A DNA stretch of 45,485 bases. Source: Hyphococcus sp. Lineage in GTDB: Bacteria > Pseudomonadota > Alphaproteobacteria > Caulobacterales > Parvularculaceae. A program made the translations under genes and the position numbers. The notes below the pieces were generated by a model. That model had not been told where the DNA came from and searched no databases. It worked only from the letters and a program-made list of their open reading frames with translations. Of the stretch, positions 1 to 45,485 are shown piece after piece. Where the stretch lies: assembly GCA_028285645.1 (NCBI GenBank), contig JANQOV010000027.1, positions 1-45,485 on the forward strand. The letters are read 5' to 3'. Position 1 is the stretch's first letter. Each line of letters starts with the position of its first letter.

Positions 1-526
1 CTTGCGTAATACGGAATTGCCGGCGCTCAACGCCATTGTTGATGGCACCGCGCGCGCGGTCGCCGGCGAACTCAACGCCGCCTACGCCCTTAACACCGAG
101 ACCGGCGCAACATCGCCGACCACGACGCCGCTAGTCGTTGAAAGCGGCGGGCGTTTCTCCGTCAACCGGATATTGTTGAATGACCCGACATTGCTGGCGC
201 TGGCGCGGCCGAGCGGCGGCGCGGCAGGCGGCGCCAATGACGGATCGGGCGCAGCCGCGATCGCCAACATCGCATCAACGCCGGCAGCCCAAAGCGTTGC
301 CGAAGCCGTGACGCAAATCGGCGCCGCGGCGCGCATTGCGGAAGACGCGCGGATTGCTGCTGAAACATTTGCATCGGAAGTTGACGCGCGCGCCGCCGGC
401 GACGCTGGGGTTAACCTCGACGAAGAGCTTTCCAATCTCATTTTGTATCAGCGCGCCTATAACGCCAATGCGCGGGTGATCGCAGCGGTCGACGAGCTTT
501 ATCAGTCGCTGATCAATATTATCTAG
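1..526 (+). CDS. flgK: Flagellar hook-associated protein 1 (FlgK), C-terminal part
   Basis: This reading frame is open at the left edge of the window, so only about the last 174 residues are present. FlgK is the first hook-filament junction protein of the flagellum and is assembled outside the cell after secretion by the flagellar type III system. The C-terminal segment, with NLDEELSNLILYQRAYNAN followed by a heptad-like helix ending in LINII, is the typical D0 helix shared by FlgK, FlgE and FlgG proteins. flgL follows 10 bases downstream, which is the usual flgK-flgL order and supports FlgK over FlgE. The TTG at position 2 is only an in-frame codon and not a start. Confidence 0.88.
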   Translation, partial: LRNTELPALNAIVDGTARAVAGELNAAYALNTETGATSPTTTPLVVESGGRFSVNRILLNDPTLLALARPSGGAAGGANDGSGAAAIANIASTPAAQSVAEAVTQIGAAARIAEDARIAAETFASEVDARAAGDAGVNLDEELSNLILYQRAYNANARVIAAVDELYQSLINII

Positions 527-536
527 GGCGAGCACC

Positions 537-1454
537 ATGAACCGAATTTCCGACATCGCCATGCAGCAGCTTCTTCTGCAAGGGTTTCAGCGCGCGCAAA
601 GCTCGGCGCAAACCCATCAGCTTCAACTCGCAAGCGGCGATAAGTTTCAGACTTACAGCGGCTATGGCGCCGATGCGCTGCGGCTGATTTCCGCTGAAGG
701 CGTTGTCGCCCGCGCCAGCGCTTATGAAAATGCTGGTCAGGTCGCGCTGACGCGCCTGCAAACACAAGAAACGGCGATGACCACTATCGCGGACAGCGTT
801 GCTGACGTGCGCCAGGATTTTGTGCAGGTCCTGGCGACCGGCAGTCCTGAACTCCTCATGCCGGAACTCGAAGTCGCCGCCCAACGCATTTTGGGCGCGC
901 TTAATATCCAGACCGGCGGCGTTTATCTCTTTGGCGGCGTTGACGGCACAGTTCCGCCGGTCGCCGCTGACACGCTGGCTGATCTTGGCGCGGCGGCGTC
1001 CATCGATGGTCTGTTCACGGAAGGCGACCGTGCAACGCTCGCAGTAGAAGAGGGCGTTACCGTTGATGGCGGACCGCGCGCCAGCGATGTCGCCCGCGAC
1101 TTACTGATCGAACTACAGGACCTTGCAACCGTTGAATCGCGCCTTGGGCCTTTCCAGGGCCAGCTCACCGCAGCCCAGCGTGACTATCTCGTCAACATGG
1201 CGGATCGCTTCGGCCAGCTTGCGGCGGACCTTAACCAGGAGCTTGGCCTCAATGGTGTTGCACAGTTCCAGGCTGCAGAAGCGGTGGAGCGTAATATTCA
1301 GCGCCGTGATTTTTCCGAAATCGTCGCCGCTGACATTGAAAATGTCGATATTGCCGAAGCGCTGGCGCGGCTCAATCAGGACCAGCTAGCGATACAGGCG
1401 TCTGCCCGGGCGCTTGGTGAGGCGAGCCAGCTCTCGCTGCTGAATTTTATCTAG
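537..1454 (+). CDS. flgL: Flagellar hook-associated protein 3 (FlgL)
   Basis: A 305-residue flagellin-like protein that forms the second hook-filament junction ring between FlgK and the flagellin filament. The N-terminus (NRISDIAMQQLLLQGFQRAQ, then a QLASG-type segment) and the C-terminal helix (DIAEALARLNQDQLAIQAS ... LLNFI) match the paired D0/D1 coiled-coil ends of the flagellin/FlgL family. The variable middle is short, which fits FlgL. It is 10 bases from the end of flgK, with a GGGCGAG-like ribosome site just before the ATG. It closes the flagellar operon, because the next gene is on the opposite strand and ends 9 bases away. No clear hairpin terminator lies in that gap. Confidence 0.87.
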   Translation: MNRISDIAMQQLLLQGFQRAQSSAQTHQLQLASGDKFQTYSGYGADALRLISAEGVVARASAYENAGQVALTRLQTQETAMTTIADSVADVRQDFVQVLATGSPELLMPELEVAAQRILGALNIQTGGVYLFGGVDGTVPPVAADTLADLGAAASIDGLFTEGDRATLAVEEGVTVDGGPRASDVARDLLIELQDLATVESRLGPFQGQLTAAQRDYLVNMADRFGQLAADLNQELGLNGVAQFQAAEAVERNIQRRDFSEIVAADIENVDIAEALARLNQDQLAIQASARALGEASQLSLLNFI

Positions 1455-1463
1455 GATTTCTAC

Positions 1464-2246
1464 TCAACCATACCGCCGTTGGTGAGACCGGAGCTTACCG
1501 CTTACCTTCTTAAGCGCAGCGGACAACCGGTCCTTTATCGAGCGCCCGTGATTGTCCCGCCCCAGCAGCGTAGCCGTATGAGCGGTGCAAAGATTTTCTG
1601 CATCGCCCCAATCGTCGATGATCTCCTCAGCCCATGTTCTGAAATCCGCCGCGGCGCCGCTTCGTTTTTCGAGCGCCATGGCAAGGGTCGGGTGAAAGGC
1701 GATGCGTGGGATCGGCGCCAGCGCCCGCATGTGGAGTGGCAATTTCAAATACATGATGGTGTCGTCAACGTGGATGGTTTTGGAGGCTGGGTGATAAACC
1801 ATCACAGACGAAAAATGCACGCTCTCATTGGCTGAGATAAAATCAACGCCGCGCGGAATTGAGAACTCAAAGTCGTTTTTGAATATTTTGTGTAGGGCTT
1901 CGTCTTCAACCAGCAGATCCTCCCAGGGAAGCGAGGGCGCGCGCTCCCTGTGGCGCTGCGTTCCATAAAGCTTCGCGTTCGGGAACTGCTTGTGGGTCGT
2001 CGCCACATGCACCGTGTGGAAGGGGTGCACGTTTAATACCGCTTCAACGTCATTGCCATTGTTGGTGGCTTCGAAAACTTGGCGCTTTACGGCGCCTCGT
2101 AAGGGATAAGAATCGAGCAACACGAATTTGCCATTGCTGCGCCGGATGAGCGAACAGTGCGTGCCGATATTGATAACGCCGCCAACCCGAAAGGAGCCGC
2201 GAATATTCCAGAAATCGTCACTGACCTGGATGATGTTCTTGCTCAT
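1464..2246 (-). CDS. Degenerate metallo-beta-lactamase-fold protein
   Basis: A 260-residue soluble protein with no signal peptide. Its layout follows the MBL fold: an early beta-rich segment (GGVINIGTHCSLIRRSNGKFVLLD), then a histidine-rich HPFHTVHV stretch near residue 94 where the family has HxHxDH, a VDDTIMYLK segment near residue 157 where the bridging aspartate is expected, and a later TAHTA. The metal motif is not canonical, since the Asp-His of HxHxDH is absent, so hydrolase activity and metal content are doubtful. It lies tail-to-tail with flgL and head-to-head with the TIR gene, so it is probably transcribed alone. It may be related to DUF4336-like MBL relatives; I do not recognise a specific function. 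Confidence 0.55.
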   Translation of the reverse strand: MSKNIIQVSDDFWNIRGSFRVGGVINIGTHCSLIRRSNGKFVLLDSYPLRGAVKRQVFEATNNGNDVEAVLNVHPFHTVHVATTHKQFPNAKLYGTQRHRERAPSLPWEDLLVEDEALHKIFKNDFEFSIPRGVDFISANESVHFSSVMVYHPASKTIHVDDTIMYLKLPLHMRALAPIPRIAFHPTLAMALEKRSGAAADFRTWAEEIIDDWGDAENLCTAHTATLLGRDNHGRSIKDRLSAALKKVSGKLRSHQRRYG

Positions 2247-2470
2247 TTTCGCATCCGTCTGACAACAGTAACGCTACTGCGAGCGCCGCCGTTTTCTAGG
2301 CCGCTTTTCGACTGGCGCAAAGCATGACCAACAGCGCTGATACTATCGCCAGCGGCCGACTTCCATCCGATGCGCTGGATCGCCCAGCCCCCACGCCGAA
2401 GAGGTCTTGATATTGAGACACGCTTATCAAATTATGCTAGGGATTCCGGGCTCATAGAGCGGGGAGAGCG

Positions 2471-4837
2471 TTGGCCGATATTTTCATTTCCTATGCGCGG
2501 GCCGACCGCGACAAGATCGAGCAGCTGGCGGCGGCGCTCGAGGGCGAGAGCTATTCCGTCTGGTGGGATCGGCGCATCCAAAGCGGCGCTGAGTTTTCCA
2601 AGGACATTGAAGCGGAGCTTGATGCGGCGAAAGCGGTGGTCGTTTGCTGGTCGGCTGACGCCAACAAATCGAGGTGGGTGAAAGATGAGGCCAATGCCGG
2701 CGCCGAAGCCGGCAAGCTGATGACGGTGACCCTTGATGGTGAAATGCCGCCCATCGGGTTTCGTCAGTTTCATTGCGCTGATCTATCAAGCTGGCGCGGC
2801 AAACCGGCCGAGCCCGTCTTTCAGGAATTCAACACCCATTTAAAAGCGAGAATATCAGGTGAGGCGTCGACGCCTCCGCCGACGATAACAGCCAAGCCGC
2901 GTCATGCCGGCATTCATCCAAGCGTGTTGATTGTCGCCATTGTCGCCTTGGCGATTGTCGCAATCGTCTGGTTCGGTGTTAGCGACGAACGAAACTCCGA
3001 CGATGCTGATGACGCTGAACAAACAGAGTTTGAAACAAGCGAACAATCGGCTGTAAAACAGACCGGAGACTATAATTCTATCGCTGTTCTCGCGTTCACT
3101 GATATGTCGCCGGGCCGCGACCAGGAATATTTCTCCGATGGCATCGCCGAGGAACTATTGAATGTCCTCGCGCGCGAGACGGATTTGCGCGTCGCCGCGC
3201 GCACCTCGTCATTTGCGTTCAAAGACAAAGACGACACTATCGCGGCGATCGGCGATGCGCTGAATGTTGATGCTGTCCTTGAAGGGTCGGTGCGCAAATC
3301 TGGCGACAAGGTGCGCATCACAGCGCAGCTCATTGATGCGCAAAGTGGCTTTCATCTGTGGTCGCAAACATATGACCGTGAAATTGCCGATGTGTTTTCA
3401 GTGCAGGATGAAATCGCCAATGCGATCGTGCGCTCCTTGCCTTCCGCCGGTTCGCAGCAGGAGTTCGTTTCGGTCGCGCAGGCGAACAGCGAAGCCTATG
3501 ACCTTTACCTGCAGGCGCGCCATCAGCTCGCCCGGCGTACGCGAAGCTCCATCGAAGCGTCACGATCGCTGCTTGAACGGGCGATTGCAATCGATCCGCA
3601 ATATGCGCCTGCCCATGCAGACCTTGCTGTCGCTGTGCTGTTATTGCGGGAAGGACCGAGCACCTACGGCGACTTAACCTTGCAAGAGGTTGAAGCAATC
3701 GCAGCGCCGGCGGTGAAACAAGCGCTTGTGCTTGATCCGACGCTGGCTGAAGCGCATGCCGCCAAGGGGCTCCTGTTAGGTCATTTGAGCAACCCTGTTG
3801 GCGCAATTGCCGCGTACCGCGAAGCAATTGAATATAACCCAAGCGTCGCTAACGCCCGTCATCTCTTATATTTGGCGTTGATGAGCCAGGGTGAGTTTGT
3901 CGACGCCTTTAGCGTCATCGATCAGGCTGTCGTGCTTGATCCCATGTCCTCCATTATTCTCGAAAACTATTCAAACTCTCTCATCTTACGCGGCCAGTTT
4001 GAAGAAGCGTTGTCTGTTGCGCGCCGCATCAACAATTTGTTTCCGGAATGGCCGCATTCTAAGACGGCGCTTGCCCGCGCTTATGCTGCGAATGGTAAAT
4101 TGGCGGAGAGCCTGCGCGAATATGAGCGCGCCGTTGCCGCTATGGGCGGCAGCAATCTGGATGAAGAGGCGGCTTTTTCGGCTGCCATGTTGCAACTTTA
4201 TGATCATGCGCTTCTGAAGGATGCGCCGGTCGGTCCAGCTTCTTTCATCCATGTGGTTGAGGGCCGGCCCGGGGAAGCACGGTCCATGGTCTTGCAAAAC
4301 TCTCAAAGCCAGCCTGAAAATCCTTTCGTCTTTTGGCGGGCTGTGTGGACGTTATGGGCGACAGGCGATGACGAGCAGGCGCTGGAATTTGCGGAAGACT
4401 TTATCGCTCGACAAACCGGCGACACGGCAGATTGGGCGTCGCCGATCAATTGGGCCATGCCGGCGCAACAATGCTATCCGGGAATTTATGTTGCAGGCCT
4501 TTGGCAGCGCGCTGGAAATACAGACCGCGCAGCGCCTCTGCTTGAAGCTTGCCGGCGGCGGATCGATAGAATGAAAGAGCAGGGCTATGTCCTGCAATAT
4601 TTCGAACGGGATATGGAAGCAGAATTGCTTGTCCTTGAAGGCAAGTATGATGCGGCGCTCGCTGAACTCCGCAGGCTGACGGATACCGGAAAATTCGTCT
4701 CCTGGTGGATCAGGGTGGAGCCGATCTACCGGCCGCTTTATGACGATCCGCGGTTTCAGGAGATTGTCGCAGACCTTGATGCTTTTGCTGAAAGGGAGCG
4801 GGCGCGCTATCTCGCGTTTGCCGACACGCCGGAATAG
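2471..4837 (+). CDS. TIR domain - transmembrane - TolB-like - TPR protein
   Basis: A 788-residue multidomain protein. Residues 1-110 form a TIR (TIR_2-like) domain with the FISYARADRD start, the VWWDRRIQSG segment, acidic residues E47/E49 in the position range of the catalytic Glu of NAD-cleaving TIRs, and the S-x-WV-x-x-E motif near residues 67-73. One transmembrane helix spans about 151-170, followed by an acidic linker. Residues 203-330 form the FlgO/TolB-N-like domain (SIAVLAFTDMS ... YFSDGIAEELL ... VLEGSVRKSGDKVRITAQLI) usually found in alphaproteobacterial adenylate-cyclase-like and CadC-like sensors. From about residue 340 to the end there are TPR repeats. The start is TTG with a GGGGAG ribosome site 4 bases before it; no ATG fits the TIR start. 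It is monocistronic. It is probably an inner-membrane signalling protein; NADase activity is a possibility only. Confidence 0.82.
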   Translation: MADIFISYARADRDKIEQLAAALEGESYSVWWDRRIQSGAEFSKDIEAELDAAKAVVVCWSADANKSRWVKDEANAGAEAGKLMTVTLDGEMPPIGFRQFHCADLSSWRGKPAEPVFQEFNTHLKARISGEASTPPPTITAKPRHAGIHPSVLIVAIVALAIVAIVWFGVSDERNSDDADDAEQTEFETSEQSAVKQTGDYNSIAVLAFTDMSPGRDQEYFSDGIAEELLNVLARETDLRVAARTSSFAFKDKDDTIAAIGDALNVDAVLEGSVRKSGDKVRITAQLIDAQSGFHLWSQTYDREIADVFSVQDEIANAIVRSLPSAGSQQEFVSVAQANSEAYDLYLQARHQLARRTRSSIEASRSLLERAIAIDPQYAPAHADLAVAVLLLREGPSTYGDLTLQEVEAIAAPAVKQALVLDPTLAEAHAAKGLLLGHLSNPVGAIAAYREAIEYNPSVANARHLLYLALMSQGEFVDAFSVIDQAVVLDPMSSIILENYSNSLILRGQFEEALSVARRINNLFPEWPHSKTALARAYAANGKLAESLREYERAVAAMGGSNLDEEAAFSAAMLQLYDHALLKDAPVGPASFIHVVEGRPGEARSMVLQNSQSQPENPFVFWRAVWTLWATGDDEQALEFAEDFIARQTGDTADWASPINWAMPAQQCYPGIYVAGLWQRAGNTDRAAPLLEACRRRIDRMKEQGYVLQYFERDMEAELLVLEGKYDAALAELRRLTDTGKFVSWWIRVEPIYRPLYDDPRFQEIVADLDAFAERERARYLAFADTPE

Positions 4838-5000
4838 TAAGCTTTGACGACGCACAGATGACGCCGGGCTCGATTATACACCCTAACGCTGGCTATAGGA
4901 TAGTTATCCACCACCCCTGAAGCGGGTGTATGATGGGCGCATGATTGAAATAAAAGAACAGGCAAGGAAGAGATTCCCGGACTTTCCTTCAGCATATTTG

Positions 5001-5103
5001 CCCGTCATCCCAGCGAAAGCTGGCATCCAGTGTTGGCAAGCTTTGCAAGTGTGGCTCCTGGATCCTGTTGATGGTTCCCATCCATCAACTCGTCAGGATG
5101 ACG
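5001..5103. repeat. REP-like intergenic inverted-repeat element
   Basis: The gap from 4838 to 5368 holds a mobile-looking non-coding element. CGTCATCC at 5003-5010 is matched by its reverse complement GGATGACG at 5096-5103. Inside are a perfect hairpin CCAGC-GAAA-GCTGG (5010-5023), a GGATCC palindrome (5060-5065) and a second hairpin GTTGATGG/CCATCAAC (5067-5074 with 5082-5089). When translated, this class of element gives the well-known spurious peptide VIPAKAGIQ, which is seen here. Such elements are widespread in proteobacterial intergenic space. The rest of the gap (4838-5000 and 5104-5368) shows nothing I can name apart from the presumed mnmA promoter region. Confidence 0.7.
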
Positions 5104-5368
5104 CCGCGGAATGTGAGCATGGCCCAAACGACAATTCGCGTACCGCGGTTCTGCGCGCTCAAAAGCTGGGGCTGTTCCTCGCAGACGGTTGGATGAAAAC
5201 GCTAACGTTTAAACAAGCGCGGGATCGGTTGCGAATTTGGTCTGGTGATTTTGGCTTAAATCCGGGCGAGGCGGCCGAACTGGTCCGAAATCATGTGGTC
5301 CGACATTTCGGCCCGGCGAATGCCGCCCCTCGGCCCGCGCAGGGTTTTCATCGGGCCTTGTCGTCACT

Positions 5369-6544
5369 ATGTTCCGCCTCCTTATGAGCGTCGTGGCAGA
5401 CATATCAACGATCGACGCGCCAAGGATCGACCTTGGCGTGCCCGCCGGCGCGCGCGTCGTCGTCGCCATGTCCGGCGGCGTTGATAGTTCCGTGACGGCG
5501 GCGCTTTGCCATCGCTCGGGCTATGACGTGGTTGGCGTTACCCTGCAGCTTTACGATCATGGCGTCGCGATCCAGAAAAAAGGTGCCTGCTGCGCAGGAC
5601 AAGATATTCAGGACGCGCGCCGGGTCGCAGAGGCCATGGGCTTTCCGCATTATGTGCTCGATTATGAAAGCCGCTTTGCGGATGCGGTGATGGAAGATTT
5701 CGCCGACACTTATCTTGCTGGCGCAACGCCGATCCCCTGCGTGCGTTGTAATGAGCAAGTAAAGTTCAAAGACCTGCTTGAAACCGCGCGCGATCTTGGC
5801 GGCGCGGCGTTGGCGACCGGTCATTATATTCGCCGCATTATCGGGCCCAATGGTCCGGAGCTGCGCCGGGCGTTTGATGCGTCTAAAGACCAAAGCTATT
5901 TCCTGTTCTCGACGACGCGCGAACAGCTCGACTATTTGCGCTTTCCGCTCGGTGAATTTCCGAAAGACGAGGTCCGCCGCATTGCCGGCGAATTGGGCCT
6001 TGCGGTCGCAGACAAACCCGACAGCCAGGATATCTGTTTCGTGCCGGAAGGGAAATATGCGTCGGTTGTAGAGCGCATCCGGCCGGGCGCGGCGCAAGCG
6101 GGCGACATCGTCCACATTGATGGAACCGTCATGGGCCGCCATCCGGGTATTATTCATTATACGGTCGGTCAACGCCGCGGCCTCGGGGTTGCGACAGGCG
6201 ATCCGCTATATGTCGTGCGCCTTGATGCAGAAAAACGCGAAGTGGTTGTGGGCCCGCGCGAAGCGTTGCTGGTGCGCCGCATCCGGCTGAAAGACGTTAC
6301 CTGGCTCGGCGACGGCGAGGGAGTAGTCGCTGCGCGCGCTGGCGAGCGGCTTGCGGTCAAAGTGCGTTCGACGCGGCCGCCGGTTGCTGCGCGGCTTGCC
6401 TTCGACGACGGCTTTGCGGTTGATCTTGACGAGCCGGAAGAGGGCGTCGCCCCGGGACAGGCCTGCGTCTTCTATTCACCCGACGACGCACATGACCGCG
6501 TTCTTGGCGGTGGCTGGATTGCCGGAACGGAAACGGCGGTATGA
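5369..6544 (+). CDS. mnmA: tRNA-specific 2-thiouridylase MnmA
   Basis: The 391-residue enzyme makes 2-thiouridine at wobble position U34 of tRNA-Lys, -Glu and -Gln, using ATP and persulfide sulfur. The PP-loop SGGVDS is at residues 35-40. The nucleophilic cysteine lies in the PCVRCN segment (C127) and the second catalytic cysteine in [11 protein letters not shown] (C223). The GQRRGLG tRNA-binding motif and the C-terminal beta barrel are present, and length is normal. Two starts are possible, ATG 5369 and ATG 5384 (MSVVAD); neither has a strong ribosome site. The stop overlaps the next start as ATGA at 6541-6544, so the acetyltransferase downstream is probably translationally coupled. Confidence 0.95.
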
Positions 6545-6978
6545 ACGTTTCCGTCCGGCCTTTGCGGCAAGATGACCAAGCCATCTGGCAGCGGCTTTGG
6601 GCTGAGTATCTGAAGTTCTACGAAACCAACTTAAAGCCCGGCGACGACGAAAAGCTGTTTGCCCGTTTGCTGCAAGGCGAGCCGCATTTTGCATTCGTTG
6701 CCGAGGCGGACGGCAAGATGATCGGTTTCGTTCACGCGATGCCGCACGCCTCCACCTGGTCGCTCGATGGCTATTGTTATCTTGAAGACTTGTTTGTGGA
6801 CAAGACCGCCCGCGGAACCGGCGCCGGGCGCGCGCTCATCGAAGCGGTTTACGCCGAAGCGGACCGGCGTGGCTTAACCCGCGTTTACTGGCATACAGAA
6901 TCCGGCAATGCTCGCGCACGCCGGCTTTATGATACGCTTGCAACATTAAGCGACTTCGTTCAGTACCGGCGTTCGTAA
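6541..6978 (+). CDS. GNAT-family N-acetyltransferase
   Basis: A 145-residue single-domain GNAT protein that transfers an acetyl group from acetyl-CoA to an unknown amine. The acetyl-CoA binding motif A is clear ([20 protein letters not shown], with the R/Q-x-x-G-x-G/A loop), followed by motif B around [17 protein letters not shown]. The start ATG shares bases with the mnmA stop (ATGA), so it is translated as part of the mnmA operon. Substrate cannot be told; small-molecule or protein acetylation are both open. Confidence 0.85.
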
Positions 6979-6997
6979 TTCGTAAGCGGGAAACGCC

Positions 6998-7369
6998 ATG
7001 GCGAAGAAGCCGAAATATGATTGCCTGAACTGTCCGGCCTATTGCTGCACCTATACCCATATCCCTACTACCAAAGCGGATATTGCGCGGCTCGCCAAGT
7101 TTCACGGCGTTTCGGAGAACGAAGCCAAACGAAAGTTCACCAAGAAGGGCGACAAGGAAAATCCGCGGGTGCTTCGCCATCGTGACGATGAACATTTCGT
7201 GACGGCTTGCATGTTTCTCGACCCTGACACCCGCAATTGCACCATCTATGAAGGGCGGCCGAAGATCTGCCGCGAGTTCCCGACGCAGACCCGCTGCGGC
7301 TATTACGACTTCCTGATGTGGGAGCGCGAGGTGCAGGACGATCCGGAGTGGGTTGCAACCACGGACTAG
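6998..7369 (+). CDS. YkgJ-type cysteine-cluster protein
   Basis: A 123-residue cytosolic protein of the YkgJ/CxxCxxCC family, thought to bind a zinc ion or iron-sulfur cluster. The N-terminal DCLNCPAYCC gives C-x2-C-x3-CC. Further cysteines follow in TACMFLDPDTRNCTIYEGRPKICREFP and TRCGYY, which is the usual family layout ending in the RPxxCREFP signature. It is 19 bases after the acetyltransferase with a purine-rich leader (GCGGGAAACGCC), so it likely belongs to the same operon. Biochemical role is unknown for the family. Confidence 0.82.
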   Translation: MAKKPKYDCLNCPAYCCTYTHIPTTKADIARLAKFHGVSENEAKRKFTKKGDKENPRVLRHRDDEHFVTACMFLDPDTRNCTIYEGRPKICREFPTQTRCGYYDFLMWEREVQDDPEWVATTD

Positions 7370-7396
7370 AGTGACAGCGCGCGATGAAGGCGCAGT

Positions 7397-8500
7397 ATGA
7401 CTGAAACCGCAGATGTCCTTGTGATTGGCGCTGGCGTGGTGGGGCTGGCGGTCGGCCGGGCCCTGGCGCTTGCCGGGCGCGAAGTCATCGTCGTCGAACA
7501 ACATGACGCCTTCGGCACGGAAACCTCGGCGCGCAATTCGGAAGTCATTCATGCGGGCATTCAGTATCGTCCTCGCGGCACGCGGGCGCGGCTGGCAGTC
7601 AAGGGGCGCGACGCCCTTTACGCCTATTGCGCCGACCGCGGGGTCAATCACAAGCGCTGCGGCAAGCTGCTGGTCGCCATTGGCGATGAAGACGTGGCGC
7701 GGCTCGGGGACCTGAAGGCCCGCGCCGAACGAAACGGCGTTGACGATCTTTCCATCATCACCCGCGAAGAGGCGCGCGCGTTAGAGCCTAATGTTGAATG
7801 CAGCGCCGCCATTCGCTCGCCGTCTTCCGGCATTGTCGATAGTCACGGGCTGATGCTCGCCTTGCTGGGCGACCTTGAAAACGCCGGCGGCGTCCTTGCC
7901 CTGTCGAGCCCTGTCGTCGGCGGCGCGGTGTGCGATGATGGGATCGACATTGAGATCGGCGGCGATGATCCGATCACCTTGCGCGCGAAGCTGGTGGTCA
8001 ATTGCGCAGGCCTCTGGTCAGACCGCGTCGCGCGATCCATCGTCGGCTTGCCGCCCGAATCAATTCCGACCCTGCGTTACGCCCGCGGTCAATATTTTAC
8101 CTATTCCGGCGCCGCGCCATTTCAACGGCTGATCTATCCCTTGCCGTCGCCGGACAGCCAGGGTGTTCACTACACCTGTGACCTTGGCGGACAGGCAAAG
8201 CTCGGACCCGACATTACCTTCATCGACTCGAACACAGATTATTTCGTCGACGAAACCCGGCGCGATGCGTTTGCGGCGGCGGCGAGAAAGTTCTGGCCCG
8301 ATCTTGATCCCGAAAGGCTGGTCCCCGGCTATGCGGGCATCCGGCCAAAACTCAAAGGCCCCGGCGAGGAGGGGGACTTTCTTATCCAGGGCAAAGCCGT
8401 CCACGGGATTGAAACCTATGTGGGCCTTTACGGGATCGAATCACCCGGGCTGACCACGTGCCTCGCCATTGCCGATCATGTCGCGGAGCTGGTCGGGTGA
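7397..8500 (+). CDS. LhgO-like FAD-dependent 2-hydroxyacid oxidase
   Basis: A 367-residue DAO-type flavoprotein. The FAD-binding GAGVVG motif is at residues 11-16 of the N-terminal Rossmann fold, followed by the acidic E of VVEQHDAFGTETSARNSEVIHAGIQY, the family signature of L-2-hydroxyglutarate oxidases. NCAGLWSDRVA and the C-terminal PGYAGIRPKLKGPGEEGDFLIQG ... LYGIESPGLT segments also match LhgO. It probably oxidises L-2-hydroxyglutarate to 2-oxoglutarate and passes electrons to the quinone pool, but other 2-hydroxyacids or amino acids cannot be excluded. It lies 27 bases after the Cys-cluster gene and is likely the last gene of the mnmA operon, directly before the tRNA promoter. Confidence 0.75.
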   Translation: MTETADVLVIGAGVVGLAVGRALALAGREVIVVEQHDAFGTETSARNSEVIHAGIQYRPRGTRARLAVKGRDALYAYCADRGVNHKRCGKLLVAIGDEDVARLGDLKARAERNGVDDLSIITREEARALEPNVECSAAIRSPSSGIVDSHGLMLALLGDLENAGGVLALSSPVVGGAVCDDGIDIEIGGDDPITLRAKLVVNCAGLWSDRVARSIVGLPPESIPTLRYARGQYFTYSGAAPFQRLIYPLPSPDSQGVHYTCDLGGQAKLGPDITFIDSNTDYFVDETRRDAFAAAARKFWPDLDPERLVPGYAGIRPKLKGPGEEGDFLIQGKAVHGIETYVGLYGIESPGLTTCLAIADHVAELVG

Positions 8501-8507
8501 CAGCGGC

Positions 8508-8536
8508 TTGCGGGCCGCCGCGGCGGCGGCTATAGA
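8508..8536 (+). promoter_or_regulatory. Sigma70-type promoter of tRNA-Met
   Basis: TTGCGG at 8508-8513 and TATAGA at 8531-8536 are separated by 17 bases. Transcription would start near 8543, about 36 bases before the tRNA. The -35 element lies just after the stop codon of the upstream oxidase gene. Confidence 0.6.
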
Positions 8537-8578
8537 CCTCGGCTCGCCGCGCGGCCTTTTCCCGTCCGGCGAACCCCC

Positions 8579-8655
8579 GGCGGGGTAGCTCAGTTGGTGA
8601 GAGCGCAGGATTCATAACCCTGAGGTCGCGAGTTCAAGTCTCGCCCCCGCTACCA
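8579..8655 (+). tRNA. tRNA-Met (anticodon CAT)
   Basis: A 77-base tRNA with encoded CCA. The acceptor stem is GGCGGGG (8579-8585) with CCCCGCT (8645-8651), closed by a G-U pair. The D stem is GCTC/GAGC, and the anticodon stem CAGGA/CCCTG encloses the loop TTCATAA with anticodon CAT at 8613-8615. The T stem is GCGAG/CTCGC (8628-8632 with 8640-8644) around TTCAAGT. A C-A mismatch closes the anticodon loop. The paired first base argues against initiator tRNA-fMet. Elongator Met is most likely; a lysidine-modified tRNA-Ile2 is the alternative. I saw no duplicated tRNA 3' end nearby that would mark an integrated island. Confidence 0.93.
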
Positions 8656-8730
8656 AATTGCTCCCTGCAGTATCGAAAAACAGATTTTCTGGACCGGCGA
8701 GGCTTCATGCATCACGCCCGAAAATCCACT

Positions 8731-8752
8731 GCCGCGGGCTGATTTCCGCGGC
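8731..8752. terminator. GC-rich hairpin downstream of tRNA-Met
   Basis: GCCGCGG (8731-8737) pairs perfectly with CCGCGGC (8746-8752) around an 8-base loop and is followed by TTTATG. It could end the tRNA transcript and insulate the next operon. The U-tract is short, so intrinsic termination would be weak. Confidence 0.35.
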
Positions 8753-8764
8753 TTTATGTGAAAA

Positions 8765-8797
8765 CTTGCATAAACATACCTACATGATACCAGTATG
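8765..8797 (+). promoter_or_regulatory. Putative operator A, upstream of thiolase/ligase operon
   Basis: CTTG (8765-8768), then 7 bases, then ATACC starting at 8776, followed by TAC. The same arrangement occurs before the carotenoid-oxygenase gene (12772) and before the SCP2-thiolase gene (15345). Here ATACC also opens two adjacent 11-base direct repeats, ATACCTACATG (8776-8786) and ATACCAGTATG (8787-8797), one helical turn apart. The site ends 56 bases before the thiolase start. The tandem HxlR regulator encoded at 14284-15255 is the likely binder, by inference. Confidence 0.5.
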
Positions 8798-8853
8798 TCG
8801 GGCGCGGTGATCGGATGGTGTTCCAATAGTAGTAGGCTCAAAAGGCAAAGAGA

Positions 8854-10002
8854 TTGACTGCATTTCTCTATGACGCCGTGCGCACGCCGCGCGGGAAGGC
8901 AAAGCCGGAAGGCGGGCTTGCATCGATGAAGCCCGAGGAACTGGTTGCCGCACTTGTTAAAGCAGTGCGTAGTCGCGTCGACAGCAACCTTTCGGCGGAC
9001 GCGCTTTTATTGGGCGTTGTCGGCCAACTCGGCGCCCAGGGCGGCAACCTTGCGCTGGTGTCGAAGCTGAAATCGGAACTCCCCGACGCGTGCGCTGCGT
9101 TCGCGATCAACAATTATTGCGCTTCGAGCCTGACGGCGATCGGGCAAGCTGCGTCCATGGTTACCGCGAAGACCTGTCAAACGGTGCTTGCCGGCGGCGT
9201 TGAGATGATGTCCCGCGTGCCGTTTCTGGGTGATGCGGCGCATTACTATACGGATACGACATTCCCCCAACGCACACGATTCTTGCCGGTGGCGCTTGCC
9301 GCCGATCGCCTGGCGGAAGATTTGGATATTACTCGAGACGAAATGGATGAAGCAGCGCTAATGTCGCAAACCCGCGCCGCCGCTGCAGAGGGCACGGACC
9401 TTGTGGGCTCGCGCATTTCCGTCAATGGCCTCGACCGCGAAGAGTGCTTGCGCAAAACGACACGAGAAACGCTCGCGGCGTTAGAACCTGCGTTCGCGCC
9501 GCTTGCCGATCAGTACAGAGAGGTTCTGGGGCGGGAGATTGATCACCGGCACACCATCGCCCACGCGCCGCCCATCTGTGATGGCGCATCCTTATCTCTT
9601 GTAGGCGCCGAGGGCGCTGTTGACGCTTCGCCGCGCGCCCGCATTGTCGCCTGGGCGGAAGCGGGCGGCGATCCACAAGCGTCACTGACTACAGGGATCT
9701 CTGCTATGGAGCGCGTGCTTGAACGCTCGGGCCTTGCACTGGACGACATGGATCGGATTGAATTCATGGAAGCCTTCGCTGTTGCGATGGTCAAGTTCAT
9801 GCGCGATTGGCGCCCGCCCATGGATAAAGTCAATGTCGGCGGCGGACACCTTGCAAAGGGCCATCCCTTGGGCGCAACGGGGGGCATTCTTTTGTCGTCG
9901 CTAGTAGACGCGCTTGATGTTGCGAAGGGACGCTATGGGCTCGTTGTTGCAACCGGCGCCTCCGGCATCGGCAGCGCCATGATTATTGAGCGTATCGCGT
10001 GA
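8854..10002 (+). CDS. Thiolase-family protein (acetyl-CoA acyltransferase-like)
   Basis: A 382-residue thiolase. It starts as the family does (FLYDAVRTPRGKAK) and carries the nucleophilic cysteine in NNYCASSL (C89) and the catalytic His in AKGHPLGATGG (H337). The canonical NEAF is MEAF here. The last motif, usually C-I/V-GGG-x-G with the acid/base cysteine, reads TGASGIG, so that cysteine is replaced by Thr367. Ordinary reversible thiolysis may therefore be altered. The start is TTG at 8854, behind an AAAGGCAAAGAGA leader; no ATG fits. It opens a likely operon with the acyl-CoA ligase (gap 67 bases) and the NMO-like gene. It probably acts in removal of an acetyl- or propionyl-CoA unit from an acyl-CoA; the substrate is unknown. 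Confidence 0.8.
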   Translation: MTAFLYDAVRTPRGKAKPEGGLASMKPEELVAALVKAVRSRVDSNLSADALLLGVVGQLGAQGGNLALVSKLKSELPDACAAFAINNYCASSLTAIGQAASMVTAKTCQTVLAGGVEMMSRVPFLGDAAHYYTDTTFPQRTRFLPVALAADRLAEDLDITRDEMDEAALMSQTRAAAAEGTDLVGSRISVNGLDREECLRKTTRETLAALEPAFAPLADQYREVLGREIDHRHTIAHAPPICDGASLSLVGAEGAVDASPRARIVAWAEAGGDPQASLTTGISAMERVLERSGLALDDMDRIEFMEAFAVAMVKFMRDWRPPMDKVNVGGGHLAKGHPLGATGGILLSSLVDALDVAKGRYGLVVATGASGIGSAMIIERIA

Positions 10003-10069
10003 TCGGGATTGCGGTCACAGGCTTAGTGACCGTTTGTTTTTTAAGCAAATCACCTACCGGGAGGAAAAT

Positions 10070-11773
10070 ATGATCGTTGTTCCCGCAGATCGCATTAGGG
10101 CGTACAAGGAAAAAGGCTGGTGGGGCGATAAACGGCTTCAGGATTTCCTTGAGGACCATGTGCGCGCGAAGCCTGGCGCGACAGCATGCATGGATCCCAA
10201 AAACTGCGAAGATATTATCGGCCGCGCGCCTTTAAGCCTTACCTGGCGCGAACTTGACGATCTGGTCAGACGATTGACGGCCCTATTGGTAAAGCAGGGC
10301 TTGTGCAAAGACGACGCCATTGTCGTTCAGTTGCCCAATGTCGTTGAACTGGGCGCCATCTATCTCGCCTGTGCGCGGCTCGGGATAATTATCAGCCCGG
10401 CGCCGGTCCAATACCGCGAAAACGAATTGTCTTTTATCGTCGGTCAAGTCAATGCGCGGGGGCTGATCACGGCAACCCGTATCGGCGGCCACGCCCATGC
10501 CGAGATGGCGTTGAATGTTCAGCAATCGCAGCCTGGACTGGAGCATGTGATTGCTATTGGCGATCCGGTTGAAGGGCCTTTGCACGCTGATACGGCGCTG
10601 GCGGCGCTTGATGAGGCCGACTTTGCCGCGGCGAATGAGGCAGTCGGCGCTGCCAATGTTACAGCAGACGACGTTTTCACAATCTGCTGGACGTCCGGCA
10701 CGGAATCCTCGCCGAAAGGCGTACCGCGCAGTCACAATGAATGGATCATCATGGCGGAGGGGATTATTGACGCCGGCGATATCGAACCGGGCGATCACTT
10801 GCTCAATCCGTTTCCCATGGTGAACATGGCCGGCATATCGACATCTTTTGTAAGTTGGCTTCTCGTCGGCGGCGTTCTCATTCAGCATCATCCGTTCGAT
10901 CTTCAGGTTTTTCTGCAGCAGATACGCGAAGAAAAAGCGGACTATACGGTCGCGCCGCCGGCGGTGTTGAATCTGCTGTTGCAAAACGAGGCCTTGCTGG
11001 AAGGCATCGACTTTGAACGGCTCAACAATATCGGTTCCGGTTCAGCGCCTTTGTCGGAACGGATGGTAGGAATGTTTTTCGAAAAATACGGCGTTAGGAT
11101 CACGAACTTTTTCGGGTCCAATGAGGGCGCTTGTTTCACCAGCGCTTACAAAGACGTGCCGAACGCGGCAGACCGCGCGACCTATTTTCCGCGCTTCGCC
11201 GACGGCTTTACGTGGCATGCGAAACTCCACGATCGCATCACAACACGGCTTGTAGACCCGGAGACGGAAGATGAAATCACCGAGAGGGACCGCGTTGGCG
11301 AATTACGCGTCAAAGGGCCGACTGTTTTCTCCGGTTATTGGAGCGCGCCTGACATCACCGAACGCGCCTTTGATCAGGATGGCTGGTTCCGCACCGGCGA
11401 TCTTTTCAAAATCGCAGGGGAAAATCTTGAGTTTTATGCTTTCGCCGGCCGCTTGAAGGATGTCATTATTCGCGGCGGCATGAACATTTCGTCTGAAGAA
11501 CTCGAAAACTATCTGTTGGGTCACGACGCCATTGCTGATGCAGCGCTTGTAGGCGCGCCGGACCCGAAGCTGGGCGAGCGGATTTGCGCCTTCGTCGTGT
11601 TCAAGCCGGGCCAGTCTGCGGATCTTGCGTCCATTAATCAGTATCTCGTTGAAGATAAAAAAGTCGCTGTATTCAAACAAATCGAGCGCCTCGAAATTGT
11701 TGACGCATTGCCGCGAAACCCGGTCGGCAAGGTTTTGAAACGCGATTTAAGAGAAAGATTGCAAGATGGATAA
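10070..11773 (+). CDS. AMP-dependent acyl-CoA ligase (EntE/AliA-like)
   Basis: A 567-residue ANL-superfamily enzyme that activates a carboxylic acid to its acyl-adenylate and then, most likely, the CoA thioester. The P-loop-like motif TSGTESSPKGVPRSH, the FGSNEG motif, the GWFRTGDL motif, the hinge GRLKDVIIRGGMNIS and the catalytic lysine in NPVGKVLK (K554) are all present. Overall resemblance is to aryl/alicyclic acid ligases such as 2,3-dihydroxybenzoate-AMP ligase or cyclohexanecarboxylate-CoA ligase. The reading frame is open further upstream, but the start is ATG 10070, because GGGAGG stands 5-6 bases before it. The stop overlaps the next gene by 8 bases. It is the probable entry step for an acid made by the neighbouring pathway. 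Confidence 0.85.
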   Translation: MIVVPADRIRAYKEKGWWGDKRLQDFLEDHVRAKPGATACMDPKNCEDIIGRAPLSLTWRELDDLVRRLTALLVKQGLCKDDAIVVQLPNVVELGAIYLACARLGIIISPAPVQYRENELSFIVGQVNARGLITATRIGGHAHAEMALNVQQSQPGLEHVIAIGDPVEGPLHADTALAALDEADFAAANEAVGAANVTADDVFTICWTSGTESSPKGVPRSHNEWIIMAEGIIDAGDIEPGDHLLNPFPMVNMAGISTSFVSWLLVGGVLIQHHPFDLQVFLQQIREEKADYTVAPPAVLNLLLQNEALLEGIDFERLNNIGSGSAPLSERMVGMFFEKYGVRITNFFGSNEGACFTSAYKDVPNAADRATYFPRFADGFTWHAKLHDRITTRLVDPETEDEITERDRVGELRVKGPTVFSGYWSAPDITERAFDQDGWFRTGDLFKIAGENLEFYAFAGRLKDVIIRGGMNISSEELENYLLGHDAIADAALVGAPDPKLGERICAFVVFKPGQSADLASINQYLVEDKKVAVFKQIERLEIVDALPRNPVGKVLKRDLRERLQDG

Positions 11774-12698
11774 CAAAGCGTTGGCAAGGCTCCGGTTGCC
11801 AGTGTTTTGCGCGCCGATGTTTCTGGTGTCGGGGCCGGCGCTTGTGATCGCCGCCTGCAAGGCGGGCGTTGCCGGGGCGTTTCCATCAACGAATGCGCGG
11901 ACCATCGACGAGCTAGACCAGTGGTTGGGCGAAATCTCTGACAAGGTTTCCGCGGACGACGCGCCCTGGGTCATGAACCTTATCACTCATTCCACCTATG
12001 GGCGGCTTGGCGAAGAATTGAAGCTCGTTGCGAAATACAAACCGGCTGTTGTGATCACTGCGCTTGGCTCCCCAAAACCGGTGATGGAAACGGTGAAGTC
12101 CTATGGCGGACTTGTGTTTGCTGATGTGGTCAATCTGAAACTGGCGCGCAAAGCGGTTGAAGCAGGCGTGGACGGTCTTGCCTGTATCAGCACTGGCGCC
12201 GGCGGACATACCGGCTTTCTTTCGCCATTCGCGTTCATCTCGGCGGTTCGCGAATTTTTCGATGGGTATATTGCGGTTGGCGGCGCCATTGCGGACGGGG
12301 CTGGCGTCGCAGGCGCGGTCGCGGCGGGCGCTGACTATGTCTATATGGGCACGCGCTTTCTGCCGGCCCTCGAAAGCATGGCGCAGGAGGAATACAAAGA
12401 CATGGTCGTCGCTGCGGACGCCGACGATATTGTTGTGTCGGCGGCGGTGACGGGTACGCCGGCCTCTTGGCTGAAACCGAGCCTCGCCGCCGCCGGGTTT
12501 GATCCGGACAGCCCTGGCGAGGCGGCGGTGCGCGACTATTCTGGCGGCGCCGCCAAACGTTGGCGCGATATTTGGGCGGCTGGTCAGGGCGTTGGCCGCA
12601 GCCGAGCAAAAGAAGAGATCGCTGAAATTGTCGATTGTCTGGCGCGGGAATACCACGCCGCCGCCGAGCGATTTGGAAAAATTGCCGCCCGTGGGTAA
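11766..12698 (+). CDS. Nitronate monooxygenase-like FMN protein
   Basis: A 310-residue TIM-barrel flavoprotein of the NMO/2-nitropropane dioxygenase family, related to FabK enoyl reductases. The N-terminal LPVFCAPMFLVSGPALVIAACKAG segment, ISTGAGGHTG (H148) and the phosphate-binding IAVGGAIADGAGVAGAVAAGADYVYMGTRFL stretch, broken here only by my reading, are the FMN site. The family covers nitronate oxidation and poorly known enoyl-thioester or quinone reductions. Its position after a thiolase and an acyl-CoA ligase, overlapping the ligase stop by 8 bases, makes a role as an acyl-CoA (double-bond) reductase or oxidase more likely than nitronate detoxification. Confidence 0.75.
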   Translation: MDNKALARLRLPVFCAPMFLVSGPALVIAACKAGVAGAFPSTNARTIDELDQWLGEISDKVSADDAPWVMNLITHSTYGRLGEELKLVAKYKPAVVITALGSPKPVMETVKSYGGLVFADVVNLKLARKAVEAGVDGLACISTGAGGHTGFLSPFAFISAVREFFDGYIAVGGAIADGAGVAGAVAAGADYVYMGTRFLPALESMAQEEYKDMVVAADADDIVVSAAVTGTPASWLKPSLAAAGFDPDSPGEAAVRDYSGGAAKRWRDIWAAGQGVGRSRAKEEIAEIVDCLAREYHAAAERFGKIAARG

Positions 12699-12771
12699 GC
12701 GTTTCTGACGTTTTAATCTGTATTGGCGTATACGCGCCGGTTGAAAAAATGGCCGATTTACGATTAGATCA

Positions 12772-12800
12772 CTTGCGTAGTCATACCTACTAGATTCCGT
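12772..12800 (+). promoter_or_regulatory. Putative operator B, upstream of carotenoid oxygenase
   Basis: CTTG (12772-12775), 7 bases, then ATACC (12783-12787) followed by TACTAGAT. With sites A (8765) and C (15345) it shares 13 identical positions over 24 without any gap. It ends 17 bases before the ATG of the dioxygenase gene, partly under the expected ribosome site, so it may overlap the transcript start. A separate perfect palindrome GCGTATACGC lies at 12726-12735. Confidence 0.5.
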
Positions 12801-12816
12801 CCCAAAGGAGGATGTC

Positions 12817-14271
12817 ATGAGCGCCGTATTGGAAGACCTTGAAGCCCCCTTCGGTCACAATCATGGGCCGATGCTCACCGGCAATTTTGCCCCCATCCCT
12901 GAAGAAGAGGCGCTGACAAACCTGCCGGTTGAAGGAAAGATTCCAGACGATCTGAACGGCGTTTATCTGCGCAACGGCCCCAACACACGCTTTGAGCCTA
13001 AGGGTGTGCACCACTATTTTGACGGCGACGGCATGTTGCACGCGGGCGAATTCCGCGCCGGCAAGTTCACATATCGCAACAGATGGATTCGCACCGAGGG
13101 CTGGCAAAAAAACGACCAGCGCGGCGAGGAATCTCACTGGGGCGTTATGGTATCGGTCAAAGACAGCCCTGACCGACCCATGAACGATGTTTCAAATACG
13201 GACGTGATCGGCCATGGCGGCTACGCCGTTACAAGCTGGTATCTTGCAGGCGTTCCCTATCTTGTCGATCCGATGACGCTCGAAACCGTTCGGGCCGCGC
13301 CGGAATATGTCAGCGGACCCGGCAATGGCATGTCGGCGCATTTCAAAGTTGACGAAGCAACCGGCGAGCTTCTGTTCTTCGATTATTTCACGCAAAAGCC
13401 GCATATGAGCTACGGCGTCGTCAGCGCCGAGGGCGAACTTACCCACCATGTGCCCATTGAATTGCCGGGAGACCGGTTGATGCATGATATGGGCGTTACG
13501 GAAAACTATTCGATCCTGCATGACGTGCCTGTCTATCATGATGAGGAAGCGTTGAAGGCAGGGCGTCACAAGATCATTTTTGATGCGTCTTTGCCCATTC
13601 GCTTTGGCGTTATTCCACGTAAAGGAGCGTCGGACAGCATTCGCTGGTTCGAGTTTTCCTCCTGCTTTCTTTATCATGTGGTCAATTGCTGGGAGGAAGG
13701 CGACGACGTTGTCATGGTGGCGTGCCGTTACATGCCCGCTAAAAAAGAGGATGGCAGCATCGATGAAGAACGCACCGCAAAAATGATCGGCGGATTGATG
13801 ATGGATGCGCGGTTGTGGCGCTACCGCATGAATGTGAAAACCGGCGAAGCGTCAGAAGAGTGCCTCAATCCTGACTTTAACGTCGAGTTCCCGACTTACA
13901 ACAGCGCGCTGACGGGCCGTTACACGAAATGGGCTTATCTCGTCGACCACGACCCGAAGATGTTGCGGTGGACCGGCGTCCGCAAATTCAACACGGATAC
14001 CGGCGAATGCGTCGGCGCCTGGTCTGATGGTCACGATCATTGTTGGTATAGCGAGCCTTGGTTTGCGCCAGTGGACAATCCCAAAAGCGAAGACCATGGT
14101 TATGTCATTGCGTTTTGCTGGAACGACAAAACCCGCGCTCAGGAATTGCAGGTGTTTGACGCCGAGAAAATCAGCGACGGCCCTGTTGCCCGCATAAAAT
14201 TCCCACATCGCATTCCGCCAGGCTTTCACGCCTGCTGGATGAAGCCAAATCAAATCGCAAACTGGGGTTGA
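12817..14271 (+). CDS. Carotenoid-oxygenase-family dioxygenase (CCD/lignostilbene type)
   Basis: A 484-residue non-haem iron dioxygenase of the RPE65/CCD family, which splits a conjugated C=C bond with O2 into two carbonyl products. The seven-bladed propeller is indicated by the YLRNGPNTRFEP start, the HHYFDGDGMLHA motif and four iron-binding histidines at H175 (SAHFKVD), H223 (MHDMG), H287 (LYHVVNCW) and H471 (GFHACWM). No signal peptide is seen, so it is cytosolic. AAGGAGG stands 6-8 bases before the ATG. Known substrates are carotenoids, apocarotenoids, stilbenes and phenylpropenes such as isoeugenol; the sequence alone does not decide. Being placed among acyl-CoA ligase and thiolase genes, it probably opens a substrate whose aldehyde product is oxidised and then degraded as a CoA ester. 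Confidence 0.9.
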   Translation: MSAVLEDLEAPFGHNHGPMLTGNFAPIPEEEALTNLPVEGKIPDDLNGVYLRNGPNTRFEPKGVHHYFDGDGMLHAGEFRAGKFTYRNRWIRTEGWQKNDQRGEESHWGVMVSVKDSPDRPMNDVSNTDVIGHGGYAVTSWYLAGVPYLVDPMTLETVRAAPEYVSGPGNGMSAHFKVDEATGELLFFDYFTQKPHMSYGVVSAEGELTHHVPIELPGDRLMHDMGVTENYSILHDVPVYHDEEALKAGRHKIIFDASLPIRFGVIPRKGASDSIRWFEFSSCFLYHVVNCWEEGDDVVMVACRYMPAKKEDGSIDEERTAKMIGGLMMDARLWRYRMNVKTGEASEECLNPDFNVEFPTYNSALTGRYTKWAYLVDHDPKMLRWTGVRKFNTDTGECVGAWSDGHDHCWYSEPWFAPVDNPKSEDHGYVIAFCWNDKTRAQELQVFDAEKISDGPVARIKFPHRIPPGFHACWMKPNQIANWG

Positions 14272-14283
14272 GCTTTGCGGCGC

Positions 14284-15255
14284 CTACGCCCGTAAATTGG
14301 ACTTTGCGCGCCGCAGGGGTTTTGCAGGCAGCAAATCGTAAGTCGTTTCTCTCGGGCCGACCTTCTCGTCACAAACCGAACAGGCCATGATGACCTTCAA
14401 GCGCTTTCCGCAAAGTTTGTGGGTCAGTAAGAGCGGCGGTCCTTCAGGCGCTGGCCGCCATTTATCGCCCCATTCAAGAAGCGTCAGCAATATGGGATAG
14501 AGGCTGCGGCCTTTGTTGGTCAGCTTATAGTTCGTACACCGCATGTCGTCAGGGTCCTCAAACCCTTCGATGATTCCTTTGTCTTCAAGCTCCAGAAGGC
14601 GGTCCGTCAAGATATTGGTTGAGATTGCCGTGTCTTCCACGATTTCCTGAAACTGGTTCATGCCGGTGAAGATAGACCGCAATATCAACGTCGCCCAACG
14701 ATCGCCGATAATGTAAACAATCTCGTCGAGCAATGCTGTTTCTTGCGCCGATTGAACAGTTTGGCGGCGTCGGCGGCTGTAGGACGCTGGCATCAGTCCG
14801 ACGCCGGGGCCGGGCTTCCAGCGAACATCGCGCGCATCAATATCTTCGCCGCATGACTTACATACCGGCCGCGGCGTTGTTACTTCGCCGCAAGTTGCAT
14901 GCCTCAATCGAACATTGATCTTGCCAGTCTTGTCGCCCCAATGGCGCTCCCACCACGCCATGGCAAGCGCTGTCGGGAAGAAATCCAGAAATTGCGTTGT
15001 CGCTTTGTACTCGTATCGTTTCGGGCGTTCGCTGTAAGCGACTTTCACGAAGCAATCATTCTCGATCAGGCGTTTCAGACGGTCGCTGACCACAGTTTTC
15101 AAAAGCCCTGTCTGTTGGCAAAAATCATCAAATCGCCGTGCGCCCAACCAATAACTCTGCGCAATCAGCAAGGTCGGCGCATCGCCTACGACCTCAAGCG
15201 CCCGCCAGATTGAGCAGGTGCGAATCATCTGGATGTTGTTTGATGCCTTGTTCAT
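14284..15255 (-). CDS. Tandem HxlR-type regulator with two Cys-rich ribbons
   Basis: A 323-residue transcription factor made of two consecutive HxlR (winged helix) units, about residues 10-105 (CSIWRALEVVGDAPTLLIAQ ... VVSDRLKRLIENDCFV) and 175-268 (LLDEIVYIIGDRWATLILRS ... ILTDRLLELEDKGIIE). Each unit is followed by the same pattern H-x2-C-x9-C-x2-C: H119/C122/C132/C135 and H279/C282/C292/C295, probably zinc ribbons. Normal HxlR proteins have one unit and bind as dimers, so this protein is a covalent pseudo-dimer. ATG 15255 is preferred, with GGAAAG 9 bases before it; a GTG at 15294 would add 13 residues but has no ribosome site. It is divergent from the SCP2-thiolase gene, with operator C between them, suggesting autoregulation and local control. 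Confidence 0.85.
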   Translation of the reverse strand: MNKASNNIQMIRTCSIWRALEVVGDAPTLLIAQSYWLGARRFDDFCQQTGLLKTVVSDRLKRLIENDCFVKVAYSERPKRYEYKATTQFLDFFPTALAMAWWERHWGDKTGKINVRLRHATCGEVTTPRPVCKSCGEDIDARDVRWKPGPGVGLMPASYSRRRRQTVQSAQETALLDEIVYIIGDRWATLILRSIFTGMNQFQEIVEDTAISTNILTDRLLELEDKGIIEGFEDPDDMRCTNYKLTNKGRSLYPILLTLLEWGDKWRPAPEGPPLLLTHKLCGKRLKVIMACSVCDEKVGPRETTYDLLPAKPLRRAKSNLRA

Positions 15256-15344
15256 CCCAGCATCTTTCCATGAAATACTCTGTCTATCGCTCACACAGTG
15301 TTGGTTTGAGGAAGGCGCCCGAAGTTTGCAATCAACGCCTATGG

Positions 15345-15374
15345 CTTGTATAAACGAACCGACTATAGTTGGTT
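15345..15374. promoter_or_regulatory. Putative operator C between HxlR regulator and SCP2 thiolase
   Basis: CTTG (15345-15348), 7 bases, then GAACC (15356-15360), aligned without gaps with sites A and B. Here the right part is a near-perfect 18-bp palindrome at 15357-15374, AACCGACTATAGTTGGTT, with a single mismatched pair. It sits between the divergent regulator (start 15255) and thiolase (start 15460) genes, the classic place for an autoregulatory operator. Confidence 0.55.
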
Positions 15375-15459
15375 TTGCTCGTCACGGGAAGCCGCACTGA
15401 TCAGGCGACCTAAAAAGAGCAGCAATGATGTTGCGGACGGGCCGTAAAGGAACAGCATT

Positions 15460-16689
15460 TTGACTGAACCGGTTTATATTCTTGGCGGCGTGCAAACCGA
15501 TTTTTCAAAAAACTGGACGCGCGACAACCGCACATTGTTTGACCTGTTCTCGGAAACCGTCTTTGCCGGGCTTGAAGCGAGCAAGCTTGAACCGAAGGAT
15601 GTCGATGTCGGGCATGTTGGGAACTTTGTCGCCGAACTGTTCGCCGGGCAGGGGATGTTAGGCGGCTATTTTGGTCATATTCATCCGGACTTTTCGGGCA
15701 TGCCGGCGGCGCGCCATGAGGGCGCGTGTGCTTCCGGTTCGCTTGCGATCCTGGCGGCCATGGCCGATATCGAAAGCGGACGTTACGATCTTGCCTGCGT
15801 TGTCGGCATTGAGCTGATGCGCAATGTGCCCGGCGATATAGCTGCAGATCATCTTGGCGCAGCAGCGTGGCGCGGTAAGGAAGCGCTGGGCGCAAAATAT
15901 CTCTGGCCGGCGATGTTTTCGGACCTCGCAGAGGAGTATGATCGCCGCTATGGTTTGAATTATGAACATCTGGCGGGTATCTCAAAAATCAATTTCGACA
16001 ATGGCCGCCGAAACCCGAACTCGCAGGCGAGAAACTGGACGTTTACGGACAAAAGTTTTTCCGCTGATGACGAAGCTAATCCGGTTATCGAAGGCTGGAT
16101 GCGCCGCCAGGATTGCGGTCAGGTAACCGACGGAGCGGCGGTTGTTTTTCTAGCGTCGGAAAAACGCGCCCGCGAATATGCCGAGGCTACAGACACCCCG
16201 TTTGAAAGCATCGCCCGGATCAAGGGCTGGGGGCATAACACTGCGCCGATGCTCATGGAAACGAAGTTGAAAGAAAGCGCCGATCAGGAATATGTATTTC
16301 CGTGGGTGCGCAAGGCCATCACCGATGCGTACGCAAGAGCAGACATTAGCGGTCCGGAAGCGCTTGATGCGATCGAGACCCATGATTGCTTTTCTATCAC
16401 TGAATATATGGCGATCGAGCATTTCGGAATAACCGCGCCGGGCGAAGCCTGGAAAGCCGTTGAAGACGGGCGCATTGCATTTGATGGAACTATACCCGTA
16501 AACCCGTCAGGTGGCCTTATTGGACTGGGTCACCCGGTCGGCGCCACCGGCGTGCGCATGTTGCTCGACGCCATGAAGCAGACGACGGATGCCGCGGGAG
16601 ATTATCAGGTCGAAGGCGCAAAGACCGTTGCGACTTATAATGTCGGCGGTTCAGGCACGACGAATTGTTCGTTTGTTGTCGGTGTGTAA
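15460..16689 (+). CDS. SCP2-type thiolase (acyl-CoA acetyltransferase)
   Basis: A 409-residue thiolase of the SCP-x/Ltp2-like subgroup. The nucleophile is C90 in RHEGACASGS, followed by DAIETHDCFSITEY and the NPSGGLIGLGHPVGATG motif with the catalytic His. The C-terminal YNVGGSGTTNCSFV replaces the CxGGG motif of classical thiolases, as is normal for this subgroup. Such enzymes act on branched or bulky acyl-CoAs, for example sterol side chains and terpenoid or aromatic side chains. The start is TTG 15460 behind AAAGGAA; there is no suitable ATG. It stands alone on the plus strand, divergent from the HxlR regulator and convergent with the CoA-transferase gene 44 bases beyond its stop. Confidence 0.85.
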   Translation: MTEPVYILGGVQTDFSKNWTRDNRTLFDLFSETVFAGLEASKLEPKDVDVGHVGNFVAELFAGQGMLGGYFGHIHPDFSGMPAARHEGACASGSLAILAAMADIESGRYDLACVVGIELMRNVPGDIAADHLGAAAWRGKEALGAKYLWPAMFSDLAEEYDRRYGLNYEHLAGISKINFDNGRRNPNSQARNWTFTDKSFSADDEANPVIEGWMRRQDCGQVTDGAAVVFLASEKRAREYAEATDTPFESIARIKGWGHNTAPMLMETKLKESADQEYVFPWVRKAITDAYARADISGPEALDAIETHDCFSITEYMAIEHFGITAPGEAWKAVEDGRIAFDGTIPVNPSGGLIGLGHPVGATGVRMLLDAMKQTTDAAGDYQVEGAKTVATYNVGGSGTTNCSFVVGV

Positions 16690-16733
16690 CGACGAAAATT
16701 GGCGTTAGTTCGCGTTTCGCCGATCTAAACGCC

Positions 16734-17900
16734 CTAAAGCCATTTCATTTCATCTTCGCCAAGCAGCGGCGACGGTTGATCGATGTCGAGGCCGGCTCCG
16801 GAAAAGCGGATTGGCGTCCGCACCGTCGGAACGACCACGCCGTCCTTTTCGCGCGTAAGATAATGAACCATGTCCCGCGCTTTTATTTGCATGTCATTGA
16901 ATGCCTGCTCGACAGTATTGATCGGCCCCGCCGGCACCTTGACCTCTTCGAGCTTTTGAAGGAGTGCATCGCGCTCCCATTTTTTTGTCGCCTCTGCAAT
17001 TAGGGGGCTTAATGTTTTCCGGTTTGCAACGCGGGCGGGATTTGTTGCGTAGCGTTCATCCTCGGGTAAGTCATTTAGGCCGACCACCTCGCAGAACCGT
17101 CGAAATTGCCCATCATTGCCCGCCGTCAAGATGAACCAGTCATATTTGGTGGGAAACGCTTCGTAAGGTGCAATGTTCGGATGCGCGTTGCCGATCCGTG
17201 TGGGGCTCTCTCCCGACACAAGATAATTCATGCCCTGATTGCCGAGGACGCCGACCATCGTATCCAACAACGCCATATCTACATGTTGGCCGCGGCCTGT
17301 ATTTTTGCGCTGCGCCAGCGCTGCCTGAACGCCGATGACGGCATAAAGTCCGGTGAGAATATCGGCGAGCGCCATGCCCATCTTGATCGGCGGACCGTCA
17401 GGTTCGCCGGTAATGTCCATAATCCCGCTCATGCCCTGAATGATAAAGTCGTAACCGGGGCGGGGGGCATAGGGGCCGTCCTGCCCAAAGCCGGTTATCG
17501 AGCAATAGACAAGTCGCGGATTGACAGCAGCGAGGCTTTCATAATCGAGGCCGTATTTTTTTAGTCCGCCGAGTTTGAAATTTTCGATGACGACATCTGC
17601 GTCTTTCGCCAGGCGTTTTACAGCCGCCTGGCCTTCTTCTTGCGAAAAATCGATGACGACAGAGCGTTTACCACGATTGCAGCTATGGAAATAGGCCGCT
17701 TCTTTTACGCCGTCCTTGTTTTCAACGAAGGGCGGGCCCCATCGCCTCGTATCGTCGCCTTTTGGGCTTTCAACCTTAATGACATCGGCACCAAGGTCCG
17801 AAAAAATCTGTCCCGCCCAAGGGCCGGCAAGCACGCGCGCCAATTCGAGGACGCGTAGTCCTTTGAGCGGCGGGTCCTGTTCGGTCGTTTCATCTGTCAC
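16734..17900 (-). CDS. Class III CoA-transferase (CaiB/BaiF family)
   Basis: A 388-residue family III CoA-transferase that moves CoA between carboxylic acids through a covalent aspartyl intermediate. The N-terminal LKGLRVLELARVLAGPWAG and DLGADVIKVE motifs are typical. The catalytic aspartate is D180 in GMALADILTG, and RKNTGRGQHVDMALLD follows. The start is GTG 17900, which overlaps the stop of the upstream aminotransferase as GTGA, so the two are translationally coupled. The acceptor acid is unknown; coupling to gabT suggests an acid from amine or amino-acid breakdown, such as succinate or a glutarate-like compound. Confidence 0.87.
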   Translation of the reverse strand: MTDETTEQDPPLKGLRVLELARVLAGPWAGQIFSDLGADVIKVESPKGDDTRRWGPPFVENKDGVKEAAYFHSCNRGKRSVVIDFSQEEGQAAVKRLAKDADVVIENFKLGGLKKYGLDYESLAAVNPRLVYCSITGFGQDGPYAPRPGYDFIIQGMSGIMDITGEPDGPPIKMGMALADILTGLYAVIGVQAALAQRKNTGRGQHVDMALLDTMVGVLGNQGMNYLVSGESPTRIGNAHPNIAPYEAFPTKYDWFILTAGNDGQFRRFCEVVGLNDLPEDERYATNPARVANRKTLSPLIAEATKKWERDALLQKLEEVKVPAGPINTVEQAFNDMQIKARDMVHYLTREKDGVVVPTVRTPIRFSGAGLDIDQPSPLLGEDEMKWL

Positions 17901-19210
17901 GACGCTGCAGCGACGCTTTGCGAACTCGAAGACACTGCCGCCTCAATCGCTTCTTCCAAAATGCCAATCCCTTCTTGCAATATGGCGTCCGGCGTTGTTA
18001 GAGGCGGCAGTATTCTCACAACGTTGAAGCGCGTGCCGCAAACGAGAAGAATAAGACCGCGTTTTTCCGCTTCCGCCACAACAGCCGCCGCCAGCGCCGC
18101 ATCGGGGTCTTTTGTATCGCGGTCTTTCACAAGTTCAAAGGCGATCATGGCGCCGGGGCCGCGAATATCGCCGATGGCTTCCATGCCCTGCCGCGACGCG
18201 ACGTCTTTCAGGCGCGTGGTGATTGTCTCGCCGATATGGGCAGCGCGTTCGCACAAGTTTTCTTCGTCGATAATATCTAGAACAGCGCCCGCCGCAGCAA
18301 CGGCGATGGGATTGCCTGCATAGGTGCCGCCAAGACCGCCGGGATGTGCTGCATCCATCAACTCGGCGCGGCCGACGACAGCAGAAAGCGGAAACCCACC
18401 GGCGAGGCCCTTCGCCATGGTGACGATGTCAGCTTTGACGCCGGCATGTTCGATGCCGAACATTTTGCCGGTGCGCGCCATCCCGGCCTGCACTTCATCG
18501 ACGATCAGCAGAATATTGTGTTTGTCGGCGATGGCGCGCAGTTCCCGCAAAAAGTCATGGGGAGCGGGAACAAAACCGCCTTCCCCCTGAACAGGCTCGA
18601 TGACAAAGGCGGCGACGCGTTCAGGGTCTACATCGGCGGCCAAGAGATGCTGCAATCCAGCGAGTGCATCGGCGGAGGTAACGCCCGCATATTCGTATGG
18701 GAAGGGCGCGTGGTAGATGTCAGCAGGGAAGGGACCAAAACCCTTTTTGTACGGAACAACCTTTCCCGTGAGCCCCATCGCCATCATGGTTCTGCCGTGA
18801 AAGGCGCCGGCAAAGGAAATTACCGCTGACCGGCCAGTTGCGATCCGTGCGATCTTGATGGCGTTCTCCACGGCCTCGGCGCCGGTCGTTACAAGCATGG
18901 TTTTGGCCGGGCCTTCGACCGGCGCAATTTTGTTCAGCCGTTCCGCAAGGGCGACGTAGCTTTCATAGGGCGCCACGTGAAAACAGGTGTGGGTGAAATT
19001 GTTCGCCTGCTCCGCTACAGCAGCCATCACTTTTGGGTGGCGATGGCCGGTATTGTTGACGGCGATGCCGGCGGCGAAGTCGATATAGCGCTTGCCTTCG
19101 ACGTCCCAAAGTTCAGCGTTTTCGGCCCGCGCCGCATAAATCCCTTTGGTTCCAACGCCTTGCGTGACCGCCGCCTTATGGCGCGCCTGTAATTCCGCGT
19201 TTTGGCCCAT
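17897..19210 (-). CDS. gabT: 4-aminobutyrate aminotransferase (GabT/PuuE-like)
   Basis: A 437-residue class III PLP aminotransferase that converts a 4-aminobutyrate-type omega-amino acid plus 2-oxoglutarate to succinate semialdehyde and glutamate. The PLP aspartate lies in LLIVDEVQAG (D238) and the Schiff-base lysine in MAKGLAGGFP (K267). AAGIAVNNTGHRHPKV, LVTTGAEAVENAIKIAR and PGGLGGTYAGNPIA match enteric GabT closely. Chosen start is ATG 19210, with GGGAGG 5 bases upstream; ATG 19213 is adjacent, and the TTG at 19237 has no ribosome site. It is coupled to the CoA-transferase gene downstream and divergent from a PuuR-like regulator with paired operator-like palindromes between them. Confidence 0.88.
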   Translation of the reverse strand: MGQNAELQARHKAAVTQGVGTKGIYAARAENAELWDVEGKRYIDFAAGIAVNNTGHRHPKVMAAVAEQANNFTHTCFHVAPYESYVALAERLNKIAPVEGPAKTMLVTTGAEAVENAIKIARIATGRSAVISFAGAFHGRTMMAMGLTGKVVPYKKGFGPFPADIYHAPFPYEYAGVTSADALAGLQHLLAADVDPERVAAFVIEPVQGEGGFVPAPHDFLRELRAIADKHNILLIVDEVQAGMARTGKMFGIEHAGVKADIVTMAKGLAGGFPLSAVVGRAELMDAAHPGGLGGTYAGNPIAVAAAGAVLDIIDEENLCERAAHIGETITTRLKDVASRQGMEAIGDIRGPGAMIAFELVKDRDTKDPDAALAAAVVAEAEKRGLILLVCGTRFNVVRILPPLTTPDAILQEGIGILEEAIEAAVSSSSQSVAAAS

Positions 19211-19240
19211 CATCGCCTCCCGACTGATTTCGCCCAAGGT

Positions 19241-19256
19241 GCTTAAAATTATGAGC
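19241..19256. promoter_or_regulatory. Putative PuuR-like operator, copy 1
   Basis: GCTTAAAATTATGAGC lies 31 bases upstream of the gabT start. It matches copy 2 (19276-19291) at 13 of 16 positions and keeps the inverted GCT...AGC ends. AT-rich core with conserved ends is the style of PuuR-family sites. The divergent regulator at 19349 is the obvious candidate to bind it. Confidence 0.5.
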
Positions 19257-19275
19257 GTATGGTCGATATATCATC

Positions 19276-19291
19276 GCTCAAAATATTGAGC
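19276..19291. promoter_or_regulatory. Putative PuuR-like operator, copy 2
   Basis: GCTCAAAATATTGAGC is a near-perfect inverted repeat (one mismatched pair next to the centre), 35 bases from copy 1 and 57 bases before the regulator start. The pair sits in the gabT/regulator divergent promoter region, suggesting cooperative binding and autoregulation. Confidence 0.55.
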
Positions 19292-19348
19292 AAGCGCATT
19301 AAATTATGTTACAAAATGCCGCCAACGAATTTGAGGAAAGACAGAGGC

Positions 19349-19927
19349 ATGGCGGATTTTGATGTAGGTTCGCGCCTGAAAGAGGTGCGCACTATTGCCG
19401 GGTTGAGCCAGCGCGCGCTCGCTGATCGCGCCGGCGTTCCGCACGGGCAGATATCGCTTGTCGAAACCAACAAAAGCAGCCCGTCGGTCTCTTCGCTCCG
19501 AAAAATTCTGGAAGGGGTTCCGATTACGCTTAGCGAATTTTTTGAACCTGAGAACAATCCCAACGGCCGCGTGTTTTTCCATGAAAAGGAGCTCATTGAC
19601 CTCACCTCGCATTTGCAGGGCACCAATGGGACTGGCCGGTCGCCGATAGTTTTGCGGCAGGTTGGCGACGCACGTGCGCATAATCTTCAGATCATGCATG
19701 AACGTTATGAGCCGGGCGCTGACACCGGCGCAACGATGCTTGAGCATAATGCCCATGAAGGCGGGATTGTTGTTTCGGGAGAACTTGAAGTTACTGTCGG
19801 CGCACAGGTCAAAAACCTAAAAGCAGGGGACGCTTATCTGTTTGACAGCCGCGTGCCGCACCGTTTTCGAAATGTGAGCAATGACACTGCCATCGTGATT
19901 TCGGCGTGCACGCCGCCCTATCTATAA
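19349..19927 (+). CDS. PuuR-like XRE regulator with cupin sensor
   Basis: A 192-residue regulator with an N-terminal XRE helix-turn-helix (about 5-60: VGSRLKEVRTIAGLSQRALADRAG ... SSLRKILEG) and a C-terminal cupin domain (about 105-190: EGGIVVSGELEVTVG ... AGDAYLFDSRVPHRFRNVS). This is the architecture of PuuR, the putrescine-utilisation repressor of enterics, and the LSEFF linker is shared. Start ATG 19349 has AGAGG just before it; the frame is open to 19259 but lacks initiation signals there. It probably represses gabT and itself, sensing an amine or amino acid through the cupin. The LuxR-type gene follows 18 bases downstream in the same operon. Confidence 0.85.
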   Translation: MADFDVGSRLKEVRTIAGLSQRALADRAGVPHGQISLVETNKSSPSVSSLRKILEGVPITLSEFFEPENNPNGRVFFHEKELIDLTSHLQGTNGTGRSPIVLRQVGDARAHNLQIMHERYEPGADTGATMLEHNAHEGGIVVSGELEVTVGAQVKNLKAGDAYLFDSRVPHRFRNVSNDTAIVISACTPPYL

Positions 19928-19945
19928 GGTGGCGTGTGAATTGAT

Positions 19946-20836
19946 ATGAGCGCCTCGCCAAAAACAGGGTTTTCAAAAGACCTTCTCGCATCACGAGAAT
20001 GGTATGAACGCCTGTCGAATATCGTCAGCTCAAGTTCAACGACCGCTGCGACGCTCGCCCTTTGCGATGAGCTTGTCACGCAGCTCAGGATCGATAGCGT
20101 CCTTCTCATACGGTTTCCAAAGGACGCCGGACCGCAACTTCTCTATGGCGATTATGAACATCGCCGCCGGCTCAACAATATCGACGACTATTTCCTCGGA
20201 AACTACGCAATCGATCCTTTCTACCTCAATCTTGAGCGCTGCCGCGAAGCGGGCGTCTTGGCGCTGAGCGACGTGATCGAGGAAAATTTCGATTTCAGCG
20301 AATATTACCGAGCACACTACAAGTCCGCCGCTCTCGTCGATGAGCTTTGTTTTTGCTGCACCGACGGACAGAGCGGCTATGTGGTTTTGTCGTTAAGCCG
20401 CGCAATCGGAAAAGAACATTTTAATGGGCAGGAGATTGAAGCCGCGCAGCGTATCGCACCGCTCATGCGTGGACTGATGCGCGCGACCTGGTATACCTTG
20501 GCCGAGGCCGGCGCCTCAAATGCGCAACCGAAGAGCATTCAGGAAGATCTGCATCGGCATATCGAAAACGCCCGTGTGAATTTCGGCCGATCCATCCTCA
20601 CCCGCCGGGAGTTTGATGTCCTGCAGTTATTGCTCCGCGGCAATTCTGTCGATCTTATCGGTAAAAAACTCAACATCTCCGTGGGCACGATTAAAGTTCA
20701 TCGCAAACACATCTATGCGAAACTGAAGATACGCTCTCAGTCAGAGATCTTTTCGCTGTTTTTAGATGTCGTTATGGCGACAGAGTATGAACCGAATGCC
20801 GATCCGTTGGCGCAATATCGCGGCGAGAATGTTTAA
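19946..20836 (+). CDS. LuxR-type solo regulator
   Basis: A 296-residue regulator with an N-terminal sensor-like domain (about 15-185) and a C-terminal LuxR/GerE helix-turn-helix (218-275: LTRREFDVLQLLLRGNSVDLIGKKL ... GTIKVHRKHIYAKLKI). The YFLGNYAIDPFY segment recalls the Y...DP part of autoinducer-binding domains, but the tryptophans that contact acyl-homoserine lactones are not evident and no luxI is near. It is therefore probably a solo receptor for a metabolite. It is co-transcribed with the PuuR-like gene. The palindrome ATACCC-N6-GGGTAT recurring at 20885, 26341, 26426 and 33786 has lux-box size and symmetry and is the likely binding site, by inference. Confidence 0.8.
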   Translation: MSASPKTGFSKDLLASREWYERLSNIVSSSSTTAATLALCDELVTQLRIDSVLLIRFPKDAGPQLLYGDYEHRRRLNNIDDYFLGNYAIDPFYLNLERCREAGVLALSDVIEENFDFSEYYRAHYKSAALVDELCFCCTDGQSGYVVLSLSRAIGKEHFNGQEIEAAQRIAPLMRGLMRATWYTLAEAGASNAQPKSIQEDLHRHIENARVNFGRSILTRREFDVLQLLLRGNSVDLIGKKLNISVGTIKVHRKHIYAKLKIRSQSEIFSLFLDVVMATEYEPNADPLAQYRGENV

Positions 20837-20884
20837 GCGCCGGCAATCGGAAAATTGCGCCCGATCTGTATTGCGGGGTTTGCG

Positions 20885-20902
20885 ATACCCTCAAAGGGGT
20901 AT
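20885..20902. promoter_or_regulatory. ATACCC-N6-GGGTAT palindrome 1 (MFS/ALDH promoter)
   Basis: ATACCCTCAAAGGGGTAT is a perfect 6+6 inverted repeat 68 bases upstream of the MFS start and 48 bases after the LuxR gene stop. It is the best-preserved copy of a motif found again at 26341, 26426 and 33786. Size and symmetry fit a LuxR-type dimer site. Confidence 0.6.
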
Positions 20903-20970
20903 TGAGCGCCTTAGAGTATGAGCGGATCGTCGCCAATGCGCAGCATTTTACTTAATCTACAGGATCGCGA

Positions 20971-22215
20971 ATGAATCAGTCGGCGACGAGACTGAACGGC
21001 GGATTGTTGCCGGAAAATTGGGGCCTTCTATACGCCGCCTTCGCCTTCTCACAGGCGATCGGTCTTATCACTTATTGGACGCTGCCGATTTTGGCGGGCG
21101 CGCTGATCACAGGGCTTGAACTATCAGGAACACAAGTCGGTCTGATCGGCACCATTGAGTTCGCCGGCTTGTTGGTCTCGTCGATGCTGTTGGCGCCGTT
21201 TATCGATCGCGGGTTTCGCCGGACAATAGCGTTGATCAGTGTTGCTATCGTGATCAGCGTAAATCTGATCTGTGCTGCATTTCCACTAGAGTACCAGGCG
21301 CTGGCAGCGCTGCGTTTCGTTTGCGGTCTTGGCTCGGGGCTAGCGCTGGCGGTTGGCAATGCAACCATTGCCAATGCAAGGGATGCGGAAAAGTTCTCCG
21401 GTCATCTCACCATCGCGCTGGTTGCGTTCATGGTTGTGATCATGCCGGTCTTCACGCGGCTCAGCGAAGCCTATGGTCACCAGGGCGTGTTTTTTGGATT
21501 GGCGGTTGCTGTCGCTATCGGCGCCGTCTCAATTTTGTTCCTGCCGAACGGGCCCAATACCGAACTGGCGGCGGATGCTGCACAAACTGACAACCGCGCA
21601 GAAACAACTGACAAGCTACTGACGACAACGGCTTTGCTAGTGCTGGCAGTCGCCGTCTTGTTTGGCGTTCGTGATACGTTGCCTTGGTTAGTAGCGGAAC
21701 AACTCGGCGCCAACGCCGGCATGTCGCTGCCTGAGATGGGCAATCTCTTTTCGCTGATGTATGCAGTTAGCATTCTTGGTCCTGCGTCTTTGCTGTTTTT
21801 ATCTCGCATGTTTGGACCAAAAACCTTGCTTGCGGCGTCTATGACGGCGACCGGGCTGTTTGCCTGGATGTTCACGGTTTCAGACGGCAATGCGATGCAG
21901 TTCAGTCTCGGCATCATTATCTGGGCGACGATCTATTTCATCGCCTTTGCGCAGCTGAACGCCGTCGCTGCGATGGTTGATCGCAAAGGCCGGCTTGTTT
22001 CAGCGGTCGGGAGCAGCTTCATCGCCGGCGTCATGGCTGGTCCGGTGATTGGCGGTTACCTTTTGGATCGAGGAGGGTTCGGTTCTATCGGCGCCGCCGA
22101 ACTTGTTTTGACCGCATTGATGGCGGTCATCATTTTGGGATTGCGAATAGGCAAAAGCGCAACGGCAGGCCCTGCACAGGATAATTTAATGGAGCAACGA
22201 AATGAAGAAAGTTGA
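20971..22215 (+). CDS. MFS transporter
   Basis: A 414-residue inner-membrane protein with about 12 hydrophobic segments and the usual central hydrophilic loop (about 195-215, NTELAADAAQTDNRAETTD). The first-half loop between helices 2 and 3 has a weakened MFS signature (APFIDRGFRR). Closest style is the drug/H+ or organic-solute symporter class; direction and substrate cannot be told. AGGATCG stands 5-7 bases before the ATG. The gene overlaps the aldehyde dehydrogenase start by 14 bases, so transport and aldehyde oxidation are coupled. It is preceded by palindrome 1. Confidence 0.85.
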   Translation: MNQSATRLNGGLLPENWGLLYAAFAFSQAIGLITYWTLPILAGALITGLELSGTQVGLIGTIEFAGLLVSSMLLAPFIDRGFRRTIALISVAIVISVNLICAAFPLEYQALAALRFVCGLGSGLALAVGNATIANARDAEKFSGHLTIALVAFMVVIMPVFTRLSEAYGHQGVFFGLAVAVAIGAVSILFLPNGPNTELAADAAQTDNRAETTDKLLTTTALLVLAVAVLFGVRDTLPWLVAEQLGANAGMSLPEMGNLFSLMYAVSILGPASLLFLSRMFGPKTLLAASMTATGLFAWMFTVSDGNAMQFSLGIIIWATIYFIAFAQLNAVAAMVDRKGRLVSAVGSSFIAGVMAGPVIGGYLLDRGGFGSIGAAELVLTALMAVIILGLRIGKSATAGPAQDNLMEQRNEES

Positions 22216-23680
22216 TGGGAAACTGCTGAAAGGCATGCTGATCAACGGCGAATGGCTTTCTGGAAGCGCGGGGACATTTGAAACGAAGTCGCCGTTTTCC
22301 GGAGAAGTACTTTACACGGTCGAGCGTTGCTCGCCTTCTGATGCGGATGAAGCGGTCGCTGCAGCAAAGGCTGCATTCCCAGCATGGCGGGAAACGTCGG
22401 TGGTCGATCGCGCCAATATCATGCGCAATGTGCATCGGCTTTTTGTGGAGCACGCTGAAGAAATCGCACAGATGGTGACCGCCGAGGTCGGTAAACCGAT
22501 TGTCGCCGCCCGCGAAGAGACGTTCGAATATGCGGCGCCGTCCTGGAGAAAAGCGGCGGAAGAAATTTTGCGCTACCGGGGCATGTTACTGCCATCGACA
22601 CAAGATCGCACGAATAACAAACGCCTTGTTCTTGGCCATCGCCCGTTGGGCGTTGTCGGCGTTATCACCCCTTATAACTTCCCAACAGATATTTCTTCCA
22701 TTGCGGTGGCGCACGCGGCGGTGGCCGGGAACACAATTGTATGGAAGCCAACGGAATATGCGCCGGTTTCCTGCGCCATGGTGGCTGACTTGTTCGAGGA
22801 AGCGGGCGTGCCCCCCGGGGTCATCAACATGGTGCAGGGCTTGGGCGACGCGGGCGCAGCTATCGTTGAAAACAAAGACGTCAAAGGGATTTTCTTCACC
22901 GGCTCGACAACGACTGGCGAGAAGATCGCGCGTGTTGATCCGTTGCGGCCCATGTTGCTTGAGCTTGGCGGCGACGGACCGCTGATTGTGCTTGAAGACG
23001 CTGATGTCGACGAGGCTGTCGAAGCGGCGGTTACTGGATGCTACTATTATTCAGGCCAGGTGTGCACGTCAGCAGAGCGGCTGCTCGTTCACGAAGCTGT
23101 TTATGATGAGTTCATTGAAAAGTTTCGTCAGAAAACGAGCGATCTGAAATTTGGCGACCCCGCCGATCAGGATGTCGATATGGGCCCCCTTTGCAACGAG
23201 ATGACTCTCAACCGGGCGCGCGCCCATGTTGCGGATGCGCGCGAGAAGGGCGCATCCATTGAGCAGTTCGGCCCCGAAGAGGGGCTGTTCTACCCCGCCA
23301 CGATCGTCACCAATGTTACTGACGACATGCAAATCCTGCAGGAAGAATCCTTCACGCCATTGGCGGTCGTCATCAAAATCAAATCCGCTGAGGAAGCGAT
23401 CGAAATCGCCAATAAATCGGAGCTGGGATTGGTCGCATCCCTTTGGACGAACAACCTAAGCGACGCGTGGCGCGTTGCGGAAGCGCTTCCCCATGGCACC
23501 GTCAATGTAAACGAAACCAATAACTACTGGGATCAATTGGCGCCGTTTGGCGGCGCAGGCCGCAGCGGCGTCGGGCGTGAACTGTCGCAGTGGTTCCTCG
23601 ACTCGTTTACTGAGCAAAAGCTCATCAACTTTGATCTTGGCGGGCCGAAAAGCGATCGGCGCATTGAAGGCGGCTGGTAG
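22202..23680 (+). CDS. Aldehyde dehydrogenase (succinate-semialdehyde DH-like)
   Basis: A 492-residue NAD(P)-dependent aldehyde dehydrogenase. The catalytic cysteine is C288 in YYSGQVCTSAERLL, the general base is E254 in LLELGGDGP, and the oxyanion asparagine is in PYNFP (N159). The FFTGSTTTGEKI Rossmann motif is typical. It resembles the GabD/lactaldehyde/sulfolactaldehyde group. With GabT and an amine oxidase in the same region, the probable job is oxidation of succinate semialdehyde or an aminoaldehyde from the amine-oxidase step. GGAGCAACGAA precedes the ATG, which lies inside the end of the MFS gene. Confidence 0.88.
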   Translation: MKKVDGKLLKGMLINGEWLSGSAGTFETKSPFSGEVLYTVERCSPSDADEAVAAAKAAFPAWRETSVVDRANIMRNVHRLFVEHAEEIAQMVTAEVGKPIVAAREETFEYAAPSWRKAAEEILRYRGMLLPSTQDRTNNKRLVLGHRPLGVVGVITPYNFPTDISSIAVAHAAVAGNTIVWKPTEYAPVSCAMVADLFEEAGVPPGVINMVQGLGDAGAAIVENKDVKGIFFTGSTTTGEKIARVDPLRPMLLELGGDGPLIVLEDADVDEAVEAAVTGCYYYSGQVCTSAERLLVHEAVYDEFIEKFRQKTSDLKFGDPADQDVDMGPLCNEMTLNRARAHVADAREKGASIEQFGPEEGLFYPATIVTNVTDDMQILQEESFTPLAVVIKIKSAEEAIEIANKSELGLVASLWTNNLSDAWRVAEALPHGTVNVNETNNYWDQLAPFGGAGRSGVGRELSQWFLDSFTEQKLINFDLGGPKSDRRIEGGW

Positions 23681-23690
23681 GCGTCGCTGG

Positions 23691-24179
23691 TTAGTATGCG
23701 CAGGGCGCTTCAAATTCCGACAGGACCCGCCAGGTCGCGTCAGACTTGGCGACGACATATCGCCAGCCCGGCAATTTGCATGTCGTCACAGCATCGCCGT
23801 CCGCTGTTTCCATCGACCAGCGCGCTGTCAACAAGACAGTGTTGGCGTCGATCTCGACGCCTTCAACGGATTTCAATTTGCTTTGTTCCCAGCCGCTCTG
23901 GATCCACGGTGCAATGTACTCGCTGATTTCCGTTTCGAGACTCTGTTTTGAGTGATAACCAACATTGCCGCCAAACCCCAAATAGATATGATCTAGATAA
24001 TGGTCGTAAAAGTTCGGATCGCCCTCAACAAAACTGACGGCGTAAACGCTTTCATACCAATCAATAGCGCTTTCAGTGGCCGATTTCTCGTCCGAAGACG
24101 CGGTTGCCGAAGCAAAGGTCAGCGCCGATGCGACCGCGACTGCCGCGCCGAAGCGCCGTGCAATAAGTGTTTTTCGCAT
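23691..24179 (-). CDS. Exported NTF2/SnoaL-like protein
   Basis: A protein of about 162 residues with an N-terminal Sec signal (RKTLIARRFGAAVAVASALTFASATASS, cleaved near residue 28) and a small alpha+beta domain containing IDWYESVYAVSFVEGDPNFYDHYLDHIYLGF and a C-terminal WSMETADGDAV ... WRYVVAKSDATWRVLSEFE. This layout is typical of NTF2-like folds. ATG 24179 is used; a GTG at 24182 is directly adjacent. It is the last gene of the amine oxidase-cytochrome c operon on the minus strand (gap 11 bases), so it is likely a periplasmic accessory of that enzyme. No catalytic residues are recognised. Confidence 0.6.
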   Translation of the reverse strand: MRKTLIARRFGAAVAVASALTFASATASSDEKSATESAIDWYESVYAVSFVEGDPNFYDHYLDHIYLGFGGNVGYHSKQSLETEISEYIAPWIQSGWEQSKLKSVEGVEIDANTVLLTARWSMETADGDAVTTCKLPGWRYVVAKSDATWRVLSEFEAPCAY

Positions 24180-24190
24180 CACTTGTCTTT

Positions 24191-24700
24191 CTATTTCAGC
24201 GCTTTTAACAAGCAGATCAGCGACTTCCGCGCTTCAGCATCGCGCACGCCGCCATAAGCCATGCGATTACCCGGTAAAAATTGCGGGGGATTTTCAAGAA
24301 ATTTGTTGAGCGTGTCTTCGTCCCAAACCAGCCCCGACTCCCGCAGTACCGGGGAGTAAGCAAAGTTGTCCCCCGCCGCTGCGCTCGCTCCATAGATCCC
24401 GAACAGGTTCGGCCCCGTCAGATTCGGCTTGCCGGCATCAAAACTGTGACACACGCGGCACTGAGTTAAAGTCGTTTTCGCCAAGGCCTGATCGCAACTT
24501 GCGTCCATCTCATCAAACGCCTCGGTAAGTCCTCTTGCCGGCGCACCAACTTCTGCATCCGCAGTATTGTTTTCGGATGCGGGCGCCGGCGTTGGCGCAG
24601 GCGCGGCGGTCTCATTGTTTTGTTCCCCGCCACACGCCGCTGCGAGGAAAATTGCGCCAACAGAAATAACGCAGATCAGCTTAAGGTTCGACATTAGCAA
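24191..24700 (-). CDS. Lipoprotein cytochrome c, partner of amine oxidase
   Basis: A 169-residue class I cytochrome c anchored as a lipoprotein. The signal peptide ends in a lipobox (FLAAACGG, lipidated C23), followed by a Pro/Ala-rich linker. The haem motif is CRVCH (81-85), and the distal methionine is M147 in LPGNRMAYGG. The TTG at 24700 has GGGAG 5 bases upstream; ATG 24694 is the alternative start. It follows the exported flavin amine oxidase by 14 bases. This pairing resembles flavin amine dehydrogenases such as NicA2, which pass electrons to a dedicated cytochrome c, so this is the probable electron acceptor linking amine oxidation to the respiratory chain. Confidence 0.85.
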   Translation of the reverse strand: MLMSNLKLICVISVGAIFLAAACGGEQNNETAAPAPTPAPASENNTADAEVGAPARGLTEAFDEMDASCDQALAKTTLTQCRVCHSFDAGKPNLTGPNLFGIYGASAAAGDNFAYSPVLRESGLVWDEDTLNKFLENPPQFLPGNRMAYGGVRDAEARKSLICLLKALK

Positions 24701-24714
24701 GCGTACTCCCGCGG

Positions 24715-26214
24715 CTAACTGACCAGTGCGCGCGCAACGACCTGGCCTGTGCTGACGCCCATCTCAATGCCGCCATCCATCCAACCGCGCCACATGGTGG
24801 CGATATCTGCGGAAGCGAAATGCACGTCGCCCTCCGCGCGCTGCAACTCAGGAACAAGTTTGAACTGATGCGGACGAAGCGTAGACCATGTTCCCTTTGA
24901 GAAGGGATCATAGAGCCACTGATATCCGTAAGTAGATTCAACCTCCACGTCCGGCAGGAATTGTCGCAGCATGTTCTGCACGACATCGAGATTGTTCACA
25001 TCAAAGGCGCCGTCGAGCCCGTAAGACAATAGCGTCGTTCCTCCCGGCCCGGTGGTTTCCGTATAGCCGTATTGCATAGGGCCAAATCCGTCATCGGCTG
25101 TCAAAAAGACATTGCCGATGTCTTGTTTCGTCTTTGCGTGCAGCTTGTTGCCTGCGCCCACATGGCGTTCGCGGGAGGTTGTCAACTTCACTTCCGACAA
25201 GGCCGGCTCGAATTCAACGTCGACCCAGGTGTTAAGCGGTGACGTGACAATCACCTTTTTAGCGGTAACCGTTTGCCCGTCCTCAAGGGTAATTTGAACG
25301 CCAGTTCCGTTTTGCGCAATGCGGCTCACTGGCGAACTTAATCGCACTTCTGCATCGCTATCGTCGAGCATCGCGTTGATCAAAGAAATCGTGCCGTTCG
25401 ACAAACGATAGCGAGAAACCGCGTTATTGAAATCGATGGAGTTGCTGCCGAGGTTCGCCCACCAGCGCAGCATTTCAAGGAACCCGCCTTCCTTACAAGG
25501 GGCGTGGGACATGATTGACCAGATTGCATTCAAATTGAGCCGAACATCGTCCTCAAGGTCGAGCTGATCGATCCGGTCCTGGATGGTGAGGTCTTGGTAT
25601 TTCTTCCATTCGTCTGTGTGGAATGTGTCATAGGGTCGAGGAAAAACTTCCCGCGACATCGCGCAATAGTCGGTCATCGCCTTATCGACCTTTGGCCAGA
25701 AGGTTGCGATATCCGCTTCGACAGCTTTGCCGTCTTTAAGATAAATCCATCGATCCGGGTTGACCGCAGCAGGCGTGTCATCGATCGGGAGATTGTAGCG
25801 CGTGACTTCAGCCCAGATATGCGGCTGCAGCCAATAAAGATAATTGGCGCCGAGTTCGATATTGTGATCGCCAAATGGCGCGTAATAGGTCCTACCGCCT
25901 AAGCGATTCCGCGCTTCTAATAAGAGCGTTGTAAGGCCGGCTTTGCTAGTTTCCCGGGCGGCGCTGGCGCCCGCCATGCCGCCGCCGATAACAACAACGT
26001 CAAAATCGGAACCGCCGCCCGTTGCAGGGACTGCTGGGGCAGGTTCATTATCGGCATTTTCTGCAGAAGCATCCCCCTGATCGCCGCCGGAGCAGGCTGC
26101 AACGAGTCCTGCGGTTGAAAGCGCAGCGGCGGTGATGAACCCGCGCCGCGAGACGTCTTTCTCGTCGACATCTTCTTCGTGAGTTATTTCCGGCTCGCTC
26201 TTTTTCGTTGTCAT
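24715..26214 (-). CDS. Tat-exported flavin amine oxidase/dehydrogenase
   Basis: A 499-residue FAD enzyme of the monoamine-oxidase family. It begins with a Tat signal (VSRRGFITAAALSTAGLVAAC) whose lipobox-like end makes C41 a possible lipid anchor. The FAD motif GGGMAG (77-82), the LLEARNRLGGRTY motif (about 98-110) and the C-terminal ADIATMWRGWMDGGIEMG FAD segment are present. The substrate would be a primary, secondary or tertiary amine. ATG 26214 is chosen, with GGGAGG about 11 bases upstream; the frame is open to 26388 but the Tat signal fixes the start. It heads a minus-strand operon with the lipoprotein cytochrome c and NTF2-like genes, which suggests a dehydrogenase and not an H2O2-forming oxidase. 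Confidence 0.87.
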   Translation of the reverse strand: MTTKKSEPEITHEEDVDEKDVSRRGFITAAALSTAGLVAACSGGDQGDASAENADNEPAPAVPATGGGSDFDVVVIGGGMAGASAARETSKAGLTTLLLEARNRLGGRTYYAPFGDHNIELGANYLYWLQPHIWAEVTRYNLPIDDTPAAVNPDRWIYLKDGKAVEADIATFWPKVDKAMTDYCAMSREVFPRPYDTFHTDEWKKYQDLTIQDRIDQLDLEDDVRLNLNAIWSIMSHAPCKEGGFLEMLRWWANLGSNSIDFNNAVSRYRLSNGTISLINAMLDDSDAEVRLSSPVSRIAQNGTGVQITLEDGQTVTAKKVIVTSPLNTWVDVEFEPALSEVKLTTSRERHVGAGNKLHAKTKQDIGNVFLTADDGFGPMQYGYTETTGPGGTTLLSYGLDGAFDVNNLDVVQNMLRQFLPDVEVESTYGYQWLYDPFSKGTWSTLRPHQFKLVPELQRAEGDVHFASADIATMWRGWMDGGIEMGVSTGQVVARALVS

Positions 26215-26340
26215 AACCTTCAATTCCTCCCGGTTGTAAGAATGAATGCGTTCTCGCTGCGAAAACGCAAACCTTAGTGATGCGGCGTCAATGCGATGCG
26301 CGATTTGAAAAAACTCTTGGTTGCTCCACGGCGCCGCACA

Positions 26341-26358
26341 ATACCCCCTAAAGGGTAG
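26341..26358. promoter_or_regulatory. ATACCC-N6-GGGTAT palindrome 2 (amine oxidase promoter)
   Basis: ATACCCCCTAAAGGGTAG is an inverted repeat with one end mismatch, 126 bases upstream of the amine-oxidase start and exactly 85 bases from palindrome 3. The divergent intergenic region spans 26215-26538 and holds no other feature I can name. Confidence 0.55.
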
Positions 26359-26425
26359 GCTGTGATTCGCACCAAGCGTAGCAGCCAATGCAGTGACGCT
26401 TTGGCGCCATGCTGGTTCCGCGCCG

Positions 26426-26443
26426 ATACCCCTAAAATGGTAT
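26426..26443. promoter_or_regulatory. ATACCC-N6-GGGTAT palindrome 3 (TonB receptor promoter)
   Basis: ATACCCCTAAAATGGTAT is an inverted repeat with one inner mismatch, 95 bases upstream of the TonB-receptor ATG. The core CCCCTAAA is shared with palindrome 2. Each divergent gene thus has its own copy. Confidence 0.55.
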
Positions 26444-26538
26444 TGTTCGTAGCCCCAAACCCGAAAAAGCTGTTGAAATGGCTCATTTTGTCAACCGCTC
26501 CATGGCGGCGGCCGTTGACGCAAAGGGAGGGAAAATCA

Positions 26539-28821
26539 ATGGCGAAGGCGAAACTTATGATGCGGGCTGCGGTCGCGCCCATCGTGATCGGCCTCAGTTC
26601 TACAACGGCGATGGCGCAGGTCGATCAGATTTTTGTGACGGCGCAAAAACGCGAGCAATCCGCCCAGGATGTTGGCATCGCAATCTCGGCGTTTTCCGGT
26701 GATCAGGTCGACAAACTTGGTTGGGGGGATACGGAGGCGATCGCCGTACAGACGCCAGGATTGATTGCAACGTCGTTCTCCGGGGGGAGTTCGACCGGCC
26801 TGTTTTCGATCCGCGGCATTTCGCAAAACGACTTTGCCGATCACCAGGAAGCGCCGAGCGCCGTTTATGTCGATGGCGTGTACTTGGCGACCACCAGTCA
26901 AACAACTTCTGAATTGTTTGACGTCGAACGCATTGAGGTGTTGAAAGGGCCGCAAGGCACGCTCTTTGGACGTAACGCAACCGGCGGTCTGGTACACATC
27001 ATCAACAAAGCGCCGACGGATGAATTTGAGGGTTTCGCGAAAGTTACGGTGGCCGAATTCAATCAAATTCGCGCCGAGGGCGCCGTATCGGGGCCGATAT
27101 CAGACTCAATCCGGGGGCGGCTGTCGTTCCTGACGGATAATGCTGACGGTTACTTTGAGAACAGGAATGTCGGCGTACAGCCTGCGCGCGATAATGCGTT
27201 TGGCGGGTTTCCGCCTGCGTCAGAAGACGGGTCGGAAGACTTCCGCGGCCGCGACCACCAAAATGTTCGCGCGCAAATTGACATGGACGTCTCCGAGAAT
27301 GCTGTTCTTGGTTTCACGTTGAATTACGGCGTCGTTGACAATATCGGCAACGCTTATGACACCGTGCCGACGCCGGCCGGCGTTATTGACCTGACAACCA
27401 CTGATTTCTACGGCACGCCGGTGATCGCTGACGTTAACGCGGAAGCGCCGAATATTCGTGGCTTTGTGGACAAGGAATCAATCTCCTACACAGGCGACTT
27501 CAACTATAGCGGCGACGGCTGGAACCTTGTTGCGATCCTAAACTACACCCAGTCTGAAAAGACCTATCAGGAAGATGATGATGGCGGACCTTTCAATGTT
27601 GCAACGTTTGGCACGGATCAGGACGCAGACACGCTGACCGGCGAACTTCGCCTTAATGGTGAAACCGGCGCGCTCAACTGGACTGCAGGGTACTACTATC
27701 TCAATATCGATGGCGACTTCTTCGGCACCTTCCAGTTTCCTGCTGTAACCGGCGCCGGCGGTCCCGGCGTCTTTGACGGATTTGGTTACGGCATCGATCT
27801 CGACTACGCGCTTGAAACCAGCGCGCACGCCCTTTTTGGCCAGATCGAATATGACTTGAGTGACCAGCTCAAGCTCATCCTTGGCGGTCGCTGGACATCG
27901 GACAACAAAGATTACAGCATTCTCGCAAGCTGTGTTGACGACCCGGATCCGGCCGTCGCGCCCAATACGACTTGTGCTGATTTCATCCTTGGCGGCGGCT
28001 TCATTATCGATGAAGGGCTGACGGCGCTTGAGAAGAACGACGACTTCTTCACCTGGAAGGCGCAGCTTGAATATACGCCGGTTGATAACGTTCTTCTCTA
28101 TGCGGGCTATAACAGGGGCGTAAAAGCCGGAAGCTTTACGGCGCCGCTTGATGGATTCCTTACGGTTGCCGAACTCGATTTCGAGCCGGAAAAACTCGAC
28201 GCTTACGAAGTCGGCCTCAAAGCCGATCTCGCAGATAATCGCCTGCGCATTAACGCCAGCGGTTTCTATTACGACTACACCGATTACCAAGGCTTTATCT
28301 TTGTTGGCCTTGCGAGTGTCGTGCGCAACTTCGAAGCGGAGATCTATGGCGGCGAACTAGAGATTATCGCCGCGCCAGGCGATGGTTGGGAATTCCGCGG
28401 CGGTCTTTCATTGCTTGACGCAACGGTCTTCGACGTTGAAGTGGGTCCTGCAACCTTTGCGGATCAGAACATGGTGCTGGCGCCGGATGTAACGGCAAAC
28501 TGGTTGATCAGGAAGGAATTTCCGGTTCGCGGCGACGATTGGCTCGCCTTCCAGTTCGATGGCTACTACACTAGCGAGCAATCCTACAACACGATCAACG
28601 GACCGCTCGTGACGGGTGATGGGTACGCATTGATGAATGCAAGCATCAGCTATGGGTTTCAGCTAGGCGACACAGAAGCTGAAGCGCAGTTGTTTGTGAG
28701 AAACCTCGCAAACGAAGAAAACCAGACCTATTCGTTTGATCTGTCGGCGTTCTTTGGAAACACCATTCAGGTCTTCGGTCCGCCGCGCATCTTTGGCGGA
28801 TCGGTCTCGGTTAAATTCTAG
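26539..28821 (+). CDS. TonB-dependent outer-membrane receptor
   Basis: A 760-residue outer-membrane receptor. It has a Sec signal (about 1-26, ending STTAMAQ), a TonB box-like DQIFVTAQKREQ, and a plug domain (GLFSIRGISQNDF ... DVERIEVLKGPQGTLFGRNATGG) followed by a 22-strand type barrel ending in an aromatic-rich GGSVSVKF. ATG 26539 is chosen for GGGAGG 8 bases upstream; the open frame extends to 26362 without a ribosome site. The style is that of receptors for organic nutrients, not clearly siderophores. It is divergent from the amine-oxidase operon with a shared palindrome pair, so it probably imports the amine substrate. A strong terminator follows. Confidence 0.92.
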   Translation: MAKAKLMMRAAVAPIVIGLSSTTAMAQVDQIFVTAQKREQSAQDVGIAISAFSGDQVDKLGWGDTEAIAVQTPGLIATSFSGGSSTGLFSIRGISQNDFADHQEAPSAVYVDGVYLATTSQTTSELFDVERIEVLKGPQGTLFGRNATGGLVHIINKAPTDEFEGFAKVTVAEFNQIRAEGAVSGPISDSIRGRLSFLTDNADGYFENRNVGVQPARDNAFGGFPPASEDGSEDFRGRDHQNVRAQIDMDVSENAVLGFTLNYGVVDNIGNAYDTVPTPAGVIDLTTTDFYGTPVIADVNAEAPNIRGFVDKESISYTGDFNYSGDGWNLVAILNYTQSEKTYQEDDDGGPFNVATFGTDQDADTLTGELRLNGETGALNWTAGYYYLNIDGDFFGTFQFPAVTGAGGPGVFDGFGYGIDLDYALETSAHALFGQIEYDLSDQLKLILGGRWTSDNKDYSILASCVDDPDPAVAPNTTCADFILGGGFIIDEGLTALEKNDDFFTWKAQLEYTPVDNVLLYAGYNRGVKAGSFTAPLDGFLTVAELDFEPEKLDAYEVGLKADLADNRLRINASGFYYDYTDYQGFIFVGLASVVRNFEAEIYGGELEIIAAPGDGWEFRGGLSLLDATVFDVEVGPATFADQNMVLAPDVTANWLIRKEFPVRGDDWLAFQFDGYYTSEQSYNTINGPLVTGDGYALMNASISYGFQLGDTEAEAQLFVRNLANEENQTYSFDLSAFFGNTIQVFGPPRIFGGSVSVKF

Positions 28822-28844
28822 CGCGCCGAAAAGCACGCAATCTG

Positions 28845-28888
28845 AAACGTCGCAGGAACTTCCTCCCTTCTGCGGCGTTTCTTTTTTT
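28845..28888 (+). terminator. Rho-independent terminator after TonB receptor
   Basis: AAACGTCGCAG (28845-28855) pairs with CTGCGGCGTTT (28870-28880), an 11-bp stem with one G-U pair and a 14-base loop, followed by CTTTTTTT. It ends the receptor transcript 24 bases after its stop codon. Confidence 0.85.
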
Positions 28889-28944
28889 GAAGGCAAATGA
28901 ACGCCTGATGCTGGCGGAGCAGGAGATGGGAAAGTGAACTAACG

Positions 28945-29517
28945 ATGACCAATGCGCTGCTTGTGAATTGCCATCCACGGCAGAATTCCCTCACGCACGC
29001 GGTTGCTCAAACCTTTTGCGAGCACGCGAAAGGTGTGACGTTTGAAATTGCTGATCTATACGCGGAAGGGTTTGATCCCTGCATGGGCGTTGAAGACGAG
29101 CCTGATTGGGAGGATCCGAGAAAGGCATATTCTGTCGCCGTTCAGAAGGAAATGCAGCGCGTTGAGCGCAATAGCGCGACCGTCATGGTGTTTCCCGTCT
29201 GGTGGTGGTCGATGCCGGCAATGTTGAAGGGCTGGATCGACCGCGTCTTCAATCACGGCTGGGCCTATGGCGATCGGACATACCCGCAGAAGACCGTTTG
29301 GATGATCGCAGTCGCTGGTAATGATCAGCCAAGCTATGTGAAACGCGGATACGATATTGCGCTTGAGACGCAACTCAAGGTCGGTATTTTGGACTATTGC
29401 GGCGTTGCTTCACCGCGGCTTGAAGTCCTTTACGGCGCCATTGAAGGTGAAGAATATGTCTCAAATATCCTCAAGCGTGCTGCTGTGCTTGGCGAGGAGT
29501 TTCAATCTGTTCTTTGA
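28945..29517 (+). CDS. NAD(P)H:quinone oxidoreductase, flavodoxin fold
   Basis: A 190-residue soluble flavoprotein of the NQO1/MdaB/Kef-ancillary family that reduces quinones by two electrons. The N-terminal NALLVNCHPRQNSLTHAVA and the FMN/FAD motif VMVFPVWWWSMPAMLKGWIDRVF are diagnostic. The 3' end overlaps the 3' end of the histidine-kinase gene on the other strand by 47 bases. The gene lies after the receptor terminator, so it has its own promoter, not recognised here. A role in recycling quinone products is possible but not shown. Confidence 0.85.
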   Translation: MTNALLVNCHPRQNSLTHAVAQTFCEHAKGVTFEIADLYAEGFDPCMGVEDEPDWEDPRKAYSVAVQKEMQRVERNSATVMVFPVWWWSMPAMLKGWIDRVFNHGWAYGDRTYPQKTVWMIAVAGNDQPSYVKRGYDIALETQLKVGILDYCGVASPRLEVLYGAIEGEEYVSNILKRAAVLGEEFQSVL

Positions 29518-31009
29518 TTGCGTCGCTGGCTGGATTGTAAGCCGTACGGCGTCTGCTCGTCACGCGCCAGATCTCCGATAGAAGATCGCGCTCATCCAAC
29601 GGTTTTGACACATATCCGTCCGCGCCATATTCGAGATAGCGCTCGCGGTCTCCACTCATGGCGTCAGCAGTGACTGCAACTAGGGGAACAGCCTTCCAAA
29701 CTGCATCCGCGTCTCGAATGTTTTTAATCGTCTCGGGGCCGTCCATCACAGGCATTTGCATATCAAGCAACACGACATCGAAGGGGCGCTCTTCAAGCAT
29801 AGCGAGCGCCTCTACCCCATTTTCAGCTTCCGCAATTTCCGCACCCAGAGGCGTGACAAAAAGCGAGGCGATATGGCGGTTAATCGCAATGTCATCGGCA
29901 ATAAGAATGCGGAGGTTTGAAGCCGCAAGCTCTCGGCGCACCACCTCGCTGTCTTTGAGCTGGCGCTCCAATTGTGAGTCGCCTGACGCAGCTTCGCACG
30001 CCCGAAATGAAAACGAAAAGGTCGATCCATTTCCCGGCGTTGAAATCGCGCTTGCAGTACCGCCCATCAGTTCGGCGAGACGCCGTGTGATCGACAATCC
30101 GAGGCCGGTGCCGCCATATTGGCGCGCAATTGTTTCGTCAGCCTGAACAAATGGTTGGAAGAGTTTGCTAAGGGCTTCTTTGTCCAGGCCCGGCCCTGTA
30201 TCTTTGACGCTAATTTCAATGAGGTGCGCCGCATCATCCGTCGCCCTCTGTCGCACGCGAACTTCAACACCGCCCGTCTTGGTGAACTTAATTGCATTCG
30301 ATATCAGGTTGGAGGTGCATTGTTGAACTCGGACCTTGTCGAAGCTCAGCCAGCTAGGGACGTCGTCATCAATCGATAACGTCAAGTTGAGGAACTTTTC
30401 CGATGCCCGCGCGGACCAAAGCTGAACTTCCCGGCGCATCATGTCTTCAAGATCAACATCCGACGGAACGATATCAAACTTGCCCGCTTCAATCTTGGCG
30501 ATATCAAGCACGTCATTTAACAGTGTGGTCAGGGTGCCGCCTGAATCACGTATAGTATCCACAAATTCCCGTTGGCGGTCGTCAAGGTCCGTTGACTGAA
30601 GAATCTGCGCCATACCGAGAACACCGTTAAGGGGTGTTCGTATCTCATGGCTCATATTGGCGAGGAACGCTGATTTCGCCTTGCTCGCCGCTTCCGCCTG
30701 AGCTACGGCGACTTCAAGCTCGTGTTGTGATTTATCGAGCAAGTCAAAAGCCATTCTGACGATGATGATCATTGGCGTGGCCACAATAAAAGAAGTGAGC
30801 GCGCCAACCACCGCCATGCCGGGCAGGCTCATATCGAACATCGGCCCGTCTATTAGCGCGTGCAAAACGATGACGATGACTACGGCGAGAATACTGCTCA
30901 AACCGGTCGCGGCTGAGGCGTATGCAATAAAACTGGCTTTGGAGTCTGTCGCAACGGTAAGCGTTGCAAGACGCAAAAAAATCGACCGGACTAACGAAGA
31001 AAGATTCAT
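29471..31009 (-). CDS. Hybrid sensor histidine kinase
   Basis: A 512-residue membrane kinase. Two transmembrane helices lie at about 27-52 and 62-92 with almost no periplasmic loop between them, so sensing is likely within the membrane or cytosol. The dimerisation domain has FLANMSHEIRTPLNG (phospho-accepting H121). The ATPase domain has SNAIKFT (N box), DTGPGL (G1) and GGTGLGLSI (G2). A C-terminal receiver carries D416 in DVVLLDMQMPVMDG. No output regulator or separate response regulator is adjacent. It converges with the quinone reductase gene (47-base overlap). A degenerate relative of the ATACCC palindrome lies about 85 bases upstream. Confidence 0.9.
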   Translation of the reverse strand: MNLSSLVRSIFLRLATLTVATDSKASFIAYASAATGLSSILAVVIVIVLHALIDGPMFDMSLPGMAVVGALTSFIVATPMIIIVRMAFDLLDKSQHELEVAVAQAEAASKAKSAFLANMSHEIRTPLNGVLGMAQILQSTDLDDRQREFVDTIRDSGGTLTTLLNDVLDIAKIEAGKFDIVPSDVDLEDMMRREVQLWSARASEKFLNLTLSIDDDVPSWLSFDKVRVQQCTSNLISNAIKFTKTGGVEVRVRQRATDDAAHLIEISVKDTGPGLDKEALSKLFQPFVQADETIARQYGGTGLGLSITRRLAELMGGTASAISTPGNGSTFSFSFRACEAASGDSQLERQLKDSEVVRRELAASNLRILIADDIAINRHIASLFVTPLGAEIAEAENGVEALAMLEERPFDVVLLDMQMPVMDGPETIKNIRDADAVWKAVPLVAVTADAMSGDRERYLEYGADGYVSKPLDERDLLSEIWRVTSRRRTAYNPASDAIKEQIETPRQAQQHA

Positions 31010-31092
31010 AGTCTTGATGCGAACAAACCCCCAACCAAGATAATCAATATTGATTAATCGATACTCAACCCCACGGATAAAGAAAAAATTTA

Positions 31093-31111
31093 CTATCCGC
31101 CCAATGGGTAA
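31093..31111. promoter_or_regulatory. Degenerate ATACCC-type palindrome upstream of histidine kinase
   Basis: CTATCC (31093-31098), 7 bases, then GGGTAA (31106-31111). It is a weak relative of the palindromes at 20885, 26341, 26426 and 33786, with a spacer of 7 where they have 6. It lies 84 bases upstream of the kinase start. Its status as a binding site is doubtful. Confidence 0.25.
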
Positions 31112-31228
31112 AACTTTCGCATGATTCGCTATATCGTCCGAAAGCAGACAAAATGCGGGAAAAACCCCGTAAGCCGGTAGTTTGAATGCGTTTTGAGCGC
31201 GCTACCGCGCCACGCGAGGAATTTGCGG

Positions 31229-33679
31229 TTACGCTTTAACCCGTTCGCTTTTAGGGTCATACATCGGCTTGAGAGACGCTTTTGCAGCGTATTTATCGGC
31301 GCCGATGCGAATTTCAATTTGCCGACCGGCAATCCAGTCCGCCGTGACGCCGTCTTTGTTCGTCAAGTATCCCATCGCAACAGCGCCGCCCAGCGTGTGG
31401 CCGTACATGGCTGATGTCGTAATGCCGTTGATCTCGCCGTCCACCAGGATCGGTTCGTCATGATAGAGCAGCGGCTCGGGATCCTCTAACAGGAACTGCA
31501 CGAGGCGTTTGGTCAAAGGTTTTTGTTGCTTTTGTTCAAGCAGGGCGGCCTTGCCCAAAAACCCGCCTGGTTTTTCGAAATCAGAGGCAAACCCCAATCC
31601 TGCTTCAAGGGGCGTGTCATCGGCGCCAATGTCGTGCGCCCATTCTCTATACGCCTTTTCGATACGCAGTGAATTCAGCGTGTGATAACCGCAATGGCGC
31701 AGATTGAGGTTTTTTCCCTTTTCGACAAGCGCGTCATAGACTGGGAAGAGGAACTCTGTGGGGACATAGAGTTCCCATCCAAGTTCTCCCATATAGGTTA
31801 TGCGCAAGGCTTTGACCGTTTGATAGCCGATGTTGATGTCGCGCATGGTCCCGAAAGGAAACGCTTCGTTTGAAAGATCGGCGTCTGAGAGCGCATTTAT
31901 CAGCGCGCGCGAATTGGGCCCCTGAATATTGAGCATGCCATAGGCGCCGGTGATGTCTGCAATTGTGCAATTGGCGTTGGCCGGAATGTTGTCCTTGATC
32001 CAATGGAATACATGCATGTGCGTGAAGGGGGCGGTGACCACCAAGAACGCGTCTTCAGCCATGCGTGTTACGGTCAAGTCCGCTTCAATACCGCCGCGGA
32101 CGTTGAGGAATTGCGTATAAACGGCTTTGCCAATAGGAACACCCACATTGTTTGTGCAGATCCAGTTCAGCGAACCTTCAGCATCGCGGCCTTGCACAAG
32201 GAACTTCGAAAACGAACTTTGTTCGAATATGCCGACATTTTCGCGAACGGCCCGGTGTTCTTCTGCGTTATAATCAAACCAGTTCTGTCGCTTGAAACTA
32301 TATTCGTATTTCGGTTCGACGCCTTTCGGCGCATACCAGTTCGGTCGCTCCCAGCCCGCCGATTCCCCAAAACAGGCGCCCGCCGCTGCGACGCGATCAT
32401 GCAGGACAAGCTTTTTGACGTTCCTTGCGCTTTCATACTGCCTGAACGGCCAGTGATATTGATAGCCAAGGCCGAGGGATTCCGTGACGCGATCTTTCAG
32501 GAATTTCGGGTTGCGCTGAAAGGCGTGGGTGCGCCTTAAATCAGCGTCGAACACATCCATGGGAGGGTGGCCGTTCATGATCCAGTTGGCCATGATCATG
32601 CCGGCGCCGCCGCTCGACAGGATGCCAAGGGAATTAAATCCAGCAGCGACGAAGTAGTTTTTGATGTTCGGCGCTTCGCCCATGAGATAGTTGTGGTCCG
32701 GCGTGAAGCTTTCCGGGCCGCAGAACAGAAGCTTGATGCCAGCGTTCTCCATCGCGGGAATACGCTTCATGGCTTTTTCGATATAAGGCAGCATCCGGTC
32801 CCAATCGGGCGGAAGCTCATCAAACGAAAAGTCAGACGGAATGCCTTCTTCTCCCCATGCCGCAGCGATCGGCTCAAAAAGCCCAAGCATGAGTTTGCCA
32901 GTCTCTTCGCGGTAATAGGCGGCGTTACCCGGGTCCCGCAAAATGGGAAGCTCCGGACGCATGCCGTCCATGTTCTCCGTGATTAGATAATAATGCTCGG
33001 CAGCATGAAGCGGGACGACGACGCCGGACTTTTCTGCAAATTCACGGGCCCACATGCCGGTGCAATTCACGACAATGTCGGCGGTAATCCGCCCTTGGTC
33101 GGTATCGACGCCGGCAACTTTTCCATCTTCTACGATGACGTCTGTTACGCCGATATCTTCAAAGATTTGGACGTCGCCCGAGCGCGCGCCTTTGGCTAAC
33201 GCCATAGTCGTATCGGTGGGATTTGTCCTTGCGTCGTCGGGAAAATAAAAGCCTGCGATCGTGTCGGATGTGTCAGCGAGAGGCCAATGTTCGTTTATCT
33301 CTTCCGGCGCTATTTCCCGGTTTGTAACGCCAAAACAATCTGCCATAGCGCAGCCGCGGCGCATCTCTTCCAGCCGCACTTCGTCTGATGCGATCTGAAT
33401 GGAGCCGGTATTCAAGACGCCCGTGGCCTGGCCGGTTTCTTCTTCAAGGGTCTTGAACAAATCAAGCGTATACTTGGCGAGTTTCGTTGCGTTTTCCGAA
33501 TGGCGAAGCGTGGTTAATAAGCCTGCTGCGTGCCATGTGGTGCCGCAGGTGAGTTTCTTTCGCTCCAGCAGGACAACATCGGAAACGCCGTATTTCGCCA
33601 GATGATAGGCAATGCTGCAGCCAATGATGCCGCCGCCCACGATAACAACACGAGCTGATCCTGGAAGCGACTTGCTCAT
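31229..33679 (-). CDS. Dimethylglycine dehydrogenase-like FAD/THF demethylase
   Basis: An 816-residue fusion of an N-terminal DAO-type FAD domain (GGGIIG, 15-20) and a C-terminal GcvT-like tetrahydrofolate domain (about 440-810, including GMLNIQGPNSRALI and TYMGELGWELYVP). H50 in CGTTWHAAGL is the position at which dimethylglycine/sarcosine dehydrogenases and N-methyl-aminobutyrate oxidase link FAD covalently. The enzyme would remove an N-methyl group from a secondary or tertiary amino acid and hand it to THF as methylene-THF. It lacks a signal peptide, so it is cytosolic. AAGGGG stands 5 bases before the ATG. It is divergent from purU, with two palindromes between them. Confidence 0.87.
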   Translation of the reverse strand: MSKSLPGSARVVIVGGGIIGCSIAYHLAKYGVSDVVLLERKKLTCGTTWHAAGLLTTLRHSENATKLAKYTLDLFKTLEEETGQATGVLNTGSIQIASDEVRLEEMRRGCAMADCFGVTNREIAPEEINEHWPLADTSDTIAGFYFPDDARTNPTDTTMALAKGARSGDVQIFEDIGVTDVIVEDGKVAGVDTDQGRITADIVVNCTGMWAREFAEKSGVVVPLHAAEHYYLITENMDGMRPELPILRDPGNAAYYREETGKLMLGLFEPIAAAWGEEGIPSDFSFDELPPDWDRMLPYIEKAMKRIPAMENAGIKLLFCGPESFTPDHNYLMGEAPNIKNYFVAAGFNSLGILSSGGAGMIMANWIMNGHPPMDVFDADLRRTHAFQRNPKFLKDRVTESLGLGYQYHWPFRQYESARNVKKLVLHDRVAAAGACFGESAGWERPNWYAPKGVEPKYEYSFKRQNWFDYNAEEHRAVRENVGIFEQSSFSKFLVQGRDAEGSLNWICTNNVGVPIGKAVYTQFLNVRGGIEADLTVTRMAEDAFLVVTAPFTHMHVFHWIKDNIPANANCTIADITGAYGMLNIQGPNSRALINALSDADLSNEAFPFGTMRDINIGYQTVKALRITYMGELGWELYVPTEFLFPVYDALVEKGKNLNLRHCGYHTLNSLRIEKAYREWAHDIGADDTPLEAGLGFASDFEKPGGFLGKAALLEQKQQKPLTKRLVQFLLEDPEPLLYHDEPILVDGEINGITTSAMYGHTLGGAVAMGYLTNKDGVTADWIAGRQIEIRIGADKYAAKASLKPMYDPKSERVKA

Positions 33680-33785
33680 CTTACCCCTTGAACGTCAAAG
33701 CGCATTTTCGCAGTCGGCAGGGAACATTCGCCAGGCAAATGCTGCAGACGATTAAAACGTTCGGTCAATTCATGAAGAACCAGCA

Positions 33786-33803
33786 ATACCCTGTTGGGGG
33801 TAG
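33786..33803. promoter_or_regulatory. ATACCC-N6-GGGTAT palindrome 4 (DMGDH/purU promoter)
   Basis: ATACCCTGTTGGGGGTAG is an inverted repeat with one end mismatch in the 268-base gap between the divergent DMGDH-like (start 33679) and purU (start 33948) genes. It is 106 bases from the former and 144 from the latter. Confidence 0.55.
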
Positions 33804-33814
33804 GGCAGGAGGTC

Positions 33815-33832
33815 CTATCCTATTGGTGGTAG
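33815..33832. promoter_or_regulatory. Weaker palindrome 5 in DMGDH/purU promoter
   Basis: CTATCCTATTGGTGGTAG keeps the inverted CTA...TAG ends and a TTGG core shared with palindrome 4, 29 bases away. Two inner pairs mismatch, so it may be a lower-affinity second site. Confidence 0.4.
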
Positions 33833-33947
33833 TGTCAATCGAATTGATTCGATGTCGGATCGCTTATCAGTATTCCAGACCCTTGCCGATTCCGATGGCT
33901 GGCAAAGGCGAAGGGTATTTTTGGGCAAGAAGGGGTAGGACCCGCGG

Positions 33948-34805
33948 ATGACGCGCTCTTGGATATTGACCTATTTTTGTACTGACGTTGCTGGCATTCA
34001 ATCGGCTGTCTCAACATTCATTTATGAAGCCGGCGGGTTTATCGAAGAATCAAAAGCGCACAGCGATCCCGCAGCGAACCGTTTCTTTTCGCGCATCGTT
34101 TTTCGGTCTGGATCAGACGGTGCGTTTGATTTTGAGGGGTTCGAGAAAGGTTTTGGAGAGCTGGCGGATAAGTTCGAAATGGAATGGTCGGTTGTAGATG
34201 CTGATCGGCGCGCGTCGGCGGTCATCGCCGTTTCCAAGTTTGGCCATTGCCTCAACGATCTGCTCCACCGTTGGAAAAACGGCGCGTTGCCCATCGATAT
34301 CAGGGCGATCATCTCGAACCATGAGGCCATGCGAGAGATGTCTGAGTGGTACGGCATTCCTTATCATTACATCCCGATTTCAAAGCAGACCAAACTCGAA
34401 AGCGAGACGGAGTTTTACCGCATAACAAAAGAGTACGATGCAGAGCTCGTGGTGCTCGCGCGCTATATGCAGATTTTGTCAGACGGGCTTGCTGCAAAGC
34501 TTTCGGGCCGCTGCATTAATATCCATCATTCTTTTTTGCCGAGTTTCAAAGGCGCAAAGCCCTATCATCAGGCCCATGAGCGCGGCGTCAAATTGATCGG
34601 CGCCACGGCGCATTATGTCACGACCGATTTGGATGAAGGTCCGATCATCGAACAGGATGTTGAACGTGTTGATCATTCGCTTGCACCCAACCAGCTTGTT
34701 GAGGTGGGCAGGGACATTGAAGCGCGGGTCTTGTCGCGCGCTGTAAAATGGCATGCGTCCAATCGGGTCATTTTAAACGGTGATAAGACAATCGTTTTTA
34801 AATGA
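33948..34805 (+). CDS. purU: Formyltetrahydrofolate deformylase PurU
   Basis: A 285-residue enzyme that hydrolyses 10-formyl-THF to formate and THF. It has an N-terminal ACT-like domain (1-80) and a C-terminal formyltransferase fold. The catalytic triad is N191 in CINIHHSFLP, H222 in GATAHYV and D229 in DLDEGPII. Length is standard. Placed head-to-head with a THF-dependent demethylase, it would release one-carbon units coming from N-demethylation and free THF, a role established for purU in methylamine-type and N-methyl-aminobutyrate catabolic operons. No folD is visible between methylene-THF and formyl-THF in this window, so a housekeeping copy must serve. Confidence 0.92.
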   Translation: MTRSWILTYFCTDVAGIQSAVSTFIYEAGGFIEESKAHSDPAANRFFSRIVFRSGSDGAFDFEGFEKGFGELADKFEMEWSVVDADRRASAVIAVSKFGHCLNDLLHRWKNGALPIDIRAIISNHEAMREMSEWYGIPYHYIPISKQTKLESETEFYRITKEYDAELVVLARYMQILSDGLAAKLSGRCINIHHSFLPSFKGAKPYHQAHERGVKLIGATAHYVTTDLDEGPIIEQDVERVDHSLAPNQLVEVGRDIEARVLSRAVKWHASNRVILNGDKTIVFK

Positions 34806-34890
34806 TGGACGGAACGCCCTGCTGAGCACGGTTAAACGCACACGCGGTCTTTTACTATTGCCGTCGGCGGTGATTTACTTCGCGCAGCGC

Positions 34891-35460
34891 TTATCCGTAT
34901 TCATCCGCTAGACGTTCTTCGATGTTCAGGACCTGGCGCGTTCTTTCGGCGTTCGTTTTTTCCGACAGGAGTTTTTCAAGCGCCTTGTCGACTTTTTTCC
35001 AGTCCTTGTCGTCGAGCGCGGCAAGGGCGCGCGGGAAAAATGATTCTTCTTCGGCGCTCATATGCCGCTGTAGCATCACCATATAAGTCGTCGCTTGATG
35101 GGTAAGCTCGTCTTTTGGTAATTGTTCGCCGGCGACAACTTGCGCAAACGCCGTTCGCACGGTTTCCGCAGCGTCCGATATTTTTTCATGGTCAGCACGC
35201 AAGTCACGCATCTTCTCATTGCCCTGCGATGCGCTTGTCGAAAGATGATCGTCACTTTCAATAAGAAAGTCGTAGACGATGTCTTCTTTTTTGTGGTGCA
35301 GCTCGTCAGGAAACAGCGAAAAATATTCCGCGAGCTGCTCAAGCAAATGATAGTCAGGCTCGCCGCCGGTGCGCAGTTTTTCCAGTTCGCGTTGGTACCA
35401 TCCAAGAAATTTTCCGAACCGGCGATGGTCTTCGATGAGTTCATCAATGATTGCTGGCAT
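34891..35460 (-). CDS. Hemerythrin-like HHE-domain protein
   Basis: A 189-residue four-helix protein. The expected di-iron ligands are visible as EDHRRFGKFL (helix 1), DELHHKKEDIVYDFL (helix 2), LRADHEKI (helix 3) and LQRHMSAEEESFFP (helix 4). Such proteins bind O2, NO or iron and often work in stress responses. ATG 35460 is chosen for GGAGG 5 bases upstream; upstream in-frame codons to 35481 lack a ribosome site. Monocistronic and divergent from the SOS-controlled mutasome operon. Confidence 0.88.
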   Translation of the reverse strand: MPAIIDELIEDHRRFGKFLGWYQRELEKLRTGGEPDYHLLEQLAEYFSLFPDELHHKKEDIVYDFLIESDDHLSTSASQGNEKMRDLRADHEKISDAAETVRTAFAQVVAGEQLPKDELTHQATTYMVMLQRHMSAEEESFFPRALAALDDKDWKKVDKALEKLLSEKTNAERTRQVLNIEERLADEYG

Positions 35461-35738
35461 GATCGCCTCCGTACTCATCATACAAAATTGCGTTGGAAGC
35501 GCATCCGTTGTCTTGCCGCAGCGTAGTCAAAGAATGAGAATTGATTGCGGGAAAACCGTCTTTCTCAGCGCGTATGGAGGATGAAATCAGCCGCAGGCTG
35601 CTCTGGGACCAAATTGAAGGTACGCCGCCAAGGGCGAATTGCGCTTTTTTGAGGCGGCGTGTTGGGGCGGACAGGTTGATTTTGCTCTTTTTTTGTCTTT
35701 CCCAGCTTTTTTTCGGCAAGTTTTCCTGTGATGGGCGC

Positions 35739-35768
35739 TTGACATGTTCCCGTTTTGTTCCCTTCAAT
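35739..35768 (+). promoter_or_regulatory. SOS promoter with alphaproteobacterial LexA box
   Basis: GTTC (35746-35749), 7 bases, GTTC (35757-35760) is the direct-repeat LexA box of Alphaproteobacteria. It lies between a TTGACA -35 (35739-35744) and a TTCAAT -10 (35763-35768), spacer 18, so LexA would block polymerase directly. Transcription would start near 35775, at or next to the ATG at 35774, so the first message may be leaderless. The rest of the 313-base gap 35461-35773 shows nothing recognisable. Confidence 0.85.
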
Positions 35769-35773
35769 AGGGC

Positions 35774-36472
35774 ATGCAATACGCCCTGCCATTTTCGACA
35801 GATCGTTTGATTGTTGGTGTTCACCGCCGGCTGCTCGCTGCTTTTGGCCGGCCAGGAAACTTTGTTCGCCTGGACCCTGTCAGTCAGATGGTTTTGACGA
35901 TGTTGAGCGCGCGTACGCGCAATCCGATTGCCCAAAGCGTGTTCTTACGCATTGCGCGCTATTTTTCGGACTGGGAAAAATTGGCGTATACGTCTTCGAG
36001 CAAAGTCGAACGCCTTATCAACCCGGTTACTTTCCCAGAGCGAAAAGCTGTATTCCTCCCGGCCGCGTTGCAACAGGTCATGCATTATCGCGGCGCCCTC
36101 AATCTTGATTTCTTAAAAGCGTGGTCGGTTGAACCGGCCCGCATCTGGCTTGAAAGATTGCCGGGCGTTGGCCCAAAGACAAGCGCTGCGATTTTGAACT
36201 TCAGCCCATTACACAAACGGGCGTTGGTCGTTGATACGGCCCATTGCCGCGCTGCGCGGCGTCTTGGTCTTGTTCCGCCGAAAACCACGATTGAAAAAGC
36301 ATCGCGGCTGCTAGCCCGTCAATTGCCTGATTATTGGACGGCTGATGACCTTGAAGAACATCACATGCTGATGCAACGTCTCGGAAAAATCTACTGCACG
36401 AATAAAAACCCCGCCTGCGAAACCTGTCCGCTTCGCGCATTATGTTCTTACGCCCATGAAGCCCAAACCTAA
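35774..36472 (+). CDS. Endonuclease III-like DNA glycosylase in SOS operon
   Basis: A 232-residue HhH-GPD protein. The helix-hairpin-helix LPGVGPKTSAAI carries the lysine equivalent to the EndoIII nucleophile (K135), and VVDTAHCR carries the catalytic aspartate (D154). The C-terminal cysteines C208, C215, C218 and C224 have exactly the C-x6-C-x2-C-x5-C spacing of the EndoIII 4Fe-4S cluster. All catalytic parts are intact, so oxidised-pyrimidine removal with lyase activity is expected. It is the first gene after the LexA box and overlaps imuA by 17 bases, so it is co-induced with the translesion polymerase set. No strong ribosome site precedes ATG 35774. Confidence 0.85.
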   Translation: MQYALPFSTDRLIVGVHRRLLAAFGRPGNFVRLDPVSQMVLTMLSARTRNPIAQSVFLRIARYFSDWEKLAYTSSSKVERLINPVTFPERKAVFLPAALQQVMHYRGALNLDFLKAWSVEPARIWLERLPGVGPKTSAAILNFSPLHKRALVVDTAHCRAARRLGLVPPKTTIEKASRLLARQLPDYWTADDLEEHHMLMQRLGKIYCTNKNPACETCPLRALCSYAHEAQT

Positions 36473-37280
36473 TCTTGAGGCCCCCATTCTTCACGCTCTA
36501 AGGCGGCGGATTGCGAAACAGGAGCGGTTCGCGCCGAAAAGGCGCGCCTTGCCGTCTGGGATCATCTCTTTGGGCGCGGCAGCGCTTGACGACGCCTTGC
36601 CGGATCAGGGGCTTAGGGCCGGCGCGCTGCATGAATTTCAGCCCGCCGCCCATGGGGACCTTGCGGCGACAGTCGGGTTCGCCATTGGCTTGCTTGTTTG
36701 CATCCTCCGTACACAGCCCGGTTTTGTTTTATGGACAGAGGCGGCGCATCAGGCATTTCGCGACGGCGCCCTTTATCCTTTGGGGCTTGCCGCCATGGGC
36801 GCTGATCCCGACCGGGTGATTGAGGCGCGGGGGCCAAAGTCAAAAGACATCTTATGGGCCCTTGAAAAAGGTCTTGAGAATGCAGCGCTAACGGCGGTGA
36901 TTGGCGTTCTGCCGGAAAATGATCGCGCCTATGACTTCACCGCCAGTCGGCGCCTTGCCATGCGGGCGGCGGAAAATGGCGCAACAGCGCTGCTGATCCG
37001 TTCAACGACACTGTCGGATATTTCAACGGCTGCGGAAACACGCTGGTCCGTCGCCGCTGCGCCGAGCGCGCCGCAGCATCGCGTCGCTGGAACCATAGCG
37101 GGGGTTGGGGTCCCGTGCTGGCGGCTTGACCTTACGAAATCAAGGAGAGGAACGCCGGGGTCCTGGCGGGTTGAGTGGGATGAAGAAACGCTTTCTTTCC
37201 GTCTGGCTGCCTTACTGGCCGATCGAGCGCCGGTTCAGGCGGCTAGGCGTGCAGAACAAGGATGGGCTTGCGCCTCTTGA
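36456..37280 (+). CDS. imuA: ImuA, SOS mutasome factor
   Basis: A 274-residue RecA/SulA-related protein that works with ImuB and DnaE2 in damage-induced mutagenesis. It begins with an Arg/Lys-rich helix (ILHALRRRIAKQER), followed by GALHEFQPAAHGDLAATVGFAIGLL in the area of the family ATPase-like core, and ends in the typical PGSWRVEWDEETLSFRLAALLADRAP. The Walker A of RecA is not preserved. The gene overlaps the glycosylase gene upstream (17 bases) and imuB downstream (101 bases). Confidence 0.87.
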   Translation: MKPKPNLEAPILHALRRRIAKQERFAPKRRALPSGIISLGAAALDDALPDQGLRAGALHEFQPAAHGDLAATVGFAIGLLVCILRTQPGFVLWTEAAHQAFRDGALYPLGLAAMGADPDRVIEARGPKSKDILWALEKGLENAALTAVIGVLPENDRAYDFTASRRLAMRAAENGATALLIRSTTLSDISTAAETRWSVAAAPSAPQHRVAGTIAGVGVPCWRLDLTKSRRGTPGSWRVEWDEETLSFRLAALLADRAPVQAARRAEQGWACAS

Positions 37281-38766
37281 GACGGCGCCCTTTGTCTTGT
37301 TTGCATCGTCGCAAAACGGCCAGCATATTTTTGCAGCGAATGCGGCGGCGGGAAGGCTTGGCTTTTATAAGGGTCAGCCGCTTGCTGATGCGCGCGCTAT
37401 TTTCCCCACCTTGATTGTCGAAGCGGCGGACTCGGAAGGGGACGACAAGGCGCTTTTGCAACTTGCGCTTTGGCATCAATGTTACAGTCCGTTTGTTCGG
37501 GCTGACGCGCCGAACGGGATCAGCATCGACATCACCGGCTGCGCGCATTTGTTCGGTGGCGAAGCGGCGCTTTTGGAAAATCTGCAGCAGCGTTTGCGCC
37601 GGTTTGGGTTGACCGAAAAACTCGGTATTGCGCCGACCATTGCCGCCGCCTTCGCAGCAGCGCGGTATGGACCCGCGGCGCGCGGAGTGATTACGGACGA
37701 AACTTTACATGATCACCTTGCGCCCTTGCCGGTCGCGGCGCTGCAGTTGGAGGCTGTAACCGTTGCGGCGCTTGCCAAAGTCGGGTTGCACCGGATACGC
37801 GATCTCATCGGCAAGCCGCGGGCGCCGCTTGTGGCGCGCTTCGGGCCGCAGCTCATGATGCGGCTGGATCAGGCGTTTGCCAAGCAAGACGAAACTTTTG
37901 GCGCGCTTGCTGCGCCGCCCTTTTATCGCGCGCTGCGCCGTTTTGCGGAACCGCTCATCACCATGCCGGCCATAGAATATGTGGTGCAGGAACTGGCGGC
38001 GGACCTTGCGGCGGCGCTTAATAGAGCTGGGAAGGGCGCCCGCAAGGCGGAGCTTTCCTTGTTTCGCGTTGATGGCTGGTCTGAAACTCTTGCTATTCAC
38101 ATGAGCGCGCTTGGGTTAAGCCGGGATGGGCGCCATCTGGCGCGGCTCTTATGCGAGCGTCTGGACAAGGTTAAAGATCACAGGGGTTTTGGTTTTGAGG
38201 CGGCGACGCTCAGCGCTTTTGACGTAGAAAAATATGTTCCGTACCAAAATGTTTTAAAAACAGAAGAGAAACGCTGCAAACGCCCGGCGGATCTCGCGCG
38301 TCTTACGGACCGGCTGGTCAACCGGTTTGGTTACCGCAATGTCACGCGTTTTGCGCCTTCGGCAAGTTATATACCTGAGCGTTCGGCAAGCTCCACGCCC
38401 GCTTTGCAAGGCGCGGCGCATCATGACTGGCGTACGCATCTTAGGGTTTTGCAGGGCGGCAATTTTCCTGGCCGGCCGCTTTTGCTTTTTGCATCGCCCG
38501 AACCAGTAAAGACACTTGCCGAAGTTCCAGACGGTCCGCCTATTCGTTTTGAGTGGCGGCGGCGATGGCGCCGCGTTGCCCGCGCTGAAGGGCCGGAACG
38601 CATTGCCCCTGAATGGTGGCGCAAGTACGACAAGACAAATCGTCAAACCCGCGACTATTACCGGGTTGAAGACGACGACGGTCGCCGCTTCTGGCTTTAT
38701 CGCGACGGCCTGCACGAGCGGCCTGGCGACAAGCCGCGCTGGTTTATGCATGGGCTCTTTGCATAA
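37180..38766 (+). CDS. imuB: ImuB, Y-family polymerase-like protein
   Basis: A 528-residue catalytically impaired Y-family relative that links DnaE2 to the beta clamp. The N-terminus FLSVWLPYWPIERRFRR, DITGCAHLFGGEAALL and the GIAPTIAAAFAAARYG segment match ImuB; the acidic pair of active Y-family polymerases is not conserved (SIDITGCAHLFGG in place of the catalytic DE region). The C-terminal PPIRFEWRRRWRRVARAEGPERI segment is typical. Start is ATG 37180 (GAGTGGG before it), giving a long 101-base overlap with imuA in another frame. The stop shares a base with the dnaE2 start (TAATG). Confidence 0.88.
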   Translation: MKKRFLSVWLPYWPIERRFRRLGVQNKDGLAPLETAPFVLFASSQNGQHIFAANAAAGRLGFYKGQPLADARAIFPTLIVEAADSEGDDKALLQLALWHQCYSPFVRADAPNGISIDITGCAHLFGGEAALLENLQQRLRRFGLTEKLGIAPTIAAAFAAARYGPAARGVITDETLHDHLAPLPVAALQLEAVTVAALAKVGLHRIRDLIGKPRAPLVARFGPQLMMRLDQAFAKQDETFGALAAPPFYRALRRFAEPLITMPAIEYVVQELAADLAAALNRAGKGARKAELSLFRVDGWSETLAIHMSALGLSRDGRHLARLLCERLDKVKDHRGFGFEAATLSAFDVEKYVPYQNVLKTEEKRCKRPADLARLTDRLVNRFGYRNVTRFAPSASYIPERSASSTPALQGAAHHDWRTHLRVLQGGNFPGRPLLLFASPEPVKTLAEVPDGPPIRFEWRRRWRRVARAEGPERIAPEWWRKYDKTNRQTRDYYRVEDDDGRRFWLYRDGLHERPGDKPRWFMHGLFA

Positions 38767-41700
38767 TGGCGTCCGCTTACGCAGAACTTGGCGTCGCCAC
38801 CAATTTCAGTTTCCTGCGCGGCGGATCGCATCCCCATGAGCTTGTTGAAACGGCGGCAAAACTCGGGCTTGCCGCCATCGGCGTTGCGGACCGCAATTCC
38901 CTTGCCGGCGCCGTGCGCGCTCATGTGGCGGCAAAGGACTATAATCTTCAGCTTGTTGTTGGCGTGCGGCTGGTTTTCGTCAACGGGTTTGAGGCGCTTT
39001 GCTTCCCGACAGACCGCAACGCCTATGGAAGGCTGACCAAGCTTTTGACCATCGGCAATCGCCGCGCCCCGAAAGGCGACTGTTACCTTCACTTTGACGA
39101 TTTGAGCGTGTTGGGTGGCGGTCAGCGTTTCATCGCTATGGCGCCTTATGAAATTGGCGCTGCTTTCGGGGAAGACCTTCGCCGCTTTGTCGCCGCTGTT
39201 TCAAGCCCCGCCTATCTTAGCGCCAGTCTTTATTATCGCGGTAATGACCGCGCGCGTTTGGAAAGTTTTGCCCTGCTCGCGGATGAAACCAAAACGCCTT
39301 TGCTTGCAACCAATGACGTTCTTTATCATGCGCCCGAATGCCGGCCCTTACAGGATTTGCTGACCTGCATTCGCGAACATTGCACCATCGATGAAGCGGG
39401 GTTTTTGTTACAGCAAAACGCCGAGCGGCATCTTAAACCTCCGCAGGAAATGCATCGGCTGTTTATCGGTTATGAAGACGCTGTCGCGCGAAGCCTTGAA
39501 GTCGCCCATGCGTGTCGGTTTTCATTGGACGAGCTTTCTTATGAATATCCCGATGAACCAAGCGGTGAAAGCGCGACCCCGCAGGAAGAACTGGAGCGTT
39601 TAACTTGGTTTGGGGCTAAAGAAAAATTCCCGAAAGGTTTGACGAATAAATTGCGCGACAGGATCGCCCATGAATTGCAGCTTATCAAAAAGCTAAAATA
39701 TGCGCCTTATTTCCTGACCGTACAGGATATTGTGCGCTTTGCGCGTGACCAGGACAAACCCATCCTCTGTCAAGGGCGCGGCTCGGCGGCGAACTCGGTC
39801 GTCTGCTTTTGTCTTGGCGTTACGTCGGTTAATCCGCAGGAAGTCGATCTTTTGTTTGAGCGTTTTGTCTCGGAAGAGCGCCGCGAGCCGCCGGACATCG
39901 ATGTTGATTTCGAACATGAGCGCCGCGAAGAGGTTATTCAGTATATTTACGAAAAATATGGGCGCCATCGCGCCGGCCTGGCGGCGACCGTCATCACCTA
40001 TCGGTCGCGCAGCGCCTTGCGGGAAGCCGGCAAGGCAATGGGCCTGTCGCCGGATGTGGTCAGCGCCCTTGCGGGCCTAAGCTGGGGATCATCGTCGAAG
40101 GCGCCCAAGGAAGCCCGCATCCGCGAAGCGGGTCTTGATCCGACCGACGAAAGGCTTGCGCAGTGCTTGGCGTTAACGGCGCAGTTGATCGGCTTTCCCC
40201 GTCATCTGTCGCAACATGTGGGCGGGTTTGTCATGACCCGCGGCCCCCTTGACGAGGTTGTTCCCATCGCTAACGCCGCCATGGAAGGCCGCACCATGGT
40301 GGAGTGGGACAAGGATGATCTTGACGCGCTGAAAATTCTCAAAGTTGATGTTTTGTCTCTCGGCATGCTCACTTGCCTGCGCAAGGCGTTTGATCTTCTG
40401 GACGATCACTATGGAATAAAGATGGAGCTGGCGAGTGTTCCCCGGGATGATCCGGCGACGTACAAAATGATTCAGGAAGCGGACACTGTCGGCGTCTTTC
40501 AAATCGAAAGCCGCGCCCAGATGTCGATGCTGCCGCGGCTTAAGCCAAAAGATTTCTACGACCTTGTCATCGAAATCGCCATTGTCCGGCCGGGGCCTAT
40601 TCAGGGCGATATGGTGCATCCCTATTTGCGGCGGCGAAATGGCGACGAGCAAGTTGAATATCCTTCGGAAGAATTGCGCCAAGTTTTGGAGAAGACCCTA
40701 GGCGTTCCCTTGTTTCAGGAACAAGCGATGAATATCGCGATTGTCGGCGCAGGGTTTAGTCCTGCAGACGCCGACAGGCTGCGCCGCGCCATGGCGACCT
40801 TCCGCCGTACGGGCGACATTGGAAATTTCCGTGAAAAATTCATCACCGGCATGCTTGCGAATGGCTATACGCAGGATTTTGCCGAACGGTGTTTCAAGCA
40901 GATTGAAGGCTTCAGCGATTATGGCTTTCCGGAAAGTCATTCGGCGAGTTTTGCGCTGCTTGCCTATGCGTCGTCCTGGCTCAAGTGTCATTATCCTGAT
41001 GTTTTCGCCTGTGCGCTTTTGAATTCCCAGCCCATGGGCTTTTATTCAGCATCTTCTATCGTTCGCGATTTTCGCGATCATGGCGGAGACGTGCGACCGG
41101 TCGATGTCAACGCCAGCGACTGGGATAACAAACTTGAAAACGACAAAACCCGTTTGAACAATAGAACCGACCGATATGCGCTGCGTTTGGGGTTCCGTCA
41201 GGTTCGCGGGCTCAAAGAAGACGCTGTAAAAAAACTGGTCGCCGCGCGCACCCATAACTTTTACAGCATTCGCGATCTTTATTTCCGAACCGGGCTCGCC
41301 ATCAGCGTTCTGGAACGCCTTGCTCATGCGGATGCGTTTCGTTCCATGGGGCTCGATCGTCGCGCTGCGCTCTGGGAAATTCGGGGGCTTAGCGGTTATC
41401 AGGGCGAGCGAGCCGCCATCGAAGACCTTCCCTTATTTTCCCGAACGCTCGGCGGCGCTAATGCTTCCCTGCAACAGGAAGAAAGCGTTGATCTTCCGCG
41501 CCTTAAGCTTGGCGAACATGTGATGGAGGATTATGAAAGCTTGCGCCTGTCGCTGAAGGCGCATCCTGTCTCTTTCCTGCGTGATGCGTTGATGAAACGC
41601 AAAGCGCTGCCTTCAGAAGCATTGCGTACGCATCTGGCGGGACGCTGGGTCAAGACCGCGGGGCTGGTATTGGTGCGCCAGCGACCCGGGACCGCCAGCG

Positions 41701-42008
41701 GCGTTATCTTCATGACTCTTGAAGACGAAACCGGCATTGCGAATATTATTGTCTGGCCGAAAGTGTTTGAAAAATATCGGCGCATTGTTCTTGGCGCGCG
41801 CATGATTAGCGTCGAAGGATTTTTGCAAAAAGAAGAGAGCGTTATCCATGTGGTCGCCCAACAGCTTGCCGATTTGACCCCTGACCTCATCACCGCCATG
41901 ACGACTGCAGACGAGCGCCCGCCGCGCATGGCGCAAGACCCACAACCCAGCCTGTGGCGGCATCCGCGCGAAGTGCGGGTTTTGCCAAAGGGCCGGAATT
42001 TCCATTGA
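38766..42008 (+). CDS. dnaE2: Error-prone DNA polymerase DnaE2
   Basis: A 1080-residue C-family polymerase III alpha paralogue used for translesion synthesis after DNA damage. It has an N-terminal PHP domain (FAELGVATNFSFLRGGSHPHEL-type start, seen as AYAELGVATNFSFLRGGSHP), the polymerase palm with ILCQGRGSAANSVVCF and the acidic PPDIDVDFEHERREE motif, the QIESRAQMSMLPRLKP and GFPESHSASFALLAYAS segments, a helix-hairpin-helix region and a C-terminal OB fold (GLVLVRQRPGTASGVIFMTLEDETG). Length fits DnaE2. Start overlaps imuB by one base (TAATG). It ends the SOS operon; no hairpin terminator was seen after it. Confidence 0.93.
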   Translation: MASAYAELGVATNFSFLRGGSHPHELVETAAKLGLAAIGVADRNSLAGAVRAHVAAKDYNLQLVVGVRLVFVNGFEALCFPTDRNAYGRLTKLLTIGNRRAPKGDCYLHFDDLSVLGGGQRFIAMAPYEIGAAFGEDLRRFVAAVSSPAYLSASLYYRGNDRARLESFALLADETKTPLLATNDVLYHAPECRPLQDLLTCIREHCTIDEAGFLLQQNAERHLKPPQEMHRLFIGYEDAVARSLEVAHACRFSLDELSYEYPDEPSGESATPQEELERLTWFGAKEKFPKGLTNKLRDRIAHELQLIKKLKYAPYFLTVQDIVRFARDQDKPILCQGRGSAANSVVCFCLGVTSVNPQEVDLLFERFVSEERREPPDIDVDFEHERREEVIQYIYEKYGRHRAGLAATVITYRSRSALREAGKAMGLSPDVVSALAGLSWGSSSKAPKEARIREAGLDPTDERLAQCLALTAQLIGFPRHLSQHVGGFVMTRGPLDEVVPIANAAMEGRTMVEWDKDDLDALKILKVDVLSLGMLTCLRKAFDLLDDHYGIKMELASVPRDDPATYKMIQEADTVGVFQIESRAQMSMLPRLKPKDFYDLVIEIAIVRPGPIQGDMVHPYLRRRNGDEQVEYPSEELRQVLEKTLGVPLFQEQAMNIAIVGAGFSPADADRLRRAMATFRRTGDIGNFREKFITGMLANGYTQDFAERCFKQIEGFSDYGFPESHSASFALLAYASSWLKCHYPDVFACALLNSQPMGFYSASSIVRDFRDHGGDVRPVDVNASDWDNKLENDKTRLNNRTDRYALRLGFRQVRGLKEDAVKKLVAARTHNFYSIRDLYFRTGLAISVLERLAHADAFRSMGLDRRAALWEIRGLSGYQGERAAIEDLPLFSRTLGGANASLQQEESVDLPRLKLGEHVMEDYESLRLSLKAHPVSFLRDALMKRKALPSEALRTHLAGRWVKTAGLVLVRQRPGTASGVIFMTLEDETGIANIIVWPKVFEKYRRIVLGARMISVEGFLQKEESVIHVVAQQLADLTPDLITAMTTADERPPRMAQDPQPSLWRHPREVRVLPKGRNFH

Positions 42009-42243
42009 GAAACAAAAAGAGGGGGGCGAGGGCCGAAAGCATAAGCCAAAAGCACAAGATTGTGACATTACCTTCACTCCATGCAGCTGAGGCGGTGCAT
42101 CCGACCGCATAGACTTCATGAATGCAATCCGGCATATCATCCAATTGCTGATTTCGCCCGTATCATAATGGGCTACTATAACAGCCGGAATTCCAAAACG
42201 CGGTCTAGGACCGAACATGAACATCTTTGGAGACGAAAATCTC

Positions 42244-42942
42244 ATGAAAAACATGACTATCGCCGCTTTGATTGCGGGTTCGATTTCTCTTGCCGCATGC
42301 GGCAATGCTGACGGTCAGGCCGATGCAGAAGCTGGCGCTGAGACAGCGGATGCGCAAACCGAAAACGCCAAAGTTGAGGAAAGCGCGCCCGCAGCAAATG
42401 AAAACGGCTATGAAAATGCGCCATCCGGTGAATACAAGCTGGACAAGGGCCATGGCTATATTGCGTTCACCTATAGCCATCTTGGCTATTCGAAACCGAT
42501 CTTGCGGTGGCGCGATTGGGACGCAACGCTCAACTGGAATAAGGACGATCCAACTGCTTCTACGATCTCGGTCGTAATCAACGCCGCGAGCATCGACTCA
42601 GGCGTTGATGACTTCGACGCACATCTGAAGAGTGATGATTTCTTCGACGTTGAAAACCATCCGCAAATCACTTTTGAAGCCACAGAAATTGTGAAGTCCT
42701 CTGACACAAAAGGAACCATCACCGGCGATTTGGTGATGATGGGCCAGTCGCACCCGGTGACGCTGGATGTAACGTTCAACAAAGCCGGTTTTCAAAGCAG
42801 AGGCAACGTGCACAAGATCGGTTTTTCCGCCACCACAAACCTCCTTCGTTCGCAATGGGGTCTTGGCCTGTTCGCGCCCAACGTTTCCGATGAGGTGAGC
42901 TTGGCGATTGAAGTCGAATTCGACATGCCGGCGGAAGAATAA
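42244..42942 (+). CDS. YceI-family lipoprotein (first copy)
   Basis: A 232-residue lipoprotein whose signal peptide ends in SISLAACGN (lipobox C). An acidic, Ala-rich linker to about residue 58 is followed by a YceI lipocalin-like domain (GEYKLDKGHGYIAFTYSHLGYSKPILRW ... ITGDLVMMGQSHPVTLDVTFNKAGF). YceI proteins bind isoprenoid lipids such as quinones or polyprenols in a barrel. ATG 42244 is chosen because the lipoprotein signal starts there, with GGAGACG upstream; ATG 42217 would put charged residues before the signal. The gap 42009-42243 holds nothing I recognise. Cytochrome b561 follows 27 bases downstream. Confidence 0.87.
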   Translation: MKNMTIAALIAGSISLAACGNADGQADAEAGAETADAQTENAKVEESAPAANENGYENAPSGEYKLDKGHGYIAFTYSHLGYSKPILRWRDWDATLNWNKDDPTASTISVVINAASIDSGVDDFDAHLKSDDFFDVENHPQITFEATEIVKSSDTKGTITGDLVMMGQSHPVTLDVTFNKAGFQSRGNVHKIGFSATTNLLRSQWGLGLFAPNVSDEVSLAIEVEFDMPAEE

Positions 42943-42969
42943 TCGTACAGCGCTCGAGAACCTGGCCGT

Positions 42970-43533
42970 ATGTCAGCATCACAAGAAAGATACGCGACCA
43001 TCGCCATCATCCTTCACTGGGTGATTGCGCTGATGATCATCGGCCAGATCGCCGGCGGGATTTACATGCACAACTTGCCGGCGACGTCGCTGAAATTCGA
43101 ACTTTATCAATGGCACAAATCGTTCGGCATCACGATATTGCTTTTGTCGTTCGCGCGCCTTGCGTGGCGACTATCCCATAAGCCGCCGCCCTTGCCCGCC
43201 AACATGCCAGACTGGGAGCGGCTGGCGGCGCGGGCGACGCATATCGGGTTTTATGTGCTGATGATTGGCATGCCGCTGGCCGGTTGGATGATGGTGTCAG
43301 CGTCGCCGAAAGACGTGCCGACGGTGCTGTTCGACGTCATCCCTTGGCCGCATCTGCCGGGCGTGCCGAGAAGCGAGGGCGCCGAAGATCTGTTTGCGGA
43401 AATTCACAAGATTTTGGCGTTCATGACCGTCGGGCTTTTGGTGCTGCACATCGCAGCGGCGCTGAAACACCACTTTGTCAACAAAGACGATGTGCTTGCC
43501 GGTATGCTGCCGCTGGTTAAAAAAAGAGGATAA
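42970..43533 (+). CDS. Cytochrome b561
   Basis: A 187-residue inner-membrane di-haem b protein with four hydrophobic helices. Candidate haem-ligand histidines are in AIILHWVIA (helix 1), LYQWHKSFG (helix 2), RATHIGFYVL (helix 3) and LLVLHIAAALKHHF (helix 4). It probably exchanges electrons between the quinone pool and periplasmic acceptors. It lies between two yceI genes, like the enteric yceJ-yceI pair; the second yceI starts 5 bases after its stop. Function with isoprenoid-quinone binding by YceI is inferred. Confidence 0.9.
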   Translation: MSASQERYATIAIILHWVIALMIIGQIAGGIYMHNLPATSLKFELYQWHKSFGITILLLSFARLAWRLSHKPPPLPANMPDWERLAARATHIGFYVLMIGMPLAGWMMVSASPKDVPTVLFDVIPWPHLPGVPRSEGAEDLFAEIHKILAFMTVGLLVLHIAAALKHHFVNKDDVLAGMLPLVKKRG

Positions 43534-43537
43534 GCAT

Positions 43538-44179
43538 ATGCGCCGACTATTGGTCATTGGAGTCGCAGGCGTTCTTGTGGCATGTGGGGGCGCAGACGAA
43601 CCATCGGCTGGCGCACTGGCTGCGGATGCGAGCGGTGCGGAGAGCGCTTCTGAAACAGACGAGCTGCCGCAATTAACAGGCGACGACGTTTGGATCGTCG
43701 ACGTCGAAAACAGCAGTGTTACCTTTGAAGGTGTTCAGGAAGGGGCGCTGTTTGACGGCCGCTTCAATCGCTTTGACGCTGCGATCCGCCTTAATCCGGA
43801 TGACCCGGCGGGCGCCGAAATTCATGCGGTTATCGACATGGCGTCAGTTGACGCCGGCGATACGGACCGGAATGACGCGTTGCCGACACGCGAGTGGTTC
43901 CATACGAAGTCTTTCCCGGTCGCGCGCTTTACGTCGACGGAAGTCAGGCGCGCCGCTGACGGAAACTACGAAGCCGTTGGAAGCCTCTCCATGAAAGGCG
44001 CAACGCGACCCGTGGTTTTGCCATTTACGCTTGAGGTGACCGGCGATACGGCGCGGGCGGTGGGTACAATTGCTTTGGACCGTACTGACTATTCCGTGGG
44101 CGAGGGCGAGTTCGCAGACGGCAAATTCGTCGATGCTGCTGTCGATGTGACGGTTGATGTTTCAGCTACGCGGAATTAG
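43538..44179 (+). CDS. YceI-family lipoprotein (second copy)
   Basis: A 213-residue lipoprotein with signal MRRLLVIGVAGVLVACGG (lipidated Cys about residue 17), a short acidic linker and a YceI domain (VWIVDVENSSVTFEGVQEG ... DRNDALPTREWFHTKSFPVARFTSTEV ... GSLSMKGATRPVVLPFTLEV). The TREWFHTKSFPVARF motif is a family hallmark. ATG 43538 has AGAGGATAAGC before it; the frame is open upstream inside the cytochrome gene but without start signals. It differs clearly from the first copy, so the two were not recently duplicated. Confidence 0.87.
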   Translation: MRRLLVIGVAGVLVACGGADEPSAGALAADASGAESASETDELPQLTGDDVWIVDVENSSVTFEGVQEGALFDGRFNRFDAAIRLNPDDPAGAEIHAVIDMASVDAGDTDRNDALPTREWFHTKSFPVARFTSTEVRRAADGNYEAVGSLSMKGATRPVVLPFTLEVTGDTARAVGTIALDRTDYSVGEGEFADGKFVDAAVDVTVDVSATRN

Positions 44180-44209
44180 CGCCCGTCGCGCCTTCTGTTT
44201 CTTTGAGCT

Positions 44210-45485
44210 TTATTCGCTCAGCGTACGTTTGATCGCCTGCCGCCAGCCCTCGACGAGCGCTGCGCGCGCATCTTTATCCATGGACGGATCAAATCGTTTC
44301 TGGCGCCGCCATTGTGCGGCAATGGCGCTGGTGTTTTCGTAAAGGCCGGCTTTGAGCCCCGCAAGATAAGCAGCGCCCAGCGCCGTTGTTTCCATCACTG
44401 CCGGCACTTCAACCGGCATTTCGATAATGTCAGCTATGAACTGCATTAGCCAGGCGTTTGCCGCCATGCCGCCATCGACCCGCAATGAATGAACATTGGC
44501 GCCGTCGGCTTTGATGGCATCCATGAGATCGAGCGTCTGATAGGCGACGCTTTCAAGCGCTGCTCTTGCCAAAGCGGCTTTGCCGGCGCCGCGGGTGAGG
44601 CCGTAAACCGCGCCGCGCGCATCCGCCCGCCAATGAGGCGCGCCGAGACCGGCAAAAGCAGGCACAAGATAAACGCCTTGATTATCTTCCAGTGATTTCG
44701 CAAGCGCTTCCGTCTCCGCCGCGCTATTGATGATCTGCAATTCATCACGCAGCCATTGCACGGCGGCGCCGGCGACGAAGATCGATCCCTCGATCGCGTA
44801 AGAGGTCTCGCCGCTGAGGCGATAACCAATGGTTGTCAGAAGGTTGTTATTCGATTGCACGGCTTTGCCGCCGGTGTTGACGAGTACGAAGCATCCCGTG
44901 CCATAGGTACTTTTAATGTCGCCGGGATGAAAGCCCGCCTGGCCGATCGCCGCCGCCTGTTGGTCGCCGGCAACGCCGAGAATGGGAATGGGACGACCGA
45001 AAATTTCTGCAGACGTTTCTCCAAAGTCGGCAGCGCAGTCCAACACATCTGGCAGGCACGGGTGCGGCACGCGAAACTTGTCAAGCAGGACGTCGTCCCA
45101 TTCATTGTCATGAATATTGTAAAGGCTGGTGCGGCTGGCGTTGGTGGCGTCGGTGGCGTGGGTCTTGCCGCCGGTGAGCCGCCAGATAAGAAAACTATCG
45201 ACCGTGCCGAAAGCCAACGCGCCGATCTCAGCCTGGGCCCTTGCGCCATCGATATGATCGAGAATCCACGCCGCCTTGGATGCCGAAAAATAGGGGTCGA
45301 GCAACAGCCCCGTGCGCTGGCGGACTTCAGCCTCAAACCCTTCTTCGCGAAGCGCTGTGCATTGGTCAGCCGTGCGTCGGTCCTGCCAGACAATGGCGTT
45401 ATGGATTGGCTCGCCGGTTTCCCGATCCCAGATGAGGGTCGTCTCGCGCTGATTGGTGATGCCGATGGCGATGACATTGCAACCC
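44210..45485 (-). CDS. glpK: Glycerol kinase, N-terminus outside the window
   Basis: The frame runs without a stop to the right edge, giving about 424 residues of a protein usually near 498 long; roughly 70 N-terminal residues are missing. The first visible residues are [19 protein letters not shown] and [11 protein letters not shown], followed by [60 protein letters not shown] and [16 protein letters not shown], all typical of FGGY-family glycerol kinases. It phosphorylates glycerol to glycerol-3-phosphate. The gene is convergent with the YceI operon (30-base gap). The TTG at 45304 is internal and not a start. Confidence 0.93.

Follow-up and report, generated by a model that had tools for sequence, protein, structure and literature searches.

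Which protein reads the near-identical inverted repeats that recur along a 45,485-nucleotide contig of Hyphococcus sp. (JANQOV010000027.1; the whole stretch is called the window below), and what does it control through them? The initial annotation had singled out four such repeats, at 20885, 26341, 26426 and 33786, and had assigned them to the LuxR-type protein encoded at 19946. Judged from the sequence comparisons given below, the repeats are likely to be operators of this protein, which would activate, in the class-II manner, a regulon for taking up and degrading an N-methylated amine.

In the window scan, the pattern ATACCC-N6-GGGTAT matched without mismatch at 20885 and with one mismatch at each of the other three positions; the remaining eight listed matches had three mismatches. 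The loose count in the window (12 at up to three mismatches) is unremarkable against a shuffled mean of 7.8. Across the whole genome, five sites had at most one mismatch, four of them inside the window, and at most two mismatches gave 39 sites, no excess over the 48 of a reversed-pattern control. The exact core TACCC-N6-GGGTA occurs three times in the 3.55-Mb genome and the sharper directional motif TACC-N8-GGTATTG, derived partly from sites later counted with it, four times exactly, in both cases entirely within the window. With one mismatch allowed, the core is found genome-wide in 20 places against 77 for its control, so that information resides only in exact sites, and the directional motif in 24 against 37. 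As the counts at one to three mismatches lie at or below background, only exact or near-exact sites were used. Outside the cluster there is one more core with a single mismatch, at 8572, and it has no TTG arm. In 27 congeners we counted 12 exact matches in total. The four repeats are thus real and non-random, as first supposed: the exact motif occurs in this genome only here, and neither as core nor in its directional form, nor in the congeners, does it appear at random density.

The four main sites had also been described as intergenic, which holds once two start codons are re-read. The amine oxidase ORF is listed from 26388 and that of the TonB receptor from 26362, and the likelier starts are the ATG codons at 26214 and 26539 (codons checked in the sequence). 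The sites are directional, a property overlooked by the initial annotation: the TTG arm points to the predicted controlled gene and stands at the position of a −35 box (Table 1). The overlap of the sites with promoters had been overlooked as well.

Table 1. Features of the window, with positions counted from its first nucleotide.
Feature	Position	Strand	Description
CoA-transferase III and GABA-type aminotransferase	16734..19237	-	no near-exact operator in front
LuxR-type regulator, 296 aa	19946..20836	+	ligand-binding-like N-domain and GerE helix-turn-helix
Predicted operator	20886..20904	+	exact TACC-N8-GGTATTG; TTG arm toward MFS-ALDH; 66 bp before MFS ATG
MFS transporter (predicted target)	20971..22215	+	Pfam MFS_1; LuxR-site-MFS order repeated in G881
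Aldehyde dehydrogenase, ALDH (predicted target)	22202..23680	+	Pfam Aldedh; overlaps MFS end
Small ORF, third after amine oxidase	23691..24182	-	export-signal-like N-terminus; no Pfam match at 1e-3
c-type cytochrome lipoprotein-like ORF	24191..24700	-	CRVCH motif; directly downstream of amine oxidase
Flavin amine oxidase/dehydrogenase (predicted target)	24715..26214	-	Pfam Amino_oxidase; twin-arginine-like leader (by eye)
Predicted operator	26339..26357	-	exact TACC-N8-GGTATTG; TTG arm toward amine oxidase; in amine oxidase/TonB divergent gap
Predicted operator	26427..26445	+	exact TACC-N8-GGTATTG; TTG arm toward TonB receptor; ~93 bp before ATG 26539
TonB-dependent receptor (predicted target)	26539..28821	+	Pfam plug and barrel
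DMGDH-like FAD enzyme with folate-binding GCV_T domain (predicted target)	31229..33679	-	Pfam DAO, FAO_M, GCV_T, GCV_T_C
Predicted operator	33784..33802	-	exact TACC-N8-GGTATTG; TTG arm toward DMGDH-like gene; 104 bp before ATG
Possible weak operator	33816..33834	+	toward purU; 2 mismatches in 10-base core, right spacing
PurU, formyl-THF deformylase (putative target at most)	33948..34805	+	TIGR00655 above cut-off

Orthologues of the regulator with sites before their genes were found in Sphingobium, Parahaliea and G881, and a DMGDH-like enzyme accompanies every orthologous regulator examined. On the TomTYG64 plasmid all three exact matches, and on the TomTYG72 plasmid all five (at four sites), lie inside the cluster; in G881 this applies to three of four and in Parahaliea four of 12 fall into one 10-kb stretch, with eight elsewhere. 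The DMGDH site of G881 is weak. In TomTYG72, the divergent gap between TonB receptor and amine oxidase has a single site with TTG on both sides, and in TomTYG42, where some 200 kb separate luxR from the catabolic cluster, the sites remain with the catabolic genes. The clusters of TomTYG74 and TomMM15 were scanned and, being near-copies, left uncounted. In Novosphingobium, which likewise carries the orthologue and a DMGDH-like gene, there is no exact match genome-wide, only a site with one mismatch before the DMGDH gene. The exact motif was absent from all 31 loci with distantly related LuxR proteins (20 and 11), some of which have core-like sites, and from all six DMGDH loci without this LuxR protein, two of which have cores with one mismatch. 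Two candidates were not counted as sites, L073:1466 for the wrong orientation of its arms and L019:19366 for its missing TTG arm. Conservation in orthologous promoters is thereby borne out, with regulator orthologues and the same motif before orthologous genes in other genera.

In six clusters, 21 of the 22 exact matches point toward an ORF (200 codons or longer) that begins no more than 450 bp away; for 12 of the 22, another such start is found on the opposite side, several of these cases being divergent gene pairs. At site 12032 of TomTYG72 the facing direction holds only a short annotated ORF, before an ALDH gene. The TTG directly abuts the dyad, which places the operator at the −35 region in the class-II manner, overlapping or abutting it. 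Twelve of 15 non-redundant promoters have a −10-like element, xAxxxT, at 17-bp spacing, a result matched by none of 20,000 shuffles; the 17-bp spacing had been spotted by eye before being tested on these 15, two of which are one dyad read in both directions. The set was drawn from 20 oriented sites, leaving out five near-duplicate Sphingobium sites (two of TomTYG72 and three of TomTYG42), four of which also have xAxxxT at 17 bp. Within the window, the element is present in three of the four promoters and missing for DMGDH. Among five held-out promoters of G881, none had it at the predicted 17 bp and four had it at 18 bp. By computation, TACC-N8-GGTATTG is clustered, directional, overlapping with promoters, conserved and found together with the regulator. 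Imperfect copies of the repeat are no denser than background, as would suit chance, terminator or structural repeats that are not operators; an exact motif that is exclusive to this locus in its genome, directional, promoter-spaced and conserved across genera makes such an origin barely conceivable.

The LuxR protein has a GerE domain (PF00196, 6.8e-16, 58.1 bits against a cut-off of 23.5), as do all 25 aligned LuxR members, none of which matched the autoinducer-binding Pfam family at E 0.1. The seven DMGDH-linked LuxR proteins form one clade with a support of 100/100. In a fold search with the predicted structure (pLDDT 85.8), the best PDB match was the ligand-binding domain of VqsR, followed by SdiA, RhlR, CviR, TraR and LasR. 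This VqsR domain from Pseudomonas aeruginosa (5xhx) is the best solved match by both sequence and fold (TM 0.81 on the target), although the identity over the domain is 23%. VqsR probably reads an inverted repeat of the CC-N8-GG type, for which a literature search gave no confirmation; it is a quorum-sensing regulator and is not known to belong to a catabolic cluster. The protein thus shares the GerE domain with LuxR, TraR, LasR, RhlR and SdiA and resembles several of these in its model, but it differs from the quorum-sensing activators of the family in its predicted catabolic targets and in the operator core TACC-N8-GGTA. In lux and tra boxes the dyad lies near −43, as proposed here. The LuxI family is absent among the 20 window ORFs scanned, and PF00765 had no match in the 87%-complete genome, in a search whose controls also matched nowhere; the 'solo' label of the initial annotation is at most putative. 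Many LuxR-type regulators lack a partner signal synthase, and for most of them neither target nor ligand is known.

Another regulator of the cluster might read the operator, either the cupin-HTH protein at 19259, whose gene adjoins luxR both here and in Novosphingobium (62% identity), or a histidine-kinase pathway. We regard this as improbable, since tblastn searches with 15 window proteins (E 1e-8 / 1e-10) revealed no cupin-HTH homologue in the motif-bearing stretches of TomTYG64, Parahaliea and G881, and LuxR and DMGDH were the two of the 15 found in all four clusters compared (L019, L073, L074 and L141-L142, with the L074 stretch being only 13.9 kb).

From these motif properties, which are computed, we infer binding, activation, ligand and substrate as follows. 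A LuxR dimer would sit on the ~16-bp dyad TACC-N8-GGTA, with the abutting TTG serving as −35 element of each target promoter and a −10-like element 17–18 bp on. This would put the dyad centre near −43.5, in the class-II position that lets activators of the LuxR family contact RNA polymerase. Activation would follow once the N-terminal domain has bound its ligand, which is probably an intermediate or the substrate itself. The same protein could instead repress its targets by occupying the −35 region until ligand releases it; an operator at this place would serve equally well, and sequence alone does not show whether control is positive or negative. Yet the dyad keeps a constant place immediately before the TTG, at class-II distance, activators predominate in the LuxR family, and the −10-like hexamers match TATAAT poorly (mean score −0.24 at best spacing, with approximate textbook weights), which suits promoters in need of an activator. 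Repression thus appears unlikely to us.

As an activator, the protein would switch on uptake through the TonB receptor and MFS transporter, and breakdown of an N-methylated amine through the amine oxidase with its cytochrome c, the aldehyde dehydrogenase and the DMGDH-like demethylase. Methylene-THF would carry the methyl group off to FolD and PurU, and the remainder of the substrate may enter a GABA- or 5-aminovalerate-type lower pathway, which the CoA-transferase III and the GABA-type aminotransferase probably represent. The CoA-transferase comes closest to succinate-glutarate CoA-transferase, though its 587 bits fall short of the curated cut-off of 750, and the acyl-CoA dehydrogenase of Novosphingobium matches several solved glutaryl-CoA dehydrogenases; these matches led us to consider a glutarate branch. 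Among solved chains, the closest to the amine oxidase bear the name 'Amine oxidase' and the next ones are named 6-hydroxynicotine oxidases; the top chains presumably include NicA2 and Pnao. After its own amine oxidase, Sphingobium TomTYG72 has a stretch that is 57% identical to the c-type cytochrome lipoprotein-like ORF.

A single LuxR regulon, as originally envisaged, is supported for MFS-ALDH, the amine oxidase, the TonB receptor and the DMGDH-like enzyme, but its suggested extension to the histidine kinase is not supported. The weak repeat at 31093 fits the motif only with a 7-base spacer and was dropped, and with it the kinase as a target; moreover, no kinase homologue was found in the three G881 stretches. 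In the TomTYG64 locus, two weak kinase matches (27% identity) belong to ordinary two-component genes. The other weak repeat, at 33815 (+), has the right spacing but two core mismatches; it also differs from the directional 19-mer at two positions (by inspection), and xAxxxT at 17 bp is absent. Autoregulation was discarded for the window, where the 250 bp preceding luxR contain no site. Four distant relatives (L048, L051, L052, L053) have a core-like site immediately upstream of luxR, without the TTG arm.

Two known systems resemble parts of this set. On pAO1 of Paenarthrobacter nicotinovorans, the mabO-folD-purU module serves to demethylate an N-methylated amino acid in a folate-linked reaction, FolD and PurU clearing the C1 unit (PMC6214936). 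The window likewise combines an FAD (DAO) and folate-binding (GCV_T) enzyme with purU, but differs in the absence of FolD among the 20 ORFs scanned. The clusters of TomTYG64 and Parahaliea do contain folD. The pAO1 module is under a different regulator. The second system, NicA2-Pnao-CycN, is described as an amine dehydrogenase-cytochrome system (PMC9396064). Here, too, a predicted amine oxidase family member is followed by a putative c-type cytochrome ORF as its neighbour, but NicA2 and Pnao act on nicotine-type amines, whereas the substrate here is predicted only as an N-methylated amine.

No published regulator or operator of the type proposed here turned up among the papers listed in our literature searches. 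We tentatively suggest, as a possibility short of an even chance, a new clade of VqsR-like LuxR regulators that would sense an environmental, perhaps plant-derived, N-methylated cyclic amine and not a quorum signal, and would turn on a complete pathway from uptake to central metabolism, beginning with the outer-membrane TonB receptor and ending in folate-linked demethylation; control would act through a directional operator that unites regulator site and −35 box in one element. The predicted regulator, operator, site direction and compact target set agree across genera, which makes the DNA rule and the ligand directly testable. The target set suggests a route for N-methylated amines that is not yet characterised, in which a nicotine-type amine dehydrogenase would be joined to folate-linked demethylation.

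The recurring repeat proposed in the initial annotation is confirmed: its four near-identical copies lie where it had placed them, with 0, 1, 1 and 1 mismatches to ATACCC-N6-GGGTAT, and at strict thresholds the repeat stands out. Four of the five genome sites with at most one mismatch to this pattern fall in the window, and a genome-wide scan found the exact core TACCC-N6-GGGTA three times in 3.55 Mb, always in the window. As the genome is estimated to be 87% complete, a further site elsewhere may have been missed. The core ranked joint first of 2756 when all 5-base dyads with spacers of 0–20 were compared over four loci. At loose thresholds the signal disappears: the window has 12 matches with up to three mismatches (shuffled mean 7.8), among which the four repeats are not outstanding, and the genome shows no excess, either with up to two mismatches (39 sites, 48 for the reversed pattern) or for the core with one mismatch (20, control 77).

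Alignment according to the gene that each site faces reveals a longer common form, TACC-N8-GGTATTG, whose TTG arm points towards that gene. All four exact matches in the genome lie in the window, and 27 congeners have 12 in total; with one mismatch the genome shows no excess (24, control 37). This directional form was derived from sites in three relatives and in the window, so finding it in the window is partly built in; no such circularity applies to its absence from the remaining genome. Across six clusters, 21 of 22 exact matches point at an ORF of at least 200 codons that starts within 450 bp, and 12 of the 22 have such a start on their other side too. The sole exception is a match on the plasmid of the Sphingobium tomato isolate TomTYG72, which faces a short annotated ORF ahead of ALDH.

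Coordinates of the features, in the window except for the last row
Feature	Position	Strand	Directional form
Cupin-HTH regulator	19259-19927		
LuxR-type regulator	19946..20836	+	
Repeat, MFS-ALDH	20885		20886
Repeat, amine oxidase	26341		26339
Repeat, TonB receptor	26426		26427
DMGDH-like enzyme	31229..33679	-	
Repeat, DMGDH-like	33786		33784
purU	33948..34805	+	
Row of three ORFs	36456-42008		
Two core-like dyads, locus L148	2204-2235		

The LuxR-type regulator, the predicted reader of these sites, is rare: of 299 genomes in its order, 3 have a match at E 1e-10, and one of these is its own. A single-protein search of genome contigs yielded no relatives; a two-row alignment search yielded two, in Novosphingobium nitrogenifigens (49%) and Parahaliea maris (40%), and a search of a plasmid collection found others in Sphingobium tomato isolates, with up to 39% identity. 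In all three groups the stretch with LuxR, or in TomTYG42 the same plasmid, also encodes a DMGDH-like protein with roughly 50% identity, and exact sites precede DMGDH, TonB, SDR-ALDH, ALDH, amine oxidase, MFS and decarboxylase-like genes in the relatives. Counted over whole records, all three exact matches on the TomTYG64 plasmid and all five on that of TomTYG72 (at four sites) lie inside the cluster, Parahaliea has 12, four of them within one 10-kb stretch, and Novosphingobium has none, with a one-mismatch site ahead of DMGDH. As in the window, the TomTYG72 amine oxidase gene (68% identity) and a TonB receptor gene are divergent; the gap between them holds a single site with TTG at both sides, in place of the two one-way sites of the window. 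In TomTYG42, luxR lies about 200 kb from the catabolic cluster; three exact sites remain with the cluster, and none is present in the 23-kb stretch that holds luxR. On the TomTYG42 and TomMM15 plasmids, annotated beta-glucosidase and beta-xylosidase genes are found within a few kb of the DMGDH cluster; the words LuxR, TonB and amine oxidase are absent from the main text of PMC10653915.

A further genome with an orthologous cluster, G881, was found only after the motif had been fixed. Identities are 56% for LuxR, 78% for amine oxidase, 76% for ALDH, 75% for the aminotransferase, 60% for TonB, 57% for MFS, 51% for DMGDH and 49% for PurU. Exact sites precede amine oxidase, ALDH and TonB, a one-mismatch site precedes MFS and a weak one DMGDH; three of the four exact matches in this genome are inside the cluster.

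The exact directional site was found in none of 31 loci of distant LuxR relatives (20 and 11), some of which have core-like sites, and in none of six loci, chosen out of 515 records with a match, that have a DMGDH relative and no LuxR homologue at E 1e-10; two of these six contain one-mismatch cores. A tree of 38 LuxR proteins places the seven with a DMGDH link, three of them near-identical Sphingobium proteins, in one group with support 100/100. At four loci of distant LuxR relatives (L048, L051, L052, L053), a one-mismatch dyad that resembles the core and has no TTG arm lies just upstream of the local luxR. A wider LuxR group with a different promoter layout may have this core in common. At L148, in a Parahaliea-family genome, two core-like dyads, one exact, adjoin near a distant LuxR relative.

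If a -35 box is taken to begin at TTG, and spacing is counted from the hexamer end, xAxxxT lies exactly 17 bp downstream in 12 of 15 non-redundant promoters (its T in 14), and in only 0–3 at the other spacings examined. These 15 remained from 20 oriented sites after removal of five near-duplicates, and two are one TomTYG72 dyad read both ways. The pattern was first spotted by eye and then tested; none of 20,000 shuffles matched the count. Three of the four window promoters fit, the DMGDH promoter being the misfit. In G881 the exact prediction failed, with none of five promoters at 17 bp and four at 18 bp; a -10-like element is present there, at another usual sigma-70 spacing. Assuming 17 bp, the dyad centre lies at about -43.5. 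Activation by LuxR is more likely than repression.

In the regulator, Pfam recognized a GerE domain above cut-off and no domain family in the N-terminal part. As the best PDB matches of its predicted model (20 rows, mean pLDDT 85.8) were the VqsR ligand-binding domain and then quorum-sensing receptors, the N-terminal domain probably binds a small molecule. A cupin-HTH regulator is encoded directly ahead of luxR and may control the lower pathway; a Novosphingobium protein with 62% identity to it is encoded close to a CoA-transferase and a glutaryl-CoA-dehydrogenase-like gene. Elsewhere in the window, three consecutive ORFs resemble an ImuA-ImuB-DnaE2 mutagenesis cassette. The first has no Pfam match, a Y-family polymerase (IMS) domain is present in the second, and the third is 1080 aa long.

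The solved chains closest to the amine oxidase are titled 'Amine oxidase', which we take to be of the NicA2 and Pnao type, followed by named 6-hydroxynicotine oxidases. A c-type cytochrome ORF comes after its gene, resembling the partnership of NicA2 and Pnao with CycN described in PMC9396064. The DMGDH-like enzyme has a folate domain, as expected for a demethylase, and adjoins PurU; in Paenarthrobacter nicotinovorans, according to PMC6214936, MABO, FolD and PurU act in that order on N-methyl-4-aminobutyrate. Its closest relative in the plasmid search (Aureimonas, 60%) neighbours annotated GABA transaminase and succinate-semialdehyde dehydrogenase genes, and the window aminotransferase scores above the TIGR00700 cut-off (GABA transaminase). 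The CoA-transferase leans to glutarate, yet below cut-off, which makes a C5 skeleton possible. We favour an N-methylated, perhaps cyclic, amine as the probable substrate.

The initial annotation had placed the units that carry the repeats, perhaps with the histidine kinase, in one LuxR regulon. Such a putative regulon is well supported by the comparative evidence, but present evidence does not place the kinase in it, and the membership of purU is uncertain. This putative regulon is new, its regulator is of a known kind, and its predicted directional operator is unusually clear.
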